From NCBI GenBank assembly GCA_021737695.1, contig JAIPDL010000003.1, forward strand, positions 1-64,000: a stretch of 64,000 bases of DNA, in the 5' to 3' direction. The translations under genes and the position numbers were made by a program. Shown piece by piece: positions 1 through 64,000 of the stretch. The notes beneath the pieces were generated by a model, which worked only from the letters and a program-made list of their open reading frames with translations, was not told the DNA's origin and ran no database searches. Position 1 is the first letter of the stretch. Each line of letters starts with the position of its first letter. The stretch comes from Desulfotignum sp. GTDB taxonomy: Bacteria > Desulfobacterota > Desulfobacteria > Desulfobacterales > Desulfobacteraceae.

Positions 1-420
1 CAGCGGCTTCTGGACAATGTGGCCCATGTCCGGGAAAAAACTCCGGTTCCCCTCAAGCAGCTCAACCTGCTGTTTACGCGCCATATTGCCATGCTCAGCG
101 AAAACCAGGCCATCCCCCATGTGGTGTTTTCCGATGCCGTATACAACGGCCAGCCTGACCGGAAAGCCAAAGTCGCACAGATTATCACCACCTACCTCAA
201 AGAGGTCGAAACCATCATTGACTCCGGCCGTGAGAACGGCACCATTTGCAAAGAGATGTCCCCTGCCACGGCATCGGTCATGTTTTTAGGCATGATCATG
301 CCGGCGGCGGTTCTCTGGAATGTGTCAGAAGGAACCTTTGATATGGCCGCCCACATCAACACGGCCTGGCCGGCATATGAACGAAGCATTACCGCGCAGA
401 CCCTGAAAGAGGCATCATGA
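1..420 (+). CDS. TetR/AcrR family regulator, C-terminal part (5' cut by window edge)
   Basis: The frame is open from base 1 and ends at a TGA that overlaps the ATG of the next gene (ATGA, 417-420). About 139 residues are visible. They are helical, with a segment of the type MPAAVLWNVSEG near the end, as in the ligand-binding half of TetR proteins that precede efflux operons. The DNA-binding helix-turn-helix would lie before the window, so the family call rests on the C-terminal half and on context. Translational coupling to a membrane fusion protein and an RND pump suggests it represses that operon and is itself part of it. The ligand is unknown. Confidence 0.6.
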   Translation, partial: QRLLDNVAHVREKTPVPLKQLNLLFTRHIAMLSENQAIPHVVFSDAVYNGQPDRKAKVAQIITTYLKEVETIIDSGRENGTICKEMSPATASVMFLGMIMPAAVLWNVSEGTFDMAAHINTAWPAYERSITAQTLKEAS

Positions 421-1796
421 AACAGATCATTTACAGACTGGGAAAAGTGCTGCTGGTCCTGTTGCCCGTGGCCGCTGCATCAGGGATAACGATGTATCTG
501 GTGACCCACAAACCGGGCCCGTCACAGAAACCGGCCACCGAATCGGTCCAGACCCTGCGGGTGATCCCGGCCCCCGTGGTGGACCTGGTGCCCCGGGCCC
601 ACGGATACGGGGTGGCGGAACCCGTGCGGGTGTGGGAGGCCGTATCTGAAGTCAGCGGCCGGGTGACCGCCATCCACCCGAACCTGCAGACCGGGCAGTT
701 GATCAAAAAAGACCGCCTGCTGGTACACATCGACCCCACGGAATACCGCCTGACAAAGGCCCGCCTGGAAGCGGCCATTGCGGAAACCCGGGCAAAAATC
801 GCAGAACTGGATCAGAACGAAACCAATACCCGGCAGATGGTGGCCATTGAAACCCAGTCCCTGGCCCTGTCCCAAAAAATGCTGGAACGAAAACAGCAGG
901 TGGTTGCACGCAATGCCGTATCCCAGGATGCGGTGGACCGGGAAGAAAAAAATTTTCTGGCCCAGAAACAGGCATTACAGCACCTTAAAAACACCCTGGC
1001 CCTGATCCCTTCCCAGCGAAAGGCCCTGGGTGCGGCCCTGGATCTGAACCAGGCCAGCCTCGAACAGGCCCAGATCGATCTGGAAAAAACGCAGATCCAT
1101 GCCCCGTTTGACTGCCGTCTGGCCGATGTCAATATCGAACCCGGCCAGTTTGTGGGAGCGGGCCAGGCCCTTTTCAAGGCCCATGGCACCGATGCCACCC
1201 AGATCAATGCCCGGTTCCGCATGGAAACCCTGCGGCATCTGCTGGGAAGCCATGCAAAAACTCAGCTCCTGGGTCCGGGAGTGGACACGGACATCTTCCG
1301 GCAGTTGTTTGCCGGAATCAATGCAACGGTCACTTTGCAGAACACGGACTGGTCTGTCACATGGGAGGCGCGGGTTGACCGGCTCAAAGAATCCGTGTCC
1401 TCCGGCACCCGGGAAATCCAGGTGATGGTCGTGGTGGACCGGCCCTATGCGGATGCGGTCCCGGGTCACCGGCCGCCCCTGATGCCGGGCATGTTCTGCC
1501 ATGTGGCGCTGACGGCACCGCCCCGGCCCGGACAGGTGGTGCTGCCCCGGACGGCGGTTCATGACGACGTCGTGTATCTGGTGGGACCGGACAACCGGCT
1601 GGAAAAAAAACCCGTGACCATGGGGTTTGCCCAGTCCGAGTTTGTCATCATTACGTCCGGTCTGTCCGGCAAAGAACGGGTGGTGGTGTCGGACCCCGCA
1701 TTTGCCATTGTCGGCATGAACGTGCAGCCTGTCATGGATGATGCATTGCTGGATCGTCTGAAACACCTGGCCCGGGCCCAAGGCATCACCCCATGA
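417..1796 (+). CDS. RND efflux periplasmic adaptor (membrane fusion protein, HlyD/AcrA type)
   Basis: 459 residues. It has one N-terminal membrane segment (residues about 8-27, LGKVLLVLLPVAAASGITMY), then a biotinyl-lipoyl-like half (VSGRVTAIHPNLQTGQLIKK), a long coiled coil rich in Q, E and A (about 120-215), the second lipoyl half (IHAPFDCRLADVNIEPGQFV), then beta-barrel and membrane-proximal domains. Members link an inner-membrane RND pump to an outer-membrane channel. The start ATG overlaps the stop of the regulator, and the stop overlaps the start of the RND gene, so all three are coupled. No outer-membrane factor gene follows, so the channel must be encoded elsewhere. The substrate cannot be read from the sequence. 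Confidence 0.88.
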   Translation: MKQIIYRLGKVLLVLLPVAAASGITMYLVTHKPGPSQKPATESVQTLRVIPAPVVDLVPRAHGYGVAEPVRVWEAVSEVSGRVTAIHPNLQTGQLIKKDRLLVHIDPTEYRLTKARLEAAIAETRAKIAELDQNETNTRQMVAIETQSLALSQKMLERKQQVVARNAVSQDAVDREEKNFLAQKQALQHLKNTLALIPSQRKALGAALDLNQASLEQAQIDLEKTQIHAPFDCRLADVNIEPGQFVGAGQALFKAHGTDATQINARFRMETLRHLLGSHAKTQLLGPGVDTDIFRQLFAGINATVTLQNTDWSVTWEARVDRLKESVSSGTREIQVMVVVDRPYADAVPGHRPPLMPGMFCHVALTAPPRPGQVVLPRTAVHDDVVYLVGPDNRLEKKPVTMGFAQSEFVIITSGLSGKERVVVSDPAFAIVGMNVQPVMDDALLDRLKHLARAQGITP

Positions 1797-4700
1797 TCCG
1801 CTTTTTTGCCGACCACCCCACCGGGGCCAATCTGCTGATGCTGGCGTTTCTCATTGCCGGATTGTTGAGCCTGCCCCATATCCTCAAGGAAACCCAGCCG
1901 GATTTTGCCCCCACGGAAGTGGAGATCCGCATCAAATACCCCGGAGCCACGGCCGGAGAAGTGGAGGAAGTGATCTGCCAGCGGGTGGAAAATGCCGTTG
2001 ACGGCATCAATTATGTCAAAGAAATCCGGGCCGATGCCAGGGAAGGCCTAGCCGTCATTGTGGTTGAAATGGCTTCTGCCGGCGATATTCAGACATTTAT
2101 CCGGGAGATCGATACCCAGATCAATGCCATTGATGATTTTCCCAAAGAAGTGGAACTGCCCGTGATACAGGAGCTGGGCCGAACCGATCCCGTGCTGTCC
2201 GTGCTGGTGTCCGGCCCCATGGATCTGCCGGATCTCAAGGCCTATTGTGAAGATGTCAAAGACCGGCTCCAGGAATCCGGCGTGGCCCTGGTGACCATCC
2301 AGGGGTTTTCCGATCACCAGCTGCGGATATCACTGTCTGACGCCGCCTTGCGAAAAACCGGACTGACCGCGGCCCGGGTGGCGGAACAGATCGCAGCCAA
2401 AAACAAAGATATCCCCCTGGGCCTGCTGGAAACCCGGGAACAAGATATCCTGCTCAGGCTGGTGGACCAGCGCCGCACTGTGGCATCTTTGGAGAACCTG
2501 GTGATTTTCGCCACCCCTGAAGGCGGGGAAATCCGCCTCAAAGATATCGCCACCGTGACGGACCTGTTTGAATTTCCCGAAGAAAAAATCATGATGAACG
2601 GGCAGCTGCAAGCCCTTCTGGCCATAGAAAAATCCAAGACCCAGGATGCCGTTCAGGTGGCCAAAAAAGCCAGGGCGTTTATATCTGAAGAGCGGGACCG
2701 GTTTCCCCAGGTCACCCTCACCCTCACCCAGGACCACACACAGATTCTCACCGACCGCCTGAACATGCTGGTGAAAAACGGGATCCAGGGGATTTTGCTG
2801 GTATTTGCCTTTATGTGGCTGTTTTTCAACATCCGGATCTCGTTGTGGGTGGTGATGGGACTGCCGGTTTCCTTTCTAGGCGCTTTTATCCTGGTGCCCC
2901 ACCTGGGACTGAGCATCAACATGTTCACCATGGTGGGCATGCTCATGGCCATCGGCCTGCTCATGGATGATGCCATTGTGCTGGCGGAAAACATCATGGC
3001 CCACCGCCAGACCGGCAAGCCGCCCCTGACCGCAGCCGTGGACGGGGTCAGGGAAGTGGGGGCCGGGGTGATCTCCTCGTTTATCACCACCATCTGCATT
3101 CTGGGCCCCCTGGCCTTTATCGGCGGCCAGATCGGCCGGGTCCTCAAGGTGGTGCCCATGATGCTGATCCTGGTGCTGGCCATCAGCCTCATCGAAGCGT
3201 TCTGGATCCTTCCCCGGCACCTGAATCATGCCATGCATCAGTTTGACCTGAATCAGCCCAACCGGTTCCGCCGGGCGTTTGACCGGTTTTTTGACTGGGT
3301 GCGCACCCGGGTGCTGGGACGGATCATCCGGACCCTGCTCATCTGGCGGTATCTGGTGGTCACCGGGGTGATGGGGCTGTTGATTCTGTCCGTGGGCCTG
3401 GTGGCATCCGGAAAAATCAAGTTCCAGGGATTTCCCGAACTGGAAGGAAATCTGGTCACGGCCCAGTTGCTGATGCCCCAGGGGACCCCGCTGCCCGTCA
3501 CCGAAAACAGGGTATCCCGGATCCTGGATGCCCTGTCCCGCACCAACCAAAAATTTTCTTCTGACCAGCCCGGCGGCCGGGATCTGGTGGAAAACACCTA
3601 TGTCCAGTTCAACGTCAATACGGAGGCCTTTGAAAACGGCCCCCATGTGGCCACCATTTTTGTGGACCTGCTCACGGCGGAAAAACGGTCCGGCACCATT
3701 GATGCGTACCTGGCGGAATGGCGCAGACAGATCGGTGATCTGCCGGACGTGGTCAGCCTGACCTTGAGCGAACCCGGATTCGGCCCAGGCGGACGGCCCA
3801 TTGAGATCCGCCTGCGGGGCAGGGATCTGGACCGGCTGAAACAGGCGGTTACTGACCTGAAAACCTGGTTCAACCAGTTTGACGGGGTGGTGAACCTGGC
3901 GGACGACCTGCGGCCGGGAAAACCCGAACTGCGCATGAAAATCAAACCCGGGGCCCACGGCATGGGATTGGATGCGGCCGAGGTGGGCCGCCAGCTGCGG
4001 GCCGCATTCCAGGGCATTGCCGCCGATGAAATCCAGGTGGGACCGGAAGCCTATGAAATCGATGTCCAGCTGGCGGACATGGACAAAAACAGCCTGCAGC
4101 ATTTGGAAGATTTCCATCTGATCGGCCCGGACGGCACAAGGATCCCCCTGCCTGCCGTGATGACCTGGGAAATGGACCGGGACTGGGCCAGGATCGCCCG
4201 GTTTAACGGCATGCGGGCCGTGACCCTGAGAGGGGATGTGGATACGCGCCTGACCAACACCAAAGAACTCATGGCCCGGTTCAACCGCACCTATGAACCG
4301 GAATTGACTAAAACATATCCGGATATCCGGCTGACCATTGCCGGGTCTCTGGAAGAAACCACCTATGCCCAGAAATCGATGTTCCGTTCCATGATGATCG
4401 GGTTTATCGGTATTTTTATTCTGTTGAGTTTTCAGTTCAGAACCTTTACGGAACCGGTCATCGTGATGCTGGCCATCCCGTTTTCTTTAATCGGTGTGAT
4501 CTGGGGCCACGGCCTGATGGGCGTGCCCATCTCCATGCCCAGCCTGCTGGGGTTCATTGCCTTAGGGGGCATTGTGGTCAATGATTCCATATTGCTGGTG
4601 CTGTTTTTAAAAAATGCCAGGGAACAGGGCAAATCCATTGATGAGGCTGCGGCCCGGGCCAGCCAGGACCGGTTCCGGGCCGTGCTGCTCACCTCTACCA

Positions 4701-4942
4701 CCACCATCGCCGGTCTTTTGCCTCTGCTGCTTGAAAAAAGTCTCCAGGCCCAGATCCTGGTGCCGCTGGTCATCAGCACCTCCTTCGGGCTCATGGCCAG
4801 CACCACCATGGTGCTGCTGGTCATTCCGTGCATGTATATGATTCTGGGCGATCTGGGCATCGTGGAAAACATCTCCGTGGATCCGAATGCCGGGCCTGAT
4901 GCAGATACCCATAAAAAACAGGAAACAACCCGCACAACCTGA
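1793..4942 (+). CDS. RND family efflux permease (AcrB/MdtB-like)
   Basis: 1049 residues, the normal RND length. It starts with a short cytoplasmic stretch and TM1 (ANLLMLAFLIAGLLSLPHI). Two porter/TM repeats follow. TM4 carries the proton-relay acids in GLLMDDAIVLAENI, and the second repeat has the counterpart GGIVVNDSILLVLFLKN. It works as the proton-driven inner-membrane pump with the adaptor encoded just upstream (4-bp overlap). The divergence of the porter region does not allow a drug or metal class to be named. The C-terminal tail after the last helix is short and hydrophilic. Confidence 0.92.
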   Translation: MIRFFADHPTGANLLMLAFLIAGLLSLPHILKETQPDFAPTEVEIRIKYPGATAGEVEEVICQRVENAVDGINYVKEIRADAREGLAVIVVEMASAGDIQTFIREIDTQINAIDDFPKEVELPVIQELGRTDPVLSVLVSGPMDLPDLKAYCEDVKDRLQESGVALVTIQGFSDHQLRISLSDAALRKTGLTAARVAEQIAAKNKDIPLGLLETREQDILLRLVDQRRTVASLENLVIFATPEGGEIRLKDIATVTDLFEFPEEKIMMNGQLQALLAIEKSKTQDAVQVAKKARAFISEERDRFPQVTLTLTQDHTQILTDRLNMLVKNGIQGILLVFAFMWLFFNIRISLWVVMGLPVSFLGAFILVPHLGLSINMFTMVGMLMAIGLLMDDAIVLAENIMAHRQTGKPPLTAAVDGVREVGAGVISSFITTICILGPLAFIGGQIGRVLKVVPMMLILVLAISLIEAFWILPRHLNHAMHQFDLNQPNRFRRAFDRFFDWVRTRVLGRIIRTLLIWRYLVVTGVMGLLILSVGLVASGKIKFQGFPELEGNLVTAQLLMPQGTPLPVTENRVSRILDALSRTNQKFSSDQPGGRDLVENTYVQFNVNTEAFENGPHVATIFVDLLTAEKRSGTIDAYLAEWRRQIGDLPDVVSLTLSEPGFGPGGRPIEIRLRGRDLDRLKQAVTDLKTWFNQFDGVVNLADDLRPGKPELRMKIKPGAHGMGLDAAEVGRQLRAAFQGIAADEIQVGPEAYEIDVQLADMDKNSLQHLEDFHLIGPDGTRIPLPAVMTWEMDRDWARIARFNGMRAVTLRGDVDTRLTNTKELMARFNRTYEPELTKTYPDIRLTIAGSLEETTYAQKSMFRSMMIGFIGIFILLSFQFRTFTEPVIVMLAIPFSLIGVIWGHGLMGVPISMPSLLGFIALGGIVVNDSILLVLFLKNAREQGKSIDEAAARASQDRFRAVLLTSTTTIAGLLPLLLEKSLQAQILVPLVISTSFGLMASTTMVLLVIPCMYMILGDLGIVENISVDPNAGPDADTHKKQETTRTT

Positions 4943-4955
4943 CCAAGGAGGACCC

Positions 4956-5045
4956 ATGAAACTCAGTGCGTTCAATGAATGCCGGCAGACCATTACTGAC
5001 GAGGACATTGTCGGTTCCAGAAAATATCCGGAGTTCTGCTGGTAA
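4956..5045 (+). CDS. possible 29-residue small protein after the RND gene
   Basis: ATG at 4956 sits 4-5 bases after a very good Shine-Dalgarno sequence (AAGGAGG), 13 bases past the RND stop. The frame reads 29 residues, starting MKLSAFNECRQT and ending YPEFCW, then TAA. It contains two cysteines and no hydrophobic segment. I do not recognise it. It may be a true small protein of the efflux operon, or the remaining N terminus of a gene cut by a deletion. The ribosome-binding site is the only strong evidence. Confidence 0.4.
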   Translation: MKLSAFNECRQTITDEDIVGSRKYPEFCW

Positions 5046-5128
5046 AAATAAGGTGATTCAACCAACCAGGTGACAGGATATGTCAAAAAACTGTTTAAAA
5101 AAATAATTTTTAAACTTATGATACTAAC

Positions 5129-5142
5129 TTGATCCATATCAA
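5129..5142. promoter_or_regulatory. FNR/CRP-type palindrome upstream of hcp
   Basis: TTGATCCATATCAA is a perfect match to the FNR-type palindrome TTGAT-N4-ATCAA. It lies 122 bases before the hcp start codon in an otherwise gene-free stretch. In many anaerobes hcp is controlled by CRP/FNR-family regulators (FNR, HcpR). Which family member binds here is inference, since no such regulator is encoded in the window. Confidence 0.75.
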
Positions 5143-5263
5143 GGAATTAACCGTTCATCTGTACTATCTTTCATCCAAGTAAAGGGCAGCCGGCTGGAAA
5201 GGCCATATGACCGGCTGACAAATACAGCAACATAACCGCAACATATAACAAGGAGGCAACACC

Positions 5264-6907
5264 ATGTTTTGTTTTCAATGTCAGGAAACCGCCAAAAACA
5301 CCGGATGTACGGTCAGAGGCATATGCGGAAAAGAAGAAACCACGGCCAATCTACAGGATCTGCTGATTTTCAACCTTAAAGGCATCTCAGTACTGGCCAA
5401 ACAGGGCAAGGCCGCCGGTGTGGACCTGACTCGAGAAGCAGGCCGGTTTGTGACCAAGGCGTTGTTCACCACCATCACCAATGTGAACTTCAATGACGAC
5501 AACCTGGTCAAGTGGATCAAAAAAGCCCAGGAATTCAAAAAATCATTCAAAGATCAGGTGGAAGGCAAAGTATCCGGCGCCCTGGATGACTCTGCCCTGT
5601 GGTTTTCAGACAATGAAGCGGAATACCAGGAAAAAGCCAAAAAAGTCGGGGTCCTGGCCACGGAAAACGAAGATGTGCGGTCATTAAGAGAACTGCTCGT
5701 TATCGGGCTCAAAGGCATCGCCGCCTATGCGGATCACGCCGCCATTCTGGGCGTGGAAAAAGACGAGATCTATGAGTTCATCCTCAATGCCCTGGCCTCC
5801 ACCACGGAAGACCTGTCCGTGGACGAAATGGTGGGCATGGTATTGAAAGCCGGTGAATGTTCCGTGAACACCATGGCCGCTCTGGACCAGGCCAACACGG
5901 GTGCCTACGGCAATCCGGAAATCACGGAAGTCAACCTGGGCGTAGGTACCCACCCCGGCATTCTCATCTCCGGCCATGACCTTAAAGACATGGATGAACT
6001 GCTCAAACAGACCGAAGGTACGGGCGTGGATGTATACACCCACGGCGAAATGCTGCCGGCCAACTACTACCCGGCCTTTAAAAAATATGATCATCTCAAG
6101 GGCAATTACGGCAGTTCCTGGTGGCACCAGAACGAGGATTTCGAGACATTCAACGGTGCGATCCTCATGACCACCAACTGCATCATTCCCATTAAAAAGA
6201 AAAATACCTACCAGGACCGCATCTTCACCACGGGCGTGGTGTCCTATCCCGGCCTGACCCATATTCCGGACAGGGAAGACGGCAAAGCCAAAGATTTTTC
6301 CGAAGTGATTGCACGCGCCAAAAAATGCCAGGCCCCCCAGGAAATCGAAACCGGTACCCTGGTGGGCGGATTTGCCCACAACCAGGTTCTGGCCCTGGCC
6401 GACAAGGTGGTGGATGCCGTGAAATCCGGCGCCATCAAACGGTTCATTGTCATGGCCGGATGCGACGGCCGCATGAAAAACCGGGAATACTTCACGGAAG
6501 TGGCCAAAAACCTGCCCAAAGACACCGTGATACTCACGGCCGGATGCGCCAAATACCGGTACAACAAACTGGATTTAGGCGATATCGGCGGCATTCCCAG
6601 GGTCCTGGATGCGGGCCAGTGCAACGACTGCTACTCCCTGGCCGTCATCGCCCTGAAGCTCAAGGAAGTGTTCGGTGTGGGTCACATCAATGATTTGCCC
6701 ATCTCCTTTGACATCGGCTGGTATGAGCAGAAAGCCGTGGCCGTGCTACTGGCCCTGCTGCATCTGGACGTCAAGGGTATCCGCTTAGGGCCCACGCTGC
6801 CGGCATTTGTGTCCCCCACCGTGCTCAATGTGCTGGTGGAAAACTTTGACATCAAACCCACGGGAGATGTGGACGAAGACATCGCCGCCATGATGGCCGG
6901 CAACTGA
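5264..6907 (+). CDS. hcp: hybrid cluster protein (hydroxylamine reductase)
   Basis: 547 residues, full length. The N terminus has Cys3, Cys6, Cys15 and Cys21 (C-x2-C-x8-C-x5-C), the cubane-cluster spacing of strict-anaerobe Hcp. Likely hybrid-cluster ligands are visible in [32 protein letters not shown] and [10 protein letters not shown]. Hcp enzymes reduce hydroxylamine in vitro and act on NO and in S-nitrosylation in vivo. The enzyme is cytoplasmic. A good ribosome-binding site (AAGGAGG) precedes the start. An FNR-type site lies upstream and a hemerythrin-like gene and a flavodiiron gene lie downstream, which fits a role in nitrosative stress. Confidence 0.96.
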
Positions 6908-6932
6908 TCCGGCCCACCTTTGAAAGACCCGT

Positions 6933-6972
6933 GAGTGTTTGACCGCCAACAAAAGGCGGCGGTCAAACACTC
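6933..6972 (+). terminator. strong hairpin after hcp
   Basis: A perfect 15-bp stem (6933-6947 with 6958-6972, arm GAGTGTTTGACCGCC) encloses a 10-base loop 25 bases after the hcp stop. A T-run follows only at about 6989, so it is not a textbook intrinsic terminator, but the stem is stable and separates hcp from the hemerythrin gene. Confidence 0.7.
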
Positions 6973-7052
6973 AGCCGGTTGTCTTCAGACATTTTTTGAC
7001 GCAACCATCAGTTCCGGCAGAAAAATGATAATCCATTCCCAAGGAGCCATCC

Positions 7053-7604
7053 ATGAAATCCATTGATCAGCTGAAAAATGAGCATGAAGGGATAAAAATC
7101 GTATTTCGTGTACTCAGAAAAATGTGCGAATCCCTTCAATCAAATCACACCCTTGATACCGGTCATTTTGAAGGTATCCTGGAATTTTTTGAAATATTTG
7201 TGGACAAATGCCATCACGGGAAAGAAGAAGACCTGCTGTTTCCAGCCATGGAGCAGGCCGGTATTCCCAGACAGGGTCCCATTGAAGCCATGCTGTCGGA
7301 ACATACCACGGGCCGGGGCCATATCAAAGCCATCCGCCGGAAATTTGCCCGGTTCCAGTCCGGCGACACTGCGGTGTCCGAAACGCTGGCCGATGAATGC
7401 GAACAATACATCCTGCTGATGCTCGACCACATCTACAAAGAAAACAACATTCTGTATCCCATGGGCGAGTCCCGTTTTTCCCGGGAAACCGACGAAAAAC
7501 TGTATCAGGACTTTGACACCCTTGAAACCGAACGAATCGGCACGGGCAGACACGACGCTTTTCATCAGATGATCGATCAATTGGCGCAAATCTATCTGGA
7601 CTGA
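7053..7604 (+). CDS. hemerythrin HHE-domain protein
   Basis: 183 residues, all helical. It carries the diiron-type pattern: NEHEGI near residue 11, KCHHGKEEDLLFP near 54-66, SEHTTGRGHI near 88, and LDHIYKENNILYP near 130, which together supply the His and Glu ligands of a four-helix HHE bundle. Relatives bind O2 or NO, or help repair iron centres. The start has the ribosome-binding site AAGGAG. It lies between hcp and a flavodiiron gene, which supports a protective role against O2 or NO. The exact function is inferred. Confidence 0.88.
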   Translation: MKSIDQLKNEHEGIKIVFRVLRKMCESLQSNHTLDTGHFEGILEFFEIFVDKCHHGKEEDLLFPAMEQAGIPRQGPIEAMLSEHTTGRGHIKAIRRKFARFQSGDTAVSETLADECEQYILLMLDHIYKENNILYPMGESRFSRETDEKLYQDFDTLETERIGTGRHDAFHQMIDQLAQIYLD

Positions 7605-7633
7605 TCAAAAACAGGTCCTGCCAGGCAGGTTTA

Positions 7634-7954
7634 TCAGATGGGCGGTGCGATCGTGACCAGGATTCTCATCTTTGTATCCGATTCGACCCCGTGGGGTTCC
7701 CTGATTTCTGAAATCAGGATATCGCCTGTTTCCGCGGGGATTTTTTCATCGTTTGCAGCAAGGAACCATCCTTTTCCTTCCAGCACCTGGATGGACAATT
7801 CACCGTCCAGGTCATGGGAATGAACCGGAAACACCACCCCGGCATCCAGGTTGAAATTGATGATTTTAAAATACTCGGATGTTTCCACCAGAAAAAACCG
7901 GTTCATCACGCCGGGCTTGAATTCATTGGTTTCGCTGAGTTTAATCACACGCAT
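7634..7954 (-). CDS. small cupin-domain protein
   Basis: 106 residues from the ATG at 7954, chosen because AAGGAGAT lies six bases upstream. A longer in-frame start at 7978 has no such site. A single cupin barrel is visible: the first motif as VFPVHSHDLDGELSIQVLEGKG, the second as LISEIREPHGVES. The His pair and Glu of motif 1 could bind a metal. Such proteins are often sensors or small dioxygenase-like enzymes. No specific reaction can be assigned. It is encoded opposite to its neighbours inside the stress block and converges on the hemerythrin gene. Confidence 0.75.
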   Translation of the reverse strand: MRVIKLSETNEFKPGVMNRFFLVETSEYFKIINFNLDAGVVFPVHSHDLDGELSIQVLEGKGWFLAANDEKIPAETGDILISEIREPHGVESDTKMRILVTIAPPI

Positions 7955-8107
7955 GGTTTTATCTCCTTGATATTTCACTGTTTATGATTGATCCGGTTTT
8001 CCCCACAATACAGAATGATTATGAAGGTAAAAACACCCGGTTGTCAACCCTGGCGCCAAAGCTCTCCATCATCCCTGGTAAACAGATATGAATGCGAAAA
8101 ACAATCC

Positions 8108-8136
8108 TTGACTTTTCCAGGCATGATCCCTTTAAT
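8108..8136 (+). promoter_or_regulatory. sigma-70-type promoter for the flavodiiron gene
   Basis: TTGACT (8108-8113) and TTTAAT (8131-8136) are separated by 17 bases, and the start codon with AAGGAG lies about 40 bases downstream. This is a fair -35/-10 pair. It is a sequence match only. Confidence 0.5.
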
Positions 8137-8174
8137 CCTTTAGATAGCAATTCATTTACAATAAGGAGACAGTC

Positions 8175-9368
8175 ATGCATTTCAAAATCAAAGAAAATAT
8201 TTCCATGGTGGGAAAAATCGACTGGGAACTCCAGCATTTCCACGGGGAAGAGTATTCCACCCACCGGGGGTCCACTTATAACGCCTATCTGGTGAAAGAT
8301 GAGAAAAATGTGATCATCGATACGGTGTGGTCCCCGTTTGCCAAAGAATTTGTGGAAAACCTCAAAAACGAAATTCCCCTGGATCAGATCGACTACGTCA
8401 TTGCCAACCATGCGGAATCCGATCATTCCGGGGCTCTGCCCGAACTGATGCAGCACATTCCCGACACGCCCATCTACTGCACGGCCAACGGGGTGAAATC
8501 CCTCAAAGGCCTGTATCACCAGGACTGGAATTTCCAGGTGGTCAAAACCGGGGACAAACTCAATATCGGCTCCAAAGACCTGATCTTTATCGAGGCCCCC
8601 ATGCTCCACTGGCCGGACAGCATGTTCTGCTATCTCACCGGTGACAATATTCTGTTCAGCAATGACGGGTTCGGCCAGCACCTGGCCACGGAACTGATGT
8701 ACAACGACCTGGTGGACCAGGGAGAACTGTTCCAGGAGGCCATCAAATACTATGCCAATATCCTGACCCCTTTCAGTGCCCAGGTGATCCGGAAAATCAA
8801 GGAAGTCCTGGCCCTGAACGTGCCCGTGGACATGATCTGCCCCAGCCACGGCGTGATCTGGCGGCAGGATCCCACACAGATCGTGAACAAATATATGGAA
8901 TGGGCCGATGCCTATGCAGAAAACCAGATCACCCTGATCTACGACACCATGTGGGAAAGCACGAGAAAAATGGCGGAAAATATCGCCAAGGGCATTCTGG
9001 CGGCGGACAGTTCCGTCACCGTAAAACTGTTCAATGTGGCCAGGTCCGACAAAAACGACATCATCACTGAAATTTTCAAGTCCAAGGCGGTTCTGGCCGG
9101 ATCCCCCACCGTGAACAAGGGGATTTTGTCCGCGCTGGCCGGGCTGTTCGAAGAGATCATCGGGCTGCGGTTCAAGGGCAAAAAAGCGGCCGCATTCGGG
9201 TCCTACGGCTGGAGCGGAGAATCCGTGAAAGTACTCTCGGACAAACTGGAACAGGGCGGATTCAATTTATTGAACGAGGGATTGCGGGTCCAGTGGAACC
9301 CGGATGTCCAGGCAAAAGAAAACTGCTTCAATTTCGGGAAATCCATCGGGGAATCACTGAAATCATGA
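8175..9368 (+). CDS. fprA: flavodiiron protein (A-type, FprA/ROO-like)
   Basis: 397 residues. The N-terminal metallo-beta-lactamase-like domain has the flavodiiron ligands His79, Glu81, Asp83 and His84 (NHAESDHSG), followed by a His in MLHWPD, an Asp in SNDGFGQH and a His in CPSHG. From about residue 253 a flavodoxin-like FMN domain follows (LIYDTMWESTRKMA). The family reduces O2 to water or NO to N2O in the cytoplasm, with electrons usually delivered by rubredoxin. No rubredoxin gene is adjacent. The stop overlaps the start of the VOC gene, so the two are translationally coupled. Confidence 0.95.
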   Translation: MHFKIKENISMVGKIDWELQHFHGEEYSTHRGSTYNAYLVKDEKNVIIDTVWSPFAKEFVENLKNEIPLDQIDYVIANHAESDHSGALPELMQHIPDTPIYCTANGVKSLKGLYHQDWNFQVVKTGDKLNIGSKDLIFIEAPMLHWPDSMFCYLTGDNILFSNDGFGQHLATELMYNDLVDQGELFQEAIKYYANILTPFSAQVIRKIKEVLALNVPVDMICPSHGVIWRQDPTQIVNKYMEWADAYAENQITLIYDTMWESTRKMAENIAKGILAADSSVTVKLFNVARSDKNDIITEIFKSKAVLAGSPTVNKGILSALAGLFEEIIGLRFKGKKAAAFGSYGWSGESVKVLSDKLEQGGFNLLNEGLRVQWNPDVQAKENCFNFGKSIGESLKS

Positions 9369-9808
9369 CACACCAGCCGGCAACCGGCCAGAATTCTCAT
9401 GGGCTGCAAGGAGAAATTGTCTGTGCCAATACCATTTTATATTGTGAAAAATGGCCGGAAACTCAGGCCTTTTACCGGACCGGACTCCAGTTGCCCGTGA
9501 CCGTGTCCAAAGACTGGTTCGTGGAATTCCGGATCACGGACACGGCCCGGCTGAGCATTGCCGACGTCAACCGCACTACCCGGAATACTACCCGGGGTCA
9601 AGGACATCTCATCACCTTTCAGGTCAAAGATATGGCAGAAACCCGGTCCCGGCTGTGCCGGGCCGGGCTGACTCCCACACCGGTCACCACCCACGCCTGG
9701 GGGGCGGAAGTGATGTATCTCACCGACCCTGAAGGCAATTGTCTGGAATTCTGGCACCTACCACATGACATTGATGCATCCCGGACAATCCAATCCCTGC
9801 CATGGTAA
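9365..9808 (+). CDS. VOC (glyoxalase/bleomycin-resistance fold) protein
   Basis: 147 residues from the ATG that overlaps the fprA stop (9365-9368). A longer frame start at 9293 lies inside fprA and is not credible. It shows the paired beta-alpha-beta-beta-beta units of the vicinal oxygen chelate fold, ending in the typical MYLTDPEGNCLEFWHL with the metal-ligand Glu. It is probably a metal-dependent lyase or isomerase, or a small-molecule binding protein. The substrate is unknown. Coupling to the flavodiiron gene suggests shared stress expression. Confidence 0.8.
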   Translation: MTHQPATGQNSHGLQGEIVCANTILYCEKWPETQAFYRTGLQLPVTVSKDWFVEFRITDTARLSIADVNRTTRNTTRGQGHLITFQVKDMAETRSRLCRAGLTPTPVTTHAWGAEVMYLTDPEGNCLEFWHLPHDIDASRTIQSLPW

Positions 9809-9849
9809 GCCCGAAAACATTTCCCAGGCGACTTTCAAGCAGGCTGCGG

Positions 9850-10031
9850 TCCCCGGCAGCACAGTGACAAAAAGGACTGAACCACACCGGCTCTCTGCCA
9901 AAGAACGGCCGATCAGGGGGGACCCCGGTAATGGGGGTAAAATCAAAGATGTTAGAAGTTTCAAAGCCGGCGCTGCGCAGAATATCGGTGGCGATGATAT
10001 TGGGGGCGGTGGAAATGCTGGTAAACGGACC
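9850..10031 (-). pseudogene. probable fragment of an unidentified protein gene in a 378-bp gap
   Basis: The gap 9809-10186 contains no intact gene. On the minus strand one frame from 10031 reads GPFTSISTAPNIIATDILRS and then AGFETSNIFDFTPITGVPP, which looks like real protein rather than random translation. It has no start codon and stays open into the VOC gene, where it is only a shadow. I cannot name the parent family. A start-less internal fragment suggests a deleted gene. Confidence 0.3.
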
Positions 10032-10186
10032 GCCCAGCAGACATCCTGCTGTTTGACATCACCATTGTCCGCTCCCTGGCATCGGATAGAGAACTTATAA
10101 GTACCAAACCCATTTTCGTTGACATTTCAATACAAAAAACCTATGACGATCTATACAAGAGTATCCCGTATTAAGGACAGATCCGT

Positions 10187-12169
10187 ATGGCAGAAAAACC
10201 CTCATATGAAGCGCTTGAAAAACGCGTTGCTTCGCTGGAGACGATCGCACGGCAGTTTGATCGGATGCAGGGCGAGTACAAGCAAACCCTGAACCTGTTG
10301 GAATCCCTTCTGGCATCCATCCCAACCCCCCTCTTTTACAAAGACACCCAGGGCAGATATATGGGCTGCAATCCGGCTTTTACAGAAATCATGGGGGTCA
10401 CAGACGAACAGATCCGCGGAAAGACCGTCCAGGACCTGTGGCCCAGCGATCAGGCCAGAATCTATCATCAAAAAGACCTCGAACTCATGGAAAACTCCTC
10501 CCGCCAGGTGTATGAATTCGAGGTGACAGACAAGGATAGCAACACCCGGCCCGTTATATACTACAAAAATGTTTTCCGGGATGAAACCGGGAACGTTGCC
10601 GGCCTGGTGGGGGGATTTACCGATATCAGTGAAATCCGTCATGCGCATGAGGAACTCCTCCAGCGCCAGCAGTTCCTTGAAGCGGTATTGTTCCATGCGC
10701 CCGACGCTATTATCACCCTTGACGTTCACCATCGGGTCACCGGATGGAACCCGGGTGCGGTCAAGATTTTTGGATATACCTCCGAAGAAGCGGTCGGGGT
10801 TCAGCTCGACGACCTGGTGGCCAGAGGAGAACATCAGGCCGAAGCCGGTACCAAGACCCAGCGGGTATTGTCCGGCAAACGGGTCGATGCCTTCACAACC
10901 GTTCGGTACCGAAAGGACGGGACCCCCATTCATGTCGTTGCGGCCGGCTCACCCATCCTGGTCGGAGGTATGCTGAAAGGCGTTGTGGCGGTCTATACGG
11001 ATATCAGCAAATATAAAAAAATGGAGCAGGCCCTTTGGGAAGCCCAGAAAATGAACGCTATCGGGACCCTGGCCAGCGGTATCGCCCATGATTTCAACAA
11101 CCTGTTGATGGGTATCCAGGGGCGGGTTTCCCTGATAGAGATGGACCAGAATCCCGGCAATCCCCACTCTGAACACATCGCTGCCATCGAGGAGTACGTC
11201 AAAAGTGCCGTGAATCTGACAAAACAGCTCCTCGGGTTCGCCCAGGGGGGCAAGTATGAAGTGACACCCATCGATATCAACGAATTGATCAAACACAGTA
11301 CAGCCATGTTCGGCCGCACCAGCAAGGGGATCCGCATTCAGACAAAAACCTGGCCCAAACCATTGGTGGTCGAGGCTGACAAAAGACAGATCGAACAGGT
11401 GCTGCTCAATCTCTATGTCAATGCATTACATGCTATGCCCGGTGGAGGTGAGCTCCGTTGTGAAACACATGCCATAAAGCTCGATCAGAAAACCGACCCT
11501 TCCTGCCCCGTACGGCCGGGACACTATGTAATGATTTCCATATCAGATACAGGCACGGGCATGACAAAAGAGGTTCTGAAAAAGGTGTTCGACCCTTTTT
11601 TCACAACCAGGAACAGGGGGCGGGGAACCGGACTGGGGCTTGCGTCTGCCTATGGGATCGTAACCAATCACGGCGGAATGATCACGGCAGACAGCCGGGT
11701 GGGTCACGGAAGCACCTTTACCATTTACCTGCCCGGGAGCCAGAAAAATGTCGAGTCGGAAAAGCCCGTGGAAAAAACACTGGCAGGAGGGACTGAAACC
11801 ATCCTGCTGGTCGACGATGAGGCGATGATTCTTGATGTGGGCAGGGATATGCTGGAAAGAATGGAATATCGGGTTGTCACCGCCGATAGTGGTGAATCGG
11901 CTTTATCGCAGCTGTCAAAGCTGAATGGAGAAGTGGATCTGGTTGTTCTGGATCTCATCATGCCGGGAATGAGCGGCGCAAAAGTCTTTGACAAGATCCG
12001 TGAATGGGATCCGACAATACCGGTGATATTGTCCAGCGGCTACTCCATCAACGGTCAAGCCACGGAACTGCTGGAACAAGGGTGCAATGGGTTTATCCAG
12101 AAACCTTACGGCATCCGGGAGCTGGGTGAAAAAATCAGGTGTGTGCTGGACGAAAAAAACGCATCCTGA
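10187..12169 (+). CDS. soluble PAS-PAS hybrid histidine kinase with C-terminal receiver
   Basis: 660 residues with no membrane segment. A short coiled coil (1-40) precedes PAS1 (about 41-150), PAS2 (about 163-275), HisKA with the phospho-acceptor His301 in SGIAHDFNN, an HATPase_c domain (about 395-515, with DTGTGM and GRGTGLGLA) and a receiver domain (about 532-655) whose phospho-acceptor is the first Asp of LDLIMPGM. It senses a cytoplasmic signal, possibly redox, but no haem or flavin motif is evident. It stands alone, without a response-regulator partner next to it, so its output goes elsewhere. Confidence 0.92.
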   Translation: MAEKPSYEALEKRVASLETIARQFDRMQGEYKQTLNLLESLLASIPTPLFYKDTQGRYMGCNPAFTEIMGVTDEQIRGKTVQDLWPSDQARIYHQKDLELMENSSRQVYEFEVTDKDSNTRPVIYYKNVFRDETGNVAGLVGGFTDISEIRHAHEELLQRQQFLEAVLFHAPDAIITLDVHHRVTGWNPGAVKIFGYTSEEAVGVQLDDLVARGEHQAEAGTKTQRVLSGKRVDAFTTVRYRKDGTPIHVVAAGSPILVGGMLKGVVAVYTDISKYKKMEQALWEAQKMNAIGTLASGIAHDFNNLLMGIQGRVSLIEMDQNPGNPHSEHIAAIEEYVKSAVNLTKQLLGFAQGGKYEVTPIDINELIKHSTAMFGRTSKGIRIQTKTWPKPLVVEADKRQIEQVLLNLYVNALHAMPGGGELRCETHAIKLDQKTDPSCPVRPGHYVMISISDTGTGMTKEVLKKVFDPFFTTRNRGRGTGLGLASAYGIVTNHGGMITADSRVGHGSTFTIYLPGSQKNVESEKPVEKTLAGGTETILLVDDEAMILDVGRDMLERMEYRVVTADSGESALSQLSKLNGEVDLVVLDLIMPGMSGAKVFDKIREWDPTIPVILSSGYSINGQATELLEQGCNGFIQKPYGIRELGEKIRCVLDEKNAS

Positions 12170-12262
12170 TTCAAAACATAAAAACGCGAATGGAGTTTTT
12201 ACGTATACAAGGTTTAAAAGTCGTCCCAAAAAGTCAATCTATCAAAATTCAGTCAGGTGCCA

Positions 12263-12284
12263 GCTGAAAATTCAGATTTTCAGC
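12263..12284. terminator. bidirectional hairpin between convergent genes
   Basis: GCTGAAAAT pairs perfectly with ATTTTCAGC around the loop TCAG, between the kinase stop (12169) and the convergent MoeA-like stop (12362). The position and symmetry fit a terminator used from both sides. No long T-run follows. Confidence 0.5.
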
Positions 12285-12361
12285 CCAAATTTCTGTCAAC
12301 TTTTGTATCAGGAAAATATCTTCACCCTCATCAGACCCGAAAGAAGATCAAATCGAAACAA

Positions 12362-13393
12362 CTACATTCCTTTGCCGAACGGGCAATGGGGGTAGACACA
12401 TTCCGGGCAGTCCTGGCACAGACCGCCATGGCCCAGGAAGGCCAGTTCTTTTTTGCCGATATGTTCGCCGGTCAGCAGCCGGGGTAAAATGAGATCCAGC
12501 ACCGTGGTCCGGTGGTGAAGTCCGCAGGCAGGCACCCCGACCACGGGAACCGTTCCGATATAGGCCACCATGACCATGGCGCCGGGCAGGGCTGCAGCCC
12601 CGTAATGCATCTCATCGGCACCTGCCCGGTGAATGCCTTTCCGGGTCACATCGTCCGGGTCCACGCTCATGCCCCCGGTGAGCAGAAGTAAATCACACCC
12701 GTTTTTGAGATGGGTCTCGACAGCCTGTTGAATCAGATCGGCATCATCCGGCGCAAACAAAATGCCGGACACCATTGATCCCAGATCTGCCAGCTTGCTT
12801 TCCAGAATCGGAGCGAATTTATCCGTGATCAGGCCGCTGAACACTTCATTGCCCGTGATCACAATACCCGCACGCCGGGAGATCAAGGGAAGGACTTTTA
12901 AAATACCGCCGTTTTGGGAGGCAATGGCTGCGGCCCGTTCCACGGGGGCTTTTTGCATCACCAGGGGAACAGCCCTTGTGGCTGCCACCTGACGCCCCCG
13001 GGTGACCCGGGTATCGCTGTGCAAGGAGGCGCACATCACCTCATCCACCATGTTGAAGGCGGCCAGAGCGGCCTTGTCCACATTCAGAAGCCCGTCCCTT
13101 TCCGCATACAGGCAGATTTTGCCTTCTTTCGGGTTATCCTGCCAGACCACCCCTTCTCCGGCCAGACCCTGCGCCAGGATGGCGGCGGCCTGGTCCTCAT
13201 GGATTTCATCTTCGTCCAGGTCGATGAGATACAAATGGTTTTTCCCCAGTTTCTGCAAATGACAGATATCTTCATCACATACGGTGTGGCCTTTTTTGAA
13301 CGCCGGGCCTTTGAACTCTCCCGGCCTGATTTCCGTGATGTCATGGGCCAGGGGTTTTCCCACCGCATCTGTGACACGAATTTTTTTCAACAT
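12362..13393 (-). CDS. molybdopterin-binding (MoeA/MoCF-type) protein with C-terminal cysteine cluster
   Basis: 343 residues. The centre (about 175-310) is a MoCF domain: IVITGNEVFSG, LLLLTGGMSVDPDD and VVGVPACGLHH resemble the MPT-binding loops of MoeA and MogA. The N terminus resembles the short MoeA-like proteins of anaerobes and lacks full MoeA domains I and II. The C terminus ends in CQDCPECVYPHCPFGKGM, which could hold Zn or Fe-S. It is followed upstream, 15 bases away, by an FmdE-family gene. Both are divergent from a Mo-bisMGD enzyme operon, so a role in molybdenum cofactor delivery or sensing is likely but not shown. Confidence 0.8.
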   Translation of the reverse strand: MLKKIRVTDAVGKPLAHDITEIRPGEFKGPAFKKGHTVCDEDICHLQKLGKNHLYLIDLDEDEIHEDQAAAILAQGLAGEGVVWQDNPKEGKICLYAERDGLLNVDKAALAAFNMVDEVMCASLHSDTRVTRGRQVAATRAVPLVMQKAPVERAAAIASQNGGILKVLPLISRRAGIVITGNEVFSGLITDKFAPILESKLADLGSMVSGILFAPDDADLIQQAVETHLKNGCDLLLLTGGMSVDPDDVTRKGIHRAGADEMHYGAAALPGAMVMVAYIGTVPVVGVPACGLHHRTTVLDLILPRLLTGEHIGKKELAFLGHGGLCQDCPECVYPHCPFGKGM

Positions 13394-13408
13394 CCTGGAT
13401 CCTCCTTT

Positions 13409-14038
13409 TCAAATGACCGGTGACTGGTCCATATCCGGCCAGGTGATCTCCCTGGCATGGGAAAAATATCCCTGGCCGGCGCAAACCCTGCACACAGGCC
13501 GGCCATTTTCCATCCTGTGCCGGCCGTCTCTGACCACCTGGCCGCACCGGGTGCAGGTCACCTTCTGCCGGGTGGGACCGGGCAGGTCCAGTTCATCCAC
13601 CGCCACATGGACGGACTGCACCCGGAACAGCACATTTTCAGGCATACGCTGATAAGCAGTCAGCTGTTGTCCTCTTTGATCTGCGATCTCCGGGGCATAG
13701 ACACCACACAGATCCCGGGAGTCTTCCGTGGAAAGCACCCGAAAAGACTGCCCCGTTTCCAGGTTGACAAAGGTGGCGGCCATGATCCCGTAATCCATGA
13801 ATTTGAGGCTTCGCCGGCCCAGTTTGACGCCCGTGATATGGGCCACGGCATCGGCCGTGCACCGGTCCATCTCCACATACACCAGCAGTTTTTTGATCTG
13901 CTCCCGGCAACCGGCGGGGTTGTCCAGACCGATGAGCCGGCATCCGAGCATGGCCATTCTCACCCCCACCACCTGGCCCGGGCACAGGTGCCCGTGGGCT
14001 GCGGCCGAACGTTTCAACAGGGTTTCAAAAGCGTCCAT
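13409..14038 (-). CDS. FmdE family protein with C-terminal zinc finger
   Basis: 209 residues. The N terminus HGHLCPGQVVGVRMAMLG is the FmdE signature, with the Cys and His that bind metal in structures of this family. The C terminus has a four-cysteine finger (CTRCGQVV and PVCRVC). The name comes from formylmethanofuran dehydrogenase subunit E, but standalone members occur widely beside molybdenum enzymes in non-methanogens and their function is unknown. It is the first gene of a minus-strand pair. Its promoter region contains two FNR-type palindromes shared with the divergent oxidoreductase operon. Confidence 0.85.
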   Translation of the reverse strand: MDAFETLLKRSAAAHGHLCPGQVVGVRMAMLGCRLIGLDNPAGCREQIKKLLVYVEMDRCTADAVAHITGVKLGRRSLKFMDYGIMAATFVNLETGQSFRVLSTEDSRDLCGVYAPEIADQRGQQLTAYQRMPENVLFRVQSVHVAVDELDLPGPTRQKVTCTRCGQVVRDGRHRMENGRPVCRVCAGQGYFSHAREITWPDMDQSPVI

Positions 14039-14112
14039 GTGGGTCCTTGATTCAATAAAGGGTTCAATACATAACGTAGACTGAGTATAAAGGCAGACCA
14101 GAGGTGCCGTCC

Positions 14113-14126
14113 TTGATATAGATCAA
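14113..14126. promoter_or_regulatory. FNR-type palindrome, FmdE-proximal
   Basis: TTGATATAGATCAA is a perfect TTGAT-N4-ATCAA palindrome in the 208-bp divergent region. It is 75 bases from the FmdE start and 121 bases from the oxidoreductase start. Confidence 0.7.
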
Positions 14127-14147
14127 ATTCCGAAAAAGTTGTAAAAC

Positions 14148-14161
14148 TTGATCTGAATCAA
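14148..14161. promoter_or_regulatory. FNR-type palindrome, oxidoreductase-proximal
   Basis: TTGATCTGAATCAA is a second perfect TTGAT-N4-ATCAA palindrome, centred 35 bp from the first and 86 bases before the oxidoreductase start codon. A pair at this distance could control both divergent operons by anaerobic or nitrosative signals. Confidence 0.7.
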
Positions 14162-14246
14162 TTCCCGATGAATCCGGCTGTGATATGTCCATATCATAAG
14201 AACAAACATACGCTGAAAAAACTATCAAGCCAAGGGAGGAGTCGTC

Positions 14247-16787
14247 ATGGGTGTCAATCGCCGTGAATTTATCAAAACCAGTCTGGCTGCCGGGGCGCTG
14301 ACGTCCCTGGATCTGAAGTTCATGCGGTTTGCAGGGTCTGCGGCCGCCTCTGCCGGGTCCAAAGGAGAAACCGTCACCCGGACCACCTGCTCCCCCAACT
14401 GCACCGGGGCCTGCGGGTTCAACGTGCATGTCACAGACGGCCGCATCACCACCCTGATCCAGGCGGCGGACTATCCGGAAGACAGTTACAATCCCCGAGG
14501 CTGCCTGCGGGGACTGTCCATGATGAACCTGGTGTACGGCAAGGACCGGATCAAATATCCGCTGATCCGCACTGGACCCCGGGGCAGCGGCGAATTCCGC
14601 CGGGCCTCCTGGGATGAGGCCCTGGACTACACGGCGGACAAACTCAGGCAAATCACGAAAAAATACGGGTCCCACGCCATCGCCATCACGGTCCAGGTGC
14701 CCGGCACCGGCTATGTGCACAAAGGCGCGTTCGTTCGCCTGGCCGGACTGGCCAACTGGACCATCCACCACGGGTATGACCAGAACGGAGACCTGCCCAT
14801 GTTCTGGCCCATGACCTTCGGGGTCCAGACCGAAGAGCTGGAATCCCTGGAATGGCCCAATGCCGGGTATACCATTGTACTGGGGTCCAATCTGGTGCAG
14901 ACCCGGCTGCCGGATGTGCACCATCTCATCGAAGCCAAAAAGACCGGCAAGGTGGTGGTGGTGGACCCGGATTTCTGCTCTACCGCATCCAAGGCGGATG
15001 AATGGGTGTCCATCCAGCCGGACACGGATGCGGCCCTGGCCCTGGGCATGGCCCGGGTGATCATTGACCGGGAGTTGTATGACAAGTCTTTTCTCCAGGA
15101 TTTTACGGATATGCCCGTGCTGGTTCGCAAAGACACGGGCAAACGGCTTCTGGCCGGACAGGTCAGGGACCTGAAACGCCAGGCGGATCAGATGACAATT
15201 CCCGAATACCGGGACCTGTTTGTGGTGTCCCGGGACAACCGCCTCGTCATTCTGGATCCCGAACACCTGGCTCCCACCCGGGCGGATCTGGAGGGAACGG
15301 TCACTGTCGAACTGACCGACGGTACCCGGGTGGAAGCAGCAACTGTGTTTTCACTGCTCAAAGAGATGCTGGCCGAATATTCTTTAGAAACCGTGGCACA
15401 GATCACCGGGGCCCCGGCCCAAACCATTGAACGCATCGCTGTGGAGGCTGCCACCCGCACACCCCTGCACATTGTGTACGGGGCCTCCAACTACCAGTGG
15501 TACCACGGGGACCTCAAGGGCCGGTCCCTGTCCCTTCTGCCGGTGCTCACCGGCAGCATCGGGGTCAGCGGGGGCGGCATCTCCACCTATGCCGGCCAGT
15601 ACCGGATCCGGTTTGACGTCAGTGAATGGTGGCTTCCCAAACAGGGAAAACTCAACTGGGTGCCTTACCTGCATTTTCTGAACGGCGGCGGTCCCCGGTA
15701 TCCGGAAAACGGCATCAAAGCCATGATCGGGGGATGGGGCAATCCCTTTGACCAGCACAACATGTCCAACGCCCTCAGGGACCGGGCCGCTTCCGGGGAT
15801 ATCGAGTTCGTGGCCACGTTTGACTTCAGCATGACCACCTCCTGCCAGTGGTCGGATGTGGTGTTCCCGGCCACCACCTGGTATGAAAATTATGAACTCA
15901 CCGCCACCATCCTGCATCCCTATCTCCAGCTCCAGGAACCGGCCATTGCGCCGCTGTTCGAGGCCCGCACCGGACTGGCACTCATGCGGGGACTGGCAAA
16001 ACGCCTGAATCCGGACTGGGAGGCCCTGTTCTACCCGGACATGGATGACACGGCCGCCTCCCTTGAGATCATCGACCTGCTGCTGAAAACCGGGGGCATG
16101 GAAACCAGAGGGATTACCCTGGACATGGTGAAAAAAGGCCCGGTGCGGCTGCATTCCACTGCTCCTGATGACCGCCAGGTGCCGTTCTATGAACAGGTCC
16201 ATGACCGGGTCCCGTTTCCGCCCCCCAGCTACCCGGCCCCGCTGCCGGCCACGGCAAGGTTCGTGAAATCCGGGCGCATCGAATTCTACAAGGATGAGGA
16301 TCTGTTTCTGGCCGAAGGCGAACAACTGCCGGTGAACAAACCCACCTTTGAAGACACCGAATACAAAGAAGATCCAGACGCTTTGACCAAATATCGGCTG
16401 CGGTTTGTAACCAAAAATTCTTTGTACCGGGTTCATTCCACCCATTCCAACAATGTGTGGCTCAATGAACTCCAGGGCCACAAACCCAAGATGTTTTTGA
16501 ACCCGGCGGATGCGGCGGAGCGCAACATTGCGGCTCACGATCTGGTGGAGGTGTACAACAACCGGGGCAAAACCCGGGCCTGGGCCGTCATTGATCCCGG
16601 CTGCCGCCAGGGCACCCTGATATTTGAACAGGGGTGGTGGGCCAAATACCTCCAGGATGAGTCCTATAATTCCCTGACCCGGGCATGGATCAAGCCGCTT
16701 CACGAAATTTATTTTGTCCCGGGCATCTGGTCCCCCACCACCGTGTGGAACGAGTGCCTGGTGGATGCAAGGAGGATCACCACATGA
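14247..16787 (+). CDS. Tat-exported Mo-bisMGD oxidoreductase, type II DMSO reductase-like catalytic subunit
   Basis: 846 residues. The N terminus NRREFIKTSLAAGALTSLDL is a twin-arginine signal (RREF), so it is periplasmic or membrane-attached outside. A [4Fe-4S] motif follows as C-x3-C-x3-C with a distal Cys in NPRGCLRG. The spacing and CTGAC resemble the NarG/SerA/DdhA branch, but the usual first ligand His is Cys here. The segment TRLPDVHHLIEAKK is where that branch has its Asp molybdenum ligand. Its partners are a four-cluster ferredoxin subunit, NrfD and a TorD-like chaperone. The substrate (oxyanion, S-oxide, N-oxide or sulfur compound) cannot be read from the sequence. Confidence 0.88.
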   Translation: MGVNRREFIKTSLAAGALTSLDLKFMRFAGSAAASAGSKGETVTRTTCSPNCTGACGFNVHVTDGRITTLIQAADYPEDSYNPRGCLRGLSMMNLVYGKDRIKYPLIRTGPRGSGEFRRASWDEALDYTADKLRQITKKYGSHAIAITVQVPGTGYVHKGAFVRLAGLANWTIHHGYDQNGDLPMFWPMTFGVQTEELESLEWPNAGYTIVLGSNLVQTRLPDVHHLIEAKKTGKVVVVDPDFCSTASKADEWVSIQPDTDAALALGMARVIIDRELYDKSFLQDFTDMPVLVRKDTGKRLLAGQVRDLKRQADQMTIPEYRDLFVVSRDNRLVILDPEHLAPTRADLEGTVTVELTDGTRVEAATVFSLLKEMLAEYSLETVAQITGAPAQTIERIAVEAATRTPLHIVYGASNYQWYHGDLKGRSLSLLPVLTGSIGVSGGGISTYAGQYRIRFDVSEWWLPKQGKLNWVPYLHFLNGGGPRYPENGIKAMIGGWGNPFDQHNMSNALRDRAASGDIEFVATFDFSMTTSCQWSDVVFPATTWYENYELTATILHPYLQLQEPAIAPLFEARTGLALMRGLAKRLNPDWEALFYPDMDDTAASLEIIDLLLKTGGMETRGITLDMVKKGPVRLHSTAPDDRQVPFYEQVHDRVPFPPPSYPAPLPATARFVKSGRIEFYKDEDLFLAEGEQLPVNKPTFEDTEYKEDPDALTKYRLRFVTKNSLYRVHSTHSNNVWLNELQGHKPKMFLNPADAAERNIAAHDLVEVYNNRGKTRAWAVIDPGCRQGTLIFEQGWWAKYLQDESYNSLTRAWIKPLHEIYFVPGIWSPTTVWNECLVDARRITT

Positions 16788-17458
16788 GACGAGGAATGGT
16801 CATCGACCTGGAAAAATGTATCGGATGCCGGTCCTGTGCCGTGGCATGCAAGCAGCACAATGCCCAGCCCGCCGGCAGCTGGTGGAACCGGGTGGTCACA
16901 CCCGGCAGCGACCGCCACCTGACGGCATCGACCCCGGAGAATCTGTATTTTCTGCCCATCCACTGCCAGCACTGCAACAACGCCCCCTGCGTCAAGGTGT
17001 GTCCGGTGGGGGCCACCTATCAGACGGATGACGGTACTGTACTCATCGATTTTGAGCGGTGCATCGGGTGCCGGTACTGTATGGCGGCCTGCCCTTACGG
17101 GGTGCGGCAGTTCAACTGGGAATCTTCCAAAGACGGCATGCAGCGGTATGAATACCAGAACAACTATACCTATGGATATCCCGACCCCTTCCGTCTGGAC
17201 GGCCGGCTGGTGTATTCACCGGTGCGCATCAAGGGGGTGGTGGAAAAATGCCATTTCTGCGCCCATTACCAGGCACAAGGGCTGGATCCGGCCTGTGTCC
17301 GGGCCTGCCCGGGAAAAGCCCGGCACGTGGGGGATCTGGATGATCCGGACAGCCGGGTATCTCAAATGATCCGGCAGATGAACGGATTTACCCTGCTGCC
17401 GGAAAAAGGCACCCGGCCCAATGTGTATTACCTGCCCCCCAAACGAAAGGAGGTATGA
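16784..17458 (+). CDS. four [4Fe-4S] ferredoxin subunit (DmsB/PsrB/NrfC type)
   Basis: 224 residues from the ATG overlapping the catalytic-subunit stop. Four cysteine groups are visible: CIGCRSCAVAC, CQHCNNAPCVKVC, CIGCRYCMAAC, and CHFCAHYQAQGLDPACVRAC. They make the standard electron wire from the molybdenum enzyme to a membrane quinone protein. There is no signal peptide, so export must be together with the Tat-bearing partner, as in related complexes. The stop region overlaps the next gene. Confidence 0.93.
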   Translation: MRRGMVIDLEKCIGCRSCAVACKQHNAQPAGSWWNRVVTPGSDRHLTASTPENLYFLPIHCQHCNNAPCVKVCPVGATYQTDDGTVLIDFERCIGCRYCMAACPYGVRQFNWESSKDGMQRYEYQNNYTYGYPDPFRLDGRLVYSPVRIKGVVEKCHFCAHYQAQGLDPACVRACPGKARHVGDLDDPDSRVSQMIRQMNGFTLLPEKGTRPNVYYLPPKRKEV

Positions 17459-17460
17459 AA

Positions 17461-18693
17461 ATGGGTGTTTCCAAAAAAATCAGCCTGACCGTTTTCGGCC
17501 TGATCATGGCCGCCGGGGCATTGATGTGGCTCATCCAGCTGTGGAGAGGCCTGATTCTTACGGACATGAACAATGCCTATTCCTGGGGGCTGTATGTATC
17601 GGCCCTGGCATTTTTTGTGGGCAATGCCGCCGGCGGCCTGGTGCTCAGCTCCATGATCTATCTGTTCGGGGTCACGGCCCTCAAGCCCTTTGCCCGGATC
17701 GGTGCCCTGTGCGCTTTCGCCAATGTGGCGGCAGCCATGCTCATCGTGCTCCCGGACCTGGGGCGGCCCTTCCGGGTGCTCAACCTGCTGCTGCATCCCC
17801 AGATCATGTCGCCCCTGGTGTGGGATGTGATCGTGCTGAACCTGTATGCGGGCCTGTCTTTGATCTATCTGTATCTCTTGATGCTGCCGGACCTGGCCGC
17901 CCGCACCGGAATACTGAAAAAAATCACCCTGCCGGTAAAAGACCCTGCCGGATTTTCCGATACATGGGCCCGGAGGCTGGCCCCGTTTTCTTTGGTGGCG
18001 GCCGTGGGCATCCATGTGGTGACGGCCTGGATTTTTGCCACCCAGGGGGCCCGGGGCTGGTGGCACACCGCCGTGATGGCCCCGGATTTCGTTGCCGCGG
18101 CCCTGGCTTCCGGCACGGCCGTGGTGATGCTGGTGGCGGTGCTGTGTTACGGCACGGCAGACAAATTCCAGAGCGCCTTTCGCATCATGGCGATATTTAT
18201 CGCCACCGCATTTTTCATCCATATTTTTCTCATGTACAATGACTTTGTGATCCATGCCTGGTACGGCACCGACCATGCCAGAGAAACCCTGGCCATCACC
18301 CTGCAGGAATACGGCCTGGCCCACGCCTTTGAGGTGCTGGCACCGCTGGCCGGGGTGGTACTGCTGCTCAACGCGAGGGTACGCAAAACCATGTCCGGCA
18401 TCATGGCGGGCTGCCTGTTGATCATCGCCGGCATCTTTATCCACCGGATACTGCTCATGCCGGCGGCCTTCAACCAGATGCCCCTGACCCTGGCGCCTCT
18501 GGGCAGCCAGCATACCCTCTGGTCCGTGCCCATTGCCTCGGGCCGGTATGCGCCGCCCGCAGAGACCTTTGTCTCCCATCACAGCTATTTTCCCACCCTG
18601 GTGGAGATATTGATTTTTGCCGGGGTTCTCTCGTTTGTGTGCGCCCTCATCCTGGTGGCCGTTCACCAGCTGCCCGTGGTCAAGGAGGGATAA
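17461..18693 (+). CDS. NrfD/PsrC-type integral membrane quinone-interacting subunit
   Basis: 410 residues from ATG 17461, preferred over 17455 because AAAGGAGG ends seven bases before it and only one base before the other. Hydrophobic stretches predict about ten transmembrane helices, with the family pattern LYVSALAFFVGNAAGGLV early and repeated RPFRVLNLLLHP-type loops. NrfD proteins are the membrane anchor and exchange electrons with the menaquinone pool. With the two upstream subunits this makes a CISM-type complex. The direction of electron flow is not fixed by the sequence. Confidence 0.92.
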   Translation: MGVSKKISLTVFGLIMAAGALMWLIQLWRGLILTDMNNAYSWGLYVSALAFFVGNAAGGLVLSSMIYLFGVTALKPFARIGALCAFANVAAAMLIVLPDLGRPFRVLNLLLHPQIMSPLVWDVIVLNLYAGLSLIYLYLLMLPDLAARTGILKKITLPVKDPAGFSDTWARRLAPFSLVAAVGIHVVTAWIFATQGARGWWHTAVMAPDFVAAALASGTAVVMLVAVLCYGTADKFQSAFRIMAIFIATAFFIHIFLMYNDFVIHAWYGTDHARETLAITLQEYGLAHAFEVLAPLAGVVLLLNARVRKTMSGIMAGCLLIIAGIFIHRILLMPAAFNQMPLTLAPLGSQHTLWSVPIASGRYAPPAETFVSHHSYFPTLVEILIFAGVLSFVCALILVAVHQLPVVKEG

Positions 18694-18697
18694 CGCC

Positions 18698-19291
18698 ATG
18701 GATCAGATCACCGACGTTCAGTGTTCCGCGGAAACGGAAACCCTCATGACCCTGTCCCGGCTGTTCACCTACCCGGAACTGTTGCCCGATGGCAGGGATC
18801 TGGCCCGGATCTTTCCGCAGGCAGGGCCGGTCCCTGCCTGCCCCTCTCTGACCGGGCTTCAGAACCGGTATGTGTCTTTGTTCATCAACCGCCTGCCGGA
18901 GGTGCCCTGCATCCCCTGCGGGTCCTGGTACCTGGAGGGCACCCTCATGGGGCCCTCCACCATGAAACTGGCCGGCCTGTACCGGGAATACGGGTTTGAA
19001 ACGACCGAGATGCCGGATCACATCTGCGTGGAACTGGAGTTTCTGGCGATCCTGTCCACCCTGGTGCACCAGGCCCCCGGAGATGACTACAAAGACCAGG
19101 TAACAACCGATCTCAATTTTGTGACCAATCATCTGGCCGCCTGGACACCTGATTTTTTCGGACGGGTTGCATCCTGGGATACAGACGGATTCTATGGAGA
19201 CCTGGCCGGGATGTGTCAGATGATATCCTCCACTACAGGCCTTTGGCCTCTTCAGACAGCAGCTGTTCCTGGATACCGAACGGGTCTGTAA
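18698..19291 (+). CDS. TorD/DmsD-like molybdoenzyme chaperone
   Basis: 197 residues. The start at 18698 has AAGGAGG ten bases upstream and follows the NrfD stop directly. It is all-helical, with LSRLFTYPE at the N terminus, YVSLFINRLPEVPCIPCGSWYLEG and MPDHICVELEFLAILS, which match the TorD-family core E-P-x-D-H region. Such chaperones bind the Tat signal of the catalytic subunit during cofactor insertion. The last dozen residues run into an antisense orphan frame, so the natural C terminus may have been altered by the neighbouring rearrangement. Confidence 0.85.
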   Translation: MDQITDVQCSAETETLMTLSRLFTYPELLPDGRDLARIFPQAGPVPACPSLTGLQNRYVSLFINRLPEVPCIPCGSWYLEGTLMGPSTMKLAGLYREYGFETTEMPDHICVELEFLAILSTLVHQAPGDDYKDQVTTDLNFVTNHLAAWTPDFFGRVASWDTDGFYGDLAGMCQMISSTTGLWPLQTAAVPGYRTGL

Positions 19292-19515
19292 ATTCCTGTT
19301 CCGGCGTGAAATTCAGTTTGGCCCGGCCCCGGTTGTTCAGCGTCTCTCCCAGGCCCAGGGCCACTTCCAGCCCCGGATTTACGGCCGCGCCCGTTGCCTG
19401 GGCCTGGTGCAGGGTTTCGAACAGCCGGGCGCAGTTCCCGCATTTTTTCCAGCAGCATGCCCAGGGCTTCCAGATAGGGTTTTCCCAGATAATCCAGGCC
19501 GTGGGTCTCTGTCAT
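19233..19515 (-). pseudogene. frameshifted orphan ORF of about 93 codons, unknown family
   Basis: From ATG 19515 one frame reads MTETHGLDYLGKPYLEALGM, then LLEKMREL. At about 19430 a one-base shift moves the sense to a second frame that reads LFETLHQAQATGAAVNP and later FGIQEQLLSEEAKGL before TAG at 19233. Both halves have the same codon style as neighbouring genes, so one frameshift in a real gene is more likely than chance. I do not recognise the family. Its 3' end overlaps the TorD-like gene on the other strand. Its upstream region matches 23 of 25 bases of the FmdE promoter region. Confidence 0.5.
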
Positions 19516-19588
19516 TTTTCTGTGGAATGGGGTTTAAATCTACAGGCACACCAGAGGTTCCGTCCTTGTTAGGGCTCTGAAATGCGGG

Positions 19589-19843
19589 TTAATAGTGATA
19601 TCTAAGTTGAGCGATGTGGATGGCATTTTCAGTAACTTTATAAATGAATCTATGTTCATCATTTATCCGTCGTGACCAGTAACCAGACAGTGCATGTTTT
19701 AAAGGCTCTGGTTTCCCAATCCCTTCGAAAGGATTGCGTTTTGTTTCTTTTATTAATGCATTTATTCGACGAACAAGCTTTTTATCGGTTTTTTGCCAAT
19801 AAAGGTAATCGTCCCAGGCGTTATCAGAAAATACGAGGTTCAA
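19589..19843 (-). CDS. yoeB: YoeB-type toxin (RelE-superfamily mRNA interferase)
   Basis: 84 residues, the typical YoeB size. It begins MNLVFSDNAWDDYLYWQKTD and ends with SGYWSRRINDEHRFIYKV and IAQLRYHY. The Glu, Arg, His and C-terminal Tyr of the YoeB active site are in place, so it looks intact. The family cleaves mRNA in the ribosomal A site. The start overlaps the antitoxin stop by four bases. It lies just outside the left repeat arm, where toxin-antitoxin pairs often mark mobile or unstable DNA. Confidence 0.92.
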   Translation of the reverse strand: MNLVFSDNAWDDYLYWQKTDKKLVRRINALIKETKRNPFEGIGKPEPLKHALSGYWSRRINDEHRFIYKVTENAIHIAQLRYHY

Positions 19844-20091
19844 TCTATGAGTTCTCTTTCGATCCCATTATTGTTTTCAAGTTGAGCTATAGATTCCAAA
19901 AGCCGTTTCATGTTTTTAGGAGACCTTAAAAGATACGCTGTCTCTTCAAGTGCTTCATAGTCTTCAAGGGACAGAATAACTACTGAGTTTGAGGCTTTTC
20001 GAGTCACGATGACCGGGGAGTGATCGTTACAAACCTTTTCCATTGTTTTTGCAAGGTTTTGCCTTGCGGCTGTATAAGTGATAGCTTCCAT
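19840..20091 (-). CDS. yefM: YefM-type antitoxin (Phd/YefM family)
   Basis: 83 residues. The N terminus MEAITYTAARQNLAKTMEKV is the Phd/YefM DNA-binding fold, followed by PVIVTRKASNSVVILSLEDY and a basic, flexible C terminus that should wrap the toxin. It neutralises YoeB and represses the operon. A CTGTAC/GTACAG inverted repeat is just upstream. Confidence 0.92.
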   Translation of the reverse strand: MEAITYTAARQNLAKTMEKVCNDHSPVIVTRKASNSVVILSLEDYEALEETAYLLRSPKNMKRLLESIAQLENNNGIERELID

Positions 20092-20102
20092 TATGGCACC
20101 TC

Positions 20103-20122
20103 CTGTACAGATTACAGTACAG
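20103..20122. promoter_or_regulatory. probable YefM operator
   Basis: CTGTAC (20103-20108) and GTACAG (20117-20122) form a perfect six-base inverted repeat with an eight-base spacer. It begins 12 bases upstream of the yefM start codon. Known YefM operators contain the palindrome TGTACA, which is present here. Confidence 0.55.
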
Positions 20123-20360
20123 CATCAAACTAAAATGTCAAGTCATGACTTCAGCATGACCACCACCTGGTTGTCTCAATTTCATCTGCCTTGATTTCCT
20201 GGAACGGGTAGACTCATCCACGCGGCAGCCGGTCAATCCAGATGAAGAATCACAGGGTTTTCTCCTGTTGCATTTTTAACTTTCTTTTACTATACAGGAA
20301 CTCAGCATTTTTCCCCATCGGTCTCAGTTCCTGTAACCGAAAGAGAGGAGCAATTTTTCC

Positions 20361-21819
20361 ATGCCATTCTTCAACATATCCGATCTCATCTGGGACGAAA
20401 CCATCTATCCCCGGAGCGCCCGAAAACAGCAGACCATCGATGCCTACGGCGAAGCTTTGACGGCCGGGGCCACATTTCCCCCCATCATCATCCAGCCCGT
20501 GGTCAATTATCCGGCCCCCAACACCCCCCTGTCCGAAATCCTGATGCTGATCCTTGACGGGATCCACCGGTGGAGTGCCTGCAAGGTCCTGGGCTGGACC
20601 GAAATCGAGGCCGTGCTCTGGCAGGAACAGCCACTGGATTATGCCACCTGCAAAGACGACATGCTCCTGGAATCGGCCCGGCGGAATATCAGTCACGGGG
20701 ACCGGCTCAGTCAGACGGACAAGCGGCAGGTGGCCAGAGACATTGTTTTCCGCGATCCAAATTACCGGTTGTCCGAGGAAATGCTTGCCGGCAGTCTCGG
20801 GGTCACCCGGCAGACCGTCAACAACTGGATCCGGGACATCCGCGCCAGGCAGAAAGCCAGCAGGGACAGTACGATACACCGCCTGAACCGCCTGGGATGG
20901 TCCCAGCAGAAAATAGCTCACGTGGTGGACATCAGCCAGACCCGTGGTCTCAGAAATTATCGGAAATGCAAATTTTTGCATTATCGGTAATCTGATTGCT
21001 CAAGGACATGAAATGCCTTATATAGCGGGGCATTTAAACATGGATCTGGCCACGGCATGGGCGGTAAAACTGACGGGCCTCAAAGACCAGGAAAAATTCA
21101 AGGCCCTGGGATGGGGGCTCCGCACCTGGGACCAGTGGTATTTCAACGACTGCGACGACCGGTTCGGCACGGACTGGCCCGGCCGGATACCGGCCCAGCT
21201 GGTGGCCCACACCCTGTTTTATTTCACGGACCCCGGGGACCTTGTGATGGACCCCATGGCCGGCGGCGGGGTGGTGCCGGATGTGTGCCTGCTGTTTGAA
21301 CGCAAATGCCAGGCCTTTGACCTGGCCCCCATACCGGACCGCCCTGAAATCGAACCCTTTCACTGGAAGTCTGACACCACGGACTGGCCCTGCACCCGGA
21401 AACCGGACCTGATCTTTTTCGATCCTCCCTATTTCACCAAAAAACACAAAGCTTACCAGGAAAAGGCGGATCCCAGCACCCCGCCCATCTCCTCATTACC
21501 CCGGGAACAATACATGCATTTTTTTACCCGGTTTTTTGAACTGGCCCATGAAAACACCCGTCCCGGAGCCATCCTGGCCTTTCTCAACGCGGACTGGCGC
21601 GATTTTGAATCCACCCCGGCAAAACAGGAATCCCCGGACCGCGCCATCACACTGTTTGATTTTCACAGGCTTTTGTCAGAATCAGGATGGCAACTCACCC
21701 ACCGTATTGAATGTCCGCTTTCGTCAGAACGCCTCAGCGGCACCCAGGTGAAAAACATGCAGGACAAGCGGATCCTGGGCACCGTCAGCCGAACCCTTTT
21801 AATCGCAAAACACATATAA
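20361..21819 (+). pseudogene. ParB-like nuclease/HTH plus DNA methyltransferase fusion, split by a +1 frameshift
   Basis: The first frame (20361-20990) has a ParB-like domain: ILDGIHRWSACKVLGW and LLESARRNISHG, then a helix-turn-helix region (LAGSLGVTRQTVNNWIRD). At a CCC run near 20943 the sense moves to the second frame (through 21819), which continues the second HTH (VSEIIGNAN). That frame then gives an N6/N4-type DNA methyltransferase with MDPMAGGGVVPD (AdoMet loop) and the catalytic FFDPPYF. The deletion in the right arm is 1045 bases relative to this copy, which is in frame (1044) only if one C here is extra. One ancestral ORF is therefore likely. An assembly error at the C-run is possible. 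Confidence 0.75.
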
Positions 21820-21853
21820 GGAGACACCATGCAGACAACCATTTCCAACAAGT

Positions 21854-22214
21854 ATGTTGACTCCTGAAGACATGATTTCAAATGATTCAAACACAGCCGT
21901 CGAACTGAACCGGCTGTATCTGTCCTTTGACGGGCAACCTGTTTTGAAAAACCTGCATTTAAGCATTTTTCCAGGGGACAAGGTGACCCTGACCGGTCCC
22001 GTCCGGTTCGGGAAAATCCACGGTCCTCAGGTGCATTCTGGGTCTGGTGATGCTCGATGAAGCCTCTTCCGCTTTGGACACGAAAAACAAACAGGCCGTG
22101 GCCGATTACTTCAGACAGGCGGAAAACACCACGGTGCTTTCCGTGGCCCATGATTGCGAATGGCTGGGATTTGCCACCCGGGTCGTTGACATGAAAGAGA
22201 TCCAGAAGACGTAA
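21854..22214 (+). pseudogene. fetA-like ABC ATPase, degraded copy
   Basis: It aligns with the intact gene at 41525. The beginning is preserved (LNRLYLSFDGQPVL), the Walker A region is frameshifted by an extra C at about 22006, and the middle is missing. A 315-base deletion (in frame, 105 codons) joins GGTGATG directly to CTCGATGAAGCC of the Walker B region, removing the Q-loop and the LSGGE signature. The end (FATRVVDMKEIQKT) remains. It cannot make an active ATPase. Confidence 0.85.
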
Positions 22215-22226
22215 AGGAAAAACCGG

Positions 22227-22315
22227 ATGAACCGGATTATTGATATCAGTGTATTGAATCTTGCCGGATCAGATCCCTTTACCGCCATCAAATATCAAAT
22301 CGCCATCATGATCGC
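22227..22315 (+). pseudogene. fetB-like permease remnant
   Basis: Only the first 14 codons (MNRIIDISVLNLAG) and an inner segment (SDPFTAIKYQIAIMIA) of the FetB gene remain. They are joined at CTTGCCGG (22260-22267), which occurs twice in the intact right copy (42245 and 42842). Loss of the 597 bases between them explains the join. A second junction at GCCA leads into the opposite-strand HipA remnant. Confidence 0.85.
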
Positions 22316-22432
22316 CAAGGAGTTGCGCAAGCTGGGATCCAACGGCAGTCAGTGTTTCCGCTATGATTTTATGCAAAAAACTGAGGGGAAAATTCATTGT
22401 TTTTGCAAATTTTTCAAGGGAATGGATTTTAA
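22313..22432 (-). pseudogene. hipA C-terminal scrap
   Basis: About 120 bases match 43093-43211, which encodes the C-terminal part of a HipA-like kinase. No functional protein can come from it. Right after it the match to the other arm stops, so 22432/22433 is the left boundary of the island. Confidence 0.75.
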
Positions 22433-22553
22433 TTATTGTGTGGTCATAGGAAAAACCTTTTTTACGAAAGCCGGACCGCCGCGTGAGATTGCGGACGGGA
22501 AACCAGCAGAAATCGTCCTGACACTGGTTAAAAATCAGAACAGATGGACAGGC

Positions 22554-23321
22554 TTACCCGGTCACTTTGATCTTCACCCTGTCCAGTGCATGAACCACGT
22601 TGTCAAATCCACCACGTTCATCAATGGTGCTCATTGCCAGTTCATTCAGGCCGCCCCGTGTCATTGACTCCTTTATGAGTGAACGGATATCGCCATCTGC
22701 CGGTTGCTCGGCAATGAGTGACAATGCACCGAACATGGCTGTAGTATAATCCGTCGCATTTTTCCTGCCGATACCCTGATTCACTGCCCAGTCGGACACT
22801 GTATTCAGCAGGGCATAATACGGTGCCATCAAGGCTGTTACAATCGATAACGACTCCAGCTGCAGTTCACTGTCCACCACGATCACGGAACCCAGCACCT
22901 CAAACAGGCTGACCGCTGTTTCATTTTCAGGAAAAAGTGCTATGGGGCCTTTGTGGATGGCAACGCAGGGAAGCGGAACTGCCCGGATGACAGTGATACC
23001 CGGTTCGATCAATGGACTGATTTCAGAAATTTTCACGCCGGCCAGAAGATGGATAACCACCTGGCCGGATTTAAAATCCAGGTCTGCCAGGATTTTTTTC
23101 ATATCCTGTGGAAGAATGGCCAAGATCACCACATCGGAATGGTCCAGCACATCCTGATTGGATTCTCCTATTCTGACCCGGTCGAATCTCTTTTTCAACG
23201 CCAGAGACGTTTCCCTGTTCCTGGGCGATACCCGGATGACATCAAATTCGAGTTGCGATGTGCACAATCCGGCTACAATGGCAGATGTTATGCCTCCGGT
23301 ACCGATAAATCCTATGCGCAT
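22554..23321 (-). CDS. pyrroline-5-carboxylate reductase-like protein (ProC family)
   Basis: 255 residues from ATG 23321, which has GGAG upstream. The frame opens earlier (23414), but that part lies in the hairpin and is not credible. It begins MRIGFIGTGGITSAIVAGL, a Rossmann NAD(P) motif as in ProC. The middle has VIRAVPLPCVAIHKGPIALF, which resembles ProC RxMPN with Pro-Leu-Pro instead, and the C-terminal helical half has MTRGGLNE near the end, as in ProC (TPGGTT-like). The altered active-site strings suggest a substrate other than plain P5C, for example a hydroxylated or N-methylated imine. It is the last gene of the island. Confidence 0.75.
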   Translation of the reverse strand: MRIGFIGTGGITSAIVAGLCTSQLEFDVIRVSPRNRETSLALKKRFDRVRIGESNQDVLDHSDVVILAILPQDMKKILADLDFKSGQVVIHLLAGVKISEISPLIEPGITVIRAVPLPCVAIHKGPIALFPENETAVSLFEVLGSVIVVDSELQLESLSIVTALMAPYYALLNTVSDWAVNQGIGRKNATDYTTAMFGALSLIAEQPADGDIRSLIKESMTRGGLNELAMSTIDERGGFDNVVHALDRVKIKVTG

Positions 23322-23374
23322 ATTTTTTTCTCCGCCTTGTCTGGTGATCATTGGAACGTTCGAGATGATGTAAG

Positions 23375-23418
23375 ATGAGTGCGGCAGAAAAATTGAAAAA
23401 TTTTTCTGCCGCACTCAT
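23375..23418 (-). terminator. 20-bp perfect hairpin between proV and the ProC-like gene
   Basis: ATGAGTGCGGCAGAAAAATT (23375-23394) pairs completely with 23399-23418 around a four-base loop. It lies just after the proV stop and 54 bases before the ProC-like start. It has no U-tract after it on the minus strand. It may be a leaky terminator or attenuator that lowers expression of the last gene, or an RNA-stabilising element for the upstream message. Confidence 0.7.
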
Positions 23419-23421
23419 TCT

Positions 23422-24537
23422 CTAAACCCCTTCAATACTGGTTTCTTTGCCCTGAATCCCCCTGAGCAATGCACCGCGTGTCACCACGCCCACGCATTGG
23501 CCGCAGTCCATGATAGATATGTATTTTTTGTCTGTTCCCACCATGATATCGATCAGGGTATCCAGATCTGCATCCGGCGTCGATTCCGGACAATTTTCAA
23601 GTGACACCCCGGGATGATTTTTTTCAAAATATTCCGGGCCTTTCATGACTGTCTGGGCATAGACCAGGTGAAGCCTGGAAATGCCTGCCACAAAATCAGC
23701 TACATACGCATCCGCCGGATGGGTGACAATCTCTTCAGGGGTGCCGATCTGAACCAGAACCCCGTCCTTCATGATGGCAATCCGGTTGCCGATACGGATC
23801 GCTTCATCCAGATCATGGGTAATAAAAAGAGTGGTCTTGTTCATTTTTTCAGACAACTCAAGGAATTGATCCTGCAGCTGCCGCCGGATCAGGGGATCCA
23901 GAGCGCTGAACGGTTCGTCCATCAGAAGAATGCCCGGATCAGCGGCCAGGGCTCTGGCCAGCCCGACCCGCTGCTGCATGCCGCCGGACAGCTCATCTGG
24001 ATAACTCTCTCCCCATTCTGCCAAATGAACTGTTTCCAGCGCTTTCTGGGCCACCCGGTTTCTCTCTTCCCGGCTGATATGTCTCAATTCCAGGCTGAAC
24101 GCCACGTTCTGCCTGACATTTTTATGGGGCAGCAGGGCCATGTTCTGAAACACCATGCCGATTTTCTGTGACCGGACCTGGCGCAACTGCTCAAAACTCA
24201 TCTGGTTGATGTCCTGGCCTTCAATCAGCACACTGCCGGCCGTGGGATCAATCAACCGGTTGACATGGCGCACCAGTGTGGATTTTCCACTGCCGGACAA
24301 CCCCATGATGCAGAAGATCTCTCCCTGGTTGACCGAAAAACTGGCATCCACGACCCCCACACCGCATCCGAACCGTTCCAGCACCTGTTCCTTGTTCAGA
24401 TTTTCCTTTTTCATCGCCGCCAGGGCTTCCTGATCACGGGCACCGTATATCTTCCATAAATTACGGCATTCAATGGGAGGAATCCCCGGTTCCGGCGGTG
24501 GTCCGCAAGTGGTTTCTCTTTCTTTCATAACTGACAT
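23422..24537 (-). CDS. proV: quaternary-amine ABC importer ATPase (ProV/OpuAA type)
   Basis: 371 residues. Walker A is GLSGSGKST, the signature is LSGGMQQR and Walker B is ILLMDEPFSALD. The N-terminal extension (NLWKIYG, then KEQVLERFGCGVGVVD) is typical of ProV rather than of generic ATPases. The C-terminal region (about 290-365, ISIMDCGQCVGVVTRGALLR) is a shortened CBS-like part that senses ionic strength in osmotic homologues. The three importer genes are not consecutive (W, then ADH and HpbD, then X, V). The catabolic setting implies uptake of a betaine as food rather than as osmolyte. Confidence 0.93.
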   Translation of the reverse strand: MSVMKERETTCGPPPEPGIPPIECRNLWKIYGARDQEALAAMKKENLNKEQVLERFGCGVGVVDASFSVNQGEIFCIMGLSGSGKSTLVRHVNRLIDPTAGSVLIEGQDINQMSFEQLRQVRSQKIGMVFQNMALLPHKNVRQNVAFSLELRHISREERNRVAQKALETVHLAEWGESYPDELSGGMQQRVGLARALAADPGILLMDEPFSALDPLIRRQLQDQFLELSEKMNKTTLFITHDLDEAIRIGNRIAIMKDGVLVQIGTPEEIVTHPADAYVADFVAGISRLHLVYAQTVMKGPEYFEKNHPGVSLENCPESTPDADLDTLIDIMVGTDKKYISIMDCGQCVGVVTRGALLRGIQGKETSIEGV

Positions 24538-24569
24538 TTCCCAGCCACCTTTGGTTTTGTTGTCCGGTG

Positions 24570-25601
24570 TTATTCAGCCGCGCGGCTGGCTTCCTGAATC
24601 CAGTGATCAAATGTCTCCTGGTTCCCGGCGATCCATTCATCCGCATGCCGGTGAATATCCTCGATTTTTTTCTCACCGTCTCTCATTTTCAGATTCTGTG
24701 CACCGATATCATTGATCGGAATCTGCGCCAGTTCAAAAAACCGTCTGGCAGCCGGATTGGCTTCCAGAAATTTATTATTGGCCAGCACATGGATCGAATT
24801 GACAGAGAACCCCAGGTTTTTACCGTCCGGCGTGACTGTATTGGCCCCTTTTTCTTCTTCCGGTAGATCGGTATGGGTCACGGCCAGCCAGGTCACATCT
24901 TCCCCGGGTACCAGCACACCACTCACCCATTGGGGAGACCATGTATAGTAAAGAATCGGTTCCCCGGATTTATACCGTGAAATGGTATCTGCAATCAGTG
25001 CAAAATAGGATCCCTGGTTATGGGTCACCGTCTCTTTCAGGTCATAGGCATCCATGTGATGCTCGATCACTCTTTCGCAGCCCCATCCCGGGTTGCACCC
25101 TGTCAGATCTGCCTTGCCGTCACCATTGGCATCAAAAATTTTTGCCAGATCCGGATCCGTCAGGTCGTTAATGGTTTTGATCCCGTATTGATCCGCTGTT
25201 TTCTTGTCGATAAGATATCCCTGGACAGCACCTTCCACAAGAGTCCCGACGCGGGTGACCTTGTCTTTTCCCCCGACTTTTTCATAAAACGCATCGTGCA
25301 TAGGAACCCAGGAATGGGCATTGTAATCCGCATCCCCCAGACCCACTGCCACATGCATGGAAGTGACTTCCAGTTCAAGAATTTTTTTGACCTTATAACC
25401 CAGTTTTTCCAACCCTTTGTTGACGATAACCAGCTGAAACAGTTCCTCGGCAATGCCGTTGTAACAGGGTTGGACCGTTTTTCCTTTTCCGGGAAAATCC
25501 GCCATGACCGGGCTGATGCTCAACATGCTGATCATTACAAGTGCAGCTGTTACGACCCCCATTGCTTTCCAGATACCAGCTGTTTGTTTCCTTGTTCTCA
25601 T
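24570..25601 (-). CDS. proX: betaine-binding periplasmic protein (ProX type)
   Basis: 343 residues with a clear Sec signal peptide (KAMGVVTAALVMISMLSISP, ending in VMA). The mature part resembles ProX: VQPCYNGIAEELFQLVIVNK, LGDADYNAHSWVPMHDAF and ILYYTWSPQW. The Trp and Tyr residues in the last two strings are candidates for the aromatic cage that binds quaternary ammonium. It delivers the substrate to ProW and ProV. Linked enzymes point to proline betaine or hydroxyproline betaine as ligand. That is inference. Confidence 0.93.
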   Translation of the reverse strand: MRTRKQTAGIWKAMGVVTAALVMISMLSISPVMADFPGKGKTVQPCYNGIAEELFQLVIVNKGLEKLGYKVKKILELEVTSMHVAVGLGDADYNAHSWVPMHDAFYEKVGGKDKVTRVGTLVEGAVQGYLIDKKTADQYGIKTINDLTDPDLAKIFDANGDGKADLTGCNPGWGCERVIEHHMDAYDLKETVTHNQGSYFALIADTISRYKSGEPILYYTWSPQWVSGVLVPGEDVTWLAVTHTDLPEEEKGANTVTPDGKNLGFSVNSIHVLANNKFLEANPAARRFFELAQIPINDIGAQNLKMRDGEKKIEDIHRHADEWIAGNQETFDHWIQEASRAAE

Positions 25602-25654
25602 TTTTTTCTTCCTTTCATTTAGATATTAACGGTTATTTTTTCCGGGACTGCCTG

Positions 25655-26761
25655 TCAGTTGAAGGCCATCACCGGTTTCCCCCACATTGTGGTATCAGGC
25701 AGTATCCCCAGTCCGGGTCCCTTTGGCACCTCGATATGCCCGTTGACAATATTGATGCCATTCTCGGGATCATAGTTTTTTGCATTATACGGGGCTGCCA
25801 GCCAGGCCCCTTCAAACAAACCGGGCTCCACCGTAGCCCCCAAATGCACACAGGCCGCAGCAACAATATCACCGCCCCAGGCATCGTCACAGGTCATGGG
25901 TTTTTTCATTTCCCGGCACACCTCCCGGACCGTGAGCATCGCACTGATACCCCCCAGCCGGGTGACCTTGAACCCAAAACCGTCGGCCAGGTGATCGCTG
26001 ACCGCTTTCAGGACAATGCCCAGATTTTCCGTGTTTTCATCCAGATAAATGGGGTGGCAGACCCGGCCCTTCAGGGACATATTTTCTTCATAGGTATTGC
26101 AGGGCTGCTCCATGACAAACGCTGTTTTCCGGCAGGCAGAAGAAAGCAGCACCGCATCTCTGGTGGTCCAGCTGCGGTTGGCATCGGCTGCCAGACGGAT
26201 GCCGGGCTCCAAAATTTCAGACACCTTTCTGATCACCGCGATATCCTCTTCCAGGGACCGCCCCCCCACTTTGAGCTGAAGCCGCGGATACCCTTCCTTT
26301 TGTTTTTCTTTTGCAATGTCGACCGCTTCATCCACCGGGCAGACCCCGATGGAATAATAGGAAGGGATGGTCTCCCGCACGGCACCACCCAGAAGATCAC
26401 ATACCCTGGCACCGTAGAACTTGCCGCAGATATCCCACAGCGCCATATCCACGGCGGCTTTGGCATAATTGTGGCCATTGAGGCAGTGATCCATGGCCCG
26501 GTAGACATTTCTGAATGCCAGGGGATTCTGACCGATGAGATGGGGTCCCATCTCCTTTAGCGCGGCCCGGGCTCCCATGGCGTGCTGGGGCTGGTATACC
26601 GGTCCCACCGGACAGGTCTCCCCATAGCCTGTGATCTGTTTGTCAGTAATGATCTCCACAATGGTGGAATCAAAATGGTGCATCACCGTGTTTGACATGC
26701 GATAGGGTTTTCCCTTGATGGGGGTATCATACTGGTAAATGTTGATCTGTGCAATTTTCAT
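25655..26761 (-). CDS. hpbD: hydroxyproline-betaine/proline-betaine 2-epimerase-like enolase-superfamily protein
   Basis: 368 residues from ATG 26761. It belongs to the mandelate racemase/muconate lactonising group. The acid/base pair Lys164 (LQLKVGG) and Lys265 (GFKVTRLGG) and the metal ligands Asp193, Glu218 and Asp241 are all present. GETCPVGPVYQPQHAMGARA, GHNYAKAA, MEQPCNT and CDDAWGGDIVAAAC closely match what I remember of HpbD from Pelagibaca, which epimerises C2 of trans-4-hydroxyproline betaine and proline betaine. The betaine importer and MttB gene in the same cluster agree. The exact stereoisomer used here is not determined. Confidence 0.88.
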   Translation of the reverse strand: MKIAQINIYQYDTPIKGKPYRMSNTVMHHFDSTIVEIITDKQITGYGETCPVGPVYQPQHAMGARAALKEMGPHLIGQNPLAFRNVYRAMDHCLNGHNYAKAAVDMALWDICGKFYGARVCDLLGGAVRETIPSYYSIGVCPVDEAVDIAKEKQKEGYPRLQLKVGGRSLEEDIAVIRKVSEILEPGIRLAADANRSWTTRDAVLLSSACRKTAFVMEQPCNTYEENMSLKGRVCHPIYLDENTENLGIVLKAVSDHLADGFGFKVTRLGGISAMLTVREVCREMKKPMTCDDAWGGDIVAAACVHLGATVEPGLFEGAWLAAPYNAKNYDPENGINIVNGHIEVPKGPGLGILPDTTMWGKPVMAFN

Positions 26762-26765
26762 TGGG

Positions 26766-27875
26766 TTACCGCTCCGCCGGAGGTATGAGAACCAGTTTTC
26801 CGAAACAGGTTTTATTGATGAATTCCTGCTGGGCTTTGACAATCTCTTTGAGTGGATATGTCTTTGCAACCACCGGTTTGAAAAGGCCCTGCTCGATATA
26901 GCCAATCAGGTTTTCAAACACTTCATCCGTCTGAAATGTACACCCGAAAAATGTCAGATCCTTGAGATAAAGGGTCCGAAGATCCAGTTGAACCATGGGA
27001 CCGGCAATGGCGCCTGCCACGGCATACCGCCCACCCCGTTTCAGCAGGTCCAGAAGTCCGGCCCACTTCTCACCTCCCACCAGATCGATGACAACATCCA
27101 GGGATTCATGACCGAAAATATCTGCCGGGTCTGCATCCCGAAGGATGACCTGATCCGCGCCCAGGGCTTTTACGGCATCCGCTTTTGAGGCGGCAGCCAC
27201 TGCCATCACCTCAGCACCGCGGATTCCGGCCAGCTGCACCACAGCCGACCCGACCCCGCCCGACGCACCCGTGATCAGGACCCGGTCCCCGGATGTCACA
27301 CCGGACCGGTACAATAAATTTTCTGCCGTGGAACCGGCACAGGAAACAGCGGACAGCTCTGCATCGGTCAAATCGGTTTCAACCTTGTACACTTCAACGG
27401 ACGGTGCTTTTGTATACTGGGCAAATCCCCCGTCACATTCCGATCCAAATGTCCAGCATTCAAACGGCCTGAAATCACAGGGTGCCCGCATCAGATTGCG
27501 GACAATGACCCGTTCCCCGATCCGGGCCGGGTCCACCTGATCACCGGCCCCCACAATATATCCGCACACATCAGCGCCCTGGATGAGGGGAAAGGCCATG
27601 CCTTTGCCGGACCAGCCGCCATCGTCATCAACAGCCGGGGAAACCCCATGGTCTGCTCCGTCATTGGTGCCTGAAGAGACACTTTTGGAATACCAACCGA
27701 TCCGGGTATTGATATCGGTATTGTTCACGGCTGCCGCTGCCACCCGGATCAGCACTTCGTCGCTGCCGGGCAACGGTACCGGAACATCTTCACGGTATTC
27801 CAGTCTGTCAAAGCCGCCATGGCCGGTCAAGAGAACAGCGGCCATCTTTTCAGGAAGGGTTTCCCGGGTTTTCAT
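26766..27875 (-). CDS. zinc-type alcohol dehydrogenase/quinone oxidoreductase (MDR superfamily)
   Basis: 369 residues from ATG 27875, which overlaps the proW stop (ATGA). The MDR fold is clear: [12 protein letters not shown] in the catalytic domain and [18 protein letters not shown] as the nucleotide loop. Cys residues occur near 140-155 ([21 protein letters not shown]), but the classic four-Cys structural zinc loop is not intact, so it could be zinc-free. It could oxidise a ring or side-chain hydroxyl, or reduce a ketone or enone produced by the glycyl radical enzyme. Its place between importer genes implies co-expression with uptake. Confidence 0.85.
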
Positions 27876-28831
27876 TCGGTAAGCCCCTTTTTTTTGCGCC
27901 ACCATTTGATCACCATAAACACTGGACCTCTTTCATACCAGTGCCGGGTGCCCCGCAGCCGGGGGGCCTGACCCATGGCCTGGGTCAGGCGGTCCAGGGA
28001 AATGGCCATCAAAACGATACCAAGGCCTCCCACGGCTGCCTGTCCCACATCCAGACGACCGATGCCTCGAAGAACCATCTGTCCGAGCCCGCCCACAGCG
28101 ATCATGGAGGCCACGACCACCATGGACAATGACAGCATCAGGGTCTGATTGATTCCCGCCATGATGGTCCGCAGGGCCAGAGGGATCTTGATCTTGAACA
28201 TGATCTGTTTTTCAGTGGCCCCAAACGCATACGCCGCCTCGATCACATCGTAAGGAACCTGGTGGATACCCAGCACCGTAAGGCGGATCAACGGCGGCAA
28301 AGCGAACGTGATGGTCACGATGATCCCGGGCACGTTTCCCACGCCGAAAAGCATGACCACCGGAATCAGGTATACAAACGACGGGGTTGTCTGCATCGCA
28401 TCCAGCACCGGCCGGACCAGCTTTTCAATTTTTTCACTCCTGGATATAATGATGCCCAGGGGCAGACCGGTCAGCACGCAGAAAAACACGGCCGTGATCA
28501 CCAGAGCCAGCGTAGTCATCGCCTCTGCCCACGCCCCCACAAGCCCGATCACCGCCATGGAGATCAGAACGAACAGGGTGGTTCTTCTGTCAGACACCTG
28601 CCAGCCCACCAGCCATGCGATCACCATCATCACCAGCTGGGGGATCGATTGGAGCACCCGTTCGATATTCACCAGCACATAGTCCACCGGCATCCTGAGC
28701 AGCTGGAAAAACCAGCGATAATTTTCCACCAGCCAGCTCAGTAATTCATCCATCCAGATGTTGAACGGGATGACAAACAATTCGAATGGATTCAATAAAA
28801 TCTGCCAGATTGTCGCATCACCTTCTAACAC
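27872..28831 (-). CDS. proW: betaine ABC importer permease (ProW type)
   Basis: 319 residues from a GTG at 28831, chosen because AAGGAG lies about seven bases upstream. The frame opens at a TTG at 28891, but that lies within the promoter. Five to seven membrane segments follow an N-terminal soluble region with a paired helix ([20 protein letters not shown]). The coupling-helix motif is in [20 protein letters not shown], as in E. coli ProW. It forms the channel with ProV and ProX. It is the first gene of the second transcription unit. Confidence 0.92.
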
Positions 28832-28886
28832 GAGAGACTCCTTCCTGTTTTGAAGTTCTTCCCATTGCGGGTTGTGCCAGTGACTC

Positions 28887-28902
28887 TGCAATGATCATAC
28901 CA
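28887..28902 (-). promoter_or_regulatory. sigma-54 promoter (-24/-12) for the importer unit
   Basis: On the minus strand TGGTATGATCATTGCA has GG and GC at the required ten-base separation. It matches TGGCAYG-N4-TTGCA except at the fourth and sixth positions of the -24 box. The predicted start near 28877 gives a leader of about 46 bases to the proW GTG. The spacing is identical to the promoter at 37439, which supports it. Confidence 0.65.
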
Positions 28903-29058
28903 TTTATTATTCAACACTGGTTTCAACGGGAACTCATCGGGGCAAATCGTCTTGAATGGCTGACGATTCAGGCCTTCCCGCAGCACTATCACACTATTGA
29001 TTTCTACCTGTCTTCCGAAAAAAAATGTAACCCGCCTGGGATTCATCGCCATGTAATG

Positions 29059-29095
29059 AAAAAATATGTCACGTGTTTTGATTGACATATTTTTT
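29059..29095. terminator. 13-bp AT-rich perfect inverted repeat after mttB
   Basis: AAAAAATATGTCA (29059-29071) pairs with TGACATATTTTTT (29083-29095) across an 11-base loop, 40 bases downstream of the mttB stop. The flanking A and T runs give a U-rich end in either direction, so it fits a terminator separating the two island transcription units. It lies about 160 bases upstream of the second sigma-54 promoter, which is also where an activator-binding palindrome would be expected. Confidence 0.6.
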
Positions 29096-29134
29096 CTTTT
29101 TACGGCATTGATACCGGCCAGGGGATACCATTTC

Positions 29135-30547
29135 TTAAATTGACCGGACATAGGCATCAAGATCTTTTTCAATGGCCGGTGGCAGTTCCGGGGGAATATA
29201 CTCCTGAACAATTTTTTTCCAGGTGTTGTTCGCTTTTACCGCCAAATCCCTGTCATCTGATTTCGCCCATTTTTCATACCCGGACCTGTCGCTCAACCGG
29301 GGCCGAAAAAACTCTGTTTTAAAATGCCGGAACGTATGCGGGCTGGCCAGGTAATGCCCGCCCGGCCCCACCTGCCCAATGGCATCAATTCCCAATGTTT
29401 CGGGTGTGACGGTTACCCCCTGTTTGATCCGCCGGGCCATGCCGCACATTTCATCATCAATGACAAACTTTTCATAGGACATGCAGTTGATGGACTCCAA
29501 GGCCCCGGCCGCATGAAGGACCATGTTCAGGCCGCAGGACACTGCACTGGTCAGGTTCATCATGGATTCATACGCTGATTGATTCCCCACCTGTTTGGCT
29601 TCGGTCAATGCACCTACGGCCCGGCTGGGCAGATTATAAAATCGGGCCATCTGGGCCGTCATGATGTTGTTCAGCGCCATTTCCGGCGCGCCCACCGCCA
29701 GTGCACCGGTCCGCATATCCGCACAGGTGGAGGCCCCGCCGTATACCACCGGGGTCCCTTCCCGGATCAGCTGAGTCAGAACGATCCCGGCCAGGATTTC
29801 CGCGTTTTCCACCACCAGGGTGCCGGCCAGGGTTACCGGGGCCGTGGCACCGGCGATCCCTAAAGAATTGACAATCACCGGCTGACCGGCTTGGGCATAC
29901 CCTATCAGGCATTCCAGCATGGACTGGTCATACTTCAGCGGTGTCAGAGAGCAGGGAATGCTGATCACCCTGGCTTTTTCCGGCAGGTTTGCCTTATCGA
30001 TCCCGAAAAGCCGGGCCACCATGTTCATGGTTTCTTCGGCCCCGGCCCGGCCCATGGCCCCGCCCATGAAACATTTGTCCGTATATTTCATGGTGGCAAA
30101 AAGCATCTTGACATTGCGCTGCGCAATGGGGATATCCGAGGGCTCGATCAGGATGTTGCTGGACATGTCCAGATGGTTGCTGTGACCGGTGAGTTTGACA
30201 AAATTTTCAAAATCCGCCAAGGTACCGTATCGTCTACCATGGTCCAGATCAGACACAAATGGCGGACAGTTGGCAGGAAGAAACAAAGAGTGATCTCCCC
30301 CGACCATCACGTCATTTTCAGGATTTCGGGCATGGAGGCGGAACCGGGCCGGTGGTTTGGCAATCAGCGTTTCCACCAGTTTCTGCGGAAAAAACACCCG
30401 GTGCCCGTCCACTTTGGCCCCTGCTCTGGAAAGCAGGTCCCGGGCTGGCGGATACAGCATATCCAATCCCACCGTCTCCATGACATGCAGCGTGGCTTCA
30501 TGCACCCGGGCCACATCAGATTCAGACAATATTTCAAAATAGGTCAT
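29135..30547 (-). CDS. mttB: MttB-family methyltransferase, non-pyrrolysine (betaine:corrinoid methyltransferase)
   Basis: 470 residues with RBS AGGAG before ATG 30547. It has the MttB/TIM-barrel pattern: HVMETVGLDMLYP, FMGGAMGRAGAEET, LGIAGATAPVTLAGTLV, VYGGASTCADMRTGAL and VGPGGHYLASPHTFRHF at the C terminus. In pyrrolysine MttB an in-frame TAG lies in the barrel. Here that region (ALTEAKQVGNQSAYE) reads through without stop, so it belongs to the MtgB/MtpB-like group that demethylates glycine betaine, proline betaine or carnitine. The corrinoid acceptor protein, its activase and a methyl-THF methyltransferase are not in the window and must be supplied from elsewhere. Confidence 0.9.
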   Translation of the reverse strand: MTYFEILSESDVARVHEATLHVMETVGLDMLYPPARDLLSRAGAKVDGHRVFFPQKLVETLIAKPPARFRLHARNPENDVMVGGDHSLFLPANCPPFVSDLDHGRRYGTLADFENFVKLTGHSNHLDMSSNILIEPSDIPIAQRNVKMLFATMKYTDKCFMGGAMGRAGAEETMNMVARLFGIDKANLPEKARVISIPCSLTPLKYDQSMLECLIGYAQAGQPVIVNSLGIAGATAPVTLAGTLVVENAEILAGIVLTQLIREGTPVVYGGASTCADMRTGALAVGAPEMALNNIMTAQMARFYNLPSRAVGALTEAKQVGNQSAYESMMNLTSAVSCGLNMVLHAAGALESINCMSYEKFVIDDEMCGMARRIKQGVTVTPETLGIDAIGQVGPGGHYLASPHTFRHFKTEFFRPRLSDRSGYEKWAKSDDRDLAVKANNTWKKIVQEYIPPELPPAIEKDLDAYVRSI

Positions 30548-30561
30548 GATCCGACTCCTGA

Positions 30562-31326
30562 TCAGTAAACCGGTTTGGCACCGGTGACTTCAATGGTGGC
30601 CCCGGCGATATACCGGGCCGCATCCGAGGCCAGAAAAGCCATGACCTCGGCAATCTCTTCGGGTTCGGCAATCCGTCCGATGGGCACTGTGCCGTTGAGC
30701 TGCTCAATGGCTTTATCCGGATCCAGGCCCCGCTTGGAAAAACCGGTTTTCAGCATGGGCGTGTTCACTTCATTGGGGCAGACTGCATTCACCCGGATGT
30801 TGTCTCCGGCATGATCCCGTCCCAAATTTTTTGTCAGTGCGGCCACGGCCCCTTTGCTGGTGCAATAGGCCAGGTGCCCGGGTCCCGGATACACCCCCCA
30901 GGCGGAAGAGGTGTTGACAATGGCGCCGCCCCCCTGTTTCTTCATCTGTAAGATGCCGGCCCGGGACAGATAAAACACGGCCGTCAGATTGATGTTCAAT
31001 GCGGCAAACCACATCTCATCCGTGGTTTCAAGAATGTTGCCCCGGGGGATGACCCCGGCGTTATTCAACAGAATATCCAAAGATCCGAAGGCCTTGACAG
31101 TATGATCCACCAGGTTTTCGCAATAAGCTTTGTCCGCCAGGTCTCCACAGAGATATGCGGCCTCACCCCCATGGGCCTTTATTTCCGAACAGATCTCTTT
31201 GCATCCCTTTTCCGACAGATCCGCCACCATGACCCGGGCGCCTTCTTGGGCAAAGATACGGACAGCGGCTTTTCCGATTCCACCGGCACCGCCGGTGATC
31301 AGCACTGTTTTTCCTTTAAAACGCAT
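30562..31326 (-). CDS. SDR oxidoreductase 1
   Basis: 254 residues from ATG 31326, preceded by GAGGAG. It is a classical short-chain dehydrogenase: TGGAGGIGKAA (NAD(P) loop), NNAGVIPRG, Ser in VNTSSAWG, and the catalytic Tyr-Lys in YCTSKGAVAAL. The acidic residue after strand 2 (MVADLSEKG) suggests NAD preference. It is one of three tandem SDRs between mttB and the activase gene. A plausible role is oxidation of the ring hydroxyl or of an oxo/hydroxy acid product. The specific reaction is unknown. Confidence 0.88.
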   Translation of the reverse strand: MRFKGKTVLITGGAGGIGKAAVRIFAQEGARVMVADLSEKGCKEICSEIKAHGGEAAYLCGDLADKAYCENLVDHTVKAFGSLDILLNNAGVIPRGNILETTDEMWFAALNINLTAVFYLSRAGILQMKKQGGGAIVNTSSAWGVYPGPGHLAYCTSKGAVAALTKNLGRDHAGDNIRVNAVCPNEVNTPMLKTGFSKRGLDPDKAIEQLNGTVPIGRIAEPEEIAEVMAFLASDAARYIAGATIEVTGAKPVY

Positions 31327-31367
31327 ATGATTTCTCCTCAATTTTTATTTTTTGTACGGCTTGATTA

Positions 31368-32120
31368 TTACTGACAGGTAAATCCGCCATCCACCATCAG
31401 GCTGGTGCCCGTGAGGTACCCTGCATCGGATGAGGCCAGAAAAGCGATGGACCTGGCGATCTCTTCAGGTGTTCCCATCCGCTGAAGCGGAATCTTTTCT
31501 TTCCACACCTGTGCCATCTGCTCTCTTGTCACCGGATTCTCATGCTGGGAAAACGGCATGGGCGTGTCGGTCGCCCCCGGACAGACAGCATTCACCCGGA
31601 TGTTGTCTTTTGCACAGTCCAGGGCCATGGACTGGGTCATTTGAATGACCGCCCCCTTGCTGGTGCTGTAGGCCACCAGGGTTTCACGGCCCACAAACCC
31701 GTTGATGGAGGAGACATTGACAATGGCCCCGCCTTTCCCGCAATTCCGCATCACCTGTACCGCCTGCCTGGCCAAAAAAAACGGGGCATCCACATTGATG
31801 GCCATGATGGATCGCCACTGTTCATCCGTAGTGTCGCAAATATCTGCCCGAACAATGGCCCCGGCATTGTTGATGAGTACATCCAGCCGCCCTCTGGCAG
31901 CCACGATCTCCTGGATGATCTGTCCACAGGTTTCAGACCGGGTGATATCCGCCGTGGAATGGTAGAATGCGCCGGTCTGCCCTGCCACTTCCCGGGTCCG
32001 GTGCGGATCCCGGCCCACCAACGCCAGCAGGCCCCCTTCTTGGGCCATGCACTTTGCCGTGGCCTTTCCGATGCCGCCGGAAGCGCCGGTGAGCAGGATG
32101 ACTTTGTCTTTAAATCTCAT
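31368..32120 (-). CDS. SDR oxidoreductase 2
   Basis: 250 residues from ATG 32120. The longer frame up to 32291 lies inside the neighbouring SDR gene and is not real. Motifs are TGASGGIGKATA, NNAGAIVRA, Ser in VNVSSINGF and the catalytic pair in YSTSKGAVIQM. The first codons overlap the stop of SDR 3 by 11 bases, so translation is coupled. It is about as different from SDR 1 and SDR 3 as they are from each other, so the three are not recent copies and probably act on different steps or stereoisomers. Confidence 0.88.
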   Translation of the reverse strand: MRFKDKVILLTGASGGIGKATAKCMAQEGGLLALVGRDPHRTREVAGQTGAFYHSTADITRSETCGQIIQEIVAARGRLDVLINNAGAIVRADICDTTDEQWRSIMAINVDAPFFLARQAVQVMRNCGKGGAIVNVSSINGFVGRETLVAYSTSKGAVIQMTQSMALDCAKDNIRVNAVCPGATDTPMPFSQHENPVTREQMAQVWKEKIPLQRMGTPEEIARSIAFLASSDAGYLTGTSLMVDGGFTCQ

Positions 32121-32904
32121 ATTTCTTTTCCATGGCATCAAAATCTGCAAGCGTCGGGCGGGCAGTGCGCCCGCCATCCACGACAAACTGCTGGCCGGAC
32201 ACAAAACCGGCCTGGTCGCTGGCCAGCCAGCAGACCATGTTGGCGATGTCCTCTGGCGTGCCCATCCGGCCCACGGGATGAAGCTTTTCAATGGCTTTTA
32301 TACCCTGTTCCGGATACTTGAGCTGGTCAAAATAGGCGGCGTTCAGTTCCGTATTGATCCATCCGGGACAGACAGAATTGCACCGCACCCGGCTGCGGTG
32401 ACCTTCATCCACAGCAACGGCCCGGGTCATGGCATGAACTGCTCCTTTGGAAGCGGCATAGGCCGTGTGCATGGGATTGTTCACAATGCCTTCGATGGAA
32501 CCGATATTGACGATGGCCCCGCCCCCGCTTTCCCGCATGGGAGCCAGCGCATATCTGCTGCACAGAAACACACCCTTGACATTGATATTCATCATACGGT
32601 CCCAGTCTTCTTCAGCTGTTTCTTCCATCAACCGCTCAAACATGATCCCAGCATTGTTCACCAGAATGTCCAGCCGCCCGTATCTGTCCACAACATCCTG
32701 AATCACCTGCCGGACCGACCCGGCGTCCGACACATCCAGCCGCATATAGGAAAGGGACGAGGTCTCCTTATCATCCAGACCGGCATCCATAACATCGCCG
32801 ATGACCACGAAGGCCCCTTCATCACACAATTTCTGAGCGATCGAACGTCCGATTCCCCGGGACCCGCCAGTCACCACAGCAACCTTGTCTTTTACCATGT
32901 CCAT
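32110..32904 (-). CDS. SDR oxidoreductase 3
   Basis: 264 residues, with AAAGGAGA just before ATG 32904. Motifs are TGGSRGIGRSIA, NNAGIMFER, a Ser-containing VNIGSIEGIV and the catalytic Tyr-Lys in YAASKGAVHAM. It lies directly downstream of the glycyl radical activase. The position right after the radical enzyme genes suggests it may act on the immediate product, or prepare the substrate by inverting or oxidising the hydroxyl group. That is inference from order only. Confidence 0.88.
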   Translation of the reverse strand: MDMVKDKVAVVTGGSRGIGRSIAQKLCDEGAFVVIGDVMDAGLDDKETSSLSYMRLDVSDAGSVRQVIQDVVDRYGRLDILVNNAGIMFERLMEETAEEDWDRMMNINVKGVFLCSRYALAPMRESGGGAIVNIGSIEGIVNNPMHTAYAASKGAVHAMTRAVAVDEGHRSRVRCNSVCPGWINTELNAAYFDQLKYPEQGIKAIEKLHPVGRMGTPEDIANMVCWLASDQAGFVSGQQFVVDGGRTARPTLADFDAMEKKYEI

Positions 32905-32930
32905 TGCTTTCTCCTTTTACAATCTTGTCT

Positions 32931-33845
32931 TTAACCGCCGATTCTTACGTCAAAAATTCCCTGTGACACCAACACCGCCTTCAACCTCTCCACCTGTTCC
33001 CGCGAAGGCGAATCAATTTCATTCAACGCATATGATCTTCCGATCACAAAATAGGTCGATACGCCATACCGGTGATACGGCAACAGCTCGATCCGCTTCA
33101 GGGTTTTAAGGCCCGCAGCAAACTGCCCTGTCTTTTGAATATTGTCCTTTGAATCATTTTTTCCCGGAATCACCGGAATTCTCAGGATCAGGTCCAGATC
33201 CGGGTATTGTTTATCCAGCCGCTGAATATTATCCAGAATCCGTTGATTGCCTTTTCCAGTCAATGCCTTGTGCGCTGACATATCCATGTGTTTGACATCC
33301 ACATAGACCAGATCCAGATGGTCCAGTATGCCGGCAAACGCGGGCCAGTCTCCATATGCAGAGGTTTCCACGGCCGTGTGAAACCCCATCTGTACTGCCC
33401 TTTCAAGGATCCGGGCGGAAAACAGCGGCTGACAGATCGGATCTCCGCCGCTGAGCGTGACTCCTCCTTCAGACCGGTGGTAAAACACAGCGTCTTTTTC
33501 CAGCTCTGTCACCACCTCATCCACCGTGACTTTTCCGCCGATCATTTTTCTGGCCTGATACAGACAGGCACGGACACAATCCCCGTTGTTCGTGCAGGCT
33601 TCAAAGTGCTGAAGGATATTTCTATTTTTGTCTTTTCCAATGGCCTTGGACCGGCACACGTCCACACAGGCGCCGCATGCCACGCATTTTTCCTGCCAGA
33701 AACCGATTTCCGGTATCAATTTCTGAGATTCCGACGAAGAACACCAGACACAGGCCAGAGGACATCCTTTCAAAAAGATGACCGTCCGGATCCCAGGGCC
33801 GTCATACACGGCCAGCCGTTCGATTTTGTAGATCACGCCTTCCAT
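32931..33845 (-). CDS. glycyl radical enzyme activating enzyme (radical SAM)
   Basis: 304 residues. The radical SAM cluster is in GCPLACVWCSS (C-x3-C-x2-C), near residue 28. Two extra ferredoxin-like cysteine sets follow (CVACGACVDVC and CTNNGDCVRAC), which is usual for activases of eliminase/dehydratase/decarboxylase-type GREs and absent from the formate-lyase activase. The glycine-rich GGVTLSGGDP is the SAM-binding strand. It generates the glycyl radical on the enzyme encoded 19 bases upstream, using S-adenosylmethionine and a low-potential electron donor. Confidence 0.95.
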   Translation of the reverse strand: MEGVIYKIERLAVYDGPGIRTVIFLKGCPLACVWCSSSESQKLIPEIGFWQEKCVACGACVDVCRSKAIGKDKNRNILQHFEACTNNGDCVRACLYQARKMIGGKVTVDEVVTELEKDAVFYHRSEGGVTLSGGDPICQPLFSARILERAVQMGFHTAVETSAYGDWPAFAGILDHLDLVYVDVKHMDMSAHKALTGKGNQRILDNIQRLDKQYPDLDLILRIPVIPGKNDSKDNIQKTGQFAAGLKTLKRIELLPYHRYGVSTYFVIGRSYALNEIDSPSREQVERLKAVLVSQGIFDVRIGG

Positions 33846-33864
33846 GTGTCAGTCACCGTCTCCT

Positions 33865-36306
33865 TCAGCTGCAGCAGGCCCCGGACAGGCGGTTGTCGGA
33901 TTTGTAACTCAAAACTGTTCTGCCGATGATTTCATCCTGGACATCTCTGCCCAGTTCCACAAAATAGGCGGTGTATCCGGCCACCCGGATCAGGAGATCC
34001 CGGTATTTTTCCGGTTCCTTCTGGGCCGCCCGGAGAGTATCAGCAGACACTACATTGAACTGGACATGGTAAATCCCCAGATCACACATGCTCCGGATCA
34101 GCCACATGAGATTCCGAAGCCCTCTGTCATCGGCCACAAACGACGGATCCAGTTTCATGTTGAGCAGGGTGCCGGATACAAACATATCATGGGGAATTCT
34201 GGATACCGATTTCAGGACGGCTGTGGGGCCGTTCACATCAGTCCCCCCTGTGGGCGACAATCCGTCGGTCAGCGTGGTCCAGGCCAGTCGTCCGGACGGC
34301 AGGGCACCCACCACATGCCCTAAGGGCACATGGGCGGTCACCGGCAAAATTCCGCTGATCATCCTGCCGTGAACCGTGTCATACCGGTCGATCTCATCAG
34401 CCATGAACGCAAACATCTCTGATGCGATATCGTCACAGGAAGGAATGTCATTGCCATATTTATGGGCTGTCAGACACAGCTGCCGGACATCGTCAAACCC
34501 TTTGAAATCGGATTCAAGGGCGGACAGCAAACGATCCCAGGTGAGTGTTTTTTCTTCATAGATCAATTGATTCACGGCGGACAGGCTGTTGATGAAATCC
34601 GCGATCCCGTCCAGGATGATGCCGTTGCCCGTGGAATATTTCGCCCCTCCCCAGGCATAGTCGGTGGCGGATGCCACACATTCCTTGAAGGTCAGGGATG
34701 CCACAGGCACAGGCCGCTCATTCCAGGTAGTTTCAAGGACGCTGTTGGCTTCCACGATCACCTGGATGATGCGGGCCACCTGTTTTTTAACCGCGGTTTT
34801 GAAATCATCGAATGTATCAAATGACCGGGGGTCTCCGGTTCTGACTCCAAGATTTTCCCCGGTTTTTCTGAACACCCCGTCCGTCATGGCGAACTCCACC
34901 ACACTGCCCAGGTTGACGTCCGCAATGGCCGTGTATCCCCGTAATTTTCCCATCAAGTTGGTTTCCACGCACCCGCAGGGATTCCAATTGTAGGCCTCCT
35001 TCAGGGTCACCCCTTTTTTCAGGAGCATCTTGATGCCTACCTCGTCGTTGTGGATTGCGGGAAACCCCGTGCCTTCTTTGACCAGTTCCGCGATTTTTCT
35101 CAAAAAAGAAACTGGATTTTTTCCGGCATGGTAGCGCACCGACAGGGACGGCTGATAGAGTTTGACCTCCTTCATGGCCTGGAGCATCATGTATGACAGC
35201 TCATTGACCGCGTCCTGACCGTTTTCATCGATTCCGCCGCAGCAGGCATTCTGGAACATGTTATATCCGCTGGCAAACTCGGCGGTCTTGCCGTCCTGGA
35301 ACAGACAGGGTTCGGCGTATTTGATCCACAGGCAGTCAAACAGTTCCTGGGCCTGATCATCCGTCAACCGTCCCGCAGCCTTGTCTTTCTTGTAAAACGG
35401 GTACAGATACTGGTCCATACGCCCCGGATTGTAGGATGCCGCGTTCTGTTCCATAAATACGCAGATATGGTACAGATAAACCGATTGAACAGCTTCTCTG
35501 AACGTCTCGGCCGGATGGGCCGGCACCCGGTCACATACCTGTGCGATCTCTTCCAGTTCCGCTTTTCTTTCCGGATTTTTTTGCAAGGCCGCCAGGCGCC
35601 GGGCCTCCTTCGCATATCGGGCTGCCAGGGTTAAAATCCCCTCACAGCTGATCAGAAGGGACCTGAGATATGTCTGTCTTTCATACCCGTTGGGGGCACT
35701 CAACTCGCTTTGTTCCAGCAGCTCTTCCACCCATTTCTGAATGCCGCTGATGCCGTCTTCCAGGAGCCAGTCAAAACCGGGGGTCAGTTCGCCGGGTCCT
35801 CTGACCGCTTTCCGGTCAATGTAGATGATGGCATTGTCCCTGAGACCGGCTACACTGTCCGGAATCCGTTTGAGCCATTTTTCAAAGACCGATTTGTTTT
35901 TCCAGTAGGGCTTGATCACGTCGGTAAACAGTTTCTTGTCTTTCTCTGTCACCCTGAAAGGGTCAAACGGTCGGTCATTCATGGTATCCAACTCATTGTC
36001 CATGACCGACCAGCAAACGTCCGCACTGAGAATGCCCCCCCGGGTTCTGCTTCCGGAACACCCCACAATCAGTTCATCCTCCCATATGGTGACGGTTTTC
36101 CGGCGGCACTGTTCCCGGAACGCTTTGGCTTTTCTGAGCACCAGGGGCTCTCCTTGGGTTTCCATGAAACTTTTTGTCAGAATTGCCGCATTCTCCAGAT
36201 CGATGGCCGGCCGGGTGGACAGTACCCGGTCTTTGAGCTTTTCGATACGCTGCATGTAGGATATGGCTGCGTCACTCTGGTTATATTGTACTGCGGGTTG
36301 ATTCAT
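33865..36306 (-). CDS. glycyl radical enzyme of the HypD/CutC-like eliminase-dehydratase group
   Basis: 813 residues from ATG 36306 with AGGAG eight bases upstream. The thiyl-radical loop is GCVET (Cys446, Glu448 from this start) and the glycyl loop is RVAGYTAYF (Gly777). The substrate-barrel string ASYNPGRMDQYLYPFYK is typical of the group. CutC and glycerol dehydratase usually read GCVEP. GCVET is what I recall for trans-4-hydroxyproline dehydratase (HypD). Linkage to HpbD, MttB, a proline racemase and ProC-like reductase points to a hydroxyproline or N-methyl-hydroxyproline derivative as substrate, either dehydrated to a pyrroline or opened at the C-N bond. Which of these it does is open. 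Confidence 0.92.
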   Translation of the reverse strand: MNQPAVQYNQSDAAISYMQRIEKLKDRVLSTRPAIDLENAAILTKSFMETQGEPLVLRKAKAFREQCRRKTVTIWEDELIVGCSGSRTRGGILSADVCWSVMDNELDTMNDRPFDPFRVTEKDKKLFTDVIKPYWKNKSVFEKWLKRIPDSVAGLRDNAIIYIDRKAVRGPGELTPGFDWLLEDGISGIQKWVEELLEQSELSAPNGYERQTYLRSLLISCEGILTLAARYAKEARRLAALQKNPERKAELEEIAQVCDRVPAHPAETFREAVQSVYLYHICVFMEQNAASYNPGRMDQYLYPFYKKDKAAGRLTDDQAQELFDCLWIKYAEPCLFQDGKTAEFASGYNMFQNACCGGIDENGQDAVNELSYMMLQAMKEVKLYQPSLSVRYHAGKNPVSFLRKIAELVKEGTGFPAIHNDEVGIKMLLKKGVTLKEAYNWNPCGCVETNLMGKLRGYTAIADVNLGSVVEFAMTDGVFRKTGENLGVRTGDPRSFDTFDDFKTAVKKQVARIIQVIVEANSVLETTWNERPVPVASLTFKECVASATDYAWGGAKYSTGNGIILDGIADFINSLSAVNQLIYEEKTLTWDRLLSALESDFKGFDDVRQLCLTAHKYGNDIPSCDDIASEMFAFMADEIDRYDTVHGRMISGILPVTAHVPLGHVVGALPSGRLAWTTLTDGLSPTGGTDVNGPTAVLKSVSRIPHDMFVSGTLLNMKLDPSFVADDRGLRNLMWLIRSMCDLGIYHVQFNVVSADTLRAAQKEPEKYRDLLIRVAGYTAYFVELGRDVQDEIIGRTVLSYKSDNRLSGACCS

Positions 36307-36351
36307 TGTGTTTTTCTCCTTGATCCGGGTCATTGCCCTTTGGTTTTTTTG

Positions 36352-37362
36352 TTAAAGGAAGCTGAAACCATGCTTCAACGGATCATTCTGGTCCACGACA
36401 AACGTATGCATGCCCGTGACATAGGCACTGCCGGTGACATCACTGATAACGGCTGGAAACTGTGCAACCCGGGTTTCTTCTAGCACTCTTGCTTTGAACA
36501 CCGTGCCGGTGGTAGCACTTTCATGGCCGAAAACCTCGTTGATTTTCAATTGATCTCTGGCATACAACTGGGCAAGTTTGGCGCAGGTACCTGTACCACA
36601 GGGAGAACGACTGACAGATCCCGGCGGGATGACAACCGCATTTTTCAATGTACCGTCCGGATGATCGGAGGGCCCGGAGAAAAGAACGTGGGTGGCTTTC
36701 GTGATATAGGGCATTTCCGGATGATATACTTCCACCTGACGGTTCACGGCATCTCTGATCTTTGTCCCCAGATGAATCAGTTGTTTAATATTTTTTACGG
36801 TCAGGTCCACCCCCAGGTCCGAGGCTTCGACAATGGAATAATAAAGCCCCCCGAATGCCAGATCCACCCTGATATCACCGATACCGGGCAGATCAACCGG
36901 GATATCTTTTTGAAAAAGAAATGCCGGGGCATTGGTAAAGGTCACTTGTTTTGCGACTCCCTGCTCGACGTCCACCTTTGCCTTCACCACACCTGCCGGC
37001 GTATCCAGACTTATCGTTGTAACCGGTTCCTGCACTTCAACCATACCACTTTGGACCAGTGCCGTTGCCACCCCGATGGTATCGTGGCCGCACATGGTCA
37101 GATACCCCCCGACTTCAATATAGATAACCCCGATGTCGGTACCGGGCTTGCAGGGCTCTGTCAGAATGACACCGGACTGAACGTCATTGCCACGTGGTTC
37201 AAACATGAGAATCCTGCGGATCCAGTCCCGGTTTTCCTTCAGATACACCATTTTCTCCGGAATGGTTTTGCCGGGGATCATGGGGACACCGCTGGTGACA
37301 GTTCGGGTGGGGTCTCCACACGTGTGTGTATCAATTGTTGTAAACATTTTTTCAAATTTCAT
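36352..37362 (-). CDS. proline racemase-family epimerase (proline/4-hydroxyproline)
   Basis: 336 residues. Both catalytic cysteines are present: Cys91 in MCGHDTIGVAT and Cys255 in SPCGTGTCAK. This argues for a racemase or 2-epimerase (proline racemase or 4-hydroxyproline 2-epimerase) rather than a trans-3-hydroxyproline dehydratase, which lacks the second Cys. It is cofactor-free and cytoplasmic. It is the first gene after the sigma-54 promoter. Together with the enolase-fold HpbD it gives the cluster two unrelated C2 epimerases, one suited to the betaine and one to the demethylated amino acid. Confidence 0.92.
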   Translation of the reverse strand: MKFEKMFTTIDTHTCGDPTRTVTSGVPMIPGKTIPEKMVYLKENRDWIRRILMFEPRGNDVQSGVILTEPCKPGTDIGVIYIEVGGYLTMCGHDTIGVATALVQSGMVEVQEPVTTISLDTPAGVVKAKVDVEQGVAKQVTFTNAPAFLFQKDIPVDLPGIGDIRVDLAFGGLYYSIVEASDLGVDLTVKNIKQLIHLGTKIRDAVNRQVEVYHPEMPYITKATHVLFSGPSDHPDGTLKNAVVIPPGSVSRSPCGTGTCAKLAQLYARDQLKINEVFGHESATTGTVFKARVLEETRVAQFPAVISDVTGSAYVTGMHTFVVDQNDPLKHGFSFL

Positions 37363-37438
37363 ACCGCACCTTCTCTCACAAAATTTCCAGCCATATGGAA
37401 ACTGACCGGTTTGTTCGATTTCGATTGTTTATACAATT

Positions 37439-37454
37439 TGCAACCCTCGTGCCA
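37439..37454 (-). promoter_or_regulatory. sigma-54 promoter (-24/-12) for the racemase-GRE-MttB unit
   Basis: On the minus strand TGGCACGAGGGTTGCA is a perfect match to TGGCACG-N4-TTGCA. The predicted start near 37428 gives a leader of about 66 bases to the racemase ATG. The regulator gene immediately upstream encodes a sigma-54 activator, so promoter and regulator support each other. Confidence 0.88.
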
Positions 37455-37640
37455 CCAAACCACGCAAACAAAAATGCACGTTTTAAAAAGACATATTTAT
37501 CTTAACTTATTGAAAAAATTGATATTATGTTCTATTAACGGCCACAGGAGACAGCAGGCAGGCTCATGCCATCGAAAAAGAATGTAACCATCAGCGAAAA
37601 TTCATGACAGCGAAGAAGAAAAAAAATGTAAGGAGACAAA

Positions 37641-39308
37641 TCAGGACATATTTTTTCGAAAGGATTCTTTTACAATTGCATATTTTTTTATTTTATAATT
37701 CAATAATTGACGAGAGATGGAGAGATTCCGTGCAGCGAGCGTAATGTTGCCGCCTGCATCGGAAAGGCTTTTTTCGATTTTATTTTTTTCAAGATCTTCA
37801 AGGATCTTATCCCTGTCTATGCCATGTTTTTTAATTTTTTTATGCAAAGTCTGGCGGGCTATATTCAATTTTTCAGATGTTTTTTTTACATTCCCCAGAC
37901 AATTGATCAACGCACGGACAATCATTTCTTTTTCCCGGGTGTCATCTTCCATGCCGTTTTTTACAGCCCCTACAGCGCATATGTCTTTACTGTTCAAAGA
38001 TATTTCACCGGTGGTTTTCTCCCGCCCGATTTTTCCTGGAAGTATCCGGGTTTTTTCTTGAATGAAAAGGTCCTCCGTTTCTTCACTGAAAATTAATTCA
38101 GAGGCAATATGACGGCGCTGGACCAAACGGCTGTTACCAACCATATTCATGGCCCCTTCAATAAGGTTTTCAAGCTCCCTGACATTTCCCGGCCAGGCAT
38201 ATACCTGGAAATGTTTTTTCAATTCTGCCGACACCCCCCTGACTTTTTTGTTCAATGTCCGGTTGTGTTTTTTTATAAAAAAGTCGGTTAGTGCATCCAT
38301 ATCTCCCCTCCGGTCCCGCAGGGGCGGAATGGCCAGAAAAACAACACCCAGCCGATAAAAAAGATCTTTTCTAAGGCTTCCGCCGGCGATCACTTTTTGC
38401 GGTATCTCATTGGTCGAACTGATAATTTTCAAATCCAGTACGATTTCCTTGCTCGCCCCCAGCCGCCTGACCTTTTTTTCCTGAACCACCCTGAGCAGCT
38501 TGGCCTGAAGCCCGATGGGCATGGAATTGATCTCATCCAGAAAAACAGTGCCGCCGTTTGCCTGTTCCAGCAATCCGGGTTTTTCCATTGCGCCGGTGTA
38601 GGCCCCTTTTGTAGAACCAAAAAGGATACCCTCCAAAAGCGTTTCCGGGATCGCCGCACAATTAACCGCCATATAAGAAGCAGGCTTGCGAAAACTGAAA
38701 TTATGGATGGCCTGGGCAAACAACTCTTTTCCGGTCCCTGTCTCCCCGTACAGCATAATAGGAGAAGGTGAATTGGATGCCAGTTTCGCCTTGTTCAGAA
38801 TCTCTATCATCGGCCGTGTAGAACCGATAATGCTCTTGAATGTAAACCGGGTCTCATTCTGAATCGGCACTTTTTTATATGACCCATCGACCTTCTTGAT
38901 AATGCCGTCCAAATATTCATAATCCTTGACAAAACAGACGGCCCCGACCAGCTGACCGTTCTTCCTGATCGGATAATTACTGTTGATACTATTCACAACT
39001 CTGCCGTTTCTGGCAGTGTATATGTGGTTGTAATTGATAATGGCTTTATTGTGCTTCAGGCAGCGCATGATCGTGCTGGAATTCTCATCCAGATCATAGA
39101 CATCCACCATTTTCCGGCCAATCACATTTTTATAGTCAAGGCCGTCCATCTTGGCGTGGGTCTTGTTGTAATAAAGGATGGATCCATGTTTATCCGCCAT
39201 AAGTATTCCCTGGTCAATGGCCTCTAAAATGGGGAAAAAATCTCCGGAAGTGATATCAATATACAGGTCTTCTTCAGATTTTTTCATTTTTTTCCGAAAT
39301 TCTGACAT
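37641..39308 (-). CDS. sigma-54-dependent transcriptional activator with PAS sensor and two Fis-type helices
   Basis: 555 residues. An N-terminal PAS domain (about 22-140, ILEAIDQGILMADKHGSILY) precedes an AAA+ domain with Walker A GETGTGKE, the sigma-54 contact loop GAYTGA (Tyr for the usual Phe) and Walker B GGTVFLDEI. The C terminus has two consecutive Fis/HTH_8 motifs: GNVKKTSEKLNIARQTLHKK and GNITLAARNLSISRQLLNYK. Most relatives, such as RocR, have one. The PAS domain may bind the amino acid or betaine. It lies in the same direction as the island and very likely activates both -24/-12 promoters. Confidence 0.92.
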   Translation of the reverse strand: MSEFRKKMKKSEEDLYIDITSGDFFPILEAIDQGILMADKHGSILYYNKTHAKMDGLDYKNVIGRKMVDVYDLDENSSTIMRCLKHNKAIINYNHIYTARNGRVVNSINSNYPIRKNGQLVGAVCFVKDYEYLDGIIKKVDGSYKKVPIQNETRFTFKSIIGSTRPMIEILNKAKLASNSPSPIMLYGETGTGKELFAQAIHNFSFRKPASYMAVNCAAIPETLLEGILFGSTKGAYTGAMEKPGLLEQANGGTVFLDEINSMPIGLQAKLLRVVQEKKVRRLGASKEIVLDLKIISSTNEIPQKVIAGGSLRKDLFYRLGVVFLAIPPLRDRRGDMDALTDFFIKKHNRTLNKKVRGVSAELKKHFQVYAWPGNVRELENLIEGAMNMVGNSRLVQRRHIASELIFSEETEDLFIQEKTRILPGKIGREKTTGEISLNSKDICAVGAVKNGMEDDTREKEMIVRALINCLGNVKKTSEKLNIARQTLHKKIKKHGIDRDKILEDLEKNKIEKSLSDAGGNITLAARNLSISRQLLNYKIKKYAIVKESFRKNMS

Positions 39309-39945
39309 GGCGTGATGGTAACGTAGTTAAAATCATCTGTAAATCATTCTTTTTTACCGATCTATCGACAAAAAGACACCCATCGTCCGGCACATTCATT
39401 CTTTTTCAGGCCGCAATCCGGTTTGTGTCAAATGGTACCGACAGTACAGGATAGACATGGTATACATGCCGGAAGATCTCTTCTGTCCGGATCTTTACAT
39501 CATGGTCTGCGTAATGTTCCACCGGCAGATTGGTGGTCGCTTCACACAAAAAAATCTGAATGCTCAGCCTGACTGGATCACAGGGGGCTTTTCTTGTTGT
39601 CCCGTGATCAATGCGTGATATCCGTGTCATGGCCAAACTTGAGGATTAACGATCTTATAAAGCAATGATTGGTTATTTCTTTATGCAATTTGTGCAGCAG
39701 TCCGCTGCACTATTTGTCGTTCAGTCCAGGCCCGGAGCGCAGGTCTGAAATACTTACACCCCTTTACCGACCGGAAAAGAACCCTGCCGGATTTTACGGA
39801 GACCTGATCCGGGCGCGCCAGCCCTTTTTCTGATTTTTCCATCAGGCACCTGACCTGAATAACGTCTCTGTCTCCAAATCGTCCATATCGGAATGAATTC
39901 CGAAAAAGTCTTGACTATTTCGGAATGGATGTCAGAATAGTCTTC
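39309..39945. other. 637-bp gap at the right boundary of the island
   Basis: No credible intact gene. A 76-codon minus frame (39406-39636) has no recognisable domain. A perfect seven-base hairpin (GTGCAGC, 39692-39698 with 39704-39710) may terminate something. Minus-strand translation of about 39690-39850 in one frame (RPDQVSVKSGRVLFRSVKGC) could be a gene scrap. The junction between island and flanking ATPase locus falls in this gap. Confidence 0.4.
39897..39939 (+). promoter_or_regulatory. palindromic operator overlapping the promoter of the AAA ATPase gene
   Basis: ATTCCGAAA (39897-39905) pairs with TTTCGGAAT (39918-39926). Within it lies TTGACT (39911-39916), and 17 bases later AGAATA (39934-39939), a usable -35/-10 pair. 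Transcription would start at about 39946, exactly the most likely ATG, so the message may be leaderless. A bound repressor would block the -35 box. Confidence 0.5.
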
Positions 39946-41079
39946 ATGGAACGATATATCACACCCTATATTCAACAAGATCTGGATCAAAAAATCATCC
40001 TGCTGACCGGGCCGCGCCAAACCGGAAAAACGACGTTGTCAAAAATGCTGAAACCTGATTTTGATTATTTCAATTATGATCATGTTGATGACAGATCCAG
40101 CTTGCAGGAAAGATCCTGGGACCGGTCAAAACCCCTGATCATATTTGATGAGCTGCATAAGCTCAAAAACTGGAAGTCATGGGTGAAGGGCATTTATGAT
40201 AAGGAGGGGATTCCACCGTCTATACTGGTTACAGGCAGCGCCCGGCTGGATACCTATAAGAAAGTGGGGGATTCCCTGGCAGGACGATTTTTCCAGTTCA
40301 GACTGCATCCCCTGGATCTGAAAGAGATCCACATGTTTTTAAACCCCGGCGACCTTGAAGCAGCACTGGACACCCTGCTTTCGATTGGTGGGTTTCCAGA
40401 GCCTTTTTTAAATGGCACAACCCGTTTCTATAACCGCTGGAAAAAATCCCATCTGGATATCATTCTTAAGCAGGATCTCATGGATATTGAAAATGTTCAG
40501 CAGATCACTCAGATGGAAACGCTGATCCAACTATTGAGACACCGGGTGGGAAGCCCGCTGTCATACAGTTCCCTGGCCCGGGACCTGCAATGTTCCGATA
40601 AAACAGTTAAAAGATGGCTCACGATCCTCGAAAACATGTATGTGCTTTTTAAAGTACGGCCCTTTCATAAAAACATTGCCAGGGCGATTCAAAAAGCGCC
40701 TAAATTTTACTTTTACGATACCGGGCAGGTTCTGGGAGATCCAGGCATCAAGCTGGAAAACGCTGTGGCATGCGCCATTCAAAAAGAACTTCATTTCCGG
40801 GAAGATTGTCTGGGAGAAGAAGGACGGCTCAATTATTTGAAAAACAAGGATGGCAAAGAAATTGATTTCTGTATTTCAACAAACAGTTCCCCGGGTTTGT
40901 TGGTAGAGGTAAAATGGAACGACACCAATCTGAGCCCGAATTTCGAGACATTTAACGCATTTTTCCCCGGAATTAAAATGGTCCAGGTGTCAAAAAAACT
41001 GGACCGGGAAAAAACGTTTCCAAACGGGGCGGAAATCAGGCGTGCTTCCACCTGGTTGTCTCAATTACATCTGCCCTGA
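39946..41079 (+). CDS. AAA ATPase with DUF4143 C-terminal nuclease-like domain
   Basis: 377 residues from ATG 39946. The upstream alternative at 39925 lies within the promoter. Walker A is GPRQTGKTTL, Walker B is PLIIFDELHKL and sensor 1 is ILVTGSARLD. The C-terminal part (about 185-370) matches DUF4143: a winged helix (LSYSSLARDLQCSDKTVKRW), then FYFYDTGQV and EIDFCI...LLVEVKW, a PD-(D/E)XK-like core. The role of the family is unknown. The last codons start the right repeat arm. The same codons, without the rest of the gene, open the left arm. Confidence 0.9.
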   Translation: MERYITPYIQQDLDQKIILLTGPRQTGKTTLSKMLKPDFDYFNYDHVDDRSSLQERSWDRSKPLIIFDELHKLKNWKSWVKGIYDKEGIPPSILVTGSARLDTYKKVGDSLAGRFFQFRLHPLDLKEIHMFLNPGDLEAALDTLLSIGGFPEPFLNGTTRFYNRWKKSHLDIILKQDLMDIENVQQITQMETLIQLLRHRVGSPLSYSSLARDLQCSDKTVKRWLTILENMYVLFKVRPFHKNIARAIQKAPKFYFYDTGQVLGDPGIKLENAVACAIQKELHFREDCLGEEGRLNYLKNKDGKEIDFCISTNSSPGLLVEVKWNDTNLSPNFETFNAFFPGIKMVQVSKKLDREKTFPNGAEIRRASTWLSQLHLP

Positions 41080-41244
41080 TTTCCTGGAACGGATAACTCA
41101 TCCACGCGGCAGCCGGTCAATCCAGATGAAGAATCACAGGGTTTTCTCCTGTTGCATTTTTAAATTTCTTTTACTATACAGGAACACAGTATTTTTCCCC
41201 ATCGGTCTCAGTTCCTGTAACCGAAAGAGAGGAGCAATTTTTCC

Positions 41245-41490
41245 ATGCCATTCTTCAACATATCCGATCTCATCTGGGACGACTTCATCTATCCCCGGAG
41301 CACCCGAAAACAGCAGACCATCGAGGCAGTGCTCTGGCAGGAACAGCCCATGGATTATGCCACCTGCAAGGATGACATGCTCCTGGAATCGGCCCGGCGC
41401 AATATCAGCCACGGGGATCGGCTCAGCCAGACAGACAAGCGGATCCTGGGCACCGTCAGCCGAACCCTTTTAATCGCAAAACACATTTAA
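41245..41490 (+). pseudogene. ParB/DNA-methylase, two internal deletions leave an 81-codon frame
   Basis: It starts as in the left copy (MPFFNISDLIWDDFIYPRS). It then skips 168 bases at ATCGA, continues with EAVLWQEQPMDYATCKDD to SQTDKR, skips about 1044 bases at GACAAGCGG and ends ILGTVSRTLLIAKHI. The reading frame is preserved across both joins, but the methyltransferase domain and the HTH are gone. If made, the protein is a fused tip-to-tail peptide without activity. Confidence 0.85.
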
Positions 41491-41499
41491 GGAGACAAC

Positions 41500-41538
41500 A
41501 TGCAAACGACCGTTTCCAGCAAGTATGTTGACTTCTGA
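41500..41538 (+). CDS. 12-codon leader overlapping the fetA start
   Basis: ATG 41500 follows GGAGAC. The frame reads MQTTVSSKYVDF and stops within the fetA start region, so ribosomes ending there could re-initiate at fetA, which has no good site of its own. The left arm keeps the same mini-ORF (21829-21867, MQTTISNKYVDS). Conservation in both arms reflects common origin, so it is only mild support for function. Confidence 0.35.
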   Translation: MQTTVSSKYVDF

Positions 41539-42199
41539 AGACATGATTTCAACTGATTCTAACACAGCCGTCGAACTGAACCGGCTGCATCTGTCCTTTG
41601 ACGGACAACCGGTCTTGAAAGACCTGTCCCTGAGCGTGCATCACGGGCACAAGGTGACCCTGACCGGTCCGTCCGGTTCCGGAAAATCCACGGTTCTCAG
41701 GTGCATACTGGGCCTTGTGATGCCGGATTCCGGAACCATCACGATCCTGGGAGAGCCTGTCACCCGTCACAATATCTGGCAGAAAAGACGGCACATCGCC
41801 TATGTGGCCCAGGAACCGGACCTGGGTACCGGCAGTGTCAAACAAGTGATTGAAACCCCGTTCTCCTATCGGGCCAATGCCGGCCTGCGTGACAACCTTG
41901 CCCGGCTTCCCGAAATCATGGAAAGTTTCAACTTGCCGCAACCGTTGCTGGACAAGCAGATCACCCGGCTTTCCGGCGGAGAAAAACAACGGATTGCTCT
42001 GACCATCGCCATTTTGCTGGACCGCCCCATTGTGCTGCTCGATGAAGCCTCTTCCGCTCTGGACGCGAAAAACAAGCAGGCAGTGGCCGATTACTTCAAA
42101 CAAGCGCAAAACACCACCGTACTTTCCGTGGCCCATGATTCTGAGTGGCTGGGATTTGCCACCCGGGTCGTTGACATGAACGAGATCCAGAAGACGTAA
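41525..42199 (+). CDS. fetA: ABC transporter ATPase, FetA/YbbL type
   Basis: 224 residues. Walker A is GPSGSGKST, the Q-loop lies in IAYVAQEPDLG, the signature is LSGGEKQR, and Walker B is PIVLLDEASSALD. It is followed 12 bases later by a FetB-type permease. In E. coli FetAB exports iron and helps against oxidative stress. This pair is the only complete copy in the window. The ATG at 41525 overlaps the leader. A later start at 41543 is possible. Confidence 0.88.
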   Translation: MLTSEDMISTDSNTAVELNRLHLSFDGQPVLKDLSLSVHHGHKVTLTGPSGSGKSTVLRCILGLVMPDSGTITILGEPVTRHNIWQKRRHIAYVAQEPDLGTGSVKQVIETPFSYRANAGLRDNLARLPEIMESFNLPQPLLDKQITRLSGGEKQRIALTIAILLDRPIVLLDEASSALDAKNKQAVADYFKQAQNTTVLSVAHDSEWLGFATRVVDMNEIQKT

Positions 42200-42211
42200 A
42201 GGGAAAACCGG

Positions 42212-43006
42212 ATGAACCGAATTATTGATATCAGTCTGCTGAGTCTTGCCGGCGGATACCTGCTGTTGATTTTTCCTCTGGCCATCATGTTGTATCTGCG
42301 GGTGGACATGCTCAAAGAAACAGCGGTAGCCGTACTGAGGATGACCGTGCAGCTGCTGTTTGTAGGGCTGTACCTGCAAGTGGTGTTCAAGCTCAACAAC
42401 CCTTTTTTAAACCTGGCATGGGTGGCTGCCATGATCCTGGTGGCGGATCTGTCCATTCTCAAAGGCTGCCGCCTGAAGCTGAAGCCTTTTCTGTTGCCCA
42501 TGTTCATCGCGCTGGTGGTGAGTACCCTGCTGCCCATGATATTTTTTGCCGGCATCATTCTCAGGCTGCCCGGATGGTTTGAGGCCCAGTACGTCATCCC
42601 TCTGGCCGGAATGATTCTGGGCAACTGCCTGCGGGCGGATATTATCGGGCTCAATAATTTTTACCAATCCATCCACACAAATGAAAAATCGTATCATCAG
42701 TCCCTGGCATACGGGGCAGCATTGGCAGAAGCGCTGAATCCTTTTTTCCGGGATGCGCTGCGATCCGCCCTTGCTCCGACCATCGCCTCCATGGCGACCA
42801 TCGGCCTGGTGTCCCTGCCCGGCATGATGACAGGCGTCATTCTTGCCGGAGCAGATCCCTTTACGGCCATCAAATATCAGATCGCCATCATGATTGCCAT
42901 TTTTTCAGGAACAGCCATCACCGTGTTTCTGGCGATCCAGTTGACGGTGGCAAACAGTTTCGATGCTTTTGGCATGCTTCATCCGGATATTCTGAGGGAT
43001 TATTGA
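42212..43006 (+). CDS. fetB: ABC transporter permease, FetB/YbbM (UPF0014) type
   Basis: 264 residues with about seven membrane helices. The UPF0014 features are visible: VLRMTVQLLFVGLYLQVVF, IPLAGMILGNCLRADIIGL and MATIGLVSLPGMMTGVILAG. It forms a metal or small-solute exporter with FetA. The stop overlaps the end of the convergent HipA remnant by seven bases. Its left-arm counterpart lost 597 bases. Confidence 0.88.
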   Translation: MNRIIDISLLSLAGGYLLLIFPLAIMLYLRVDMLKETAVAVLRMTVQLLFVGLYLQVVFKLNNPFLNLAWVAAMILVADLSILKGCRLKLKPFLLPMFIALVVSTLLPMIFFAGIILRLPGWFEAQYVIPLAGMILGNCLRADIIGLNNFYQSIHTNEKSYHQSLAYGAALAEALNPFFRDALRSALAPTIASMATIGLVSLPGMMTGVILAGADPFTAIKYQIAIMIAIFSGTAITVFLAIQLTVANSFDAFGMLHPDILRDY

Positions 43007-43594
43007 ATTTTTTTCATTGATCGCATTTTTTCCTGGATTTTTTCATACAACTCATCATAGACAGCGCTTTTCCCATACTGTTTTTCATGTTTGCCAAGGA
43101 GTGGCGCAAGCTGGGATCCAAGGGCAGTCAGTGTTTCCTCTATGATTTTATGCAAAAAACTCAAGCGAAAATTCATTGTTTTTGCAAATTTTTCAAGGGA
43201 ATGGATTTTAACCTTTTCCGCCCGGTATGTATCACCTACGGCCATCGCAAATTTGGGAGTCAGCGCCGGATAAACCTGAGTGGAAAGCAGATCGTAAAAT
43301 GGGGCGAATCGCATCTGTTTATCATGGATGATTGAATAGTTTTTGCCATGGGCATCATAATTACCAATCAGGTAGTTGAATGCCATGATGCGGCAGAAGT
43401 TAATTCTGACTTCAGGACCGTCATCGGACAGGTATTCATCAATCAATTCCCGGCATTCCAGAAACCTGGGGCCCCCTGATTCCTGATATTTTCTGTCAAC
43501 CGGATACCCTTTTGCCTGACAGAAATCCTCATTTTTTATTGCGGGTCAAGGTGCCGACGATCTTTTGATCCCAGAATACCAGCAATCCGGTCAT
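43000..43594 (-). pseudogene. HipA-like kinase, internal deletion and frameshift
   Basis: From ATG 43594, preceded by AAAGGTGA, the frame reads MTGLLVFWDQKIVGTLTRNK as in HipA N termini. It then breaks near 43535. In another frame the C-terminal part resumes at EDFCQAKGYPVDRKYQESGG and includes FNYLIGNYDAHGKNYSI, with the HipA catalytic Asp, and ends at 43000. The N-lobe and much of the core kinase (about 250 residues) are missing. HipA toxins phosphorylate tRNA-synthetase-type targets. This one is dead. No intact hipB is beside it. Confidence 0.8.
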
Positions 43595-43787
43595 CGGGAA
43601 TCACCTTTGTTTTCCGGAAGCGGGTTCTGTGCGATGTATACGATCAGGCATTTTTTTATCGAACGGTGAAAACCGGTCATCATGCGGCCAGTCGAAACGA
43701 CCATCGCTAAAGAAACTCAGACCTCGGTACGAAACCCATTAATCCAGATGAATCACCACGGAAAAACAGGAAAAAATTCCTTGAAAA

Positions 43788-43801
43788 TTGACCTGAATCA
43801 A
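43788..43801. promoter_or_regulatory. FNR-type palindrome with one mismatch
   Basis: TTGACCTGAATCAA differs at one base from TTGAT-N4-ATCAA and is almost the same as the site at 14148. It lies 67 bases before the NapH-like remnant, a gene type often under FNR-type control. It suggests the truncated gene was once part of the anaerobic regulon. Confidence 0.5.
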
Positions 43802-43868
43802 TGCATCCGGCAACCGGTCCTGTTACAAGTGGATATATGACTGCATATAAACAACAGGATAGACACTT

Positions 43869-44189
43869 ATGACAGGCAAAAAATCTCTTTTGGGTTCATT
43901 CTTATCCGTCAGACGATGGTTTCAGCTGATATTTCTGGGAATCACCCTTGCCATCGGCATTCAGTTCACATGGTTTGTTTTTATCCTGGAACAAGGGGTT
44001 GTTCCGGATTTCAACCGCCCCCCGGGGGTGGAAGCGTTTCTGCCCATCAGTGCCCTGGTCAGCCTGAAGCACACCCTGTCCACCTGGCCCATCAATGATA
44101 TTCATCCATCCGGGCTGGTGATTTTTCTGATTGTCTGTGCCACTGCCTCCATCCGTTCAGACAGGCGGACATCCGGAAATCGATGTTGA
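43869..44189 (+). pseudogene. NapH/CcoG-like membrane ferredoxin, N-terminal fragment
   Basis: The first 92 or so codons read RRWFQLIFLGITLAIGIQFT, then VPDFNRPPGVEAFLPISALV and PSGLVIFLIVCATA, the usual start of membrane-anchored 4Fe-4S proteins of the NapH/polyferredoxin kind. The frame then turns into unrelated SIRSDRRTSGNRC and stops. All cysteine clusters are missing. Right after the break, another frame reads GGHPEIDVEKMKKMIQAM to 44265, possibly the tail of the same or another deleted gene. Confidence 0.7.
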
Positions 44190-44269
44190 AAAAATGAAGA
44201 AAATGATTCAGGCTATGAAAGCACGGCGCGCTCAAACCGCGCCTTTCATAGAGATGAAAGGAGAGTGAC

Positions 44270-45295
44270 ATGACCATCCCCGGCAATCTTTTAACCACGG
44301 CCATGGCCGTGATGCCTCACACGGATGTGGACCGGGCCCTGAAAACGGCCCTGACTCTGGATATTCCGTTCTGGCCCCAGCTGCCCAATTATTCCTATTA
44401 CGAAGACATGTATGTCCAGGCAGGCGAGCATTTTCCCGGCATCATTCTGAATCTGGAAAAAAAGACCCTGCGGTTTTCCATGGACCGGTTTGTGGAAGAA
44501 TTTGAAGCAGCCATGGCCCATTTTGACGACCCGGAATATTTTGATGTCAGTGACACCTATTCTGCGGTGTACCACCGGTTTCTGGACCTGGACCTGTCGG
44601 ACCGGCCAGCCGTCCGGGGTCAGCTGGAAGGCCCGGTGAGCTTCGGGTTCAATATCCTGGACCAGGATGAGCGGCCCATTCTGTTTGACGACACGGTGCG
44701 GCCGTTCATGTTCGAGTTCATGGCAAAGCGCATCAATGTGCAGCTGGCAAAACTCAAGCAGAAAAACCCCAACGCATTCATGTTCATTGACGAGCCGGGC
44801 ATGCAGTTCGTGTTTTCCGCCATGTCCGGATATGGGGAACAAAAGGCCAAACAGGATCTGGACCTGTTTTTCTCCGCCATTGACCGGCCCCGGGGCATTC
44901 ACCTGTGCGGAAACCCGGACTGGGATTTTCTTCTGGGCCTGGACATGGATATTCTGTCTCTGGACATTTATACCAATGCGGATATCTTCGGTGCCAGCAC
45001 ACGATCAGTGAAACGGTTTCTGGACAGAGGCGGCATTCTGGTGTGGGGGATCGTGCCCACGGGCATGGAGACATTTGAAACGGAAAACCTGGATCTGCTG
45101 GCGTTCCGGCTCAAAACTGTGTGGCAGGCCCTGGACAAAAAAGGGATTCCATTGGATCAGATCCTGGCCCAGAGCCTGATATCACCTGCCACCTGCTGCC
45201 TGGTGAACAAGGACAGGGAAAAAACCGTGGAAAAGGCGTTTAAACTGACCCGTGCCATGTCGCAGGCCCTGCGGGAGGAATACCACCTGACATAA
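44270..45295 (+). CDS. MetE/UroD-like zinc methyltransferase-fold protein
   Basis: 341 residues, with AAAGGAGAG before ATG 44270. The C-terminal half resembles the catalytic barrel of cobalamin-independent methionine synthase: IHLCGNPDWDFL supplies His and Cys, and SPATCCLVN supplies a distal Cys, a plausible zinc site for activating a thiol. A full MetE has about 750 residues, so this is a short core form with no N-terminal domain. It could transfer a methyl group between a corrinoid or folate carrier and a thiol. It lies close to the betaine demethylation island, but on the other strand and outside the repeats, so a link is only a possibility. Confidence 0.7.
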   Translation: MTIPGNLLTTAMAVMPHTDVDRALKTALTLDIPFWPQLPNYSYYEDMYVQAGEHFPGIILNLEKKTLRFSMDRFVEEFEAAMAHFDDPEYFDVSDTYSAVYHRFLDLDLSDRPAVRGQLEGPVSFGFNILDQDERPILFDDTVRPFMFEFMAKRINVQLAKLKQKNPNAFMFIDEPGMQFVFSAMSGYGEQKAKQDLDLFFSAIDRPRGIHLCGNPDWDFLLGLDMDILSLDIYTNADIFGASTRSVKRFLDRGGILVWGIVPTGMETFETENLDLLAFRLKTVWQALDKKGIPLDQILAQSLISPATCCLVNKDREKTVEKAFKLTRAMSQALREEYHLT

Positions 45296-45308
45296 AGGAG
45301 GAAGGCCC

Positions 45309-45515
45309 ATGCACGTCACCCGGGTGTTAATTCAGGAACATGTACTGATTAAACAGGTGCTGTTTCTTCTGGACCGGTCCCGGCAGGCCAAGGCCCGGGA
45401 CGGAACCGACAATATCACGGTGGTGGCCCTGACGTTGAGGCAAGCCTTTCAAGTGACTCACCAGAGTGACTGTCCGGTTTGGTACCGGGAATTTCTCCGG
45501 CGGGTAAGCTATTGA
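45309..45515 (+). pseudogene. hemerythrin-like N-terminal fragment
   Basis: ATG 45309 follows AAAGGAGGAAGG, 13 bases after the MetE-like stop. The frame begins MHVTRVLIQEHVLIKQVLFL, as HHE proteins do, with the first ligand His in place. After about 30 residues the similarity ends and the frame stops at codon 69. The other iron ligands are absent, so it is probably a truncated gene. Confidence 0.5.
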
Positions 45516-45522
45516 TTTTCTT

Positions 45523-46002
45523 CTAAGGCAGGGATCCGGTGATATGAAACAGCAGGACCCCGTGACCGAACCGGGGGCCACCAATAGTCATGCTGCGGTT
45601 GTTTTTCAAAAGCACCCGGGTTTGAAATACCGCCTCGTTTCTGTTCAGAATCCGGATGTCATACTGGATTCTGCCGCCCTGGCTGTTTGTGGGGGTCAAC
45701 ACCAGGGTCCGGCGGTCCGGCAGATCGATGCGCCCGGGCTGCTGAAACGCCAGAGACAGGGTTTTGTCCTGGAGCAGGGTGTACCCCGTGTACCGGAACA
45801 CTTTTTCCAGCTCAGGCACGATCCTGCGTAATGCCGGATCAATGGACCGGGACTGGGTGGATGCCTGAATCACCTGGACATGGGTGATGACCTGATTCCG
45901 GGCAAACACGGTCTGAGCCGGGCAGCAAAACCAGATCACTCCGGCGGCAATGGCCGCGAACTGGATCAGCCTGATGAAACTGGACATATCCCTCCTTTTC
46001 AT
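45523..46002 (-). CDS. exported protein of the ECF sigma operon, unknown function
   Basis: 159 residues from ATG 46002. An internal ATG at 45987 is an alternative with AGGAGG close by. A Sec signal is present (LIQFAAIAAGVIWFCCPAQT, ending VFA). The mature part is beta-rich, with LVLTPTNSQGGRIQYDIRIL and MTIGGPRFGHGVLLFHIT. The gene follows the anti-sigma gene directly and is probably the effector or sensor partner of the system in the periplasm. I do not recognise a named family. Confidence 0.75.
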   Translation of the reverse strand: MKRRDMSSFIRLIQFAAIAAGVIWFCCPAQTVFARNQVITHVQVIQASTQSRSIDPALRRIVPELEKVFRYTGYTLLQDKTLSLAFQQPGRIDLPDRRTLVLTPTNSQGGRIQYDIRILNRNEAVFQTRVLLKNNRSMTIGGPRFGHGVLLFHITGSLP

Positions 46003-46004
46003 GG

Positions 46005-46490
46005 TCAGGTCTCTGAATACCAGATAATGGTATGATGGGTGTCAGGTGTTTCAAAAATCATGACCGCAGTATACTCGGTATCGATGGATGTGACAATAGC
46101 GCTGGGGCTGTCCGGCGAGATTCCGTTGTTCATCAGAGTGATCCCGCCGATCACCAGCAGCACCGCAGCCGACGCCGCTGCCAGCATCGGACGGAACGGA
46201 ATAAACCGGCGAAACCGGGGGCCGAAAAAAATCCCGCCCCGGGATCCGCCCGATTTTTCCGCCGAATGCTGCATGGACTGGTACAAGCGGTCCGGGTCGA
46301 TAACCAAGCCCGACGGTTCAACCAGTTCATCAAAGGTTTTTGCGGCCTTCCGAAACTGCACGGCCAGATTCCGGCAGGTGGAACAGGCATCCAGATGGTG
46401 CCGAATCTGCTCAATCTCCTGCCGGGGAAGTGCCTGGTCAATGAACCTGCTGATCTGTTTTTCCGAATATTTACCGCAAGACTCTGTCAT
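46005..46490 (-). CDS. anti-sigma factor with zinc-binding (ZAS) domain
   Basis: 161 residues. The N-terminal ZAS motif is HHLDACSTCRNL (H-x3-C-x2-C), preceded by a helix with FIDQALPRQEIEQI. One membrane segment follows at about 104-121 (AAASAAVLLVIGGITLM), and a short periplasmic tail. It should hold the sigma factor encoded upstream inactive at the membrane and release it on an envelope or redox signal. The ATG overlaps the sigma factor stop by four bases. Confidence 0.88.
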   Translation of the reverse strand: MTESCGKYSEKQISRFIDQALPRQEIEQIRHHLDACSTCRNLAVQFRKAAKTFDELVEPSGLVIDPDRLYQSMQHSAEKSGGSRGGIFFGPRFRRFIPFRPMLAAASAAVLLVIGGITLMNNGISPDSPSAIVTSIDTEYTAVMIFETPDTHHTIIWYSET

Positions 46491-47065
46491 ACCGGTTTCT
46501 CCTGGATTTGTTTCGGGTTCAGAACCTGGGCCACCTGTTTTCTGGCATGATACAGCCGGGAAGCCACCGTGCCTTTCCGGATCTGAAGAAAATCGGCAAT
46601 CTCTTCGTAGGACAGTTCTTCCAGTGCATACAGCACAAACACGGTCCGGGTTTTTTCCGGCAGGTGTTTGACGGCATCCATGAGCCGTTCCTGGAACTGT
46701 TTTTTCTGCATCAGGGTTTCCGGTGTCTCCATGGGGGTCTGTTCCTGAAAAAGGCTGGGATCATTTTCCCGGGTGATGGGATCATGGTGCCACCTGAACC
46801 GCCGTTTCCATCTTCGTTTCCAGTTGAGGCAATGGTTGACCGTCATTTTTCTCAACCAGGTATACAATGCGGCTTCCTGACGGAACGAATGGATCTGCCG
46901 GAACACGGTGATGAACACTTCCTGAACGATTTCCCGGCTTTCCTCCGGGTCCAGGGTGATGCCGTAGGCCACCTTGAGCAGGCGTTTCTGAAAGGTGCTG
47001 ACCAGAAATGCAAAAGCGTTTCGGTCCCCCTGCCTGAGCTGTTCCACCAGGTGTTGTTCATCCAT
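46487..47065 (-). CDS. ECF sigma factor (RpoE-like)
   Basis: 192 residues. Region 2 is at about 10-90 (DPEESREIVQEVFITVFRQI and LYTWLRKMTVNHCLNWKR) and region 4 at about 125-185 (LPEKTRTVFVLYALEELSYE, then EIADFLQIRKGTVASRLYHA). It directs RNA polymerase to envelope-stress-type promoters. It is followed by its ZAS anti-sigma and an exported protein in one coupled operon, and preceded by a separate small secreted protein that may be a target. Confidence 0.93.
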   Translation of the reverse strand: MDEQHLVEQLRQGDRNAFAFLVSTFQKRLLKVAYGITLDPEESREIVQEVFITVFRQIHSFRQEAALYTWLRKMTVNHCLNWKRRWKRRFRWHHDPITRENDPSLFQEQTPMETPETLMQKKQFQERLMDAVKHLPEKTRTVFVLYALEELSYEEIADFLQIRKGTVASRLYHARKQVAQVLNPKQIQEKPV

Positions 47066-47137
47066 GGTTCCATCTTCGGCAGCAGCGACATCTGCGGCCG
47101 TCCATTGCCCGGTACCCCGTTGCCCGCACCACCCGGC

Positions 47138-47551
47138 TCAGTACCGGACCTGAACCCGGCGTTCCTCCCAGTATCCATCCCGCACCTTGAATGATTCATA
47201 CCGGCCGCCGACCCAGTGCCCTTTCCGGTTGTAGTGGCCCGGATTCCAGCGGGTTTCATATACCGGTTCCACCCAGATCCGCTGGATTTCCCAGCGGACA
47301 ACCGGCTGCCGGGCATACCGGCGATCATCCCGGCATTGAGGAACCCGGTCAAAAGCGGGCGGTCCGTGATGCCGCTGGGGCGCACTGTATCCGGATGAGT
47401 GATTCAAGCCTTTGTAAATGGCGGTTCCCAGCACGGCCGCCCCGACCCCCAGCAAAAATCCTTCCGTGGTTTTCCGGTCAGCATGGGCCGGTGCTGTGGA
47501 CAGGCAGATAAACATAACAACCGCAGTGGTGATCGAAATCAGTGTTTTCAT
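47138..47551 (-). CDS. small secreted glycine-zipper protein
   Basis: 137 residues. It has a Sec signal (ISITTAVVMFICLSTAPAHA), then a glycine-zipper helix (FLLGVGAAVLGTAIYKGL), a His/Arg/Pro-rich linker, and a Trp/Tyr-rich tail with WEIQRIWVEPVYETRWNPGH and RDGYWEERRVQVRY. Such proteins associate with the envelope. The function is unknown. The position directly upstream of the ECF sigma gene suggests envelope stress. Confidence 0.75.
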   Translation of the reverse strand: MKTLISITTAVVMFICLSTAPAHADRKTTEGFLLGVGAAVLGTAIYKGLNHSSGYSAPQRHHGPPAFDRVPQCRDDRRYARQPVVRWEIQRIWVEPVYETRWNPGHYNRKGHWVGGRYESFKVRDGYWEERRVQVRY

Positions 47552-47924
47552 TTTTCATTCTCCTTTTGCATGTTACGGGTCAATCCCTGTTTTTGTAAAG
47601 ACAAATCTGCATTGTTCTTTTCTTCATCATTCTTTATCAGGGCAGACACCGCAAAAAGGAAAATGTTCACAAAAATTTAAATTTTTCCGGCACAAACCGG
47701 CTTGGGTCATCCCTGCCAACGGGTTTTCAATACCGGGACCGGGTCGATCAAATGGCGGCTCAGGTCTGACCGGCTCATCTCTTCAACCATACCGGCGAAA
47801 TGGTCGTTGGACTCTGAAGAAAAATTTGACCTGGACACGGTTTTTAAATTAAGATACGGGCAAATAATAAAGGGATGTTTGATGCTGGCATATAAAATAT
47901 TTGTTTTGGGGCGATAACGGGAAT
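47552..47924. other. 373-bp divergent region
   Basis: It holds the promoters of the secreted protein (minus) and of the VTT protein (plus). AAAAATTTAAATTTTT at 47672-47687 is a perfect AT palindrome. A minus-strand stretch about 47707-47830 translates plausibly (VEEMSRSDLSRHLIDPVPVL) but has no recognisable family, so it may be a gene scrap. Confidence 0.3.
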
Positions 47925-48476
47925 ATGGATCTGTTCTGGGCACATATTTCAGGACCCCAGGCCCATCCGGCAATGGTGGTGCTGCCCTATGCCATTCTGC
48001 CGGCAGTGGGATTTCCTGTCACGCCTTTTCTGGTTCTTCTGGGCTTAAGATTCGGATCTGTGTGGGGCATTGCGATCATGCTGGCGGTGATCCCCATTCA
48101 CCTGGCCTTTTCATTCTGGTTCACCCGGGCCGTTGCCGGCCGGTGGATACAGACCCTGGCAGAAAAATTCAACATATCCATCCCCCAACTGCCGGAAAAC
48201 CGGGGCCTGGGATTCGGCTTTTTATTCATGGCTATTCCAGGGCTCAGCTATGCCTTGAAAAATCTTATGCTGCCGTTGTCAGGCATCCGGTTTTTTTATT
48301 ACATGGGGTGCGCGTGGGTGATTCAGGGGATCATGGGAATTCCTTTTGTGATCATGGGACGGGCTGTGGTGCAATGGGACATGCGGCTGCTGGCCGTAGC
48401 TGGGGGCGTGCTTGTGGCAATTTTTCTGTTCCGGCGCAAAATTCTTGGCATATACCGCCACATCATAAAATCGTAA
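47925..48476 (+). CDS. VTT/DedA-like membrane protein
   Basis: 183 residues from ATG 47925. The upstream TTG at 47901 is less likely. It has four to five hydrophobic segments, and a re-entrant-type hairpin in VGFPVTPFLVLLGLRFGSVW and FMAIPGLSYALKNLMLPLSG, which resembles the DedA/VTT core (F-x3-R-x-IPG-x-R pattern in weakened form). DedA-type proteins are lipid scramblases or flippases. It stands alone. The ribosome-binding site is weak. Confidence 0.65.
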   Translation: MDLFWAHISGPQAHPAMVVLPYAILPAVGFPVTPFLVLLGLRFGSVWGIAIMLAVIPIHLAFSFWFTRAVAGRWIQTLAEKFNISIPQLPENRGLGFGFLFMAIPGLSYALKNLMLPLSGIRFFYYMGCAWVIQGIMGIPFVIMGRAVVQWDMRLLAVAGGVLVAIFLFRRKILGIYRHIIKS

Positions 48477-48548
48477 CACGGTCCTGGCCGGCGCAACATG
48501 AATTGACGGCTGAAAAGAACACGCATTGACGCAGGACAAATCCCCGGA

Positions 48549-50822
48549 TCAGGGAAACGAAGCCGGTTCCAGCAGACAATACCCGTGGGATGTATCCAGC
48601 TCCTTTGGCCGGTATCCGGGAACCGCTGCCCTGCAGGGAAGCGGTCTGCCCTTGATCGATGCGGTGAGAAACAGTTCCAGGCCGGTGCGGGACCGGACAA
48701 ATCTCACGCTGACAACGCCTCCGGGTACCAGGGTAGGACCGAAAGACAAAGGGATGTCCTGCTCAAGCCATTCCGGAAAAATACCAGACCCCAGAATGAG
48801 CGTGCGCCCCTCTTCTCTGATAAACAGGCTGCGCATCATCATGACCCATTCTGCGGCAGCCCAGCCATGCTGGCCGTCTCCCATGCACCCGCCGCCGGTT
48901 AAAGGATTGATGGCTTCCGGCCACTGGCCTGTGGAAGATGCCAGATCTGCAACCGCGTGGATCAACTCTTTGTACCGGGGATCCCGGCTGCGCAGAAAGG
49001 TCTGGGCCATGGCCAGGGTCAGGTAGATATTGATGCCGGAATGGATCATATCCTGGAAAAAAGCATTGCCAAAAGAACAATGGGCCATGAGATAAGACAG
49101 GGTGTTCATGATCCCGGCATCATTGGGGGATGTGATCTGCAACGGATAATCGGCCACCAGGGATCCCACAGCACCGGCATCCATCCGGCGGTAGGGCGAT
49201 GCCGGCATGGCCTGGTGTTTTTGATACCCGGGGGACTGGGCCAGGGAGGTGAAAATGCAGGTTTCAAAATCCTTTGCCTGGGCCGCAAATAATTTCTGAT
49301 CTGCAACGCTTCCCTGATTTTTTGCCAGTTCTGCAGCGGCCCGTAGTCCGGCAACCCCCCAGAAATCATCCCAGAAATAATAATCATTGGGCCCCAAATG
49401 TTCGGCGCTGAACCCGGCCGGCAGCAATCCGTCATGGGGGTTGCCATCTTTTTTGCTCCGGCGTTTGTGCACAATCCACCGGGCCCCTTTCATGAGAGAG
49501 GTGAAAACCGATGTCGAAAAAACCTGCCCTGTGCACTGGGCAAACCGGTGGGCGATCCACAGCACCTGGCCGTTGGAATCCCATTCTCCTTCCTGGGACT
49601 GGAAATACCCGCTCAGTTTCTGGCGGCTCTCAAACCCCTGGATCAAGCGTTCGCATCTTTGGGCAAGCCCTAAGCCCAGCAGGGCATTCATCATCAGGCA
49701 CGCGTCCCGGAACCAGAACCGCCGATAAGTATAAGGTCCCGGAACCACCTCATCCGCACTTAACAGCAGCAGGGTCCGGACCGCCGCATCGTAGAGAAAT
49801 TGATATCTGGCATCCGGTATGGCCAGGGCTGCGGTTTTTGAAACCATCTGTGACGCCGGTACTGCCGGCCGGCCCGTGTTGGAAGAGACAACGTCCGTGT
49901 CCTGATCCAGGGGCACCTGAATATCAATTTGGGTCGCATCTTTCACGTCAATCGGGAAAAACGCGGCAGCCGTTGCCATGCCGATGGGGCATGCCGTCTG
50001 GTTTTCCGCCTGGGGCCGGTCCAGTGCCAACGCCACATCCCCGTGATCATAGGTGGAAAACAGCACTTTTTCAGGCGCGGTGCCAAAGTGCACCTCGTGG
50101 GTGTGGTTCATGACAAACCGTCTGTCATCATAGCGGATATGATCGATGAAATAGATCCCTTCCGGATTATAGGGCCGTATGGACACAATCAGCCACCCCG
50201 TATCTGTCTGCATGCTGCCCCTGGCAGTCATTTGCATCACCGGGCCGGCAGGGGTATCCATTTTCACGCAGGCCGTGCAGACAAGAGACAGGGTGTTTTT
50301 CTCTGTGACAGTGGTGACGGCCAGTTCGTCTGACAGACCAAGGGTCTGCACCGCCCGGGGCTGCCGGGATGGCAGCAGCAGGTGGTTGTCTTTTGTCATG
50401 AGCCAGACATCAATGGACCATGCATCAAACAACGGGGTCACAAGCCCCCTGGGATCGATGATGGGGTAGGCGGCAAGGTCTGGATGGCCGACTGCCGTCC
50501 AGTTTCTGTGGGTCACATTGATATGGGAAAAGGAAAATCCCCTAGGGATAAAAGACGCATCTTTGGGGGTGAACTGCTTGACCACCCAGAAGGGCCAGAC
50601 CCAGTCAAGATTGTACTGAATGGCCCGGGTGTTGACCAGGCCCCGGGCATGGAAAATAAGTCCCGCCCGGAGCAGTTCAATGGGTTCCTGGACTTCAGAG
50701 GGCTTGCCAAACTGCCGCAGCCGGGCCATGAGGGTGACAGGGTCCAAAAATCCATAAAATCCGGTGATCCGTCTGATCAGAAACCGCCATGGCAGCCATT
50801 TTTTAAAAAATTTATGTACCAT
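48549..50822 (-). CDS. six-hairpin glycosidase-like protein (amylo-alpha-1,6-glucosidase type)
   Basis: 757 residues without a signal peptide. The C-terminal half (about 345-690) is an (alpha/alpha)6 barrel as in GH15/GH63/GDE enzymes: TYRRFWFRDACLMMNALLGL, GEWDSNGQVLWIAH, NDYYFWDDFWGVAGLRAA and STGQWPEAINPLTGGG, with Asp and Glu residues suited to acid/base catalysis. The N-terminal half is a beta-rich domain. It may trim an alpha-glucan such as glycogen. The start overlaps the stop of a GT4 gene by 11 bases, so synthesis and trimming genes are coupled. Confidence 0.75.
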   Translation of the reverse strand: MVHKFFKKWLPWRFLIRRITGFYGFLDPVTLMARLRQFGKPSEVQEPIELLRAGLIFHARGLVNTRAIQYNLDWVWPFWVVKQFTPKDASFIPRGFSFSHINVTHRNWTAVGHPDLAAYPIIDPRGLVTPLFDAWSIDVWLMTKDNHLLLPSRQPRAVQTLGLSDELAVTTVTEKNTLSLVCTACVKMDTPAGPVMQMTARGSMQTDTGWLIVSIRPYNPEGIYFIDHIRYDDRRFVMNHTHEVHFGTAPEKVLFSTYDHGDVALALDRPQAENQTACPIGMATAAAFFPIDVKDATQIDIQVPLDQDTDVVSSNTGRPAVPASQMVSKTAALAIPDARYQFLYDAAVRTLLLLSADEVVPGPYTYRRFWFRDACLMMNALLGLGLAQRCERLIQGFESRQKLSGYFQSQEGEWDSNGQVLWIAHRFAQCTGQVFSTSVFTSLMKGARWIVHKRRSKKDGNPHDGLLPAGFSAEHLGPNDYYFWDDFWGVAGLRAAAELAKNQGSVADQKLFAAQAKDFETCIFTSLAQSPGYQKHQAMPASPYRRMDAGAVGSLVADYPLQITSPNDAGIMNTLSYLMAHCSFGNAFFQDMIHSGINIYLTLAMAQTFLRSRDPRYKELIHAVADLASSTGQWPEAINPLTGGGCMGDGQHGWAAAEWVMMMRSLFIREEGRTLILGSGIFPEWLEQDIPLSFGPTLVPGGVVSVRFVRSRTGLELFLTASIKGRPLPCRAAVPGYRPKELDTSHGYCLLEPASFP

Positions 50823-52101
50823 TATCCCGGTTCAACAAGGTGAGGGACTGGGCTTTTTCAGCGATCAGCTCCCATTCCGTTTGAATCGCAACCAAAAATG
50901 ATTCCCAGGGTTCCGTTCCCCTGTCTCCATTTTCAGTCCTGTCATCTTTAGGGGAAACCGCCATGGCATAGAGGTCCAGAAGCTTATTGACACAGGCTTG
51001 TCTGCTGAATTTCAGGGCTGTCTGGCTTGCGTGCTCCTGCCAAAAGCGCAATTTTTCAAAATCAGCCAAAGCATCCCGGATGGCCCGGGAAAACGCGCGT
51101 TGACCTGCATCTTCAGGAAGAAGTCTCCCGTTTTTCTGGTTTTCCACCACTTCCCGGACACCCGGCCCATCCAGGGCGATCACCGGTGTTTTTGCAGCCA
51201 TGGCTTCGGTGAGCACCATGCCCTGGGTTTCGGATTGTGACGAAAAAACAAACAGATCCATTGCCTGGTACGCATCGGCCAGGGTCCTGCCCGTGAGGTT
51301 TCCCGTGAGAACCAGCCGGTGGGCAAGCTTACAATCTGTAAAAATATCATGGATTGTTTGTCGGTCCGGCCCGTTTCCTGCCACACAAAACCAGGTATCT
51401 TCAAGGGTTTGCATAGACCTGGCAACACTTCTGGCCAGAAATGCCAAATTTTTTTCAGGGGCAAGCCGGCCCACATGTCCGATGACAACGGCGTTTTCCG
51501 GGATGTGGTATGCTTTTTTAAAACCCTGCCCATCCCCTGAAGCAAAAAATTGTGTGTCCACGCCTGTGGGAAGTTGTGCCACCGGTGTGGTGACCCCGCG
51601 TTTTTTGATCAGATCAGCAATGCTTTGGCTGGGCGCCACCACCTGATCGCATAAATTGGCGTACATGGTGGACAGGTTCCGGGCAAACTGCTTGAAATTG
51701 TCATTGTCCCCGGTGACATAATGGGTATATTCCTCGTACCGGGTGTGGTGGGTGAAAACCAGGGGCAGCCTGCGCCGCCGGGCAGCCCTGAAGGCGGCAT
51801 CGCCGAGCAGATACGGGTGGTGGCTGTGAATGATATCCGGGGCAAACGCATCCAGTTTTTCGTCAATGTAAAACGGCACGGGGATGCGCATGGAAAAGTC
51901 ACTGCCGTTGAAATTCTGGATGGCAGGGACCCGCAGAATGGAAACATCGTCACTGTTGTCGGCATCGTCTTCGGCAAAGGTCGGCGCAACAATGAGCACG
52001 TGGTGTCCCTTTTTTTGCAGGTCCCTGGAAAAGGTGTTTACGGACCGGGCCACCCCGCCCACATGGGGCAGGTAGGTATTGGTGAACATGCAGATATTCA
52101 T
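50812..52101 (-). CDS. GT4-family glycosyltransferase
   Basis: 429 residues. The N-terminal Rossmann half starts MNICMFTNTYLPHVGGVARS with the glycine-rich acceptor loop. The C-terminal half has VIGHVGRLAPEKNLAFLARS and the donor-binding FSSQSETQGMVLTEAMAAKT, with the EX7E-type pair. It resembles glycosyltransferases of the diacylglycerol glycosyltransferase or alpha-glucan type. A short extension follows the last helix. It starts seven bases after the FAD enzyme and overlaps the glycosidase gene. Confidence 0.9.
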   Translation of the reverse strand: MNICMFTNTYLPHVGGVARSVNTFSRDLQKKGHHVLIVAPTFAEDDADNSDDVSILRVPAIQNFNGSDFSMRIPVPFYIDEKLDAFAPDIIHSHHPYLLGDAAFRAARRRRLPLVFTHHTRYEEYTHYVTGDNDNFKQFARNLSTMYANLCDQVVAPSQSIADLIKKRGVTTPVAQLPTGVDTQFFASGDGQGFKKAYHIPENAVVIGHVGRLAPEKNLAFLARSVARSMQTLEDTWFCVAGNGPDRQTIHDIFTDCKLAHRLVLTGNLTGRTLADAYQAMDLFVFSSQSETQGMVLTEAMAAKTPVIALDGPGVREVVENQKNGRLLPEDAGQRAFSRAIRDALADFEKLRFWQEHASQTALKFSRQACVNKLLDLYAMAVSPKDDRTENGDRGTEPWESFLVAIQTEWELIAEKAQSLTLLNRDNGT

Positions 52102-52108
52102 GATATTC

Positions 52109-53821
52109 TCAAATATCCATAAAATCCGGTGCCACGGCCAGGATCATGGCATGGCCCCCCTGGACGTTGCAGACATTGTCAAACCCTTTCTGATTGAGCA
52201 GCACCTGGCATTCATAAGACCGGGCGCCCGTACCGCAGACCAGGCAAAGCGGTTGGTCGGACGGCACCTCATCCAGCCGGTCCCGGAGCTGATCCTGGGG
52301 AATATTCATCCATTTGTCCTGGTATTTTTCAATAAACGGGGCCGCTTCTTTGGGATCCCTGACATCCATGACCTGGATCTGGTTTTTGGCAAATTCCCGG
52401 ACAAAATCCACCGGATCCATGGGCACGTTCCGTCCTTCCAGGATATTGTCCAGCACATTGCCGGCATTGTTGATGATATCCATGGCTGAGGCAAAGGGCG
52501 GGGCATACCCGGTTTCAAGGGAACAGACCTCGTCCACATCAATGCCGGCGGAAAGCAGGGGCGCCACCGCATCCACCCGGGCCTTGACGGCATCTCCCTG
52601 ACCGCCCACGGACTCAATGCCCAGGATTCGCCGGGTTTTCCGGTCGGCAATCAAGTGAATATACATGATCCGGGACGAGGGATAAAAATGGGCCCTGTCC
52701 GACTGGGCCACCACGGCATGGACGGGATCGTATCCGATGGCCCGGGCCTGGGCAAAGGTCAGCCCGGCTTTGGCTGCGGCCATGTCAAAGGCTTTGATAC
52801 AGAAAGTGCCCACCGTGCCCTTGAATTTGGAAGCCCGGCCATGAATGTTGTTGGCAATGATCCGGCCCTGGCGGTTGGCCAGGGACCCCAGGGGCATGGT
52901 CATGTTTTCGCCGTTGACCAGGTTCCGAAGTTCCACACAGTCACCTCCGGCATAGATATGGGGATCGGTGGTGCGCAGCCCCCGGTCCACCAGCAGAGCA
53001 CCGGATCTGCCCACAGCCAGCCCGGCATCTTTGGCAAACTGGGTGTTGGGCCGGACCCCGGCGGACATGACCACCAGGTCGCACGGCAGGGTTTGCCCCC
53101 CGACTTCCACGGATGTCACGCCGGATGTATCATCGCCGTTAATTTTATCCACTTTCCGGGACAGCATGACCGTGACGTTGTTCTGCTTGAGTTCCATCTC
53201 CACCACCTTGGACATGTTCTTTCCCAGGGCAGCCGGAAGAATCTGATCCGCCATTTCAACGATGGTGGTATCCACGCCCCACAGATCGGTCAAGGCTTCA
53301 GCCATTTCGATACCGATGGCGCCGGCCCCGACCACCACGGCGCGGCCCACTTTTCCCTTGGAGATGGTGTCTTTGATATCCCTGGCAGAATGAAGATTGG
53401 ACACGGTAAATACCCGGGGCAGGTCTGCGCCCGGTATCGGGGGCCGGACCGGCGTGGCCCCGGTGGCAATCACCAGTTTATCATACGGCAGGACGTCTTC
53501 TTTTTCCGTGTCCAGATGACGGATATGCAGTGTTTTTTTATCCCGGTCAATGGATACGGCCTCCACCCGGGGCAGAATATTCACCCCTTTGCTGGACCTG
53601 AAAAATGCCGGATCACGCAGTACATGGGAGGAGGTGGAACAAAGCCCTTCCAGATCATTGATATCCCCGCCCACATAATAGGGAATCCCGCATCCCCCGT
53701 ATGAAATCAGATTATCCCTGTCGATCACGGTAATGTCCGCATCCGGATCCAGCCGTCTGAGCCGGCATGCCACTTTGGGACCTAACGCCACAGCGCCGAC
53801 AATAATCACGCGTTTATTCAC
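52109..53821 (-). CDS. CoA-disulfide/persulfide reductase with C-terminal rhodanese domain
   Basis: 570 residues. The FAD motif is VIIVGAVALGPKVACRLRRL, with GAVALG in place of the usual GGxAxG. The redox Cys44 is in YGGCGIPYYV. The NAD(P) motif is VVVGAGAIGIEMAEAL and the second FAD strand is IYAGGDCVEL. From about residue 455 a rhodanese domain carries its Cys in LCLVCGTGARSYECQ. Fusions of this kind (NPSR-like) reduce CoA-persulfide or polysulfide with NADH, a natural activity in a sulfur-reducing cell. It leads an operon with two glycan genes, whose relation to it is unclear. Confidence 0.9.
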   Translation of the reverse strand: MNKRVIIVGAVALGPKVACRLRRLDPDADITVIDRDNLISYGGCGIPYYVGGDINDLEGLCSTSSHVLRDPAFFRSSKGVNILPRVEAVSIDRDKKTLHIRHLDTEKEDVLPYDKLVIATGATPVRPPIPGADLPRVFTVSNLHSARDIKDTISKGKVGRAVVVGAGAIGIEMAEALTDLWGVDTTIVEMADQILPAALGKNMSKVVEMELKQNNVTVMLSRKVDKINGDDTSGVTSVEVGGQTLPCDLVVMSAGVRPNTQFAKDAGLAVGRSGALLVDRGLRTTDPHIYAGGDCVELRNLVNGENMTMPLGSLANRQGRIIANNIHGRASKFKGTVGTFCIKAFDMAAAKAGLTFAQARAIGYDPVHAVVAQSDRAHFYPSSRIMYIHLIADRKTRRILGIESVGGQGDAVKARVDAVAPLLSAGIDVDEVCSLETGYAPPFASAMDIINNAGNVLDNILEGRNVPMDPVDFVREFAKNQIQVMDVRDPKEAAPFIEKYQDKWMNIPQDQLRDRLDEVPSDQPLCLVCGTGARSYECQVLLNQKGFDNVCNVQGGHAMILAVAPDFMDI

Positions 53822-53972
53822 GGTGTTTTTCCTTTATTTTCACCGGCCGCCCGGTGTAAACCAGGCGACGGAAATTTTATTCAAAAGCCTGCCCAATCTG
53901 CGGCAGGCTGATTTAACCAAACGAATTAATATAGGGATGACGCGACAAAATGCAAGGGAAAAGAAGCAGAGT

Positions 53973-54291
53973 TCAGCCCTCTTTCTGTCCGCCCGTCAGA
54001 ACTGAATGCACTTTTTCCCCAAGGGTTTTTTTTGTGAAAGGTTTCTGGATAAACGGGGTTTTGGCATCCAGAATACCATGGCGGGTGATGGCATCGTCTG
54101 TATAGCCCGACATGAAGAGGACCTTGAAATCGGGGGAGATTTTTTTTCAATCGGTCAATCAGAATTTTTCCGCTCATTTCGGGCATCACCACATCTGTCA
54201 GGATGAGGTCCGACTTCAGTTGTTTTTCTTCAACAAGCAACAGAGCCTCCCCGCCGTTGGATGCGGACGGGGTTTCACATTCCTGCATCAA
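53973..54291 (-). pseudogene. receiver-domain remnant of a hybrid kinase, frameshifted
   Basis: The frame from 54291 reads SDLILTDVVMPEMSGKILID, with the phospho-acceptor Asp in TDVVMPEM. It shifts at an A8 run near 54150. In the other frame it continues with VLFMSGYTDDAITRHGILDA, then FIQKPFTKKTLGEKVHSVL, and stops at 53973, the normal receiver end. The N-terminal part of the receiver and any kinase domain are missing. It lies just below the large signalling operon and is probably its decayed last member. Confidence 0.75.
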
Positions 54292-54392
54292 AATTAATCT
54301 TTCACTCGACAGTATCAGGTTTTGTAATGTATTGGTATCAGAATCTTTTCAGTGCCGTGAAAAATCACGCAATGGATAATTTACTCATTAAT

Positions 54393-57300
54393 TTATCTTT
54401 TGGTTTCATCCAGCACTTTTCGAACTGTTTTTGCCAGGTCTGCCTTCACAAATGGTTTTCTCACAAATGCTTTGATGCCGATTTCTGTGGCAGATTCATC
54501 AGAAACCTTTTTGCTGAAGCCGGTGCACAAAATCACTGGAATATCCGGTCTAATATTCATCAGTTCTGAAGAGAGCACTTCCCCCGTCATATGGGGCATT
54601 GTCATATCCGTGATAACCAAATCAATATCGGTTGGGTTGGACCTGAAAAATTCAAGCGCTTTAAGACTTTCGGTTTTTATTTCAACAGAATAGCCCAATT
54701 GCTCAAGAGTCCTTTTCCCCATTTTAGCAATTGATGCTTCATCATCAACATAAAGGATTTTCTCTGACCCGGTTGGCAGTTCTTCATGCGTGTAAATACG
54801 ATCCAATTTTTCCTTTTTTGTAATCGGCAGATATGCTGTGAATGTTGACCCCTGTCCAAGTCTGCTGTCAACTGTTATTTTTCCCCCATAGATTTCAACA
54901 ATGCCCTGGACTACAGCAAGGCCCATACCAGTTCCCTCGCCAAATTTTTTTGTGGTAAAATAGGGATCAAAAATAGAGGTGATGATTTCGTCAGGAATGC
55001 CTGTCCCGGTATCTGACACACTGAGCTGAATATAATCTCCCGGTTTTACATCAATGGTATCTTTTTTTGTGCCAGGTTCAATAGAAATATCTTTGATGTT
55101 GACCTCAAGCAGGCCGCCATGATCCTCCATGGCATGCGCAGCATTGGTGCAAAAATTCATTAGTATCTGGTGGATTTGGGTTGGGTTTCCCCGTATGAAG
55201 GAGTCACTTTTGATATTCTGTCTGATTTCAATAGACGTGGGAATAGATGACCGGATAAATCTTAAGACTTCCTTTATAATAACGCTTGGTTGCAACGGCC
55301 TGGTTTCTTCTTCTGACTGTCGGGCAAAAGCCAAAATCTGCTTAACAAGATCTTTCGCACGGTTTCCAGCAGTGAGAACTTCCTGGAGATCGTCTTCAAA
55401 TTCTGTATTTTCTTCAACTTGATCAAGGGCCAGTTGGGTAAATCCAATGATGGATGAAAGGATATTGTTAAAATCGTGGGCAATGCCGCCGGCAAGGTTG
55501 CCGATCGCTTCCATTTTTTGAGATTGATGAAGCTGTGATTCAAGGCGGTGTCTGGCCCTTTCATCTTCTTTGCGCCAGGTGGTATCGGCAGAGACAACCG
55601 TCAGGTATTCAACGGTTTCATGATCATCAAAAACAGGTATAAGTGTGGATTCAAGCCACACCTCATTTCCTTCAATATCATTGGCCAGAGCTTCTATCAT
55701 CCTCATTTTACCGGTATCTTTTACCTTTTTCAGATTCTCTGCCATCTCTTTTCGAAAAGGCTCTGGAAAAAACTTGAACGGGTAGGGTTGTCCATAAACT
55801 TTTGCATTGTCGTCAAGTTTCAGCATTTTATAGCCATTGGCGCTCATGTATTGCAGATTGAAATCCAGATCCACAATTTTATGACAGACCGGCGAATGGT
55901 CCAGCAACGCCTGGTTTCGCTTCTCCAAAAATTTTAATTTTTTTTCCGCTTTTTCCCTGTCCAATACATGCCCTAATCCCTGGCCAAAAAATCTAAGCAA
56001 TGATTCTTCATTATTCTCCCATTCCCGACATTTACTAACCGAGTCGAATCCCAGGAAGCCCAGAAGGTTTCCTGATTTTTCTATTGGTAATACCATGAGA
56101 GATTGGATGCCCTGATCTCCAAAATGTTTTTTTTCAGATTGCGCTTTTTCCGGCAATTTGGACACATCGGGGACGTTAAATATTTCATTGTTTCTAATAT
56201 GTTCCATGAACCAAGGCAGTTTTTCTTCAACAGGGATATCCTTTAAATTGTGTATTTGAGGCTCAACTCCAATAGCGCACCATTCATGAGTATTGACCAT
56301 GGTGTGGGGATTTTTGTTAAATTGAAAAATATATGTTCGGTCAGCCTGGGTAAAATTTCCTATCAGAGACAGGGAGTTATCTATTGCTGTATCAATGCTG
56401 TCTATACCAATTCCGGCCAAGTTTGAAGAGAGTGTTCCCAATACTTTCTCATACTCGATTCGCTTCTGCAGCGTATTCCCGGTTTTGGTGGCCTGAAAAT
56501 TTAGAATAAAAAGGACAGATACAAGCAAAACAAAAAGGAATAATATAATATATCCTGCTGCATTAAAAAGGGATGACAAAACCCGCCCAGATATGGCTTC
56601 AGTATTACTCAAGTGAACGATTTCCCATCCGGAGAGCTCTTTAATATCGGTACGTATTAAATCATATTTTTTACCAGATTTATCAGAGACTTTTCCCTGT
56701 CCTGTTTGTCTAAACCCAATCCACGGCCATGGACCCTTTCCAAATTGTTTTGATGAGTTAAGCCGAGCAATGGATTTTTTATCAATTTCCCATAAGGTAT
56801 GAAGTATTTTGTCTGTATGATCTGATATAAAAACCACGCCGTTTTCATCGGTTATAAATACCCAATCTTTGTGATCCGCATGTGTTGGTGCGTGTCTGCC
56901 TAAAATATCATCTTCAATCACCTCAACATTTTCCTTGATGACCACAACACCGGTTAAGGTTTTTTCCTCATCAAATACGGGACAGCTATAATAAATGCCC
57001 CGTTTTCCTGAGGTAATGCCCTGTGCCATGTAGACGGACTGGGTTCCTTGAACGGCATTTTTAAAATAGGATCTGAATGAATAATCTTTCCCTACAAAAC
57101 TGCTTAAATCATTACGATTACTCGAAGCGATGGTGATACCATTCATGTCCATGAGATAGCATGCGCTTGTTTTCATGGAAGCGTTATATATATCCAGTAT
57201 ATTATTTGCATTTTTCAAGTTTTCCAGAGAATGCTGTTTCAATAGAAGACTTATTGCAGGGCAACGGCTCAGTGAAAGGGTTATACGCTGATAGCGTGAA

Positions 57301-57467
57301 ATCATCTCGGAAAAAGAATGTTTAATTGAATCGGTGTGTGAAATCGATGTTAAACGATCCTCATTGTAAGCCGCAATTTTTTGGGCATTATAATAAAAAT
57401 ACAGACCGAATGCAGAACTAAGCAGTGTTAGGATCGTAAAACAAAAAAATATGTATTTAAGCTTCAT
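54393..57467 (-). CDS. membrane hybrid histidine kinase (Cache-GAF-PAS-HisKA-HATPase-REC)
   Basis: 1024 residues. TM1 is at about 7-28, a large periplasmic dCache-type sensor at 30-300 (SACYLMDMNGITIASSNRND, then WVFITDENGVVFISD), TM2 at about 306-328, GAF at 350-510, PAS at 520-640, HisKA with His in GGIAHDFNNIL, HATPase at about 765-885 (DTGTGIPD and GEGTGMGLAV), and REC at about 897-1020 with Asp in VITDMTMPHM. It is the last kinase of the operon and close in its kinase half to the product of the preceding gene. Cache domains typically bind small acids or amines. Confidence 0.93.
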   Translation of the reverse strand: MKLKYIFFCFTILTLLSSAFGLYFYYNAQKIAAYNEDRLTSISHTDSIKHSFSEMISRYQRITLSLSRCPAISLLLKQHSLENLKNANNILDIYNASMKTSACYLMDMNGITIASSNRNDLSSFVGKDYSFRSYFKNAVQGTQSVYMAQGITSGKRGIYYSCPVFDEEKTLTGVVVIKENVEVIEDDILGRHAPTHADHKDWVFITDENGVVFISDHTDKILHTLWEIDKKSIARLNSSKQFGKGPWPWIGFRQTGQGKVSDKSGKKYDLIRTDIKELSGWEIVHLSNTEAISGRVLSSLFNAAGYIILFLFVLLVSVLFILNFQATKTGNTLQKRIEYEKVLGTLSSNLAGIGIDSIDTAIDNSLSLIGNFTQADRTYIFQFNKNPHTMVNTHEWCAIGVEPQIHNLKDIPVEEKLPWFMEHIRNNEIFNVPDVSKLPEKAQSEKKHFGDQGIQSLMVLPIEKSGNLLGFLGFDSVSKCREWENNEESLLRFFGQGLGHVLDREKAEKKLKFLEKRNQALLDHSPVCHKIVDLDFNLQYMSANGYKMLKLDDNAKVYGQPYPFKFFPEPFRKEMAENLKKVKDTGKMRMIEALANDIEGNEVWLESTLIPVFDDHETVEYLTVVSADTTWRKEDERARHRLESQLHQSQKMEAIGNLAGGIAHDFNNILSSIIGFTQLALDQVEENTEFEDDLQEVLTAGNRAKDLVKQILAFARQSEEETRPLQPSVIIKEVLRFIRSSIPTSIEIRQNIKSDSFIRGNPTQIHQILMNFCTNAAHAMEDHGGLLEVNIKDISIEPGTKKDTIDVKPGDYIQLSVSDTGTGIPDEIITSIFDPYFTTKKFGEGTGMGLAVVQGIVEIYGGKITVDSRLGQGSTFTAYLPITKKEKLDRIYTHEELPTGSEKILYVDDEASIAKMGKRTLEQLGYSVEIKTESLKALEFFRSNPTDIDLVITDMTMPHMTGEVLSSELMNIRPDIPVILCTGFSKKVSDESATEIGIKAFVRKPFVKADLAKTVRKVLDETKR

Positions 57468-57511
57468 TTTCGACCTCAGGATTTTCAGCCATCGAATAAT
57501 TATGTAAAATT

Positions 57512-59851
57512 TCAGCCTTTGGCTTCATCAAGTACCTTTCTGATTGTTTTGGCCAAATCCGCCTTCACAATCGGCTTGAAGGCGAACGCCTTGATACCAA
57601 TTTCCAAAGCGGTCTCATCAGAGACTTTTTTGCTGTAACCTGTGCAAAGGATCACAGGGATATCCGGCCGAATTTTCATCAGCTCGATGGACAGGGTGTC
57701 TCCCGTCATCTCCGGCATGGTCATGTCCGTAATGACAAGATTGACACCGGCGGGATTCGAGCGAAAATGTTCCAAAGCGTCAGCACTGCTTGTCATTGCC
57801 GTCACGGAGTAACCCAATCCTTGAAGAATTTTTTGGCCCATCTTTGCAATTGCGGGCTCATCATCCACAAACAGAATGGTCTCATCACCTTTGGGCAATT
57901 CTTCAGATTCATAATATCCGGTTTTCTCGCTTTGTTCACTAATCGGCAGATAAATATGAAACGTCGTTCCTCTGGACAATTCACTGTTGACGCTGATTCC
58001 GCCGCCGGAACTTTCAACAATACCATATACCATGGCAAGCCCCATGCCGGTGCCTTCACCCGGCGGCTTGGTTGTAAAATAAGGCTCAAAAATGGTGCCC
58101 AAGTTCTCGGTTGCGATACCGGTCCCCGTATCTGACACAGCCAGTTCAATATAGTTACCCGGCATCAATGTCCGGCCTGTCACAGTGATCCCAAGATCAG
58201 TGACAACATCGTTCACTTCTATTGTCAGCATACCGCCGTTCTTTTCCATGGCATAGACGGCATTGCTGCAAAGATTCATGATGACCTGGTGAATCTGAAC
58301 CGCATTTCCCAGAATAAAGGAATCACTGTGTATTTCCTGTCTGATCTCAATCGTGGACGGGGTGGATGACCGTATCAACTTGAGCACTTCTTTGGCGATG
58401 GGACTGATGCATACCGGTTTCATCTCTTCATCCGATTGCCGGGCAAAGGCGAGAATCTGGCTGACGAGCTCTTTGGCCCGTTTGCCGGCCGCGTAGACCT
58501 CCTGCAGATCATCTTTGATGGATGAATGATTATCCACCTCGTCCAGGGCCAGTTCCGTAAACCCGATGATCGAGGATAAAAGATTGTTAAAGTCATGGGC
58601 GATGCCGCCGGCAAGCTGCCCAAACGATTCCATTTTTTGCGACTGAATCAGCATTTTATGGAGTTGTTCTTTCTCACGTTCTGTTTGAAGGCGCTGGGTA
58701 ATGTCATATATCATGGCGTATAAAAGGGATCGGCCGCCCACATCAATGGGACCGCTGTAAACCTCTACATCACGGATGGATCCGTCGGCTAATTGATGTT
58801 TGAATATAAAACGGTTTCGTTTTTGTTTAACAGTCTCCTCAATCTCCTTTTCCAGCACTTCAGTGGTCAACATGTTGATGTCATAAATGGATTTTGCGGT
58901 CAGTTCTTTGCGTGTCCAGCCGTAGAATGATACTGCCGCAGGATTGGCATCGACAATGCTGCCGTTTTTCGGATCCAGGAGCATCATGGCCACATGATTG
59001 TTCTCAAACAGGCTCCTGTAGCGTTTTTCACTTTCCAGCAGCGCATCATGCTCCCGGGAAAAGCGCTTGCTGTAATAGGCGTTTTCCACAACAGACGGGA
59101 GCTTGAACAGGTATCCCTGATCCTTGATGACATAATCAAAGACCCCCAGTTTCAATGCTTTGACGGCAATTTCCTCGTCCCCTTTTCCCGTGACCAGAAT
59201 CACCGGAATATCCGGGTTGGAAGACTGTTTGATTCGTTTGACGATCTCCAGGGCATTTTCCCGGGGCAGCCGGTAATCCAGCAGGAGTGCAGAATATGAG
59301 GCAAAGGCATCGGGTTGATCCAGGTGATGATAAAAATCAGACACCGTGAATATGGCATCCATCTGAATATGCGGTGCATGCCGTTTCAGGTGCCTCCGGG
59401 TCAGATCCACATCAGCCTGGTTATGTTCAAGATACAGGATTTTAAGCTGCTGGGACCCGATTTCCCTTGTTTTACAATAAGAGACCAGGGCCGCCTCAAG
59501 AATGCCGGGCAGGTTGTCCAGATATCCCTTTTTTTTAATGACATAATCATCGGCACCTGCTTTTAAAGCCGCCACTGCGGCCTCTTCATCCCCCTGACCC
59601 GTGAGAATCACCACTGCCACAGGCAGGGAATGCCCCCGGATATGGGATAAGACGGCGATGCCGTCCCCGTCCTGGAGATGCATGTCCGTCAGCACCAGTT
59701 CATACGCTGAAAACGTTGATCCTTTGATAATTCTCAGGGCCTCGGTCTGGGATTTTGCGATGGTCACGTCAATGTGAGGCGCCTTTTTTTTCAACTGTCG
59801 TACGGTGAGATCCACATCAACCGGATTATCCTCGATGTACAGAATTTTCAT
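57512..59851 (-). CDS. soluble REC-REC-PAS-kinase-REC protein
   Basis: 779 residues with no membrane segment. Two receivers lead (about 1-122 with Asp in VLTDMHLQDGDG, and 135-260 with Asp in LLLDYRLPRE), then PAS (about 275-390), HisKA with GGIAHDFNNLL, HATPase (DTGTGIA and GEGTGMGLAM), and a third receiver with VITDMTMPEM. It can collect phosphate at its N-terminal receivers from other kinases and relay it, an integrator. The start is four bases after the single-domain receiver gene. Confidence 0.92.
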   Translation of the reverse strand: MKILYIEDNPVDVDLTVRQLKKKAPHIDVTIAKSQTEALRIIKGSTFSAYELVLTDMHLQDGDGIAVLSHIRGHSLPVAVVILTGQGDEEAAVAALKAGADDYVIKKKGYLDNLPGILEAALVSYCKTREIGSQQLKILYLEHNQADVDLTRRHLKRHAPHIQMDAIFTVSDFYHHLDQPDAFASYSALLLDYRLPRENALEIVKRIKQSSNPDIPVILVTGKGDEEIAVKALKLGVFDYVIKDQGYLFKLPSVVENAYYSKRFSREHDALLESEKRYRSLFENNHVAMMLLDPKNGSIVDANPAAVSFYGWTRKELTAKSIYDINMLTTEVLEKEIEETVKQKRNRFIFKHQLADGSIRDVEVYSGPIDVGGRSLLYAMIYDITQRLQTEREKEQLHKMLIQSQKMESFGQLAGGIAHDFNNLLSSIIGFTELALDEVDNHSSIKDDLQEVYAAGKRAKELVSQILAFARQSDEEMKPVCISPIAKEVLKLIRSSTPSTIEIRQEIHSDSFILGNAVQIHQVIMNLCSNAVYAMEKNGGMLTIEVNDVVTDLGITVTGRTLMPGNYIELAVSDTGTGIATENLGTIFEPYFTTKPPGEGTGMGLAMVYGIVESSGGGISVNSELSRGTTFHIYLPISEQSEKTGYYESEELPKGDETILFVDDEPAIAKMGQKILQGLGYSVTAMTSSADALEHFRSNPAGVNLVITDMTMPEMTGDTLSIELMKIRPDIPVILCTGYSKKVSDETALEIGIKAFAFKPIVKADLAKTIRKVLDEAKG

Positions 59852-59854
59852 GGG

Positions 59855-60289
59855 TTACCTCGGAAGAATGGTCGTTCCAATCCAGTAAAGATTAATTTCA
59901 GCGGCGACCGCAGCAAACTTATCAAAATCGACGGGTTTGATGATATAGGAGTTGGCACCGTATTTATAGGCGGTCTTGATATCTTTGTCTTCTGATGAAC
60001 TGGTGAGGACGACGATGGGAATGACCTTGAATTCCGGGTGTTCTTTAAAACTGCGCGTCACTTCCAGTCCGCCAACTTTGGGAAGCTTCAAATCCATGAG
60101 AACGATCAATGGCAATGGGTCTCCGGCTTCCCACCTGGGAATAAAAGACAGGGCCTCTTCCCCGTCTCTGGCGATTTCAATGGGATTGGTGAGTCCTTCC
60201 TTTTTAAAGGCCCTCAACGTCAGATCGATATCCATGGGATTATCTTCCACGAGCAGGATCGGTCTTTCAGGATGGTTGTTTTGATTCAT
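59855..60289 (-). CDS. single-domain receiver protein (Rcp1-like)
   Basis: 144 residues, one REC domain with an extended loop: ILLVEDNPMDIDLTLRAFKK, phospho-acceptor Asp in IVLMDLKLPKVGG, Thr in VVLTSSSEDKD and Lys in IIKPVDFDKF. Proteins of this shape pair with phytochrome-type kinases such as Cph1. The gene follows the PAS kinase by 13 bases, so the two are the likely partners and it probably carries phosphate to the next multi-receiver protein. Confidence 0.93.
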   Translation of the reverse strand: MNQNNHPERPILLVEDNPMDIDLTLRAFKKEGLTNPIEIARDGEEALSFIPRWEAGDPLPLIVLMDLKLPKVGGLEVTRSFKEHPEFKVIPIVVLTSSSEDKDIKTAYKYGANSYIIKPVDFDKFAAVAAEINLYWIGTTILPR

Positions 60290-60302
60290 TCGTTATCGGC
60301 TC

Positions 60303-62792
60303 CTATGGGGTAACAGGGTTGTTTTTAGGGATGTCCAGGTAAAAGGTGGCGCCTTTTCCCGGGGTGCTGTCAGCCCGCACCCTGCCGCCGATCCGCTCGA
60401 CGGCTTTGCGCACAATGGCCAGTCCGACACCGGTGCCGGGATATTCTTCAACCCGGTGAAGCCGCTGGAAGATTTCAAAAATCCGGTCCAGGTATTTGGG
60501 ATCGAATCCGATCCCGGTGTCTTTGACCCAGACGGTCCAGTAATCATCGTCTTGACGGCCCCCGATGGTCACTGTCCCTGGGGTGTCTTTTTTTGTATAT
60601 TTAATGGCATTGTCCAGATAGTTGGCCAGCACCTGCCGCAGGGTTTCCGGGTCGGACTCTATGGTTTGAAACGGGAGATCCACCGTCACCTTGATACGGC
60701 ATTGTTCCATATCATGGGTTCTTTGATTCACCAGATTTTCAATCAATGAATTGAGATCAATGGCGGTCAGATGAAGGTCTTTACGTTCCATTCTTGAATA
60801 GGCCAGAAGATCTTCGATGAGCTTGTTCATCTGGGTGGCGCCCTGACGGACATTGTTTAAAAAAAACAAGCCTTCTTCATCCAGTTTGTCTGCATATTCT
60901 TCCGCCAGAAGACGGCTGTATCCGTCAATGCCCCTGAGCGGTGCTTTTAAATCATGGGAAACCGAATAAGTGAATGTCTCCAGTTCTTTGTTTTTTGCCT
61001 TTATTTCTGCAGCCCGCCGGTCGACAAGTTCTTCAAGATGTTCCCGGTATTCCGCAATTTCCTTATCAGCGGCTTTTCGTTGACGGATATCCCTGATAAC
61101 AGCGAGCAATCGATCCTTGCCGCCGATCAAGGCGTTTTTTAAGCTGACTTCCACCCAGAATGCGTTCCCTTTTTTATCCCGGGCCATCCATTCGAAAACC
61201 TGAGGCCCCTCTTCAACTGTCTTTTTTATCCATTCTGCCGCTTCCACCATTGTAAACGGGGGCTCTCCCTGGCTCATGGATTCGACTGTCATGCCATAAA
61301 GCTCCGATGGCTCATATCCATACAAATCGCTGGCCTTTGAATTCGCATCCACAATTTCACCCGAGGTTTTATCGTGAATCATCACAACGTCGTTGGCAGC
61401 ATCAAAAATTTCTCGATAATTTCGTTCCGAGTCAATGAGCTGTTTTTCAGACTGTTTTCGTGCGGTAATGTCCAGGGCTGTAAACGTCACCCCTTGTGAC
61501 CAGTCTGACAGATTCAACGGCGTAGAACTTAGCAGAACGTCAATGACGTTACCCTCTTTTGTCTGCCATCTGGTTTCCACGGTGCCGGTGCCCTTTGTTT
61601 CAATCTGTGCATACTTTTCCTGCCCCACCCGATCAAATTCTTCCTGATCTGGATAGAGCATCCGGGCGCTGCTGCCAATCAGATCTTTATGGGCATACCC
61701 TGTCATTTCAATCATATTATCGTTGACCCAGGTTAAGATCCGGTCAGCCACCATGCCGATGCCAATGGGAGCTGCCCTGAAAATGCTGTTCAGGGTCGCC
61801 TCCCTGTTTCTCAGTTCAGATTCCGTTTTTCTGCGGGCCGTGATATCCCGGTCCATGCCCCTGTAGCCTTTCAGCCTTCCATCTGCTTCAATGACAGGCA
61901 CCCCGCTGGTTTCAAGCACGACCTTGCGGCCGTCTTTGTGAAAATATGTATTTTCAAGTCCCTCGATCGCCCCTTTGTTTTCAACCGCCTGGTCAAACTG
62001 CTGTTTAATCCGTGTGGCTTCGTGGTCATCCATAAAATCAAAGGGCATTTTATTCAGCAGTTCTGACGGGGCATACCCAAGGATATCCGTCACTTTAGGA
62101 CTGACATAGGTGTATGACCCTTTGTCATCAACTTCCCAGATGAGATCGCTGGATGATTCCACCAAAGACCGGTATTTTTCCTCCTGCTTCCTAATCTCCT
62201 TTTCTGCCTGATGGCGGTCCATTAAACTCCTTGCAAGCAGAAACGCCAGTAAAATGGAAACCATCAGGGTCACTAAAAGCAGGCCGATGGTCAGGCGCAG
62301 GCTTTTCATGTAGGTGTGATCAATTCGGTTGTCTGATTCAGTTACAATCGACAATGACAGGGTTTCCAAAAAATGGATGATATTTTCATGAATGGTTTCA
62401 GAGGTTTCTTCGATCAGTTGTCTTGCACGGGTGTTTCTGAAATCATACTGCAGTGCAATAATTTGTTGATAGGTATTGAACGCTTTGTGAACCACATCCG
62501 GCGCAATGCCTTCTTTAACCAGTCTTTGTTCCAGATAGGACTGGTGAAGGTCAAATTCCTCCTTGTAATGGTCCATTTCAACAGGATTCATCGTCCCCAG
62601 TATTCTAAATACAAGTAATCGGTTCTTGAGCAGTTGAAGCTCGAGATTACCAATCTCGATTTGATGGGTATGGGCATCGGCCTGGATTTTTTTGATGGAC
62701 CGGATATTGGAATAGGCGAATATCCCCTGGATTGAAAAAAGAAAGATGATGAAAAAAAATGACCAGATCAATCGATTTTGAATACTTTTCAT
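60303..62792 (-). CDS. membrane PAS histidine kinase
   Basis: 829 residues. TM1 (8-27) and TM2 (about 168-192, TIGLLLVTLMVSILLAFLLA) enclose a helical periplasmic domain of about 140 residues (4-helix bundle type). Three PAS domains follow (about 205-325, 330-450, 455-575), a coiled coil, HisKA with His in YSVSHDLKAPLRGIDG as in phytochrome-like kinases, and HATPase (KDTGIGFDP and GTGVGLAIV). It has no receiver of its own; the next gene supplies it. The ATG overlaps the stop of a periplasmic binding protein gene by four bases, so the binding protein is likely its sensor. Confidence 0.93.
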   Translation of the reverse strand: MKSIQNRLIWSFFFIIFLFSIQGIFAYSNIRSIKKIQADAHTHQIEIGNLELQLLKNRLLVFRILGTMNPVEMDHYKEEFDLHQSYLEQRLVKEGIAPDVVHKAFNTYQQIIALQYDFRNTRARQLIEETSETIHENIIHFLETLSLSIVTESDNRIDHTYMKSLRLTIGLLLVTLMVSILLAFLLARSLMDRHQAEKEIRKQEEKYRSLVESSSDLIWEVDDKGSYTYVSPKVTDILGYAPSELLNKMPFDFMDDHEATRIKQQFDQAVENKGAIEGLENTYFHKDGRKVVLETSGVPVIEADGRLKGYRGMDRDITARRKTESELRNREATLNSIFRAAPIGIGMVADRILTWVNDNMIEMTGYAHKDLIGSSARMLYPDQEEFDRVGQEKYAQIETKGTGTVETRWQTKEGNVIDVLLSSTPLNLSDWSQGVTFTALDITARKQSEKQLIDSERNYREIFDAANDVVMIHDKTSGEIVDANSKASDLYGYEPSELYGMTVESMSQGEPPFTMVEAAEWIKKTVEEGPQVFEWMARDKKGNAFWVEVSLKNALIGGKDRLLAVIRDIRQRKAADKEIAEYREHLEELVDRRAAEIKAKNKELETFTYSVSHDLKAPLRGIDGYSRLLAEEYADKLDEEGLFFLNNVRQGATQMNKLIEDLLAYSRMERKDLHLTAIDLNSLIENLVNQRTHDMEQCRIKVTVDLPFQTIESDPETLRQVLANYLDNAIKYTKKDTPGTVTIGGRQDDDYWTVWVKDTGIGFDPKYLDRIFEIFQRLHRVEEYPGTGVGLAIVRKAVERIGGRVRADSTPGKGATFYLDIPKNNPVTP

Positions 62793-63814
62793 TGGCTTCT
62801 CTCTTCGCCTTGTTCGTCTTCCAGAGCATGCATGATATATCGGTTATTAAAAATATCCGCAGGGGCATACTCGCGTGTCAGCCTGCCGTTATCAGAAAGA
62901 AATGCTTTCAAATCATACAAATAATGCATTAGACCGCCATTGGTTTTGTTTCGTTCCATCAGGTCGGATGAATCGTGTATCCGGACCAGATTCAGCATTC
63001 TTGAAAATTGTGTATCATCCATATCTGATTCTCGGTTAAATGTGTATTGTTTTAATATGGAAAAATATTCGTTTCGATTTGCCGGGTTTTTCATCCAGTT
63101 GACAGCCTTTATCCATCCCTTGAGGATTTTGCTGATATCTTTTTCGGGTATCCGTTCGACTGCTTTTTTATACCCCCACATGCATTCCGGAATGCATCCT
63201 TGATAATCCGCTGACGTTGCAACGATATCACCATGGCCTTGAAGAACCGCCTCATTGGCCCAGGGTTCATAATTCACAATCACCGGGAGCCGATTGGCGA
63301 TAAATTGGGCGCTGAGATCCTGCGCATTGATCTCCACGATCCGGAAATCTGACAGCCTTAACTGCTGCTCATTCAGATACAGCCCCAGAAAATAAAGACA
63401 GGAAGGCTGGTTCAGAAAAACACCGATCGGGCGGGACTGATATTTGTCCAGTTCCAGTCCCCGGCGAATGATGATTTTATCACCGCCGTGGGACCAGTTG
63501 GTTTCTGCAACCGCCATGACGGGTTCGCCCTTCAAGAAGAGGCCGACAACAGACCCTGCCATGTCCATGGCCAGATCGACTCTGTTGGCCTTCATGGCCC
63601 AGAGGATGACGATCGGGTCATTATAGTCGCGTACGGCCACATCAACCCCGATATCTTTCCAGAATCCCTTTGCCGCAGCAACATGCAGCGGTGACCATCC
63701 GATCCAGGCCACCGTGGCGATACGATAGGTCTTTGCCAGGGATGGCGAAACGAGCAGACAGGTGACAATCAACGCCAGGAAAAGTGGTTTGGACTTAGGA
63801 TGTATCATGCTCAT
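62789..63814 (-). CDS. NMT1/THI5-like periplasmic substrate-binding protein used for signalling
   Basis: 341 residues from ATG 63814, which has GAGG upstream. The frame extends to 63883 but without a site. It has a Sec signal (PLFLALIVTCLLVSPSLA). The mature part resembles nitrate/taurine/thiamine-precursor binding proteins: IATVAWIGWSPLHVAAAKGF, ANRVDLAMDMAGSVVGLFLK and NYEPWANEAVLQGHGDIVA. No ABC permease or ATPase is nearby. Instead it is translationally coupled to a membrane kinase, so it probably presents a ligand to the kinase rather than to a transporter. The ligand is unknown. Confidence 0.88.
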   Translation of the reverse strand: MSMIHPKSKPLFLALIVTCLLVSPSLAKTYRIATVAWIGWSPLHVAAAKGFWKDIGVDVAVRDYNDPIVILWAMKANRVDLAMDMAGSVVGLFLKGEPVMAVAETNWSHGGDKIIIRRGLELDKYQSRPIGVFLNQPSCLYFLGLYLNEQQLRLSDFRIVEINAQDLSAQFIANRLPVIVNYEPWANEAVLQGHGDIVATSADYQGCIPECMWGYKKAVERIPEKDISKILKGWIKAVNWMKNPANRNEYFSILKQYTFNRESDMDDTQFSRMLNLVRIHDSSDLMERNKTNGGLMHYLYDLKAFLSDNGRLTREYAPADIFNNRYIMHALEDEQGEERSQ

Positions 63815-63898
63815 AATCGCCTCATAAATACGTCCGATGCTTCCAGTCCACTTGTTTGATTCATTGTCACCGATCCTGCACACTTTTGTTATCCTGTC

Positions 63899-64000
63899 CT
63901 ACCATGAAACTACGCTGTCCTCAACAATGTTGATGTTGCCCCAACTCAAAAGACCCTGAAAATCTTCCGGCATGGGAGAATGATCTGCAGTCAGGAGTGC
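63899..64000 (-). CDS. C-terminal end of an unidentified gene (cut by window edge)
   Basis: The minus frame is open from the window end to a TAG at 63899-63901 and reads 33 residues, including PMPEDFQGLLSWGNINIVED. The composition looks coding. The family cannot be named from so little. It ends 85 bases before the binding protein start, in the same direction, so it may precede the signalling operon. Confidence 0.4.
   Translation of the reverse strand, partial: ALLTADHSPMPEDFQGLLSWGNINIVEDSVVSW

Follow-up and report, generated by a model that had tools for sequence, protein, structure and literature searches.

Several glycyl radical enzymes (GREs) that act on hydroxyproline or on quaternary amines have been described. 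HypD carries out a radical dehydration of the hydroxyproline ring and is partnered by a pyrroline-5-carboxylate (P5C) reductase, CutC is a choline trimethylamine-lyase, and HplG (7vua) is a C-N lyase of trans-4-hydroxy-D-proline. Two further structures carry the titles 'N-Methyl-cis-4-hydroxy-L-proline dehydratase in Intestinibacter bartlettii' (PDB 8id1) and 'N-methyl-Cis-4-hydroxy-D-proline dehydratase in Clostridium sp. FS41' (8iof). From their matching titles, we take both to be the structures of the characterising paper of Jiang et al. 2024 (ACS Catal 14:4407). An HpbD pathway is known from aerobic marine bacteria (HpbD-type structures 4e8g, 4h2h, 2pmq), and its 2-epimerase has a counterpart in the operon described below. 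In the marine route, demethylation is oxygen-dependent.

Here we describe a GRE, P0001, encoded within a 64,000 nucleotide stretch of a Desulfotignum contig (the window). P0001, an oxygen-sensitive radical enzyme, is very probably an N-methyl-4-hydroxyproline dehydratase of the 8id1 family, and would catalyse the radical reaction in an operon for the anaerobic use of hydroxyproline betaine. Its gene is one of 13 lying on one strand from 37362 to 22554, mostly with short gaps, in the order proline racemase family, GRE, activase, three SDRs, MttB, ProW, zinc dehydrogenase, HpbD-like, ProX, ProV and ProC-like (Table 1). Compared with the 8id1 system, the operon adds HpbD, the SDRs and sigma-54 control; compared with the aerobic HpbD pathway, it has MttB and a GRE, and its host is probably an anaerobe.

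Table 1. Features of the GRE operon and its control region in the window, with the residues of P0001 referred to in the text.
Feature	Position	Strand	Remarks
PAS/sigma-54-dependent activator	37641..39308	-	precedes operon; homologues before GRE in L003, L007, L009/L113, L060, L112
Sigma-54 (-24/-12) promoter-like site TGGCACGAGGGTTGC	37440..37454	-	about 78 nt before racemase
Proline racemase / 4-hydroxyproline 2-epimerase family	36352..37362	-	Cys in both catalytic motifs (MCGH, PCGTG)
GRE P0001, predicted N-methyl-4-hydroxyproline dehydratase	33865..36333	-	822 aa, complete, unbroken frame
P0001 catalytic residues	Cys455, Glu457, Gly786		
P0001 pocket	Arg174, Glu182, Ala299, Ala354, Met359, Phe360, Asp472, Val665		
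GRE activating enzyme, radical SAM	32931..33845	-	TIGR02494 315.6 bits vs cut-off 174; 19 nt downstream of GRE
SDR oxidoreductase 1	32110..32904	-	S-x12-Y-x3-K intact; 78% in L003/L110
SDR oxidoreductase 2	31368..32120	-	S-Y-K intact; no separate copy in L003/L110
SDR oxidoreductase 3	30562..31326	-	S-Y-K intact; 85% in L003/L110
MttB-superfamily methyltransferase, predicted hydroxyproline-betaine demethylase	29135..30547	-	no in-frame stop, non-pyrrolysine type
ProW-like betaine ABC permease	27872..28891	-	
Zinc-type medium-chain dehydrogenase	26766..27875	-	70% in L003
HpbD-like (hydroxy)proline-betaine 2-epimerase, predicted	25655..26761	-	enolase superfamily
ProX-like betaine-binding protein (OpuAC)	24570..25601	-	
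ProV-like ABC ATPase	23422..24537	-	
P5C-reductase family, ProC-like, predicted reductase of GRE product	22554..23321	-	NF005063 263 bits vs cut-off 254; ends operon

The initial annotation had recognised a GRE with a GCVET loop, and the match to PF02901 (645 bits, 1.3e-193) bears this out; its start at 36306 is the second ATG (Met10), and the first ATG lies at 36333. Cys455 and Glu457 lie in the Cys loop, NWNPCGCVETNL, and Gly786 in the glycyl loop, RVAGY. A single-sequence AlphaFold prediction reached a pLDDT of 37 and was replaced by a model based on a 48-row alignment of relatives, which shows the GRE fold with a pLDDT of 91. With the PF02901 fold, a C-x-E loop, an RVxGY loop and a partner activase, P0001 belongs to the GRE eliminase group.

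P0001 is nearest to the two N-methyl-4-hydroxyproline dehydratases in both sequence and structure. A phmmer search against the PDB gave 1038 bits for 8id1 (54-55% identity), 869 for 8iof (47%), 693 for CutC (about 37%), 532 for glycerol dehydratase, 516 for HypD (34%) and 388 for HplG (30%), the last being lower than most other GRE eliminases. Structure comparison of the model returned Z scores of 54.8 for 8iof, 53.4 for 8id1 (rmsd 1.1 A over 779 residues), 50.3 for HypD and 48.1 for HplG. In a maximum likelihood tree of 54 GREs, P0001, 8id1 and 8iof formed one group (SH-aLRT 100; 91 without 8iof), HypD fell into a separate group (SH-aLRT 100), the CutC group also stood apart, and the Desulfobacterota branch containing P0001 had an SH-aLRT of 98. 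The best NCBIfam score was that of the CutC model, yet at 692 bits it lay below the cut-off of 1050, and the HypD model reached 627 bits against a cut-off of 1100. On these comparisons P0001 is most likely a new member of the known N-methyl-4-hydroxyproline dehydratase family, and the Desulfobacterota branch with its gene set looks like a variant within it. The initial annotation had regarded tight clustering in a characterised GRE family of different substrate as evidence against its reading. Such clustering was largely found: the family acts on the N-methyl amino acid, the compound expected from demethylation of the betaine by MttB.

Pocket residues were compared by alignment at HypD positions 152/160/278/334/339/340/436/450/645, which read R-E-A-A-M-F-E-D-V in P0001, R-E-A-S-M-F-E-D-V in 8id1 and F-H-D-S-D-F-E-Y-T in HypD. 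Besides the catalytic Cys and Gly, P0001 and 8id1 share eight of the nine positions, differing by Ala in place of Ser at 334. The other N-methyl enzyme, 8iof, likewise has Glu at 160 and Val at 645, but has Lys at 152, Ser at 278, Thr at 340 and Glu at 450, where P0001 has Arg, Ala, Phe and Asp, respectively. Relative to HypD, only Phe360 (Phe340) and Glu457 (Glu436) are kept; Arg174 stands for Phe152, Glu182 for His160, Ala299 for Asp278, Ala354 for Ser334, Met359 for Asp339, Asp472 for Tyr450 and Val665 for Thr645. Since H160Q, D278N, D339N and S334A abolish the activity of HypD and Y450F and T645A greatly reduce it (PMC7077986), P0001 is not a normal HypD. Glu182 aligns with Asp216 of CutC, which stabilises the trimethylammonium group of the substrate (PMC12451663). 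Loss of the HypD base Asp278, which lies beside the amine, together with a Glu at the place of CutC Asp216, fits an N-methylated amine substrate, and Arg174 may be the ligand of its carboxylate. The CVE motif is common to P0001, HypD and CutC, and the loop around it reads SGCVETG in HypD, GCVEP in CutC and glycerol dehydratase, and GCVETN in both N-methyl enzymes (8id1, 8iof) and in the close relatives inspected. GCVET was therefore rejected as a marker of HypD, the whole 8id1 group carrying the loop: the initial annotation had rightly assigned it to HypD, with GCVEP in the lyase and diol dehydratases, but it does not single out HypD. Its view that the enzyme is no ordinary HypD held good, with Ser334, Asp278, Asp339 and His160 all replaced.

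The neighbouring genes named in the initial annotation, MttB and HpbD, are likewise present, and its view that they point to hydroxyproline betaine is supported. The closest solved protein to MttB is a glycine betaine methyltransferase (471 bits), and the HpbD-like protein scores 457 bits to 4e8g and 382 to 4h2h/2pmq, with the next group at 256, so that its closest solved structures are of the HpbD type. The exact sigma-54 motif TGGCAC-N5-TTGC occurs once in the window (0.13 expected), between the activator gene and the operon, and the identical motif also precedes the GRE in L003 and L112. The racemase-family gene is the first after this site and is absent from the related operon L003/L110. 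The zinc dehydrogenase fits into none of the pathway steps proposed below.

No corrinoid protein gene was recognised within the operon; three candidates are located elsewhere in the genome (G000), which has one Pterin_bind and three B12-binding_2 matches. The same genome has 17 matches to PF06253 (MttB superfamily), some of them fragments, which suggests broad quaternary-amine demethylation. For an in-frame TGA in the MttB homologue of G000:C93 no recoding is claimed, since it is apparently a normal stop codon where the gene borders on that of a corrinoid protein. A second GRE of the genome (L002, G000:C13:22866-24815) has LCMSPG at the Cys loop instead of GCVE, presumably resembling alkyl/benzylsuccinate synthase-type enzymes.

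A scan of the genomes of 84,980 species yielded about 20 close relatives of P0001 (54-84%), the next being at about 41%. Those from Desulfobacterota adjoin betaine transporters (ABC or BCCT) and MttB, with HpbD as well in L003 and L007, an HpbD-like frame near the GRE in L111, and in L060 a cluster of GRE, activase, MttB and a BCCT betaine transporter. The Desulfobacteraceae contig L003/L110 has the order GRE, activase, SDR1, SDR3, MttB, ProW, dehydrogenase, HpbD, ProX, ProV, ProC, without the racemase and SDR2; SDR1 and SDR3 are thus conserved in both species. HpbD was found in 2 of 98 related genomes, both having this operon. Among the nearest relatives of 8id1, a Lactonifactor cluster (L012) comprises ProC, MttB, GRE, activase and a transporter, and the ProC subfamily of the window also occurs in L004 and L005 (after GRE and activase) and in L110 (at the operon end). 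Of 24 family loci, 6 have MttB close to the GRE, as against none of the 58 loci of other GREs (Fisher p=4e-4, a rough value because the contigs are unequal in length and the species related). HypD adjacency showed no enrichment over the other GRE loci, many of these control loci being themselves HypD. In several Bacillota the family gene is divergent to a genuine HypD (L011: 1116 bits to 6vxc), with a racemase-family gene near, and hence the family member does not substitute for HypD.

Some further gene groups were also noted. In L112 an aconitase X gene (14297-15559), of the family of cis-3-hydroxy-L-proline dehydratase, shares a cluster with a betaine ABC transporter and the GRE, a hint that 3-hydroxyproline isomers are handled there too. 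In the Bacillota clusters L017 (14347-15612, minus strand), L016, L019 and L020 a conserved protein of ~420 aa adjoins the racemase, and it matched no Pfam or NCBIfam family at the thresholds applied. Uncharacterised GREs form groups at 40-46% identity (L115 (G014:C34), L116, L117 and L022:9914-12361), and no close solved member was seen; their loops read GCVEP, His takes the place of HypD Tyr450, and they lie near ABC transporters or a DAO/ETF pair.

Taken by its gene content, the operon looks like a near-complete anaerobic hydroxyproline-betaine pathway. ProXWV would import hydroxyproline betaine, HpbD would epimerise C2, and the SDRs may invert C4 via a 4-oxo intermediate. MttB would then transfer one N-methyl group to a corrinoid protein. 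In the GRE, the glycyl radical at Gly786 and the thiyl at Cys455 would allow abstraction of a hydrogen from C5 beside the tertiary amine, whereupon the C4 hydroxyl would depart with the assistance of Glu457, while Arg174 would contact the carboxylate and Glu182 would pair with the N-methylammonium. The predicted product, N-methyl-pyrroline-5-carboxylate, would be reduced to N-methylproline by the ProC-like enzyme. Demethylation would precede dehydration by analogy with HypD, since in the HypD route the lone pair of an amine adjacent to C5 assists the dehydration, and the quaternary betaine has no such pair. The initial annotation had the GRE act on the quaternary betaine itself; the titles of the nearest solved structures, both N-methyl-cis-4-hydroxyproline dehydratases (L and D), do not favour this.

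The isomer dehydrated by P0001 is less certain, as 55% identity to 8id1 does not fix it. It is conceivable, though the weaker supposition, that P0001 acts on an isomer other than that of 8id1, either N-methyl-trans-4-hydroxy-L-proline or N-methyl-cis-4-hydroxy-D-proline, and that this is a separate specificity of the well-supported Desulfobacterota branch. Consistent changes beside the pocket distinguish this branch from 8id1 and the Bacillota members of the family, with RGWGETT of 8id1 becoming RGPGELT and LPVSGNT becoming LPVTAHV; the changes include PGE and TxH, resembling PGH and TxH of HypD. HpbD was found in the Desulfobacterota branch only, and L060 and L112, where no HpbD or SDR was seen nearby, would have to use the imported isomer directly. 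Against this, the compared first-shell positions all equal those of 8id1 except 334, and P0001 has Phe360 and Asp472 where the D-enzyme 8iof has Thr and Glu. By its title 8id1 acts on the cis-L isomer; trans-L is the common natural form of hydroxyproline, and HpbD would turn its betaine into cis-D, not cis-L, a point against the isomer of 8id1. A source of cis-L might be the SDR genes, as the two conserved SDRs could invert C4 via a 4-oxo form; a human SDR, BDH2, interconverts 4-oxo-L-proline and cis-4-hydroxy-L-proline (PMC8914325, PMC11840923). In the most far-reaching reading, which is less likely than not, the Desulfobacterota branch would represent a third N-methyl-hydroxyproline dehydratase specificity, and the operon would provide every step for anaerobic breakdown of trans-4-hydroxy-L-proline betaine, with HpbD and an SDR pair resetting C2 and C4 before demethylation by MttB and radical dehydration.

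It is improbable that the GRE instead opens the ring of hydroxyproline betaine, or of its N-methyl product, between C5 and N to give an amino-4-ketopentanoate, on the models of CutC with choline and HplG with trans-4-hydroxy-D-proline. The C4-OH/C5-N+ unit does resemble choline, Glu182 occupies the CutC Asp216 position, and CutC gives the top NCBIfam score. However, direct C-N lysis would leave ProC and the demethylation by MttB without a purpose and would call for a subsequent step of the thiolase type, and a P5C-reductase-family gene ends the operon. No 2-amino-4-ketopentanoate thiolase gene of the HplG-type route was seen in the operon, every gene of which belongs to another family, and the directon holds no ring-opening partner. 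The nearest relatives are dehydratases by title, and HplG, sharing the GRE fold and a related substrate, is distant (388 vs 1038 bits for 8id1). The initial annotation had considered direct ring cleavage chemically reasonable and as possible as dehydration; neither such cleavage nor the equal weighting is supported here, and the evidence for a dehydratase rather than a C-N lyase is good but indirect. Least likely, and strongly disfavoured, is an ordinary HypD acting on free trans-4-hydroxy-L-proline: the GCVET loop and the ProC and proline racemase neighbours would agree with it, but the low identity and model score, the replaced HypD residues and the Bacillota genomes with a genuine HypD beside the family member all speak against it.

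As an N-methyl-4-hydroxyproline dehydratase, P0001 would assign a reaction to a GRE otherwise annotated as formate acetyltransferase or HypD. In what is probably a sulfate reducer, the operon would link corrinoid demethylation and radical dehydration with a betaine 2-epimerase that is known from aerobic bacteria. For hydroxyproline betaines, a kind of osmolyte, it suggests a definite anaerobic fate that can be tested. Within the family, it provides a set of proteins in which GRE stereospecificity might be traced to few positions.
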